Below are positions 1 through 36,981 of a stretch of 36,981 nt of DNA, one piece after another (the stretch's first letter is position 1; every line of letters starts with the position of its first letter). The notes below the pieces were generated by a model, which saw nothing but the letters and a program-made list of their open reading frames with translations, had not been told where the DNA came from and made no database searches. The position numbers and the translations under genes are program-made. The stretch lies in NCBI GenBank assembly GCA_020438865.1, contig JAGQTU010000037.1, positions 1-36,981 of the forward strand, in the 5' to 3' direction. Source of the DNA: Mycobacterium sp. GTDB lineage: Bacteria > Actinomycetota > Actinomycetes > Mycobacteriales > Mycobacteriaceae.

Positions 1-807
1 GAACCAGATCGAGGCCCATCCCGGTAGCTCGACAGGCGCCTGCGGACGGTGGGCGCCCTCGCGACCCGCCGCCGCCGCCACCATGATCATCAGCAGCCCG
101 GCGACATAACCGATGTCGATCAGGTTGCCGCTGCTGTATTCGTTGTCGAGGGACAAGTAGGCGAATGCGCTGTCGGACAGTGCGATACAGGCGATCCCGA
201 CTGTAAGGAGGCTCAGAACCAGGCGCTGATCTTGGGTGACTCGCACCAGAGCGATAGCGGCGATGGTCAGGATCACCACATCGGAGACGGGGTAGGCCAG
301 CGAGATGATCAGGGCCTGCAGGCTGTCCGCGCCGGCTTGGTACATCGGGTTCAGAATCATCACCCAGCTGGCCAGGAAGAGCGAGCCCGCCACGATCAGG
401 CCGTCGAGAAGCATCCGGCCGCGGGACTGGGCGCTGTTGCCCACTGGGAACAACAACAGGGCCACACCGAACGCGACGGGCATGACCAGGTACGCCGCGT
501 CGGCGAGGGACGGGAACGGGACCTCGTCGAGGGCGAGTTCGTAGTAGGCCCACAGCATGTCCCCGATGGCCCAACCGAGCAGGCCGACCGCCATCGCCGT
601 CCAGGCGGCGCGCAGCCGACCGGCGGAGGACCGGGCAGCCATCGCCGCGAGAAACACCGCCGGAACCGACAGCAAAACCGACACGATGTCGTCGATGGCC
701 TTCAGGGCCGTCCCATGGGAGAACCCGCCCACGATCCAGGTGGTGAAGGCGGCGAACACCACAGCGGCGGCTGTCGCAACATGCGAGGTCTTGAGCAGGT
801 CCACCAC
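1..807 (-). CDS. Multi-pass membrane sensor, N-terminal part (probable GGDEF/EAL-type signalling protein), truncated by left edge
   Basis: The minus strand is open from about 807 to position 1 with no stop, giving 269 residues of an incomplete protein. It is almost entirely hydrophobic segments joined by short loops, about eight predicted membrane helices. The loop reading WAIGDMLWAYYEL, followed by PFPSLADAAYLV, is the pattern I associate with the membrane-sensing N-termini of actinobacterial diguanylate cyclase/phosphodiesterase proteins. The output domain would lie beyond the left edge, so GGDEF or EAL is inference. The start is uncertain: an in-frame TGA lies at 895-897 and the first plausible start codons downstream are tandem GTGs at 805-807 and 802-804, with a GGAG immediately upstream. 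It lies about 90 bp downstream of the UDP-glucose dehydrogenase gene on the same strand and may be co-transcribed. Codon use fits the neighbours. Confidence 0.6.
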   Translation of the reverse strand, partial: MVDLLKTSHVATAAAVVFAAFTTWIVGGFSHGTALKAIDDIVSVLLSVPAVFLAAMAARSSAGRLRAAWTAMAVGLLGWAIGDMLWAYYELALDEVPFPSLADAAYLVMPVAFGVALLLFPVGNSAQSRGRMLLDGLIVAGSLFLASWVMILNPMYQAGADSLQALIISLAYPVSDVVILTIAAIALVRVTQDQRLVLSLLTVGIACIALSDSAFAYLSLDNEYSSGNLIDIGYVAGLLMIMVAAAAGREGAHRPQAPVELPGWASIWF

Positions 808-894
808 CTCCGCGCGGGTTCCGTCAATCGCATCCGACGCCCGAACATGAACTGACGGCCTGGTAAGCCTACGGGACCCGGTACACCGACGGAG

Positions 895-2235
895 TCAGGT
901 GGCCCGAACCTGTTGCGCTGCCCGGCCCAGCGCGTAGACCTGCCAACCGGCAGCATTCCAGCGGGCGAAGTCCAGGCAGTTGCGCCCGTCCACGACGACC
1001 CTGGCGCGTACGGTTTCGGCCAGTGCCGCCGGATCGAGGTCAAGGAACTCCCGCCACTCGGTGAGGACCAGCACCGCGTCCGCCCGATCGCAGGCCTCCG
1101 CCACCGAGGTCGAGTAGTTCAGCGTGGGGAACAGCCGCTGCGAATTCTCCATGGCTTTGGGGTCGTAGACGTTGACCGTCGCCCCGTTGAGTTGAAGCAG
1201 GCCGGCGACGTTGAGTGCCGGGGAGTCACGCACGTCGTCGGACTCGGGCTTGAACGCCGCACCGAGCACCGCGATGTTGGCCCCGAGCAGCGAGCCGCCG
1301 CAGGCCGTGGCCGCCAGTTCGACCATCCGGGTGCGGCGTCGCATGTTGATGCTGTCCACCTCACGCAGGAACGTCAGCGCCTGATTGGCGCCAAGTTCAC
1401 CGGCGCGAGCCATGAAGGCGCGGATGTCCTTGGGCAGGCATCCGCCGCCGAATCCCAACCCGGCGTTGAGGAATCGCCGCCCGATCCGGGGGTCGTGTCC
1501 CAGCGCGTCGGCGAGCAACTGCACGTCCGCGCCAGCGGCCTCGCAGACCTCGGAGATGGCGTTGATGAACGAGATCTTGGTAGCCAGAAAGGCATTGGCG
1601 GAGACCTTCACGAGTTCCGCGGTCTGCAGGTCAGTCAGCAGGAATGGCACACCGTCGTGGATCAGGCTACCGTACAGCTCGCGCAGGGCGGCTTCGGCGT
1701 GGATCGAATCCGGTTGCACCCCAACGACGATGCGATCCGGATGCAGGGTGTCGTGGACGGCGAGGCCCTCCCGCAGGAACTCCGGGTTCCAGGCGATCTC
1801 AACGTCCATCTCGGCCCCGGCCAGCCTGCGCGCTCGTTGCGCGAGGTCGGCGGCCGTACCCACCGGTACCGTGGATTTGCCGACGATCACCGAGGTTCGG
1901 CGCAGCCGGGGCACCAGTTCGTCGATGACGGAATGCACGTGGCGCAGATCCGCGCCGTACTCGCCCTTCTTCTGCGGTGTCCCCACACCCAGAAAATGCA
2001 GGTCCGCAAAATCGGCCGCCAGGTCGTAGTCGGTGGTGAAGCGCAGTCGTCCGGCCGCCATGTTGTCGCGCAACATCTCGGCGAGATCCGGTTCGTAAAA
2101 CGGGATCTCGCCCGCCGACAGCTTTGCGATCTTGCCGGGATCGATGTCGACACCGAGGACCTCATGTCCAAGCTCCGCCATGCCCGCGGCATGGGTGGCG
2201 CCCAGATAGCCGGTGCCGAAGACGGTGCAACGCAT
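895..2235 (-). CDS. udgA: UDP-glucose 6-dehydrogenase
   Basis: Oxidises UDP-glucose to UDP-glucuronate with two NAD+, supplying a cytosolic precursor for surface glycans. The 446-residue product is normal length for the UDP-glucose/GDP-mannose dehydrogenase family. A Rossmann motif FGTGYLG lies at residues 6-12 and the acidic end of the second strand reads LGVDID. The family's central-helix block NAFLATKISFINAISEVCE is present, as is the catalytic loop GFGGGCLPKD, whose Cys forms the thioester intermediate. The C-terminal UDP-binding domain has AAFKPESDDVRDSP. I chose the ATG at 2235 because the NAD-binding strand begins immediately after it (MRCTVFGTGYLG); an upstream in-frame start at 2280 would add 15 residues before the fold. 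No strong Shine-Dalgarno site is visible. In M. tuberculosis the orthologue (Rv0322) lies next to dcd, as here apart from one intervening gene. The symbol is by analogy. Confidence 0.92.
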   Translation of the reverse strand: MRCTVFGTGYLGATHAAGMAELGHEVLGVDIDPGKIAKLSAGEIPFYEPDLAEMLRDNMAAGRLRFTTDYDLAADFADLHFLGVGTPQKKGEYGADLRHVHSVIDELVPRLRRTSVIVGKSTVPVGTAADLAQRARRLAGAEMDVEIAWNPEFLREGLAVHDTLHPDRIVVGVQPDSIHAEAALRELYGSLIHDGVPFLLTDLQTAELVKVSANAFLATKISFINAISEVCEAAGADVQLLADALGHDPRIGRRFLNAGLGFGGGCLPKDIRAFMARAGELGANQALTFLREVDSINMRRRTRMVELAATACGGSLLGANIAVLGAAFKPESDDVRDSPALNVAGLLQLNGATVNVYDPKAMENSQRLFPTLNYSTSVAEACDRADAVLVLTEWREFLDLDPAALAETVRARVVVDGRNCLDFARWNAAGWQVYALGRAAQQVRAT

Positions 2236-2318
2236 GACCCAGGTATAGGCAGCCGCGATGAGCGCACCGCATCGCGACACTGAGCGCCAGGCTAACGGTC
2301 GATGAACGAGCCGCCCGA

Positions 2319-4130
2319 TCAGCCGCCGATACTGGGCACCAGCGTCAGGACGGGGCTCTGCGCCCCACCGGAACTACTCGAGCCACCGGAACTACTCGAG
2401 CCGCCGGAACTACTCGAGCCACCGGGACTACTCGAGCCCCCGGAACTGCCGGAGCCGCTCGAGCCGGACTCATCCGAGCCGTACCCGCCGCTCGACCCAC
2501 CAGACCCGTTGGCCGGGCTCGGATAGCTGGGCGCTTGGGTGGTCTGCGGCACCGACGGATAGGACGGATAAGACGGCACCGACGAGGGTGCCGAGGACGG
2601 CGGCGACGACGGATAAGACGGGTAGGACGGCGCCGAGGACGGCGGCGACGACGGATCAGACGGGTAGGACGGCGCCGAGGACGGCGGCGACGACGGATAC
2701 GAGGGGTACGACGGCACCGAGGACGGCGGGTAGGACGGCTTCGGCGGGCGGACCACCGGCGGCACCGGGCGAGGCGCCTGGATGATCGGTGGCGAGAGCA
2801 CCGGGACCGGGATCGGGATCGGAAGCGGGATGGGTACCGGCGCCGGAGCGGCAGGGGCCGGTGCGGGAGCCGGAGCCTCCGGTGCGGGTGCGGGCGCCGC
2901 CGGGGCCGGGGCGGCCGGCGCCGGCGCGGGTGCCGCGGGCGCGGGTTCCGGCGCCCTGGGCGCCGGGTTGACGAAGACCGTCCGTGGGGCCTGCTGCACC
3001 ACCGGCACCGGCTCCTGGATCGTGTCGGCCACCGACGGGGGCGCGGGCACCTGGGCCGCCGGCGCCTGGGCCTGGCTGCTCGGCACGATCATGCTCTCGC
3101 CGGGACTGGGGCGCTGATCCACCGTCGGGCGGATGCTGACCGCCAGCGAGATGACCAGCGCGACGACGCCGACGACGAAGATCGACGTGAGCGCGCTGCC
3201 GACCAGCAGGAACGGCTTGCGGTCGGATTCCTCGGCGTCGGGCGGGTCTTCGAATTCGACCGGCACCTCGGGATAGCCGGGATCGCCGTCATCGGGGACC
3301 GCGCTGTAGCCCAGCGGGGCCATGTATCCGGCGGCCGCCATCTGCGTCGCCCCCGCGGACATCTCGGTGTCGGCACCGGCCGCGTACACCGCGGCCCCGG
3401 CGGTGGTGCCGTCGCGGTCCTGCGCGTAAGCCAGTCCGACGGTGGACGCCTCGTAGCGCGGCGCGGCGGCCGACGCCAGGGCGGCACCGCGCGCCAAGGC
3501 GAGGGCGGCGTCGTCGGGCGCACGCACCGGCAGGGTGGTGCCCGCCGCGATCTGGGACTGCAAGGCGGCGACGTCGACACCGGCGCCGACCACGAACAGC
3601 CCCTGGGGCGGCTCGTCGAGGTCTTCCAGACCGGCCACCATGGCCGCGAGTTCCGCCACGGCATCCGGGGTGTTTAGGTCGCGGCTCTGCACCCTGACCA
3701 CGGCGCCGTCGGCCGTCTGAACCACCGACAGGGTGGCGGTGTCGCGCTCGAGGAACAGCAGTGCGGTGCGCTCGTAGCCCACGGTGCCGCCGACGGCCTG
3801 CGCCAGCGAGCCCGCGGCGTGCAGCTCTGAGACCAGGAGGACGTCGTCGATGTTGTGCGCCGCCAGGGCGTCGCGCAGTTCCGCCGCGGCCGCGTGGTCG
3901 GTCCACGTCACGCCCGTCGAGATCAGGTGATGGCCACCCTCGGCCGCGCTCTCCCGGGTCCCGAGAATCGCCGCGATCACCTGCTCGGCCGCGCTCGCGG
4001 TTGCTGTGTCACTGCTTGCGGTGATGTCGAAGGTGTCGTGGTCGACGATGGCACCGTCGGCCTTGCCGCCCTCGACCAGCACCATGCGGACCGTAGTGGG
4101 TGCCATAGACACACCAAGTACGATGTCCAC
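2319..4130 (-). CDS. DUF7159-like Hsp70-fold membrane protein with Pro/Ala- and Ser/Gly-rich external tail
   Basis: 603 residues with three zones. Residues 1-230 form an actin/Hsp70-like domain starting MDIVLGVSMAPTTVRMVLVEG, the style of mycobacterial DUF7159 proteins and of Rv0312. A basic-flanked hydrophobic helix near residues 300-328 (PFLLVGSALTSIFVVGVVAL) anchors it. The remaining ~270 residues are low complexity: Pro/Ala repeats, then 14-residue SYPSYPSSPPSSAP-type repeats, then Ser/Gly clusters. The start is GTG at 4130, preceded by GGAGGG. By analogy the N-terminal domain would be cytosolic and the tail would reach into or through the cell wall; this is inference. Function is unknown. 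It sits between dcd and the UDP-glucose dehydrogenase gene, two genes that are adjacent in M. tuberculosis, so it looks like an insertion into that pair or a loss in M. tuberculosis. Confidence 0.8.
   Translation of the reverse strand: MDIVLGVSMAPTTVRMVLVEGGKADGAIVDHDTFDITASSDTATASAAEQVIAAILGTRESAAEGGHHLISTGVTWTDHAAAAELRDALAAHNIDDVLLVSELHAAGSLAQAVGGTVGYERTALLFLERDTATLSVVQTADGAVVRVQSRDLNTPDAVAELAAMVAGLEDLDEPPQGLFVVGAGVDVAALQSQIAAGTTLPVRAPDDAALALARGAALASAAAPRYEASTVGLAYAQDRDGTTAGAAVYAAGADTEMSAGATQMAAAGYMAPLGYSAVPDDGDPGYPEVPVEFEDPPDAEESDRKPFLLVGSALTSIFVVGVVALVISLAVSIRPTVDQRPSPGESMIVPSSQAQAPAAQVPAPPSVADTIQEPVPVVQQAPRTVFVNPAPRAPEPAPAAPAPAPAAPAPAAPAPAPEAPAPAPAPAAPAPVPIPLPIPIPVPVLSPPIIQAPRPVPPVVRPPKPSYPPSSVPSYPSYPSSPPSSAPSYPSDPSSPPSSAPSYPSYPSSPPSSAPSSVPSYPSYPSVPQTTQAPSYPSPANGSGGSSGGYGSDESGSSGSGSSGGSSSPGGSSSSGGSSSSGGSSSSGGAQSPVLTLVPSIGG
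2371..2442. repeat. 18-bp tandem repeat (4 copies) in the Ser/Gly tail coding region
   Basis: Four consecutive 18-base units of the form gaactactcgagcc[a/g]ccg run from 2371 to 2442, each containing a CTCGAG hexamer, with degenerate copies following to about 2470. On the coding (minus) strand they encode six-residue SSSSGG-type units. The length preserves the reading frame, so copy number could change without breaking the gene. Confidence 0.9.
2608..2730. repeat. 42-bp tandem repeat (about 3 copies) in the Pro/Ser tail coding region
   Basis: Units at 2608-2649 and 2650-2691 are 42 bases long and differ at a single base. A third diverged copy begins at 2692. Each encodes 14 residues of SYPSYPSSPPSSAP type on the minus strand. 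This is a coding minisatellite inside the DUF7159-like gene. Confidence 0.88.
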
Positions 4131-4212
4131 TAGCCCTCCAAGGTTGTTTGCTGGCTGGCCCCGACCCGCTGCTCCGCTCCACCTCGCCCGAGCTGCCCAA
4201 CTAGAACTTCAT

Positions 4213-4229
4213 CGCCGCTGCTAGCGGCG
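4213..4229. other. Small GC stem-loop between dcd and the DUF7159-like gene
   Basis: CGCCGC at 4213-4218 pairs with GCGGCG at 4224-4229 around a 5-base loop. It lies about 57 bp past the dcd stop and 83 bp before the start of the next gene. There is no T-run on the minus-strand side, so it is at best a weak or Rho-assisted terminator of dcd transcription, or a leader structure for the downstream gene. Confidence 0.3.
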
Positions 4230-4285
4230 TTGTTACAGCCCGACGGGTTAGCTGGCGGTGCGCTGCTGCCCCTGGAGACCCGAGA

Positions 4286-4867
4286 CTACTCGCCGGGCTC
4301 CGAGCGGATGAAGTTCTGATACGAACGCGACGGTGTGGGCCCGCGCTGACCCTGGTATTTGGACCCGACCCTGGCGCTGCCGTAGGGATGTTCGGCCGGG
4401 CTGGTCAACCGCAGCAGGCAGAGCTGCCCGATCTTCATCCCGGGCCACAACGTGATCGGCAGGTTGGCGACGTTGGACAGCTCCAGGGTGATGTGTCCGG
4501 AGAAACCGGGGTCGATGAAACCCGCGGTGGAATGGGTCAGCAGGCCGAGTCGGCCCAGCGACGACTTGCCTTCCAGTCGGCCGGCCAGGTCGTCGGGCAG
4601 CGTGCAGCATTCCAGCGTCGAGCCGAGCACGAACTCGCCGGGATGCAGGACGAAGGGCTCGCCGTCGGTGGCCTGCACGAGGGTGGTGAGTTCGTCCTGG
4701 CGCTTCGCGGGGTCGATATGGGTGTAGCGGGTGTTGTTGAACACCCGGAACAGGTTGTCCAGGCGCACGTCGACGCTCGATGGCTGCACCAGCGCGTCGT
4801 CGAAGGGGTCGATGCCCAGCCGTCCCGCGGCGATCTCGGCGCGGAGGTCACGATCAGAGAGCAGCAC
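4286..4867 (-). CDS. dcd: dCTP deaminase / dUTPase (bifunctional type)
   Basis: Converts dCTP to dUMP. The M. tuberculosis enzyme performs both the deamination and the diphosphatase step in one active site, and this protein is very close to it as I recall that sequence. 193 residues versus 190 in M. tuberculosis. The nucleotide-binding core [17 protein letters not shown] is followed by [16 protein letters not shown], which contains the catalytic Glu. The C-terminal segment [15 protein letters not shown] is the flexible lid that closes over the triphosphate. The start is GTG at 4865-4867 with no Shine-Dalgarno sequence but a well-placed -10 hexamer upstream, consistent with a leaderless mRNA. 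A divergent tRNA-Gly gene lies about 95 bp upstream. Confidence 0.96.
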
Positions 4868-4873
4868 GCGACG

Positions 4874-4879
4874 AGCCTA
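4874..4879 (-). promoter_or_regulatory. -10 element for leaderless dcd mRNA
   Basis: On the minus strand TAGGCT (fits TANNNT) is followed by exactly six bases (CGTCGC) and then the GTG start of dcd. Transcription would therefore begin at the G of the start codon. Leaderless transcripts with this spacing are common in mycobacteria. No -35 consensus is visible, which is usual there. Confidence 0.5.
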
Positions 4880-4942
4880 TACGGGGACGCCCCGGGTTTC
4901 GGCTGGGCGGACATCACCGAGTCCGGGCCCTGACGGGCTTGG

Positions 4943-4948
4943 TATCCT
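4943..4948 (+). promoter_or_regulatory. Possible -10 element of the tRNA-Gly gene
   Basis: TATCCT (fits TANNNT) lies 12 bases before the mature 5' end of the tRNA, giving a short trimmed leader. No recognisable -35 hexamer is present at 16-18 bases upstream, so the call rests on the -10 element and position only. Confidence 0.4.
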
Positions 4949-4960
4949 CTGCAGCACCAT

Positions 4961-5034
4961 GCCGATGTAGTTCAATGGCAGAACATCAGCTTCCCAAGCT
5001 GAATACGCGGGTTCGATTCCCGTCATCGGCTCCA
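4961..5034 (+). tRNA. tRNA-Gly (anticodon CCC), CCA encoded
   Basis: Folds as a complete cloverleaf. The acceptor GCCGATG (4961-4967) pairs with CATCGGC (5024-5030). The anticodon stem TCAGC/GCTGA (4986-4990 and 4998-5002) encloses loop TTCCCAA with anticodon CCC at 4993-4995, which decodes GGG. The T-arm contains GTTCGATTCC. The discriminator is T at 5031 and CCA is encoded at 5032-5034. The gene lies divergently from dcd with about 95 bp between them. Confidence 0.95.
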
Positions 5035-5220
5035 CTCCGTCGGCACCTCGGCGCCCAGAGAATGGGCACACTGGCCACTCGTGATTGCCGTTCTTGACCG
5101 TTGTTTGACCGTCGCGCAGCGATGCCCATTGCAGAAATGGTTTGCTAGCCGTCGGCCCCGGACCGCGGCCTTGACCGTACAGCAATTGATTCGAGAACCA
5201 GACCACTAAGCAAAGCCTTT

Positions 5221-5382
5221 CGGTGGGCCGCCAACCACGGCGGCGACCTCGATGTTCGCCGCCCCGATTGCCACCTACGCGGTGTTCCTGGGCTTCTGGA
5301 TCGACAAGTTCGAGCCCATGGCCTGGGCCGAAGAACTGATCGAGCCCGCTCGGGCCATCGACCATCCCGGGCTCGCGGCCGA
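5221..5382 (+). pseudogene. Fragment of a LuxR-family/AAA (cyclase-associated) transcriptional regulator gene
   Basis: No intact gene occupies 5035-5513. Within it, the plus strand reads RWAANHGGDLDV (5221-5256), then after a one-base frame change continues APIATYAVFLGFWIDKF and EPMAWAEELIEPARAIDHPG to about 5382. This resembles the helical-repeat region of the large mycobacterial ATP-binding LuxR regulators, where a block like EPIAWAEELIEPARAVDHPRLA is typical. The reading frame then loses resemblance, and nothing of the ATPase or the C-terminal HTH is visible. I read it as a small relic of a deleted gene. The extreme ends are uncertain, and the identification is from memory of the family. 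Confidence 0.45.
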
Positions 5383-5513
5383 ACAGGCCCGAGATGAATT
5401 GGTGGTACGTCCGGCACGGTATGACCGGCGCCCAGTCCTGGTCGAGGCGCGGGTGCCGGCGGTGAACGTGCGGTTCGCCGTTTCTCCACGTCGCCACCGG
5501 CAAACCAACTTGA

Positions 5514-7085
5514 TTAGGAAAGCGGATCGGTCGTCGGGCGCAGGATGCGCCCGACCAGTGCGGCCGACTGGGGAGGCACCCCACTGACGTCCGCTTGCAG
5601 GCCGACGGCACGCGCATGATCCAGCACCGACCGCAGCACCAAGGCGCCAGTGGTGTCGATGCGGCCCAGCCGCGACAGGTAAATGTCAAGGACCTCGGCA
5701 TCCGGATGGGCGGCCAGCGCTTCGACCAGCGCGTCGTCGAGGCGCTGGGCGGTGGCGAACCAGAGCACGCCGCGAGGGGCAAAGACGATGGTTTTGTCTT
5801 TGGCGTGCACATCGATCTCGAGTTGCAGCATGCGCCAAAGGAAGACGGCAAAGGACAGAGCGACTCCGATCATGACCGCAAGGTCGAGCCGGGGCGCCAG
5901 TACAAGTGTGGCGATAAGCGTTCCCCAGGCGATCAGCGCCTGCGGCACCGACACCCGCCAGATTCGGATCAGCGGGCCGAACCGCATCAGGTTCACCACC
6001 GCAACGATGATGATCGCCCCGAGGACGGCCTGCGGCAGCGGTTCGAGCACCGACGCGACCGGCAGGAAAGCCAGCACGATAAGGCCGGTGATCGCACCCG
6101 AAGCGCGGGTCCGGGCCCCGGCCAGGCGATTGACCGAGCTGCGCGAGAACGATCCGCCGCACGGCATCCCGCCGGTGAACGCCGCGGCGACGTTGGCCGC
6201 ACCCTGGCTGATGAACTCCCGGTCAGCACTCCACCGGACCCGGTCCTCGGAGGCGAACCGACGCGATATGGACGCGGCCTCGGTGAAACCGATCAATGCG
6301 ATCAACACCCCGGGGAGAAGCAGCTGCGGCACCGACGTCCACGGAATGTCGGTGACGGTCAGCTTGGGGAAGCCGGACGGGATCGTCGCGACTATCGGGC
6401 CCCGGTACCACCCCAGCATCGACACGGCGATGCCCACCACGACCGCGACCAGCACACCCGGGAACAGCGGATGCAACCGGCGCCCTACCAGGATCACGGC
6501 CACCGTGAAGAGGCTCATCACCACGGCGGCCGGGATCCATTCGCCGGGATGCGTCAGTGACCACGCCGCATCGACGAGTTCGCTCTTGAACGGTGGCGGC
6601 GGAAGGCCCAGCGCCTTGGCTGTCTGAGAGCCCGCGATCAGCACCGCCGCGGCCGGCACGAAGCCCAGCAGCATGGGCTGAGACATCAGGTAGGCGATCC
6701 ACCCCGCCCTCAGCACACCGAGCAGCACACGAACGACACCGACGACAAAGGCCAGTCCAAATCCGAGCGCCACGTATTCCGGGCTGCCGGGCGTGGCGAT
6801 CGCGCTGAGTGCGCCGAACGTCAGCAGCGCAGTAATGGCGACCGGTCCGGTCTGTAGGTAGGGCGACGACGCGAACAAAGCCGCGAGCACCGGCGGGACT
6901 GCGACCGCGTAGAGGCCCACGATCGGCGGCATGCCCGCGAGCGTGGCGTAGGCCAGCGACTGCGGGATGGCGATCATCGCAACACTTATTGCGGCGAGGA
7001 AGTCCCAGGGCAACCCGCTAAGCCAGGCCGCCGGCGCGCTCGCACGCCGGTCCCTGGCACGAGCCGGTGCGCTCATCGACGCCAT
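5514..7085 (-). CDS. SulP-family anion transporter with C-terminal STAS domain
   Basis: 523 residues: a membrane domain of about 10-14 helices (residues 20-405), then a cytosolic STAS domain (about 420-515). The family signature lies near the N-terminus (AAISVAMIAIPQSLAYATLAGMP as separate helices 1-2), with GPVAITALLTFGALS further on and the conserved block EFISQGAANVAAAFTGGMPCGGSFSRSSVN mid-protein. The STAS domain ends with LDIYLSRLGRIDTTGALVLR, matching the anti-sigma-antagonist loop. Such proteins move sulfate, bicarbonate or dicarboxylates; the substrate cannot be told from sequence. The ATG at 7085 and one at 7076 are both possible starts. Its downstream side borders a regulator relic and the tRNA gene. 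It is separated from the upstream aldo/keto reductase by 235 bp and is probably transcribed alone. Confidence 0.9.
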   Translation of the reverse strand: MASMSAPARARDRRASAPAAWLSGLPWDFLAAISVAMIAIPQSLAYATLAGMPPIVGLYAVAVPPVLAALFASSPYLQTGPVAITALLTFGALSAIATPGSPEYVALGFGLAFVVGVVRVLLGVLRAGWIAYLMSQPMLLGFVPAAAVLIAGSQTAKALGLPPPPFKSELVDAAWSLTHPGEWIPAAVVMSLFTVAVILVGRRLHPLFPGVLVAVVVGIAVSMLGWYRGPIVATIPSGFPKLTVTDIPWTSVPQLLLPGVLIALIGFTEAASISRRFASEDRVRWSADREFISQGAANVAAAFTGGMPCGGSFSRSSVNRLAGARTRASGAITGLIVLAFLPVASVLEPLPQAVLGAIIIVAVVNLMRFGPLIRIWRVSVPQALIAWGTLIATLVLAPRLDLAVMIGVALSFAVFLWRMLQLEIDVHAKDKTIVFAPRGVLWFATAQRLDDALVEALAAHPDAEVLDIYLSRLGRIDTTGALVLRSVLDHARAVGLQADVSGVPPQSAALVGRILRPTTDPLS

Positions 7086-7117
7086 CCGTACAACTCGCCG
7101 CCGTTAGCCCGGCCGGT

Positions 7118-7138
7118 CCCGGCCCGAAAAAAGCCGGG
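7118..7138. terminator. Possible hairpin with A/T-rich loop between the reductase and SulP genes
   Basis: CCCGGC (7118-7123) and GCCGGG (7133-7138) are inverted around a loop containing AAAAAA. A second inverted pair, CGAGGC (7255-7260)/GCCTCG (7269-7274), lies nearer the reductase stop. Either could end the reductase operon transcript, but neither is followed by a T-run on the minus strand. Otherwise the 7086-7320 gap shows no gene. Confidence 0.25.
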
Positions 7139-7320
7139 GCGGATCGGTGCGATCACCGCTGGCACGCGCAAAGTGTAGGGCATCCCTGGTGGCGACAACG
7201 AGGAAGACTTCAAGCTCGACGCCGAGCCAACAAGGGTTTGAGCCAATACGGGCCCGAGGCTTCTCTTGGCCTCGCGTATAGCAAACGACCTGGCCGAGGA
7301 GGACGCGCGTGTCGGTGTTG

Positions 7321-8178
7321 CTACTTTCCGCCGTAGACGGGGAAGGCGCTGGACTGTCCGTAGTCGCGTTCGTCCAAGTTCCGCAAGGCTTGCATGTCGG
7401 CGTCAGTGATCGTGAAGTCGATCTCGGCGTTGGTCCGCATGTGATCGGGATTGGCGGACTTCGGCAGCGACACAGCGCCGAGCTGGATCGTGTAACGGAT
7501 GCACAGCTGCGGCACGCTGACGCCGTACCTCTCGGCGATGGCCGCCACATCCTTGTTGTTCAGGATTTCCCCGTGCGCGATGGGTGAGTATGCCTCGATC
7601 AGGATGTTCTTCTCCTCGCAGTAGGCGATCAGCTCGGCGGGGGTGTTGCCGGCGTGGACGAGGATCTGATTCACCTGCGGGATCACGGTGCCGTGCTCGA
7701 TTATGTTGCCCAGGTCGGATTGCAGGAAGTTCGATACCCCGATCGAGCGGAGCTTGCCCGCCTGGTACGCCTCTTCCAACGCCCGCCACGCCTGGCGGTT
7801 GCCGTCTGAGTAGTCGCCGCCGCGGAAGTCGGCCCATGGCTGCGGGCTGTGGATGAGCATCAGGTCGATGTGATTCAACCCCAGCGACGTCAGCGATCCG
7901 TCGATCGCGTCCGCGGCGGTGTCGTAGTCCTTGATCTCCGCGGCGAGCTTTGTGGATACGAACAACTCACTGCGGGCCACGCCGGCGGTGCGGATACCCT
8001 CGCCGACGCCGCGCTCGTTGCCGTAGGCCTGGGCGGTGTCGATGTTGCGGTAACCGATCTGCACGGCCGCGCGCACGGCGTCCGCCGCCTTGTCGTCGTC
8101 GATGAACCATGTGCCCAGCCCCAGCTTGGGGACCTCGACACCGTTGGACAGGTTGTACGTCTCGGTCAGGACGCTCAT
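7321..8178 (-). CDS. Aldo/keto reductase
   Basis: NADPH-dependent reduction of aldehydes or ketones, cytosolic. 285 residues, normal for a TIM-barrel AKR. The catalytic tetrad is visible: Asp and Tyr in IDTAQAYGNE, Lys in FVSTKLA, and His in LMLIHSPQPW. The cofactor side has GVSNF and, near the C-terminus, SLPKSANPDHMRTN, the usual 2'-phosphate-binding loop. I chose the ATG at 8178 because it overlaps the upstream cupin stop in an ATGA arrangement and begins MSVLTETYNLSNG, the first barrel strand; a longer frame from 8238 would add 20 unrelated residues inside the cupin gene. It is the third gene of a three-gene operon with an AhpD-like protein and a cupin. The physiological substrate is unknown. 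Confidence 0.93.
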   Translation of the reverse strand: MSVLTETYNLSNGVEVPKLGLGTWFIDDDKAADAVRAAVQIGYRNIDTAQAYGNERGVGEGIRTAGVARSELFVSTKLAAEIKDYDTAADAIDGSLTSLGLNHIDLMLIHSPQPWADFRGGDYSDGNRQAWRALEEAYQAGKLRSIGVSNFLQSDLGNIIEHGTVIPQVNQILVHAGNTPAELIAYCEEKNILIEAYSPIAHGEILNNKDVAAIAERYGVSVPQLCIRYTIQLGAVSLPKSANPDHMRTNAEIDFTITDADMQALRNLDERDYGQSSAFPVYGGK

Positions 8179-8609
8179 GCGTTCTCTCCGTTCTTGGGCA
8201 GCCGGCCGTACACCTGGTCGGTGACGGGCTCGAGCCATTCGTTGCTGAGGTTCTCGCCCGGGGTGATGAAGGCGACGTGCGAGAACCAGGAGTCGGCCTT
8301 CGCGCCGTGCCAGTGTTTCGTGCCGGCTGGGACGCGGATCACGGTGCCTGGCAGCATGCTGACGGGATCCTCACCCTCGGCCTGGTACCAGCCGCTGCCC
8401 GCGGTGCACATCAAGATCTGGTCGCCGCCCCCTTTGGTGCCGTGGTGGATGTGCCAGTGGTTCCGGCAGCACGGCTCGAAGGTCACGTTGCTGACCGGGA
8501 CGGTTCCCGAGGTCAGCGGAGCGAGATAGCTCCGCCCGGTGAAATACTCGGCGTAGGCGTCGTTCGGCTCCCCGAGGGGAAAGATCTGGTCGAAGTTAAT
8601 CTCTGCCAT
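8175..8609 (-). CDS. Small cupin, hydroxynitrile-lyase-like family
   Basis: 144 residues forming a single cupin barrel. The metal-binding first motif is VTFEPCCRNHWHIHH, and the second is PAGTKHWHGA, giving the His ligands expected for Mn/Fe. The overall pattern (YFTGRSYLAPL, then VTFEP, TAGSGWYQAEG, PGTVIRVPAGTKHWHGA, and a final VTDQVYGR) closely follows the bacterial cupin family that includes the Mn-dependent hydroxynitrile lyases. Most members have no demonstrated substrate and occur next to, or fused to, AhpD/CMD-like domains, as here. The upstream gene ends 9 bp before its start, and the downstream reductase start overlaps its stop by 4 bp, implying translational coupling. The HNL activity itself is not implied. 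Confidence 0.88.
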   Translation of the reverse strand: MAEINFDQIFPLGEPNDAYAEYFTGRSYLAPLTSGTVPVSNVTFEPCCRNHWHIHHGTKGGGDQILMCTAGSGWYQAEGEDPVSMLPGTVIRVPAGTKHWHGAKADSWFSHVAFITPGENLSNEWLEPVTDQVYGRLPKNGENA

Positions 8610-8618
8610 GGGTGTTCC

Positions 8619-8954
8619 CTACTTCTCCTTCTCGATGATGTTCTTGAGCACTGTGGTCGCGCCCATGCCGTTGGGCCAGCCGGAATAGAAGGCGAGATGC
8701 AAGAGGGCCTCTTTGAGCTCCTCGTCGGTGACACCGTTTTGGCGCGCATAGGCGAGGTGGAACTCGAGTTGGTCCATCTTGCCCAGCGCGGTGAGCGCGG
8801 AGATCGTCACGAGGCTGCGGTCGCGCCTGGACAGATCCTCGCGCTCCCACACCTCGTCGAAGAGGACCTTGTCGGTGTAGTGCACCATGCCGGACGCGAA
8901 GTCGCCGAAGGCACGCTGCCCGCCGGTCCAGCCGGAGTTCTGTTCGTCGGTCAA
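8619..8954 (-). CDS. Carboxymuconolactone decarboxylase / AhpD-like protein
   Basis: 111 residues, all-helical, of the CMD family. The conserved core RRDRSLVTISALTALGKMDQLEFHLAYARQNGVTDEEL is visible as successive segments, including the His-containing EFHLAYARQNG turn. There is no CxxC pair, so it is not a peroxidase-type AhpD; it is closer to the gamma-CMD branch. The start is TTG at 8954, with a purine-rich AAAGAGAG about 10 bases upstream; no ATG lies before the first helix. It is the first gene of the operon with the cupin and the aldo/keto reductase, and its promoter must lie in the 182-bp divergent region facing the SDR gene. Function within the trio is unknown. Confidence 0.88.
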   Translation of the reverse strand: MTDEQNSGWTGGQRAFGDFASGMVHYTDKVLFDEVWEREDLSRRDRSLVTISALTALGKMDQLEFHLAYARQNGVTDEELKEALLHLAFYSGWPNGMGATTVLKNIIEKEK

Positions 8955-9136
8955 CGTTGCTTACTCTCTTTGGGGTTGTGCTGGTCAATTCTGCGGACTG
9001 ACACGTATGGTTCCCGCAGTCATCAGCTGCTAAGCCTGTCGCTATCACGGTGCGGCAGCGCGCCCCGGCGGTTGCGGCCGTCCGCCCCGACATCTGCTGA
9101 TCCCAAACCCCCGGGCTATCGCGATGCGGTAGACAT
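8955..9136. promoter_or_regulatory. Divergent intergenic region between the CMD-cupin-AKR operon and the SDR gene
   Basis: 182 bp without a coding signal separate two divergent start codons, so it should hold both promoters and any shared operator. I see no confident -35/-10 pair and no strong palindrome; a partial inverted match TGCGGACTGA/GCAGTCA lies at about 8992-9033. Confidence 0.4.
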
Positions 9137-9934
9137 GTGCCCGTGAAGATCGACGGATCGGTGGCGGTGGTCACCGGCGCCGGCTCCGGCATCGGCCGGT
9201 CGATCGCGGTGGCGCTATCGGCGGCCGGGGCCTCGGTGGTGGTCGGCGATGTCGATGCCGGTTCGGCCGCCGAGACCGCCGCGTTGGCGGGGGGCGTCGC
9301 GGTGACCGCCGACGCCGCGAGCGCGGACGGCATCACGACCATGCTCGACACCGCACGACGCTCCTTCGCTCCGGTGGACATCTATGTCGCCAACGCCGGT
9401 GTCACCGGACAGGCCGGCCTCGGTGATGACGAAGCCGCCTGGGACCGGATCATCGATATCAACCTACGCGCCCACATCCGGGCGGCCAAAGCCGTTGTGC
9501 CGGAATGGCTTGAGCGCGGTCACGGACATTTCGTCGCGGTGGCCTCGGCGGCCGGTCTGCTGACTCAACTCGGCGCGGCGCCCTACAGCGTCACCAAGCA
9601 CGCGGCGGTCGGCTTCGCCGAGTGGTTGGCAATACGCTACGGCGACAACGGCATCGGTGTGAGCTGCGTGTGCCCGATGGGCGTGGACACCCCGTTGTTG
9701 CGCGGTATGTCCGGCTCGGCGGATGCCGAGATCCGGGTCGCCGGCGCGGCCGTCACCAGTGCCGGCGCGGTGATCAGTCCGGACGCCGTGGCCGCCCTGG
9801 TGGTCGAAGCCATCGCCGATGGGAAGTTCCTGGTACTCCCGCATCCCGAGGTGCTGGCCATGTATCGACAGAAGGGCGCCGACTATGACCGGTGGATCGC
9901 CGGAATGCGCCGCTACCAAGCCACTTTGGGATAG
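9137..9934 (+). CDS. Short-chain dehydrogenase/reductase (SDR)
   Basis: 265 residues, classical SDR. The cofactor motif VVTGAGSGIGRS is at the N-terminus. Next come an acidic VVGDVDAGS after the second strand, suggesting NAD(H) preference, and NAG (residues about 85-88). The catalytic Ser is in AVASAAGLL, and the YSVTK block carries the Tyr and Lys. After the catalytic helix there is the usual CPMGVDTPLL. It lacks the extended N-terminal insert I associate with mycofactocin-coupled SDRs, so proximity to the mft locus should not be over-read. The start is GTG at 9137, with another GTG at 9143; no clear Shine-Dalgarno sequence. The next gene starts 23 bp after its stop, so they are probably co-transcribed. 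Substrate unknown. Confidence 0.9.
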   Translation: MPVKIDGSVAVVTGAGSGIGRSIAVALSAAGASVVVGDVDAGSAAETAALAGGVAVTADAASADGITTMLDTARRSFAPVDIYVANAGVTGQAGLGDDEAAWDRIIDINLRAHIRAAKAVVPEWLERGHGHFVAVASAAGLLTQLGAAPYSVTKHAAVGFAEWLAIRYGDNGIGVSCVCPMGVDTPLLRGMSGSADAEIRVAGAAVTSAGAVISPDAVAALVVEAIADGKFLVLPHPEVLAMYRQKGADYDRWIAGMRRYQATLG

Positions 9935-9957
9935 CCGGTCGGATTGGGGATGACGCG

Positions 9958-10455
9958 ATGACCATGGATTCCGGTCGGCCTGTTCGTCGGCCGCTCGACT
10001 ACCTTCTGCTCCCGGCGTTCATCCTGGGGATCATCAACGCGCTTGCGCTGAGTCTGCCGGAGGCGATCGGGGTGGCGCGAACCCCGGACAGCCCGTGGCC
10101 GGTACTGCGGGCACTGCACACGTGGGCCGTCGAGCAGGAACCCCAGCACCTCGTGATGCCGCCCACCCTGCAGGCTTCGCTGCTCTACGACGCCTTCGTC
10201 CAATTACCACTGCTCGTCGTGCTCACCATTGGACTCTGGAGGCTCAAGTCGTGGCCGTGGCTGCGCACCTTGGCGCTGGTGTACTCCGTCAGCGCCGTGA
10301 TGAACATGTACTTCTATTTCATGCAGACGTTCCTCGGCCCGGACAGTCCCCCACACCTGGTCGTGTATCTGCCGATGAACCTGCCGTGGGTCATCGTGCC
10401 GCTGTTGGTGGCCTATCGGTTCCGGCCGTACTGGGCCGCCACGACCGATCGGTGA
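9958..10455 (+). CDS. Four-helix membrane protein, EXPERA-like
   Basis: 165 residues with four hydrophobic segments: YLLLPAFILGIINALALSLP, then YDAFVQLPLLVVLTIGLW, ALVYSVSAVMNMYFYFMQ and LPWVIVPLLVAYRF. The order, the YDAFVQLP element at the second helix and the ending PWVIVPLLVAYRFRPYW resemble EXPERA-domain proteins (emopamil-binding/TMEM97 type), which act on or bind sterols and similar lipids. That assignment is tentative. ATG at 9958 (MTMDSG) is chosen because GGGGAT lies just upstream and the previous gene stops at 9934; a longer frame from 9892 would overlap the SDR. It runs convergent with the aldehyde dehydrogenase, with only 15 bp between stops. Confidence 0.7.
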   Translation: MTMDSGRPVRRPLDYLLLPAFILGIINALALSLPEAIGVARTPDSPWPVLRALHTWAVEQEPQHLVMPPTLQASLLYDAFVQLPLLVVLTIGLWRLKSWPWLRTLALVYSVSAVMNMYFYFMQTFLGPDSPPHLVVYLPMNLPWVIVPLLVAYRFRPYWAATTDR

Positions 10456-10470
10456 GCGCGCAGCGGAGGG

Positions 10471-11994
<1,524 letters not shown>

Positions 11995-12107
11995 CGGTGA
12001 CTCCTCGTGACGATGCGGACGGTGGCGCTAGTCACAGAGAGTAGGCGGGAGCGCGGCGGCACGGCAGTGGGCACGCAAAATCGCCAGGTTCGGGGGACGA
12101 CGTCAGA

Positions 12108-13286
12108 TCAGTGCGTGCCGAGCCCGCGGCTGAAGTCCGGCGGCACCAGCACGTCGTCCGGGCCGAGGTCGTGGACCGACGACTTGCCGAGTCCGCGCAG
12201 GGCGGAGTCGATTCCGCCGTTGAGGATGTCGAGCACGTTCTCCACACCGGCCTGGCCGTTTGCCGCCAGCCCCCACAGGTAGGCCCGGCCGATCATGACC
12301 GCGCGGGCGCCCAGCGCCAGCGCCTTGACCACGTCACTGCCGCGGCGCACGCCGCCGTCGAGCAGCACCTCGACCTGATCGCCGACGGCCTCGGCGATCG
12401 CCGGCAGTGCCCGGATGGTCGCCGGGGTGCCATCGAGGTTGTTGCCGCCGTGGTTGGAGACGGAGATGGCCGAAACACCGGCATCCACAGCACGTTTGGC
12501 GTCGTCGATCCGCATGACGCCCTTGAGCATGAACGGGCCGCCCCAGAACTCGCGCAACCAGGCGATGTCCTCCCAGGTCGGGGGCGGGGTACCCATCCAC
12601 TCGCCGTAGGCCTGGAAGAACGGCGGTCCGCCCTGCCCGCGGGGGCCCTGATTGGGGGCGGTGAGCGTGGGTGGCCTGAGGGTCTTGGCCCACTCGAGGA
12701 ACCACCGGGGCCGGGTCAGCGCCTCCGGCGACATCTTGACCATGGTGCGCAGGTCCATCTTCTCGGGGATCTTCGGGCTGCCCCAGTCCCGCCCGTGCGA
12801 GAAACTCCAGTCCGTGGTGACGATCATCCCGACCGCCCCCGCGGCCCGCGCGCGTTCGGCGCGCTCGGCGATGGCGTCGCGACCGCCGAGCCAATAGATC
12901 TGGAAGAAGGTCTTCGGGTTGGCGGCCACGACCTCCTCGATCGGCTTGCTGGCGAACGAGGACAGGCCCATCGCGGTTCCCCGTGCCGCGGCTGCGCGCG
13001 CCACGGCCACCTCGCCGTCGGGGTGGACGGCCTGCACACCGGTCGGCGAGATCAGCACCGGCATCGAAACATCCTGGCCCATAACGGTTGTGGCGAGATC
13101 GCGCTTCTCGGTGGCGCCGATGACGTGCGGGGCGAAACCCAACTCCCCGAAGGCTTCCACGTTGTCCGAGTAGGTCAGGCCCTTCTCGCTGCCGGCCAAC
13201 AGGGCGGAGTACGCCGACTTGGGCAGGCGCTTCTTGGCGCGTTCCTGGGCGATGGAGACGGTTTCGAACCAGGTGTCACGTGCCAT
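12108..13286 (-). CDS. mftD: Pre-mycofactocin synthase MftD
   Basis: FMN enzyme of the lactate-dehydrogenase/glycolate-oxidase family that oxidatively deaminates the Val-Tyr-derived AHDP ring during mycofactocin assembly. 392 residues. FMN-site and catalytic segments are visible: ISPTGVQAVHPDGEVAVARA, GLSSFASKPIEEV, FQIYW, and near the C-terminus SVSNHGGNNLDGTPATIRALP followed by LLDGGVRRGSDVVKALALGARAVMIGR. The SNHGG His is the family's active-site base. It matches Rv0694 (MftD, formerly LldD1) closely and lacks features of true L-lactate dehydrogenases. It starts at ATG 13286, three bases after the mftC stop, so it is tightly coupled. The next gene downstream is an aldehyde dehydrogenase, not mftE. 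Confidence 0.95.
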   Translation of the reverse strand: MARDTWFETVSIAQERAKKRLPKSAYSALLAGSEKGLTYSDNVEAFGELGFAPHVIGATEKRDLATTVMGQDVSMPVLISPTGVQAVHPDGEVAVARAAAARGTAMGLSSFASKPIEEVVAANPKTFFQIYWLGGRDAIAERAERARAAGAVGMIVTTDWSFSHGRDWGSPKIPEKMDLRTMVKMSPEALTRPRWFLEWAKTLRPPTLTAPNQGPRGQGGPPFFQAYGEWMGTPPPTWEDIAWLREFWGGPFMLKGVMRIDDAKRAVDAGVSAISVSNHGGNNLDGTPATIRALPAIAEAVGDQVEVLLDGGVRRGSDVVKALALGARAVMIGRAYLWGLAANGQAGVENVLDILNGGIDSALRGLGKSSVHDLGPDDVLVPPDFSRGLGTH

Positions 13287-13288
13287 GG

Positions 13289-14458
13289 CTAGATCGGACT
13301 TTCGTTGCAGGGCTTGGCCGGCGGCCGCGTGGACAGGGTGAGCATGATCGGCTTGCCGCGGGAGTGGTCCGCACTCGAGCGGGGCTTGTCACGGTCATCG
13401 GCAAGCGCGGGCGCGCCGTAGCCTTCGACGCATTCGGGGTCGGGACCGTCGAGCGGCAGGCCGGTGAAGAACTTGGCCGCCATGCAGCCGCCGCGGCAGG
13501 CGTCGTAGTGCCCGCAACTACCGCAGGCACCGGCGGATTGCGGCTCGCGCAACTCGCGGAACAGGGGCGCGTCCTTCCAGACGGTCTGAAAGCCACCGCC
13601 GGACACCACGTTTCCGGCCAGGAACCGGTCGTGGATGGCGAACGGGCAGGCGTAGACGTCGCCGACGGGATCGATCAGGCACACCACCCGCCCTGCGCCG
13701 CACATGTTCAGCCCGGCCAAGGCGCCGGGTGCGCCCAGACCGGACAGGTGGAAGAAGGAGTCGCCGGTGAGTACCCGGTCCCCCTTGCCCACCAGCCAGT
13801 TGTACAGCTGTACTTGCTGTTCGGCGGTGGGATGCAACTCATCCCACACGTCAGCCCCGCGGCCGGAAGGGCGCAGCCGGGTGATGCGCAGCGTGGCACC
13901 GTACCGGTCGGCCAGCGCCTTGAAGTCGTCGAGTTGGTCGACGTTGTGGCGGGTGACCACGACCGAGATCTTGGCGTCTTCGAATCCGGCCGCGGCGAGG
14001 TTCTCCAGCGCGCGGACCGCCATCGCGAAGGAGCCGACACCCCGTACGGCATCGTTGACCTCCGCGGTGGCGCCGTCCAGCGAGATCTGGACGTCGACAT
14101 AGTCACTGGCCGCCAGCCGCGCCGCCACCTCCGGAGTGATGCGAACGCCGTTGGTGGAGAACTTGACCCCGACGTGGTGCGCGGTGGCGTAATCCACCAA
14201 CTCCCAGAAGTCGGGGCGCACCGTGGGTTCGCCGCCGCCGATGTTGACGTAGAACACCTGCATGCGTTCCAGCTCGTCGATGATCGCCTTGCACTGAGCC
14301 GTGGACAGCTCACGTGGGTCGCGCTTGCCCGACGAGGACAGGCAGTGCACACAGGCCAGGTTGCAGGCGTAGGTCAGTTCCCAGGTCAGGCAGATCGGCG
14401 CGTCGAGGCCGCGTTCGAACTGCTCGATCAGCCGGGGCACCGGCGCGGTGGCGGTCAA
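13289..14458 (-). CDS. mftC: Mycofactocin radical SAM maturase MftC
   Basis: Radical SAM/SPASM enzyme that decarboxylates the C-terminal Tyr of MftA and then cyclises it with the preceding Val. 389 residues. The SAM-cluster motif is CNLACVHC (CxxxCxxC) near residue 31. IGGGEPTVRPDF follows, and the SPASM cysteines lie in CGAGRVVCLIDPVGDVYACPF and CGSCGHYDACRGGC. The final ~35 residues after ECVEGYG are an unstructured Lys/Arg/Pro-rich tail. The start is TTG at 14456-14458, overlapping the mftB stop in a TTGA arrangement with AGGAGA upstream; the N-terminus MTATAPVPRLIEQFERG fits the family. Substrate delivery is by MftB, the adjacent gene. Confidence 0.96.
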   Translation of the reverse strand: MTATAPVPRLIEQFERGLDAPICLTWELTYACNLACVHCLSSSGKRDPRELSTAQCKAIIDELERMQVFYVNIGGGEPTVRPDFWELVDYATAHHVGVKFSTNGVRITPEVAARLAASDYVDVQISLDGATAEVNDAVRGVGSFAMAVRALENLAAAGFEDAKISVVVTRHNVDQLDDFKALADRYGATLRITRLRPSGRGADVWDELHPTAEQQVQLYNWLVGKGDRVLTGDSFFHLSGLGAPGALAGLNMCGAGRVVCLIDPVGDVYACPFAIHDRFLAGNVVSGGGFQTVWKDAPLFRELREPQSAGACGSCGHYDACRGGCMAAKFFTGLPLDGPDPECVEGYGAPALADDRDKPRSSADHSRGKPIMLTLSTRPPAKPCNESPI

Positions 14459-14754
14459 GGCATCTCCTGGTCAGAACGCCGGGGCACCAACATGTTCGAC
14501 TCCACCAGCACGCCCAGGGCGTGCAGGTAGGGACCCTCGGCATCGTTCTCCACCCCAGCAGCGGCCAACGCCGAGCCGACGTCGGGGTGCTCGTCGAGCG
14601 ACTCCACGACGGTCAGGATGGTGCGGTTCTTCAGGAAGGACAGCTTTCGCGTCCCGAAGTGGTACAGCAGCGCACCGAACGGTTCGGGCCGAACCGCCAC
14701 CTGTGGGTGCAGTTGCCAGCACCCGGACGGATCCACTGTCAGTAGACCCCGCAC
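14455..14754 (-). CDS. mftB: Mycofactocin precursor-binding chaperone MftB
   Basis: RiPP recognition element protein that binds the MftA leader and presents it to MftC. 99 residues from the GTG at 14754. The family core WQLHPQVAVRPEPFGALLYHFGTRKLSFLK is present (read as WQLHPQVAVRPEPFGA then LLYHFGTRKLSFLKN). From this GTG the gene overlaps the end of mftA by 16 bp. A second in-frame GTG at 14736, just after the mftA stop, would give 93 residues and has GCGGGG about 10 bases upstream; I cannot decide between them. Its stop overlaps the TTG start of mftC by four bases. Confidence 0.93.
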   Translation of the reverse strand: MRGLLTVDPSGCWQLHPQVAVRPEPFGALLYHFGTRKLSFLKNRTILTVVESLDEHPDVGSALAAAGVENDAEGPYLHALGVLVESNMLVPRRSDQEMP

Positions 14755-14840
14755 ATGCCGTCGATGGACACCTCTTCGACCAGTGACTCGGTGACCAACT
14801 CGGCGGCAGACTCGGCCTGGGTGCTCTGGCTGGGCTCCAT
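14739..14840 (-). CDS. mftA: Mycofactocin precursor peptide MftA
   Basis: 33-residue ribosomal precursor of the redox cofactor mycofactocin. It starts [16 protein letters not shown] and ends [10 protein letters not shown]. The C-terminal Val-Tyr is the part converted by MftC to the cyclised AHDP core, and the IDGMCGVY ending is the family's signature. ATG at 14838-14840 is preceded by GAAGGGAG at about -8, a strong ribosome-binding site. It is the first gene of mftABCD, and mftB begins inside or just after its last codons. It is too short for routine gene callers. Confidence 0.95.
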
Positions 14841-14878
14841 GCGGATGCTCCCTTCAATTTCGCGTTCGCCGGCGATGT

Positions 14879-14913
14879 GACACCGGAGCCGCCAGAATAT
14901 GGCATACGGTGTC
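14879..14913. promoter_or_regulatory. mftA-mftR divergent promoter with candidate MftR operator
   Basis: A perfect 7-bp inverted repeat, GACACCG (14879-14885) and CGGTGTC (14907-14913), brackets a minus-strand -10 hexamer TATTCT (14894-14899, TANNNT) suited to mftA. On the plus strand TACGGT (14905-14910) can serve as the -10 of mftR, with transcription starting near 14917. A TetR-type repressor dimer on the repeat would block both. The spacing of the arms (28 bp centre to centre) is wide for one TetR dimer, so two dimers or a different site are possible. Confidence 0.45.
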
Positions 14914-14926
14914 GAAAAGGGAAGGG

Positions 14927-15544
14927 ATGGGTTTCTTGGCGACTGGATCGGTGATCGCCGGCGCCGGCAGCTCGGCTCGGGTGGGCCGTCGGCGGTCGAC
15001 GACCTGCGACAAGATCGCCGATGTCGCGCTGGACCTGTTCGCGGCGAACGGGTTCGGCCAGGTTAGCGTCGACGATGTCGCGCTGGCGTGCGGAATCGCC
15101 CGGCGCACCCTGTTTCGGTACTACCCATCGAAGAACGCAATCCCGTGGGGCGATTTCGACGCCCACCTGAGCCACTTCGCGGCGGTACTGGACCGCACCG
15201 ATCCGTCGGTCTCGCTGCGCGACGCCCTGCGCACCGCACTGCTGGACTTCAACTCCGGTGACGATTTCCAGACCGACCGGCACCGTGCGCGGATGCGACT
15301 GATCCTGGGGACCGCCGAGCTTCAGGCCTACTCGATGACGATGTACGCGGGCTGGCGCGCGGTGGTCGCCGAGTTCATCGCCCGCCGAACCAGCGCGCAA
15401 CCGACCGACCTGGTGCCGCAGACGATCGCCTGGAGCATGCTCGGCGCCGCCCTGTCGGCGTACGAGTATTGGCTCGCCCATGACCTGCCACTGCCGGCGG
15501 CGATGGGCGAGGCGTTCGAAGCGATCGCCGACGGCCTGCGCTGA
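14927..15544 (+). CDS. mftR: Mycofactocin system TetR-family regulator MftR
   Basis: 205 residues from the ATG at 14927. The N-terminal HTH begins after [21 protein letters not shown], with recognition helix region [25 protein letters not shown]. The family-typical block [12 protein letters not shown] follows, then the ligand-binding domain with [22 protein letters not shown]. In M. smegmatis MftR represses the mft genes and is relieved by long-chain acyl-CoAs. An upstream GTG at 14909 is in frame, but it falls inside the probable -10 hexamer, so I prefer 14927, which has AGGGAAGGG directly before it. It diverges from mftA and meets the next gene tail to tail, stops one base apart. Confidence 0.92.
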
Positions 15545-15545
15545 G

Positions 15546-15920
15546 CTATCGCATCTGGCGCAGGAGATCGGCCAGCTGGAACATCGCCGACAACAGCATG
15601 CCCTCCACCTGTAGCTGCTCGCCCGGTGCGAGATTGCGGGTCTCGGCTTCGATCAGGGGCGCCGTCTGCTGAAGTGTCTTCAGCCGCTGATTCCGCTCGT
15701 CGGGACTGAGCGTCTGCCAGTTGTCGTGCAGCTCGGCGATCTGGCCCTGAAAGTTCTGCACCGCCACCACCGGATCGGGGTCGACGACGGGGCCGGGTGG
15801 CGGCTGCAGCGGATGGGTGTGGGCCGGCGGCGGCGCCGCCGTCACATGCGCGTGCGCGGCGGTCGCAGTCAGCACTGCGCCGACCGCCAGGCCGGCAAGG
15901 ACCAGGACGGCGATTCTCAT
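15546..15920 (-). CDS. Small secreted protein of unknown function
   Basis: 124 residues. A Sec signal peptide is clear: MRIAVLVLAGLAVGAVL, then an Ala-rich end with probable cleavage after AHA near residue 24. A His/Pro-rich linker (AAPPPAHTHPLQPPPGP) follows, then an acidic helical domain from about residue 48 (VAVQNFQGQIAELHDNWQTL, ending LLSAMFQLADLLRQMR). No Cys residues and no lipobox. I do not recognise a characterised family. The ATG at 15920 has AAGGAG five bases upstream, a strong start. It converges with mftR and nothing else is on its operon side before the NRPS. Confidence 0.8.
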   Translation of the reverse strand: MRIAVLVLAGLAVGAVLTATAAHAHVTAAPPPAHTHPLQPPPGPVVDPDPVVAVQNFQGQIAELHDNWQTLSPDERNQRLKTLQQTAPLIEAETRNLAPGEQLQVEGMLLSAMFQLADLLRQMR

Positions 15921-16017
15921 GGCACTCCTTCGGTGTGGTGCTCACGGTCAGTGCACACCCTCGTCGGCGCTACCGATCCCAATATCCGGGTCTGGTTCTG
16001 GACACCCGGACATCTTG

Positions 16018-16128
16018 ATGTCGTGCTTCAGCTTCCGCGGCCTCGACGATCTGATTGTCAGGCTGTTGTTCTGGCCGCTGATCCCGACCGCCATCCTCGT
16101 CGCAACGCTGGTGACGTTCCTGGGCTGA
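16018..16128 (+). CDS. Possible 36-residue single-helix membrane peptide
   Basis: A short frame with one hydrophobic helix: MSCFSFRGLDDLIVRLLFW followed by PLIPTAILVATLVTFLG and a stop. Codon third positions are mostly G or C, as in nearby genes. It has no good Shine-Dalgarno sequence. It sits in an otherwise empty gap between a secreted-protein gene and the convergent NRPS 3' end. Could be a real small protein or chance; conservation would decide. Confidence 0.35.
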   Translation: MSCFSFRGLDDLIVRLLFWPLIPTAILVATLVTFLG

Positions 16129-16155
16129 GCCGATTGCGAGGCAACCGATCTCGCG

Positions 16156-17460
16156 CTAAAGCAGTCCGAGCGCCTCGAGGTCGGTGGCGTACTTGGTGAT
16201 GACCTCCGGGGTGACATGCGGGATGTCACCGCCGCACCCGATTCGGGCCGCGCGGACCGCGACCCGGAACCGCTCGGTGGAAGACGAGGCCCCGAGCGTG
16301 GGTTGCGGTGGCTGGAAGTCCACGGAACCCTTGCGCACCGCGAGCAACAACGGGAGCACGGTGTTCTGAGCCTGCCGCTCCGGCAGCGCCCGCAAACCGT
16401 CCTCGAAGCGCTGTACCCACTGTCCGAAGTCCTCGACCCGTTCGATCGGGTAGCCGGCCTCGATCAGCCAATCCACGTACTCGTCGATGCCGATACCGTC
16501 GTCGTGCGGGTTCATCACGTGATAGGTGACGAAACCCTCCTCGGCCTCGGCACCCAGGGCGCTGATCGCCTCGGCGACGAACCCGACCGGCAGCCCGTCG
16601 AAATGAGTTCGTTGTCGGTTACCCGCTGCGTCACGCTGGTAGAACGAGCCAGGGGCCACCCCCGTCAGCATCACGCTGTAGATCATCCGGGTCACCGTGT
16701 CGGACAGGTTGAGCTGCCCGGTGAACCGCGGGTCGGCCATGATCATCCCGGAGCGGAACACCGCCACCGGCAGCCCGCACAGATCGTGGGCCTCGCGCAG
16801 CAGCACCTCACCGGCCCACTTGCTGTTGCCGTAACCGTTGGCGTAGCCGCCCTGGTTGGCGCGGTGGGCACTGATGATCCGGATGTCGGCGTCCTCGGTG
16901 AACGCCCCGGGTTCCACCTGATTGCCTACGTCCGCCGTGGAGACGTAGCTGAAGGCCTTCAGCTTGGTGGTGATGGCCAGCCGGATCAACTCCGCGGTGC
17001 CCACCACGTTCGGGCCGAATAGGTCACAATACGGCAGCACACCATTGACCAGGGCGGCCGAATCCACAATCAGGTCAACCGATTCGGCCAACCCGGCCCA
17101 GCGCTGCTCGTCGAGGCCAAGATTGTGCCGGCCCTTGTCGCCGGCGATCACACGCAACCGGCCGTCGGCGGCCAGGGCCCGGAACTGGGCCAGCAGCGCG
17201 GCATCGCCGGTGTCGAAGGCCCGCTCCAAACGCTGTCGGGCGGCCTCGTCGGACTCCCCGCGCACCAGGCAGATCAGCGTGCCGCCGACCGGAGCCAGCC
17301 GCTCCAGCCATTCCAGCACCAGATAGCGGCCCAGGAACCCGGTCGCCCCGGTCAACAGGACCGTGGACACCTCACCGATGGCCGCCGGCAGGCTCGGCGC
17401 ACCCAACAGGGTCGGGGCGTCGATGAACTTCTCCAACCTCAGATCACCGGCGTGCACCTC
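16156..17460 (-). other. NRPS terminal thioester reductase (TD) domain
   Basis: Residues about 6146-6580. An extended SDR fold: [19 protein letters not shown] binds [14 protein letters not shown] carries the catalytic Ser/Thr, and [12 protein letters not shown] gives Tyr and Lys. The stretch [20 protein letters not shown] is shared with mycobacterial carboxylic acid reductases and Nrp/Mps2 reductases. It releases the carrier-bound peptide as an aldehyde (two electrons) or alcohol (four electrons); sequence does not tell which. Confidence 0.88.
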
Positions 17461-20400
17461 GCTCGGCGCTACCCCGTGGACCTCGGCGAAGCTCGGCCCG
17501 TGTGTGGGGCCGGACCCGCCGGCGCCGGCATCGATCTGGCGAGCCAGGCCGCACACCGTGGGCGTCTCGAAGACCGCCCGCACCCCCAACTCGACATCCA
17601 GGGCGGTGTTGACCGCAGCGATCACCCGCATCGCCGAAATCGAGTCGCCACCGATCTCGAAGAACGAATCGTCGGCACCCACCTGCGCCAAACCGAGCAC
17701 CTGCGCATAGATGCCGGCGATCGCGAGTTCGGTCGGGGTGCAGGGCGTTCGGTATTCGCCGCCCAGCCCCGCATACTCCGGTGCCGGGAGCGCGCGGGAA
17801 TCGAGCTTGCCGTTGACGGTCAGCGGCAAGGTGTCCATGACGACCACGGCCGCGGGCACCATGTAGGCCGGCAGGCGCTCGGCCAGCGCGGCGCGGGCCG
17901 CACCCGCCTCCACGGCGCCGGTGGCTGATTCGGTCACGTAGCCGACCAGACGCTTGTCGCCGGGGCGGTCCTCGCGGGCGATCACCGCAGCCTGCTCGAC
18001 ACCGTCGAGGCCGGCCAGCACCGTCTGGATCTCCCCGAGCTCGATGCGATACCCACGGATCTTGACCTGCTCATCGACGCGACCCAGATAGTCCAGCTGC
18101 CCGTCGGCACGCCAGCGCACCAGATCCCCGGTGCGATACATCCGCGAACCGGCCGGACCGAACGGGCACGGCACGAACCGCGACCCGGTCAACCCCGGTC
18201 GGTTCAGGTAACCCACACCCACACCCCCACCGGCGACGTACAGTTCGCCGACCACCCCGGCACGCACCGTCCGCAACCAGCCGTCGAGAACGAACAACGC
18301 GGCCGCGGTCACCGGCGCACCAATCGGCACCGCGTCCTGCTCCGACGTGAGCGGTGCACTGATCGCGACACACATCGTGGTCTCGGTCGGACCGAAGGCG
18401 TTGAGCATTGTTCGTCCATCGCCTGCCCATCGGTGCACCACCTCGTTGGGACAGGCCTCGCCGACCACCACCATGGTGGTCGACTCCAGCCCCGCGGGCG
18501 GCAGAACCGCTGCGGCAGAGGGTGTCTGGGTCAGGACGGTGACATGTTCGGCGGCCAGCAGTGCGTTGAAGCGGTTCGGTGCAGCCGCCACCTCGTCCGG
18601 CACGATCACCAGCCGGCCGCCGCGCAAGAGTGCCCCAAAGATCTCCCACACCGATACGTCGAATGCCAGGGAATGGCACAGCGGCCACACCCCCGAGTGT
18701 GGAAGCTCCGGCGGCAGGGATGCCAGCAGCTGGGTGACGTTGCCATGGCTGATCGCGACGCCCTTCGGTGTACCCGTGGTGCCCGAGGTGTAGATGAGGT
18801 ACGCGATGTCTTCGGCCACCGGGCCTGGGAATTCGATGCTGGGCTGGGGGTCGGCCGGGGCATCGACCTCGACAACCGCCATGGCCGATTCGGGCAACCG
18901 GGACCGTAGCCCGGCCGTGGTGACGGTCACGACCGGCGCGGAATCGGTCAGCATGAAATGCAACCGGGTGTCCGGGACCACCGGATCCATCGGTATATAG
19001 GTGGCCCCGGTCTGCAGTACGGCCATTATGGCAATGACCGCTTCTGCCGAACGCGGCAACAACAGTGCGACGTTGCGTCCCGGGCCCGCGCCGCGGGCAA
19101 CCAACAGCCGGGCTAATCTGTTCGACGCCCGGTCGAGTTCCCGATAGGACCACGTAGCAGTTCCGCAGGTGACCGCGATCTCGTCCGGAATTCGGGCCAC
19201 CTGCGCGGCGAACATCTCGGTGATCGTGGGCAGCGCGGGCGCCGGCCTGGTCAATGCGGTCCGATTCGCCCACTGATCGATTTGGTATTGCTCGCCCTCA
19301 GTCAGGGCCCCGATCCTGGCCAACGGCTGTTCGGCGTCGGTAGTCATCGCCTCCACCACCTGCTCGAAACGAGCTACCACCGTGGCGATTTCGGCGGGAC
19401 CGAACTTGTGGGTGTCGTACTCCACCCGCAGCCCCAGTTCCGCTCCCGGCAGGGCTGTCACCGATATCGGGTAGTGGTTGTACTCCCGGCTAGTGAGGTC
19501 GGTCACGGCAAGATCGTGCGCGGCCAGCAGTGCGGCGGTGTCGATGGGGTAGTTCTCGTAGACGAAGATCGTGTCGAACAGTTGGTCGTGGCCGGCGAGA
19601 TGGTGAATCTCGGTCAGGGCAAGGTGTTGATGCTCGAGGGTGTCATTGTGGTCGCGCCGGATTTGATCGACCAGATCGGCCGGCGTGCTGCCCGGGCGGG
19701 CTGTCGCCCGCACCGGCACCGTGTTGATCAGCAGGCCGACGATCGAATCCGCGCCCGCCAACTCGATCGGGCGCTCCGACACCGCAGTGCCGAAGGCCAC
19801 ATCGCGGTGCCCGGTCAGCATCATCAGCACCTGGGCCCAACCGGCCTGCAACACCGTGGACATCGTGGTGTGCTGGGCGCGAGCCAGATCTGCCAGCGCT
19901 TTCGTGGTCTCCGTCGAGAGCCGGAACGAGTCCACCGCCCGCGGACCGGCGGCGGCAGGCGCCGCCACCAGTGTCGGGGTGTCGAAACCCTCTAGCACCG
20001 AGCGCCACGCCGCGTGCGCGGCGTCGTGATCCTGCTCGGCCAGCCAGGTGACGAAGCTGCGATATGACGCGGCCGCGGGCAGCCGCTGCCGGAAGTAGCT
20101 GGCGAAGACCTCCTGCAGCAGGATCGGCAACGACCAGCCGTCGACCACGATGTGATGCAGCGTCAACACGAAGCGGTGTTCATTGGCCGCGGTGCGGATC
20201 AGCGCCCCGCGGAAGGTCGGCTGATTGATCAGATCACAGACCGCAGTGCGCTCGGCCGCGCAGAACTGGTCGATCCCCGCAGCGGTCTGCAGTTCCAGGT
20301 AGTGCCACTCGATGACCGGATCGGCGGCGATGACCTGGACGGGCTGGTCGAAGTCGGCGCAGAAGTGCGCGGCCAGGTTGGGGTGACGGCCGACGACGGC

Positions 20401-23400
20401 GCGGACCGCCTTCCGCAGCCGATGCCGATCCAGCGCCCCGGCGATGGTGATGTCCAACTGCACGGCGTAGACGTCCTCGGCACCTCCGGTTACCAGGGAA
20501 TGGAACAGCAGACCCTCTTGCAGGGGCGTCAGGGGTAGCACGTCGGCCACCGGGTGGCGCTGGGCCAGCTCGTCGATCTGGGGCTGAGTCAGCTTGGCGG
20601 GCAACAGATCCGACGGGGTCAACCCACCACCACCGTGCTGCACATGCGCGCAGAGCCCGCCGAGCGCCTCGAACCACAACCTGCTGAGCCGGTCGATCTG
20701 CCCGGCGTCCATCGCCGAGGGCGCCCAGGTCCAGGAGGCTTGCAACCGCGGCCCGGACTCGGTGTCCAGCGTGCCCGCATTGAGCGCCACGGTGTGCATC
20801 AACGGCATGGCGATCGCCGCCGCGGCCGCGCTGAGCGTCGCGGCGGCGGCATCGATACGCCACAACTCCTCGGAGAGCTCACCGACGCCGGTACCCAGCC
20901 GGCCCAGATAGTTGAAGCCGATGCCCGGCTCGGCGCCACCCAGGTCGACATCGGGGTTCACATAGCGCAGCAGCCCGTAGCTCACCGGGTCGGGCAGCGC
21001 GCGGAGCTGCTCCTTGGCGTCCTTGATCACCGCACCCAGGGCGGCGTCACCGGCGACGACCTGCTCCCAGGTGATCGCAGCCGGGGTCAGCACGATCGGG
21101 TACTTGGTGGTGAACCAGCCCACCGTGCGGGACAAGTCGACATCGTCGGCGGCCCACCGCTCCTCGCGGCCGTGGCCCTCGACGTCGATGCCGATCGGCG
21201 TGGGACCGGTACCCAGGAACTCCGTCCAGGCCAGCCCGAAGGCGACCAGCAGGATGTCCTGCACGCCGGCGTGAAACGCCCCGGGCACCTCGCCGAGCAC
21301 TTGGCGGGTGATCCCAGCGTCGAGTGACACCGACAGCTGGCCAGCGCTGGCATAGGTGTCGTGCGTGGGCTGAACGGTGGGCAACACAGTCGCCACCGTC
21401 GCCACCTGCTGCCAGGCCTCGGCCGACTCGAGCACTTCGGTGCTGCGCGCGTGCTCCTCGAGCACCTTCGACCATCGGGCGAACGAGGTTCCCCCGGCCG
21501 GCAATGCGATCGGCTGACCGTTGTGGTGCTGCGCCCAGGCGATGTTGAGGTCTTCCAACAGGATTCGCCATGACACCCCGTCGACGGCCAGGTGGTGGAT
21601 GATCAGCGCCAGCTGGTTGGTATCGGCCGCCCAGACTGCACGCAGCACGGCACCGGCGGCGGGATTCAGTTCGGAGCGGGCGGCCACCACCGCGTCATCG
21701 GACAACCCCTGGACGGTCGTCACGCAATCGACGGCCCGCACCGAACCCGGTTCAGGCACTTCGAGTGTCCATCCACCGGCGGCGTCCTCGGTCACCTGCA
21801 AGCGCAACGTGGCGTGCCGGTCCAGCAGCGCCTGCAGCACGGTCTGGACGTCGGCCTCCGTCGCTGCGGCCGGGGCCTGCAGCACCAGGGTCTGGTTGAA
21901 CTCGTCGATCGGGCCGTCGACGTCGTGCAGCCAGCGCATGATCGGGGTGGCCACCACTGGGCCGATGCCCTCGTCGACCACACGAGCCTCGCCACCGGAA
22001 ACCCTGACCACCGTCGCCAACCGCGCGACGGTCTGCTCGACGAAGATGTCGCGGGGCCGGCAGATCAGGCCGGCCACTCGGGCTCGGGCCACTACCCGCA
22101 TCGACAGGATGCTATCGCCGCCGAGGTCGAAGAACGAGTCGTCGACGCCCACCCGCTCGATGCCGAGCACCTCGGCGTAGATGTCGGCGAGCACCTGCTC
22201 GACCGCGGTGGCCGGCGCCCGGTACCGGTCGTGGTCCTGATATTCCGGTGCCGGTAGGGCGCGGGTGTCCAGCTTGCCGCTGACCGTCAGCGGGAGTGCG
22301 TCCATCACGACCACCGCCGCCGGAACCATGTAACCCGGTAACCGATCCGCGAGCGCGGCGCGAATCTTGACCGGATCGGCGATCCCGGTGATGTAGCCGA
22401 CGAGGCGCTTGTCGCCGGGGCGGTCTTCGCGGGCGATCACCGCGGCCTGCTCTACACCGTCCAATCCGGCGAGGACCGTTTGGATCTCACCGAGTTCGAT
22501 GCGATAGCCGCGGATCTTGACCTGCTCGTCGGCGCGGCCCAGGTACTCCAACTGTCCATCGGCACCCCAGGCGACGACGTCGCCGCTGCGATACATCCGG
22601 GATCCGCGCGCCCCGAACGGGCAGGGGACGAATCTGGTTGCCGTCAGCCCCGGTCGGTGCAGATAGCCCAGCCCGACGCCGGGGCCGGCCAGATACAGTT
22701 CACCGACCACGCCCGGCGGCAGCGGACGCAACCAGGGATCCAGCACGAGCAACGCCGCGCCGGCGATCGGGGAACCGATCGGTACCACGTCACTGCCGGG
22801 GACCAGCGGGCTGCTCATCGAGGCGCACACTGTGGCCTCGGTCGGGCCGTACGCGTCGATCATGGTCCTTCCCGGCGCGGCCCACCGCTGCACCAACTCG
22901 GGCGGGCAGGCCTCGCCGGCGACCACCAGGGTCATCGACTCGAGGTGCTCGGCCGGCAGCATCGCCACCGCCGTGGGGGTCTGCGTCAGGACGCTGACCC
23001 GCTCGGTGAGCAACAAGTCGTGGAATTCCTGGGGTGATGCGGCCACCTCCTCGGGGACCACCACGAGCCGTCGACCTGACAGCAAGGCCCCCCAGATCTC
23101 CCATACGGAGAAGTCAAAGGCTGGCGAATGGCATTGCGTCCAAACCGGACCCGGCGGCAGGCCGGCGTCCAACGCGCCCACCAACCAGGTCACGTTACGG
23201 TGGGCGATGGCTACCCCCTTGGGCACACCGGTGGTGCCCGAGGTGTAGATCAGGTACGCGATCTCATCGGCAGCGGGCGCCGGCAGCGGTGCACCGGGCG
23301 CGAACTCCAGGGCGGGATCGTCGACATCGATGACGAGCAGACCGTTATCGTCGAGCCGTGTCCGCAGGGCGGCGGCGGTGATGACCGCGATCGGCGTGGC

Positions 23401-26400
23401 ATCGGCGAGCACGAGCTCCATCCGCGCCGCTGAGTGTGCGGGATCGATCGGCACGTAGGCCGCCCCGGTTTTGAGCACGGCGAGCATCGCCACGACCGCG
23501 TCGGCGCATCGCGGGAGCAACAACGCCACCCGCTGCCCCGGACCCGCGCCGTGCAGTGCCAACATCTGCGCCAACCGATTGGCGGCAGCGTCGAGTTCGC
23601 GATAGCTCAACGAGCGGCCCGCGTACCTGACCGCAATGGCGTGCGGTGCACGGGCCACCTGTGCGGCGAACACGTCCGGGATCGAGGCGGACTCGAGCAC
23701 CGGCTGGGTCAGCGCCGCGGTGTTGGCCCACCGGTCCAGGCGTGCCCGGCACGCGCCGTTGAGCACATCGATCGCCGAAAGCCGTCGCATCGGTTCGGCG
23801 ATCATCGCCTCGAGGACGTGCCGGAAGGATTCGATCAGCGTCGCCACGTCATGGGTGTCGAACACTTCGGTGTCGAATTCGACCCGCAGCCCCAATGCCT
23901 CTCCGGGGATGGCTGTCACCGACAGCGGGTAGTGGTTGTACTCCCGGCTGGTGAAGGCGGTGACGGTCAGCCCGCTGGTGCCCAGCAGCGCTGCGTTGTC
24001 CACCGGATAGTTCTCGTAGACGAACAAGGTGTCGAACAGTTGCTCGTGGCCGACGAGGTGATGAATCTCGTTCAGCGCCAGGTGTTCATGCTCGAGGGTG
24101 TCATTGTGCTCACGCTGGACTTGCTCCAGCAGATCGGCCACGGTGTCCGAGGCGGTGACCCGGGCTCGCACCGGCACGGTGTTGATCAGCAGGCCCACCA
24201 TCAGGTCCGCACCGGCCACATCGGCGGGCCGCCCCGACACCGCGGTACCGAAGGCCACATCGCTGCGTCCGGTCAGCATCATCAACACCTGGGCCCAGCC
24301 GGCTTGCAGCACGGTGCTGACCGTTGTCTGCCGGCTGCGGGCCAGTTCGGCGAGCGCGTCGGTGATCGCCGCGGACACCTGGAACGATTCGACACCGCGC
24401 GGACCCAGCGCCAGGCGGCCCGGTGGACCGACGAGAGTCGGCGTGTCGAAACCGTCGAGCACCGTGCGCCACGCCGCCTCCGCCGCACCCCGATCCTGAT
24501 CGGCCAGCCAGGTGACGAACCGGCGATAGGGCGCAGGTTCGGGTAACCGGTGGCCGTAGTAGGCCGCGAAGATCTCCTGCAACACGATCGGCAGCGACCA
24601 GCCGTCGAGCACGATGTGGTGATTGGTCAGGACGAACCGATGCCGATCGGGTGCGGTGCGGACGAGTGCCGCACGGAATGTCGGCTCGCTGGTGGGATCA
24701 CCGACCGCGGCACGTTCGGCAGCGCAGAACTTGTCGAGCTGTTCCTCGGTATCCAGTTCCAGGTAGTGCCAGGCGATCACCGGTTCGGCCGCAATGACCT
24801 GCACCGGCTGATCGAAGTCCTCACAGAACCGCGCCGCCAGGTTCGGATGACGTTTGATGACGTTGCCCACCGCATCCCGCAGCCGGTGCGGGTCGAGTTC
24901 ACCGGCCAAGGCGATGTCCAACTGCACGGCGTAGATGTTGTCGGCGCCCCGGGTGAACGTGGAGTGGAACAACAGTCCCTGCTGAACCGGGGTCAGCGGC
25001 AACACGTCGGCGATTTCGAATTGCCGTTTCAGCGAGTCGATCTGGTCCTGATTCAGCTGGGTCGGCAGGATGTCCGACGGGGTGAGACCGCCTCCGCCGT
25101 TGCGTACATGGGTGCAGATCCCGCCCAGCGCCTCGAACCAGAGCCGACTGAGCCTGTCGACCTGCTCGTCATCGAGCGCGGCGGTGGCCCAGGTCCACGA
25201 CGCTTGCAGCGTCGGGCCGGACTCGGTGTCCAGGGTGCCGGCGTTGAGTCCCACGGTGTGCATCAACGGCATGTCGATCGCCGCGGCGGCGCCGAGGAGT
25301 GACTGTGCGTCGGCGTCCATGCGCCACAGGTCGTCCGACAGCTCGCCGGTGCCCAATCGGCCCAGGTAGTTGAAGCCGATTGCGGGGTCGGCGGCATCGA
25401 GGGCGACATCGGGGTTCAGGTACCGCAGCAGACCGTAGGTCACGCCGTCGGGCAGGGCGCGCAACTGCTCCTTGGCGTCCTTGATCACCGCGCCCAGCGC
25501 GGCCTCCCCGGCGACCACCTGCTCCCAGGAGATCTCGCCCAGGCTCAATGCCACCGGATACTTCGCGGTGAACCAGCCCACCGTGCGCGACAGATCGACG
25601 TCGTCGGCCACCAATTCCTCGGCCCGACCATGGCCCTCGACGTCGATGCCGATCGGGGCGTCGGTGCCCAGGAACTCCTTGAACGCCAACCCGAAAGCGA
25701 TCAACAGGATGTCCTGCACACCCGCGTGGAACGCGGCGGGCACCTCACCGAGCAGGCGGCGCGTGGTGCCGGTGTCCAGCGAAACCGAGAGTTGGCCCGC
25801 GTTGGCATAGGTGTCGCGGCAGGGCTCAACGTGCGGCAACGCCGCGGGTGCCGCGGTGACACTCCGCCAGGACTCGACCTGCCGTACCGCGGCGTCGGCG
25901 TGGGCATACTTCGCCAATACCGTCGACCAGCCGGCGAACGATGTTCCGCCGGTCGGCAGCACGATCGGCTGGCCGCTGTGATGCTGCGCCCAAGCGATGT
26001 TGATGTCCTCCAACAGGATTCGCCACGAGACCCCGTCCACCGCCAGGTGGTGGATGATCAGCGCCAGTTGGCCGGTGCCTTCCGCCCACACCGCACGGAG
26101 CACGACCCCGGCGGCCGGGTCCAGCCGTGAGCGTGCCGCAATCACCGCGGCCTCGGTCAAGACGTCGACGGCGGCCAGGCAATCGCGCGCACGCACCGAT
26201 CCCGGTTCGGGGACGCTCAGCGCCCAGTCACCGGTGCCGTCATCGTCAACCTGCAGGCGCAGCGTGCCGTGCCGGTCCAGCACCGCCTGCAGCACGGTCT
26301 CGACGTCGGCTTGGTCGACCCCGGCCGGGGCCTGCAGCACCACGGTCTGGTTGAACTGATCGACCGGGCCGTCGACCTCATACAGCCACCTGACGATCGG

Positions 26401-29400
26401 GGTGGCCACCACCGCGCCGAGTCCCTCGTCGACGACGCCGACCGCCCCGCCCGCGAACGCCGCCACCTGGGCCAACCGGGCGACGCTCTGCTCGACGAAC
26501 ACATCCCGCGGGCGCACGATCAACCCCGCGGCCCGCGCCCGCGCCACCACCTGCATCGAGGAGATCGAATCCCCGCCGAGGTCGAAGAACGAGTCATCGA
26601 CACCGACGCGCTCGACTCCGAGGACCTGGGCGTAGATCCCGGCCAGGATCTCCTCGACCGCATCGGCCGGCGGCCGGTACTGATCGGCGTCCTGATACTC
26701 CGGAGCCGGCAGCGCGCGGGTGTCCAGCTTCCCGTTGACCGTCAACGGCAGCGCATCCAGTGACACCACCGCGGCCGGAATCATGTAGGCGGGCAACCGT
26801 TCCGCCAACTGGGTGCGGATCTTGGCGGTGTCGCCACTACCCGTCACGTACCCAACCAGCCGCTTATCACCCGGGCGGTCCTCACGGGCGATCACCGCCG
26901 CGGTCTCCACCCCCTCCAAACCGGCCAACGCCGCCTGAATCTCCCCCAACTCGATGCGATACCCGCGGATCTTGACCTGCTCATCAGCACGGCCCACATA
27001 CTCCAGCTCGCCCTCGGCGTTCCAGCGCACCAAATCCCCGGTCCGATACATCCGCGAACCGGGCGCCCCGAACGGACACGCCACAAACCGGGTCGCACTC
27101 AGATCCGCCCGACCCAGATAGCCGGACGCCAACCCGCCACCGGCCACATAGAGCTCACCGACCACCCCCACCGGCGCCGGACGCAACCAGCCATCAAGCA
27201 CGAAGAACCCCAGATGGGCCAGCGGCACCCCGATCGGAGACACCGCCCGCTCCACATCCGCACCGGTGATCTCACGGAACGAGGCATGCACCGTGGTCTC
27301 GGTGATCCCGTACATGTTGACCATCCGCGGCCGGCCCGGATGGCGATGCATCCACGCCGACAGGCGCGCCGGCTCCAAGGCCTCCCCACCGAAGACCACC
27401 GTCTGCAACCCCAGCTGCTCGCCCACCTCCGGATACAGCGCATCGGCGGTCTGCAAGGCATCAAAGGCCGACGGGGTCTGCGAGAGCATCCCGACCCGCT
27501 CACTGACCAGCAGCGCGTGCAACTCCTCCGGGGAACGCACCACCGAATCGGCCACCATCACCAGCCGCCCGCCATAGAGCAGCGGACCCCAGATCTCCCA
27601 CACCGAATAGTCGAACGCCAACGAATGACACTGCGTCCACGCCGTGGCCAACCCCACCTCGGCGTCTAGGGTCGCCAACAACTGCGTGACGTTGCGATGC
27701 GGGATCGCCACCCCCTTCGGCGTGCCCGTCGTGCCCGAGGTGTAGATGATGTAGGCGATATCGTCGGGCGCCGGGAACACCAACCCCGACACCGCAGCCG
27801 CCGCGATCGCCGGATCGTGAATGTCGATGAGTGGCAGGTCCGACCCGTCGATGCGGACGCGTAGTTCGGCGTCGGTGATGGCGGCGATCGGCGCGGCGTC
27901 GATGAGCGTGAACGAGATCCGGGCGTCCGGGTGCGCGGGGTCGAGCGCCAGATAGCTCGCGCCGGTCTTCAACACGGCGAGGATCGCCATGACGGCGTGG
28001 GCCGAACGCGGCAACAACAGCGCCACGGTGCGGCCCGGGCCCGCACCGCGGTCAACGAGATGGTGCGCCAACCGATTCGACGCCTCATCGAGTTCGCGGT
28101 ACGTCCACGCCGACCCGCCGCCGCTGATCGCCACCGCCTCCGGCGCGCGGGCGACCTGGGCGGCGAACAATTCCGGAATCGACGCCAACTCCGCCGCCGG
28201 CCCGCTCAGCACCGCACGGTTACCCCACACATCGAGCTGGGCATGCTCGGACTCGTCGAGCACATCGACAAACGACAGGTGCTGCTCGGGATCGGCGGCC
28301 ATCACCCGCAGCACCCGCGCCAGACGGGTGATGAGGGTGTCGATGGTGTCGGGGTCGAACACGTCGGTGCGGAACTCGGCCGTGCCGCTGATCCCGGCGG
28401 GCCGCCCATCGTCGGTGAACCGTTCGGCCAGAGACACGGTGAGATCCATGCGGGCGGTGTGGGTGTCGGCGGACAGCGGGGTGACGTGCAGATCACCCAG
28501 CGCCGCTTCGGCAGCGGGTTGGTTGTTCTGCCAGGCCAGCGCGACCTGCACCAGGGGGTGATGGGTCAGCGAGCGGGCGGGGTTGAGCCGCTCGACGAGC
28601 ACCTCGAAGGGCACGTCCTGATGCTCGAAGGCGGCCAGGCTTCGCTCACGGACTCGGGCGAGCACCTCGGCCACCGTGGGATCTCCACCCAGATCCACCC
28701 GCAACACCAGTGTGTTGACGAAGAACCCGACCAGATCCTCCAAGGCGGGATCGTTGCGGCCGGCGGTCGGGAAGCCCACCGCCACATCGGAAGTCGCGCC
28801 GATCTTGGCCAGCAGCACCGCCAGGGCGGCCTGCAGCACCATGAAACTGGTGGTGCCACTCCGCTCAGCCAGCGTGTGCACGGCCTTCTGTAGTTCGGCC
28901 GGCCAGTCCACCGCGATCGTGGCGCCGCGGTGGTCGGCCACCACCGGATACGGTCGGTCGGTGGGCAACACCACCCGCTCGGGCATCCCGGCCAGGGCCT
29001 GCTCCCAGTACGCCAGCTGGGCACCGATCGCGCTGTCGGGATCCTCGAGATCCCCGAATTGAGTGCGCTGCCACAACGTGTAATCGATGTACTGCACCGG
29101 CAACGGCGCCCAGTCGGGGGCGTGCCCGGCGCACCGGGCGGCATAGGCCGCACCCAGATCCGCCACCAGCGGGGTCATCGACCCGCCGTCACCGGCGATG
29201 TGGTGCACCACCCCCACCAGGACGTGCTCGTCGACGCCGACGCGGAACAGGGTTGCCCGCACCGGAATCTCACTCGACAGGTCGAACTGATGCCGGGCAG
29301 CCTCGGCGGCGGCGGCATGCAACCGCCCGACGGGCCAGCCAGTGGCATCCACCACTTCCCAGCCCACCTCGGCCAGCTCGGCCGGTACCACGATCTGCTG

Positions 29401-32400
29401 CGGAACCCCTTCTGGTGCAATGAAGATCGTGCGCAGGCTCTCGTGACGGCCCACCACATCGACCAGGGCCGACCTCAATGCGCCCATGTCGAGCTGACCG
29501 GGCAGTTGCAGGCCGATCGCCATGTTGTACACCGGCGAGGGGCCCTGCAACTGGTCGATGAACCACAACCGGGACTGCGCGAACGACAGCGGAACCACCG
29601 CGGGACGCTGGTGCACGGTCAGCGGCGCGAACACTCGTCGCTCAGCGTGGGTTCCGATCCACTCGGCCAAACCCGCCACCGTCGGCGCCTCGAAGAGAGC
29701 ACGCACCCCGACCGCGACGTCCAGGGCGGTACCGGCCGCGGCCACCACCCGCATCGCCGACAACGAGTCGCCGCCCAGATCGAAGAACGAGTCGTCGACC
29801 CCGACTCGCGGCAGCCCCAGCACGTCGGCGTAGATCCCGGCCAGGGTCTCCTCGGTGGCCGTGGACGGCGCGCGGTAGGTGGTGCCCCGGTACTCCGGGG
29901 CGGGCAGGGACCGCACGTCGAGCTTGCCGTTTACCGTCAACGGCAAGGCCTCCAGCACCAGGACCGCGGCCGGCACCATGTAGGCCGGCAGCCGCCCGGC
30001 CAGCGCAGCCCGTACGACCGCCGGATCTACTGCACCACAATGGGTTTCGGTGACATAACCGACCAGGCGCTTGTCGCCGGGGCGGTCCTCACGGGCGATC
30101 ACCGCCGCGGTGCCCACCCCGTCCACACCGGCCAGGGCGGTCTGAATCTCACCCAGTTCGATCCGATGCCCGCGGACCTTGACCTGCTCGTCGGCGCGGC
30201 CAACATACCGCAACTGCCCGTCGGCACCCCAGGCCACCAGATCCCCGGTGCGATACATCCGCGCACCCGGCGCTCCGAATGGGCAGGCCACAAACCGTGA
30301 CCCGGTCAACCCCGGCCGGTTCAAATATCCGACACCCACGCCACGACCGGCCACGTACAGTTCGCCGACCACCCCGGCCGGCACCGGGCACAACCACCCA
30401 TCCAAGACGAACAATGCCGCACCGGTCACCGGCCCACCGATGGCCGGTGTGCTCGAACCTGGCACCAGCGGTGCGCTCATCGATGCGTAGACCGTGGTCT
30501 CGGTGGGGCCGTAGGCATTGATCATCAGCCGTCCCGGCGCCCACCGATCCACCACATCGGCCGGGCACGCCTCACCACCGATCAACAGCGCCACGGACTC
30601 CAGGCCGTCGGTGGGCAGCGCCGCCAGGGCCGAGGCCGTCTGGGTCAGCACCGTGACGCCTTCGGCGACCAGCAGGTCGTGGAAGTCGTCCGGGGAGGCG
30701 GCCACCCCTTCGGGCACCACCAGCAGCCGGTCCCCATGCAGCAGCGCGGCGAAGATCTCCCACACCGAGAAGTCGAAACCGTAGGAGTGCGCCTGGGTCC
30801 ACACCTGCGCGCCCGCCAAGCCCGGCGGCCGCGACGGCATCAGGTGGGTCAGGTTGTGGTGGGTGATCGCCACCCCCTTGGGCCTTCCGGTAGTGCCCGA
30901 CGTGTAGATCAGATACGCCATGTCATCCGGACATGGCGCCGGCAGCGCGGAGCCAGGTTGCGCGGCGATGTCGGGATCGTCCAGGTCGATCACCGGCACA
31001 CCCGAATTCGCCACCCGTTCAACCAGTTCCGCGTGGGTGAGCACCGCGGTCGGCGCGGCATCGGTGAGCATGAATGCGATCCGGGCGTCGGGATGGGCGG
31101 GGTCCATCGGCACATAGGCTGCACCGGACTTCAATACGGCCAGGATCGCCACGATCGCCCGGGCGGAGCGGGGCAACAGCAGCGCCACGCACTGCCCCGG
31201 GCCGGCGCCTCGCTCCACCAGACGGCGCGCCAGGCGGTTGGCGGCCTCGTCGAGTTCGGCATAGCTCAGGGAGCGGCCCTCGAAGCGCACCGCCACCGCG
31301 TCGGGGAGCCGAGCCACCTGCGCGGCAAAGACCTCCGGCACCGACACCCCGGCCGGCTCGGAGGCGGCCAGCGCAGCGGTGTTGCCCCACTGCTCGAGCC
31401 GGGCGTGTTCGGCCTCGTCGACGATGTCGATGGCCGACAGGTGCCGGTGTGGGTCGGCGATCATCGCCTGCAGCACGCGCCGCAACCGTTCGATGAGGCT
31501 TTCGACGGTGGCCGGATCGAACACGTCGGTGCGGAACTCAACCGCCACCCCGATCCCGTCGGGCTCACCGGCTTCGGTGAACCGTTCGGCCATCGACACG
31601 CTCAGGTCCATCCGCGCGGTGTGGGTGTCGGTCGGTAGCGGGGTGACCTCGATATCACCGAGTCGCGCCGCGGCGCTGGGGTCGTAGTTCTGCCAGGCCA
31701 ACACCACCTGCACCAACGGATGATGCGTCAGGGAGCGGGCCGGGTTGAGCCGCTCGACCAAAAGTTCAAAGGACACGTCCTGATGCTCGTAGGCGGCCAG
31801 GCTGCGCTGCCGGACCTGTGCCAGAACGTCGGCCACGGTGGGGTCCCCACCCAGATCCACCCGCAATACCAGCGTGTTGACGAAGAAGCCGATCAGATCG
31901 TCCAGAGCGGGGTCTGCCCGCCCGGCGATCGGGAAGCCCACCGCCACATCGGAAGTCGCCCCGATCTTGCCCAGCAGCACCGCCAGGGCGGCCTGCACCA
32001 CCATGAAGCTGGTCGCGCCGAAGCCCGCGGCCGCGGCGCGAACCTCGTGGTGCAGGTCGGCCGGCCAGTCCGCCACCACGGTGGCGCCGCGGTGATCGGC
32101 CACCGGTGGATAGGGCCGATCGGTGGGCAGGATCAGCCGCTCCGGCATCCCCGCGAGGGCCTGCTCCCAGTAGCCGAGCTGGCGGGCGATCGCACTGTCC
32201 GCGTCGTCGAGGTCGTCGAACTGGGCGCGCTGCCACAACGCGTAATCGATGTACTGCACTGGCAATTCGGTCCAGGCCGGGGCTTGGCCGGCGCGGCGGG
32301 CGGCATACGCCACGCCCAGATCACGCACCAACGGGGCAATCGAGCCCCCGTCACCGGCAATGTGGTGCATGACCCCGACCAACAGGTGTTCGTATTCACC

Positions 32401-35400
32401 CAGGCGGTAAAGCGTTGCCCGCAAGGGAATCTCGCTGGCCAGGTCGAACCGGTATGCCGCCGCCGCCTCGACGGCCTCGGTCACCTTCTCCGCCGGCCAG
32501 CCGACGGCGTCGACGACCTCCCAGCCCACCTCGGCCCGCTCCGGGGCGAGCACCACCTGCTGCGGCACCCCCTCGGGAGCGACGAACACCGTGCGCAGAC
32601 TTTCGTGGCGGCCCACCACATCCACCAGCGCCGCCCCCAACGCCGCGACATTCAACTCCCCACGCAGGCGCAGTCTGACCGCCATGTTGTACACCGGCGA
32701 CGGACCCTGCAACTGGTCGATGAACCACAACCGGGACTGCGCGAACGACAGCGGAACCACCGCCGGGCGAGGGCCGGCCACTAACGGCTCACGACCGCCC
32801 TCGGCCGCACCGACCCGCGGGGCCAACAGCGTCACGGTCGGGGCCTCGAAGACCGCGCGCACCGAAAGCTCACCGCCCACAGCGGCGTTGATCTCGGCGA
32901 TCACCCGCATCGCCGACAGCGAGTCACCACCCAGATCGAAGAACGAATCGTCCACCCCGACCCGCTCCACCCCCAGCACATCGGCGTAGATGCCGGCCAG
33001 GATCTCCTCGACCGCGGAGCCCGGAGCGCGGTACCGATCCAGATCCCTGAACTCCGGTGCCGGCAGCGCGCGCTTGTCAAGCTTGCCGTTCACCGTCAAC
33101 GGCAGCGCAGCCATGACCACGATCGCCGCCGGCACCATGTAGGCCGGCAACCGCTCGGCTAGCGCGGCGCGGGCCGCACCCGCCTCCACGCTGCCGGTCA
33201 CGTAGCCGACCAGTCGCTTGTCGCCCGGTCGGTCCTCGCGGGCGATCACCGCCGCGCTGGCCACCCCGTCCACCGCGGCCAACGCGGCCTGGATCTCACC
33301 GAGTTCGATGCGGTAGCCGCGGATCTTGACCTGCTCATCGACGCGGCCCACATACTCCAGCTGCCCGTCGGCGCCCCAGGCCACCAGATCCCCGGTGCGG
33401 TACATCCGCGAACCGGGCACCCCGAATGGACACGCCACGAATCGGGAGGCACTCAGCTCGGAGCGCCGCCAATAGCCCACTCCGACTGCACGACCCGCGA
33501 CGTACAACTCGCCGACCACCCCGGCAGGCACCGGACGCAGCCAGCCGTCCAGCACGAACAGGGCGGCCCCCGGCACCGGCGAGCCGATCGGTACGACACC
33601 CGCTCCGGCCGTGAGCGGCGCGCTCATCGCGACCCACATGGTGGTCTCGGTCGGGCCGTACTGATTGATCATCACCCGGCCCGGCGCCCACCGCTGCACC
33701 ACGCCGGCCGGACACGCCTCGCCACCGACCAGCAACGCCATCGGCCCCAAGCCGTCCGGTGAGAGTTCGGCCACGGCCGAAGGGGTCTGGCTGAGCACAC
33801 CGACCTTCTCGGTGACCAGCAGATCATGCAGATCATCGGCCGAGTGGACCAGCGAGTCGGGCACCACCACCAGTGCGCCGCCGTTGAGCAGCGCACCGAA
33901 GATCTCCCAGCCGGAGATGTCGAAGCTGTACGAATGCCACTGCGACCACACCTGTCCCGGGCCGACGGGAACCGCAGCGGGCAGCGACGCCATCAGCTGC
34001 GTGACGTTGTGGTGGGCAATCGCCACCCCCTTCGGCACGCCCGTGGTTCCCGAGGTGTAGGTGATGTAGGCGATGTCGTCCGGGGCCGCCGCCGGCAGCG
34101 CGGTAGCCGGATACGCCGCGATTCCCGGATCGTCGGCCTCGAATACTGCGCAGCCCGATTCGGCCAGTCGCGCACGGAGTTCGGGCGTGGTGATCACGCC
34201 GATCGGGGTGGCGTCGGCAAGCATGAAGTCCAGCCGCGCCGCGGGCATCACCGGATCGATCGGCAAATACGCCGCACCGCTCTTGAGCACCGCCAGCATC
34301 GCCACGATCGCCTGGGCCGAGCGCGGCAACAACAGCGCCACACACCGCCCCGGTCCCGCGCCGCGGGCGACCAGCAGCTGCGCCAACCGATTCGACGCCT
34401 CGTCCAACTCGCGGTAGCTCCACGAACGGCCCTCGAACGTCACCGCCAACGCCTCCGGCGCCCGGCACACCTGCGTGGCGAAGACCTCGGGGATGGACAC
34501 CGGCGCAGGCGCGGCACCGTCCAGGACCGCCGCGTTGGACCAGCCGTCGAGCCGGGCACGCTCATCGTCGACGAGCAGGTCCAGCGATGACAGCGGTCGA
34601 TCCGGATCTCCCGCCATCGCCGCGACGATGCGCTGCAGCCGCGCTCCAAGACCGGCGGCACCGATGCTCGCGTACGGCTCACCCAATCCCGCTGTGGAAA
34701 GGGCCAATTCGTCACCCGAGCCGAGGAAGAACAATCCGAAGTGGCCCACCGGGCCGTGATTGGTGTACGACGCCGTGGCCTCGGCGCCGCCGAAGTCCAA
34801 CGTCAGCCGCAGGGGCATGAAGTTGATGGCGACCCGATTGGCCTCCAGCCGCGGGCCCCCGGAAGTGCGGCTCTCCAGTGTGCGCACCGGAAAACGCTGA
34901 TGGTGCAGCAATTCCCGGATGCGGGTGTCCACATCGCGGCAGAACTCGGCCACGGTCATCGCCGGCGGGGTCTTCACCACCAGCGGAACCACCCCGGTGA
35001 GCATCCCGGGCAGCGTCTTCGACTCCGGGGTGACCCGCCTGCTGACCGGAAAGTCCAGCGCCACCTCATCGGCGGTCGCGCTGTACCCGCGCACCAGCAG
35101 GCCACACGCCGCGGTGAGCACCGAGTACCGCCGGATGCGCAACGTCTTCGAGAGGTCCTTGGCCTGGCCCACGACGGACCGGTCCAACGCGACCGGCACC
35201 GACGGGGTGGAGCCGTCGTCGCCGCCGGCGAACTCCGCGGACCGGTAATGCGCTGCCCCGTCGGGGGGAAGGTGGGCGCTCCAGTAGTCCCGGTCGTCGA
35301 CATAGTCGGACGACGCCTCGTAGGCCGCCTCGCCGCCGACCAGATCGCTCAATGAGCCGAAGTAGGCAGGCGGGACGGGTTCGCCTGCGACCAGCGCCGA

Positions 35401-35898
35401 ATAGATTGCTGCGATACGGCGGCTGACCAGAACCATGCCCAGCCCGTCCATCGCGATGTGGTGGCAGCACGCGAACAAATAAAACTCATCGGGCAAAGTT
35501 TGAAACAGCGCAAATTTGAAAAGCGGGCCGGACAGCGACATCGGCGTGCGGCGTATCGACGACGAGATCTCACCGACCTCGTGCGCCGGATCCTCCGATC
35601 CCGTCAGGTCGTAGAAATCGAGCTCGATGTCCGGATAGTCGATCGCCCGTTGATAGACCTGCCCGGCGGCCACGAAGAACGCGGCTCTGCCGGGTTCGGC
35701 CTCGCGTGCCACCTGCCGAATCGCCTCGTGGAGTAGACCCCGATCCACCCGACCGGCGATCCGCCCCAACAGGCCGAGCTGCCACTCCGTACCGGCCAGA
35801 CCCGCTTCCTGCGCCAGCCAGATATCCAGCTGACCTCGAGTCAGCGGCAGCCCCCCGCCAAGATCCACCCGACCCCCAACCCCAAACTGATTACGCAT
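16156..35898 (-). CDS. Five-module non-ribosomal peptide synthetase with starter C and terminal thioester reductase
   Basis: One uninterrupted frame of 6580 residues: C-A-T, C-A-T, C-A-T-E, C-A-T-E, C-A-T-TD. Approximate residues of markers are as follows. C motifs HHxxxDG at 146, 1178, 2231, 3760 and 5247. A3-type TSGTTG at 614, 1665, 2719, 4218 and 5702. Carrier GGDS at 992, 2044, 3110, 4595 and 6085. E motifs HHLAVDG at 3283 and 4767. Reductase NADP motif [10 protein letters not shown] at 6183 and YGNSK at 6355. A starter C domain at the N-terminus implies acylation with a fatty acyl group, and the reductase implies release as aldehyde or primary alcohol. C4 and C5, which follow the E domains, are of the LTPxQxGLLFHS/HHIVxDGWS kind that accepts D-residues, so a colinear product is acyl-L-L-D-D-L with a reduced C-terminus. 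No MbtH, phosphopantetheinyl transferase or acyl-AMP ligase lies in the window. ATG at 35898; weak ribosome site. Confidence 0.95.
17460..20560 (-). other. NRPS module 5: DCL-type C5, A5, T5
   Basis: Residues about 5113-6146. C5 starts [16 protein letters not shown] with HHIVVDGW. The A5 pocket reads DVWTVVAMCK, which I cannot assign; it is a small to medium hydrophobic pocket. The carrier differs from the others ([12 protein letters not shown] rather than FFDLGGDS), which may reflect its role in handing the chain to the reductase instead of another C domain. Confidence 0.75.
20560..25020 (-). other. NRPS module 4: DCL-type C4, A4 (aromatic-like), T4, E
   Basis: Residues about 3626-5113. C4 starts [16 protein letters not shown] and has HHIVLDGW, matching a D-donor-accepting domain after an epimerase. 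The A4 pocket reads DFWTVAAVCK, seven or eight positions like the Phe/Tyr codes (DAWTIAAVCK, DASTVAAVCK), so an aromatic residue is likely. T4 has GGDSILSM and is followed by an intact epimerase ([12 protein letters not shown]). Confidence 0.8.
25020..29640 (-). other. NRPS module 3: LCL-type C3, A3 (Thr-like), T3, E
   Basis: Residues about 2086-3626. C3 is a near copy of C2. The A3 pocket reads DYWSVGMVHK, close to the Thr signature DFWNIGMVHK, and the core reads [12 protein letters not shown] as Thr domains do; Thr is the best guess. T3 has GGDSISSMQ, followed by an epimerase with [12 protein letters not shown], so the residue should be D (D-allo-Thr if Thr). Confidence 0.8.
29519..29600. 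repeat. Near-identical direct repeat, copy in C3 (partner at 32681-32762)
   Basis: About 80 bases at 29519-29600 and 32681-32762 differ at only a couple of positions. Both encode the start of the C2/C3 condensation domains ([20 protein letters not shown] region). They lie 3162 bp apart, one module length. Confidence 0.85.
29640..32800 (-). other. NRPS module 2: LCL-type C2, A2, T2
   Basis: Residues about 1033-2086. C2 begins [17 protein letters not shown] and carries HHIAGDG, typical of domains joining two L-residues. The A2 pocket reads DFWTLGAVYK by alignment to PheA; I have no confident residue call. T2 has GGDSLSAM. No epimerase, so residue 2 should be L. Confidence 0.8.
32681..32762. 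repeat. Near-identical direct repeat, copy in C2 (partner at 29519-29600)
   Basis: Second copy of the condensation-domain repeat. Together the pair is a substrate for recombination that would delete or duplicate exactly one module. Confidence 0.85.
32800..35898 (-). other. NRPS module 1: starter C, A1, T1
   Basis: Residues 1-1033. The C domain has an intact HHIAMDG and later DFPVSRR and [13 protein letters not shown], and no module precedes it, which fits an acyl-accepting starter domain. Reading the A1 pocket against GrsA PheA (positions 235, 236, 239, 278, 299, 301, 322, 330, 331, 517) I get DIWSLGQMWK. I know no characterised match. The Trp before the final Lys is seen in small-side-chain pockets such as Gly or Cys. 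Carrier Ser in GGDSLSAM. Confidence 0.8.
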
Positions 35899-36418
35899 GT
35901 CAATCGCGATCCGCTGCGAGAACCGATCAGTCCCTCATCGGCCCGGCGCCGGCTGCCGTTCGGGCACACAGGACTGGCGGTTTACCCCTGAACCGCCGCT
36001 TGACCTGCGAGAACGCCCAAGCCATACCGGGCACCGATCGGGTGTCCTTCCTTCGTCGCGGCCGACGACGGCAACGCAGCAATCACCGTCGACGAACAAC
36101 CTGATGTCGATCCCTTCAACAGACTCCAAAATTGACACGTGTGAAACCTATTAGAGGGTAGCGCACAGCTAACCTTCGTGCCGCCTGGTTTCGGAACTGT
36201 TCGTGGGACCGCAACCGGCCTCGGGGTGATTGATCGTAACCGGCGCGACGCCTGCGCCGGGTTAGCTACGGAGCAGCCGGTCGCAGACGACAGGAACTTC
36301 CCAGCCCGCCGTGGCCTCTGCTTGCAGGAGGAAACTCTTGCCGGTGCCCGGCCGGCCGACTTCGGGGATCGGCATTGCTGCGGCCCGACCATGGGCCTCG
36401 CGCCGGGCACCGCCGTTG
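35899..36418. other. 520-bp non-coding leader/intergenic region upstream of the NRPS
   Basis: No convincing gene on either strand. It contains an AT-richer patch near 36110-36160 with an imperfect palindrome, and a minus-strand frame (36262-36474) that reads GRPGTGKSF, a P-loop-like string with no surrounding domain. The long distance to the NRPS start suggests either a long 5' leader or a promoter closer in that I cannot recognise. Confidence 0.4.
36132..36145. promoter_or_regulatory. Imperfect palindrome, candidate operator upstream of the NRPS
   Basis: TTGACACGTGTGAA is symmetric at 12 of 14 positions (core ACACGTGT). It lies about 235 bp before the NRPS start in the most AT-rich part of the gap. 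Minus-strand TAGGTT and TACCCT hexamers of -10 type are adjacent. A transcription-factor site controlling the NRPS is plausible; the regulator is not identifiable. Confidence 0.4.
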
Positions 36419-36981
36419 TCATCGGGCCCCCAAGCACGGACGCGGCGAGCAGCAAACCGTCCGCTTCGGCTCACGCCCCGGGATCTCCGCTGCGGGCATC
36501 CTGGCCAGGTACCGTGCGATCGCCAGTTGGGCGGCAGCGAAAAGTCCCAGTATGCCGCCGACGATCCCGAAGGCGCCGTAGGCGCCGAGTCCTGCCGAAA
36601 ACGCCCCTCCTACAAGGCTGTCGACACCGACCGACATGGCGGTCCTGCGAACTCGGAGGCGGCCGTCACCCCCGGTGCCCGGCCAGTTCGAGCGGGACGG
36701 TGTGCACCGAGGTGTCGACGTAGCCGCGGATCAGCGCCTCGGCCGCATAACAGGCCATGGCCCAGGTGAGGTTGATCGTGCCGAGGGCCATCGCGACGGG
36801 GATGCCGGCCAGCACGACACCGCGCAGCAGGGTCGCGGCCACCAGGACCCGCCGAGCGCCAAAGCGGTCGGTCGGCCAACCCGCAAGGTAGGTCCCGACC
36901 ATGTGCACGGCGGTGCCGAAGGCGGCGAAGAACGCGGCGCGGCCCAACGAGCCGGACAGATCGGCGATCAGCAGCGGCTGG
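36419..36981 (-). pseudogene. MFS transporter, C-terminal half, frameshifted and cut by right edge
   Basis: The minus strand from the right edge reads PLLIADLSGSLGRAAFFAAF and GWPTDRFGARRVL, the latter being the MFS loop motif G-x3-D-R-x-G-x-R-R. Two more hydrophobic helices follow, then HTVPLELAGHRG and a stop at 36666. The homologous text continues in another frame as VTAASEFAGP and then, after a second shift, as MSVGVDSLVGGAFSAGLGAY and GAFGIVGGILGLFAAAQLAI, the usual last helices, ending at 36419. Two frame changes within about 35 bp suggest inactivation, or assembly errors. An intact version would be an exporter candidate next to the NRPS. The N-terminal half lies outside the window. Confidence 0.6.

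Follow-up and report, generated by a model that had tools for sequence, protein, structure and literature searches.

What does a five-module non-ribosomal peptide synthetase (NRPS), encoded in one reading frame on a contig of Mycobacterium sp. (assembly GCA_020438865.1), make, and does its product stand apart from the classical mycobacterial lipopeptides? Our analysis indicates that the enzyme is probably a lipopentapeptide synthetase in its own right, with a second half in common with the glycopeptidolipid (GPL) line of its host, and its predicted product, N-acyl-X1-L-Leu-D-allo-Thr-D-Phe-L-phenylalaninol, gives a mycobacterial NRPS a concrete candidate lipopeptide structure.

Gene architecture and conservation

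The window, meaning the whole stretch of DNA analysed (36,981 nucleotides), is one entire contig of a 4.96 Mb genome in 366 contigs. A frame at 16156-35898 on the reverse strand opens with ATG, encodes 6580 amino acids and has no internal stops; the contig ends 1083 bp upstream of its start codon. Pfam searches returned repeated Condensation, AMP-binding and PP-binding domains with NAD_binding_4 at the C-terminal end and, together with a motif scan, gave the order C-A-T, C-A-T, C-A-T-E, C-A-T-E, C-A-T-TD. HHxxxDG occurs seven times (five condensation (C) and two epimerisation (E) domains), motifs A3, A7, A8 and A10 five times each (one set per adenylation (A) domain), and GGDS five times, once per carrier (T) domain, while the reductase domain (TD) carries GxxGxxG-type and YxxxK motifs. 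The scan pattern for the GPTE-type A motif matched four of five A domains, the fifth reading DAYGPTE in the translation, and that for the C-domain N terminus matched four of five C domains. The single five-module frame with intact catalytic motifs described in the first-pass annotation was therefore borne out by frame, Pfam and motif evidence. The features are as follows.

16156..35898 (-): five-module NRPS gene, 6580 aa (ORF, Pfam, domain cut)
34534..35856 (-): C1, starter-type condensation (N-acylation), GPL-type subclade (C/E tree)
33049..34497 (-): A1, code DIWSLGQMWK (pocket code)
32815..33027 (-): T1 (motif scan)
31381..32763 (-): C2, LCL type (C/E tree)
29890..31344 (-): A2, code DFWTLGAVYK, Leu predicted (code of GL8P-type module 6, Leu, 2/2 genomes)
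29659..29871 (-): T2 (motif scan)
28219..29601 (-): C3, LCL type (C/E tree)
26695..28182 (-): A3, code DYWSVGMVHK, Thr predicted (89% to own GPL Mps1 A2, core 97%)
26464..26673 (-): T3 (100% identity over 70 aa to own GPL Mps1 T2)
25078..26451 (-): E1, epimerase, D-allo-Thr predicted (E clade of C/E tree)
23722..25008 (-): C4, DCL type (C/E tree)
22240..23685 (-): A4, code DFWTVAAVCK, Phe predicted (code of own GPL Mps1 A1, Phe; 79% full length, core 83%)
22009..22218 (-): T4 (motif scan)
20614..21996 (-): E2, epimerase, D-Phe predicted (E clade of C/E tree)
19264..20544 (-): C5, DCL type (C/E tree)
17773..19227 (-): A5, code DVWTVVAMCK, Phe predicted (code of GL8P-type module 3, Phe, 2/2 genomes; three L5P-like positions labelled Phe)
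17536..17748 (-): T5 (89% to own Mps2 T2)
16159..17481 (-): TD, thioester reductase, release as alcohol predicted, aldehyde possible (86-87% to own Mps2 reductase; best PDB match 4dqv)
16156..28305 (-): segment from the end of C3 onward, collinear with own GPL mps1 module 2 (A domain on) and mps2 modules 3-4 (DNA alignment)

The closest relative among the genomes searched is a metagenome-assembled genome listed under the same genus (G283, hereafter the sister). When the 5′ 3.4 kb of the gene was scanned as DNA against the genus (393 of 396 genomes scored, the own genome included, one candidate per genome), the sister alone exceeded 75% identity among the matches listed. The sister's recovered pieces match parts of the gene at 90-96% DNA identity and keep the codes of A1-A3 unchanged (A4 and A5 fall outside the recovered pieces), and dN/dS between the two is 0.18 over 4303 codons. 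Because 6580 domain-complete codons are matched by such ortholog pieces under this dN/dS, the frame is real and not a chance one. Both flanks are retained in the sister, save for about 617 bp of the upstream MFS gene that are absent from the window.

Domain classes, substrate codes and the predicted peptide

Domains were cut with HMMs built from the NRPS's own domains. From the loci gathered, 459 distinct C and E domains of more than 380 aa went into a FastTree phylogeny (the C/E tree). C1 fell in a clade of 112 (support 0.966) holding 111 of the 113 first-position C domains, which places the gene with mycobacterial starter-C/reductase lipopeptide synthetases. C2 and C3 lay in a clade of 61 with all 60 C domains that follow a T domain, C4 and C5 fell in one of 141 that held all 139 following an E domain plus the remaining two first-position ones, and E1 and E2 grouped with all 145 E domains. 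Because of these placements, the starter type proposed for the first C domain and the L-L-D-D-L pattern proposed for the peptide both hold, the latter with E domains in modules 3 and 4. Within the starter clade, C1 belongs to a subclade of 79 (support 0.991). Of the 110 domains inspected, this subclade contains all 47 that bear a GPL label, here given by domain pattern, but not one of the 10 with an L5P-like label.

A-domain codes were read as nine aligned positions plus the A10 lysine and calibrated on a second, 6+2-module locus found in two genomes (G104 and G108), where 612 and 607 kb separate it from the GPL locus. Its epimerases stand at modules 1, 3, 6 and 8, and its codes are DFWSVGMVHK, DVWSVAAVYK, DVWTVVAMCK and DFWTVGVMWK for modules 1-4 and DAESLAAICK, DFWTLGAVYK, DFWSVGMVHK and DFWSVGMVHK for modules 5-8. 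In the accessible part of PMC11978893, the M. abscessus GL8P locus is described as one hexamodular and one bimodular synthetase, lying 600 kbp away from the GPL locus and with predicted epimerases at 1, 3, 6 and 8, and its product as Thr-Ala-Phe-Ile-Tyr(OMe)-Leu-Thr-Thr (TAFIYLTT) by NMR and MS. From this match in modules, epimerases and distance, we infer that the second locus of G104 and G108 is the GL8P locus. Software had predicted Thr at GL8P position 6 and NMR gave Leu (same source); the module-6 code DFWTLGAVYK (L185, L187) therefore reads Leu.

Against this calibration, A2 carries the GL8P-type Leu code (module 6) and A5 the GL8P-type Phe code (module 3), each in both genomes, and A3 and A4 carry the Thr and Phe codes of the host's own GPL synthetase. 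Pocket cores of 107-120 residues, compared with domains of C66 (the contig of that synthetase), L056 and L185-L188, were closest to GPL Thr for A3 (97%), GPL Phe for A4 (83%), GL8P-type Leu for A2 (73%, a narrow lead over an Ala module at 71%) and GL8P-type Phe for A5 (69%, followed by an L5P-like Phe module at 68%). These identities point to Leu2, Thr3, Phe4 and Phe5, in support of the Thr at position 3 and the aromatic residue at position 4, here Phe, expected at first pass. Among the 294 A domains compared, the A1 code was seen outside the window only in the sister; it agrees with a Gly code, DILQLGMIWK (as given in the accessible part of PMC12283262), at six of ten places, too weak a likeness to assign Gly to residue 1. 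A literature search on A-domain code strings returned no match.

The A5 code has five other copies in that set, two of which are duplicates of the window entered under different locus ids, and it occupies three Phe-labelled positions of L5P-like loci. Six codes recur across GPL, L5P-like and GL8P-type systems. The residue agrees in five and conflicts in DVWTVAAMCK, one residue from the A5 code, which takes a GPL Ala-type position in L059 yet also L5P-like Phe positions; GPL and L5P-like residue labels rest on module pattern, those of L5P-like loci, taken from the L5P sequence, also on the DAG code at module 2, and the products there are predicted. Of 396 genomes, 161 (the own one included) have a C domain related to C1 at E<=1e-150, and the GPL/GL8P code-to-residue table (less firm for L5P-like loci) may be used on mycobacterial synthetases with such a starter domain.

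Assembled from these parts, the starter C domain would place a long-chain acyl group on residue 1, modules 1 and 2 would add two L residues (X1 and L-Leu), modules 3 and 4 would add and then epimerise Thr and Phe, and module 5 would add L-Phe before the reductase lets the chain go, most likely as the amino alcohol. The product would be a surface-type lipopeptide.

Kinship with the host GPL synthetase and chain release

The GPL-type synthetase of the own genome (G000, contig C66) consists of an Mps1-like protein, C-A(DFWTVAAVCK)-T-E-C-A(DYWSVGMVHK)-T-E-C, and an Mps2-like protein, A(DVWCVAAIYK)-T-E-C-A(DVWFVGGIYK)-T-TD. Just upstream of its mps1 lies an MbtH gene, the sole MbtH match in this genome (90.9% complete), and nearby are SfLAP-type, ABC transporter, acyltransferase, glycosyltransferase, methyltransferase and sugar genes. 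GPL itself is D-Phe-D-alloThr-D-Ala-L-alaninol, and an mbtH-like gene was reported upstream of the NRPS genes in all GPL clusters known at that time (PMC3537567, accessible part).

Modules 3-5 of the window NRPS are collinear with modules 2-4 of this synthetase (78.7% DNA identity over 12,290 bp, against L046:6549-18770), and protein residues 2532-6582 form one alignment block to it, which starts at the A domain of its module 2 and runs through module 4. Domain by domain, A3 is 89% and T3 100% identical to own GPL module 2, A4 is 79% identical to the own GPL Phe domain and TD is 86-87% identical to the GPL-type (Mps2) reductase; C2 and C3 are 71-73% identical to an own-genome fragment on contig C41 and to one another. 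The C-terminal part of the predicted product would thus have the stereochemical frame of GPL, D-allo-Thr, a D-residue and an L-amino alcohol. We infer that evolution ran from GPL to the window gene. The gene hints that modules were replaced, genes fused and pockets altered among related synthetases within one genome.

The reductase domain has the M. tuberculosis Nrp reductase as its best PDB match (4dqv, E 2.9e-185) and scores 302.7 bits against TIGR01746, above that model's cut-off of 213.35, which marks it as a C-terminal thioester reductase; this supports the reductive release proposed earlier. The mycobacterial Nrp reductase has reportedly been treated as a [2+2]-electron reductase in one study, going by its title. 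Given this collinearity with GPL and the closeness of TD to the GPL-type reductase, an amino alcohol would be the most likely released form, so that the alcohol end of the earlier aldehyde-or-alcohol proposal gains and the aldehyde is disfavoured.

Release as a reactive peptide aldehyde is accordingly an improbable outcome in our assessment: TD has matches among carboxylic acid reductases as well (5mso and others), which are aldehyde makers, but its closest relative found, the sister aside, is the own Mps2 reductase, whose GPL-type product ends in alaninol, and its closest solved structure is that of mycobacterial Nrp. The identity of the last residue turns on A5, which by full length falls among the alaninol modules (clade of 17, support 0.93) and therefore leaves room for Ala at residue 5. 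We think it unlikely that the same enzyme makes acyl-X1-Leu-D-aThr-D-Phe-L-alaninol, although A5, T5 and TD all lie in the Mps2 terminal-module lineage by full length, because the A5 code differs from that of own Mps2 A2 at five of ten places and both the identical codes elsewhere and the best core matches belong to Phe modules.

That the gene is silent or decaying, a GPL paralogue out of use, is the least probable of these alternatives; the lack of accessory genes found beside it and the broken adjoining MFS gene would fit, but its signature motifs are intact and dN/dS against the sister is low. With the phenylalaninol product still preferred, a bolder extension is possible but doubtful: a natural chimera of the GPL line, in which two LCL modules stand in for GPL module 1, a single gene joins them to the three GPL modules that follow, and two A-domain pockets take Phe for Ala. 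GPL sugars sit on the D-alloThr and L-amino-alcohol sites. Since both sites would be retained, the host's GPL acylation, MbtH and glycosylation machinery might also serve the chimera's product, giving a second, N-terminally extended glycopeptidolipid.

Comparison with known systems and the surrounding locus

We compared module order and codes across ORFs of at least four domains (L001-L043 and L144-L153 left out) plus the GL8P-type loci, and no other synthetase in this set equals the window gene, the sister's pieces aside; nor did the literature searched yield a lipopeptide of the predicted structure. The accessible part of PMC11978893 reports that a second GPL-like locus is found in some mycobacteria and that its NRPS make-up and predicted products differ from species to species; the window gene fits this pattern in kind. 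With such synthetases and one product already published (same source), the gene therefore belongs to a known family and is not a new type of system; "new", as first claimed, would apply to its module order and codes within the set compared. The claim that the product lies outside the classical ones stands against GPL, L5P and GL8P alike, yet the enzyme is not unrelated to them, given its collinearity with GPL.

The GPL synthetase (Mps1 plus Mps2) shares with the window gene the starter C subclade, reductase release, the order D-alloThr, D-residue, L-amino alcohol and the three collinear modules. It differs in having four modules in two genes (Phe-Thr-Ala-Ala(ol), E in 1-3), against five in one gene with E in 3 and 4 and different codes; D-Phe1 stands against the L-L pair X1-Leu, and Ala plus alaninol against predicted Phe at both positions. 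The GPL locus has MbtH directly upstream and glycosylation genes, none of which were found beside the window NRPS. GL8P (MAB_4690c/MAB_4691c of M. abscessus) is likewise a second GPL-like synthetase beside a classical one and has Phe and Leu codes in common with the window, but it has eight modules (6+2, E at 1, 3, 6 and 8) in two genes, thioesterase release, and MbtH, MmpL and glycosyltransferases at its locus (PMC11978893, accessible part); C1 of the GL8P-type loci in G104 and G108 is only 51% and 50% identical to window C1. The L5P of M. avium subsp. paratuberculosis is also an acylated pentapeptide, and L5P-like loci share one Phe code with the window; it is, however, D-Phe-MeVal-Ile-Phe-Ala with a methyl ester end (PMC8103206, accessible part). 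An L5P synthetase has E in module 1 only and an N-methyltransferase domain in module 2 (one L5P-like locus tested), whereas the window has no insertion between A2 and T2, and L5P-like C1 domains lie outside the GPL-type subclade. Nrp (Rv0101) of M. tuberculosis, a two-module synthetase of an isonitrile lipopeptide, resembles the window NRPS in its reductase domain.

Among the 23 non-NRPS frames scanned in the window, none matched the acyl ligase, PKS, MbtH, MmpL or glycosyltransferase families, nor did any of the 7 of 25 upstream ORFs scanned in the sister. The upstream MFS gene is broken at window 36671/36672, where the sister has its additional sequence (L180:8312-8928), by biology or assembly. 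Directly downstream of the NRPS, a mycofactocin locus (12108-15541) comprises mftD, a radical SAM/SPASM (mftC-like) gene, an MftR-type regulator and a peptide frame ending in IDGMCGVY that we take to be mftA-like. An ExaC aldehyde dehydrogenase gene follows mftD, where mftE would presumably be expected. This side is retained in the sister up to the sister's contig end at window 13668.

Further synthetases were seen in the course of the comparison. Own-genome NRPS fragments lie at contig ends (L044, L048 and L049, on G000:C75, C41 and C297); C1 of the C75 fragment is 79-80% identical to window C1, and the fragments suggest at least one further synthetase of the GPL-related family. L5P-like loci (L115, L122, L124, L126, L127, L131, L132, L136, L142 and L056/L060), most seen in part, pair a Phe-type code with an E domain, followed by a DAG-code module and, where the sequence reaches that far, an Ile code. 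Their hosts include M. colombiense, 'M. vulneris' and other strains, although the accessible part of PMC8103206 calls L5P unique to M. avium subsp. paratuberculosis. The scan that gave genome names used an alignment of nine C1 domains, covered genomes other than the own one and kept the best 80 of 343 matches.

One nine-module system in two genes (L054-L055, G012:C1, about 456-489 kb) carries N-methyltransferases in its second and fifth modules, the same code in modules 1, 3, 4 and 9, a Thr code at 6 and an Ala code at 8. This is close to fortuitin, which we take to be Val-MeLeu-Val-Val-MeLeu-Thr-Thr-Ala-Pro methyl ester. The likeness breaks down at the last residue and at the reductase end, neither of which suits a fortuitin synthetase. 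Two GPL-type Mps2-like proteins carry Phe-type codes, L157 (G185:C2) in its terminal module (DAWTAVAMCK) and L059 (G055) in its third-residue module (DVWTVAAMCK), and may make GPLs with Phe replacing Ala. Finally, a 13,398-aa frame at G357:C1:4739 kb starts with a C1 61% identical to the window's, and a 16,070-aa frame at G006:C1:176-222 kb gives weaker C matches of 25-27%.
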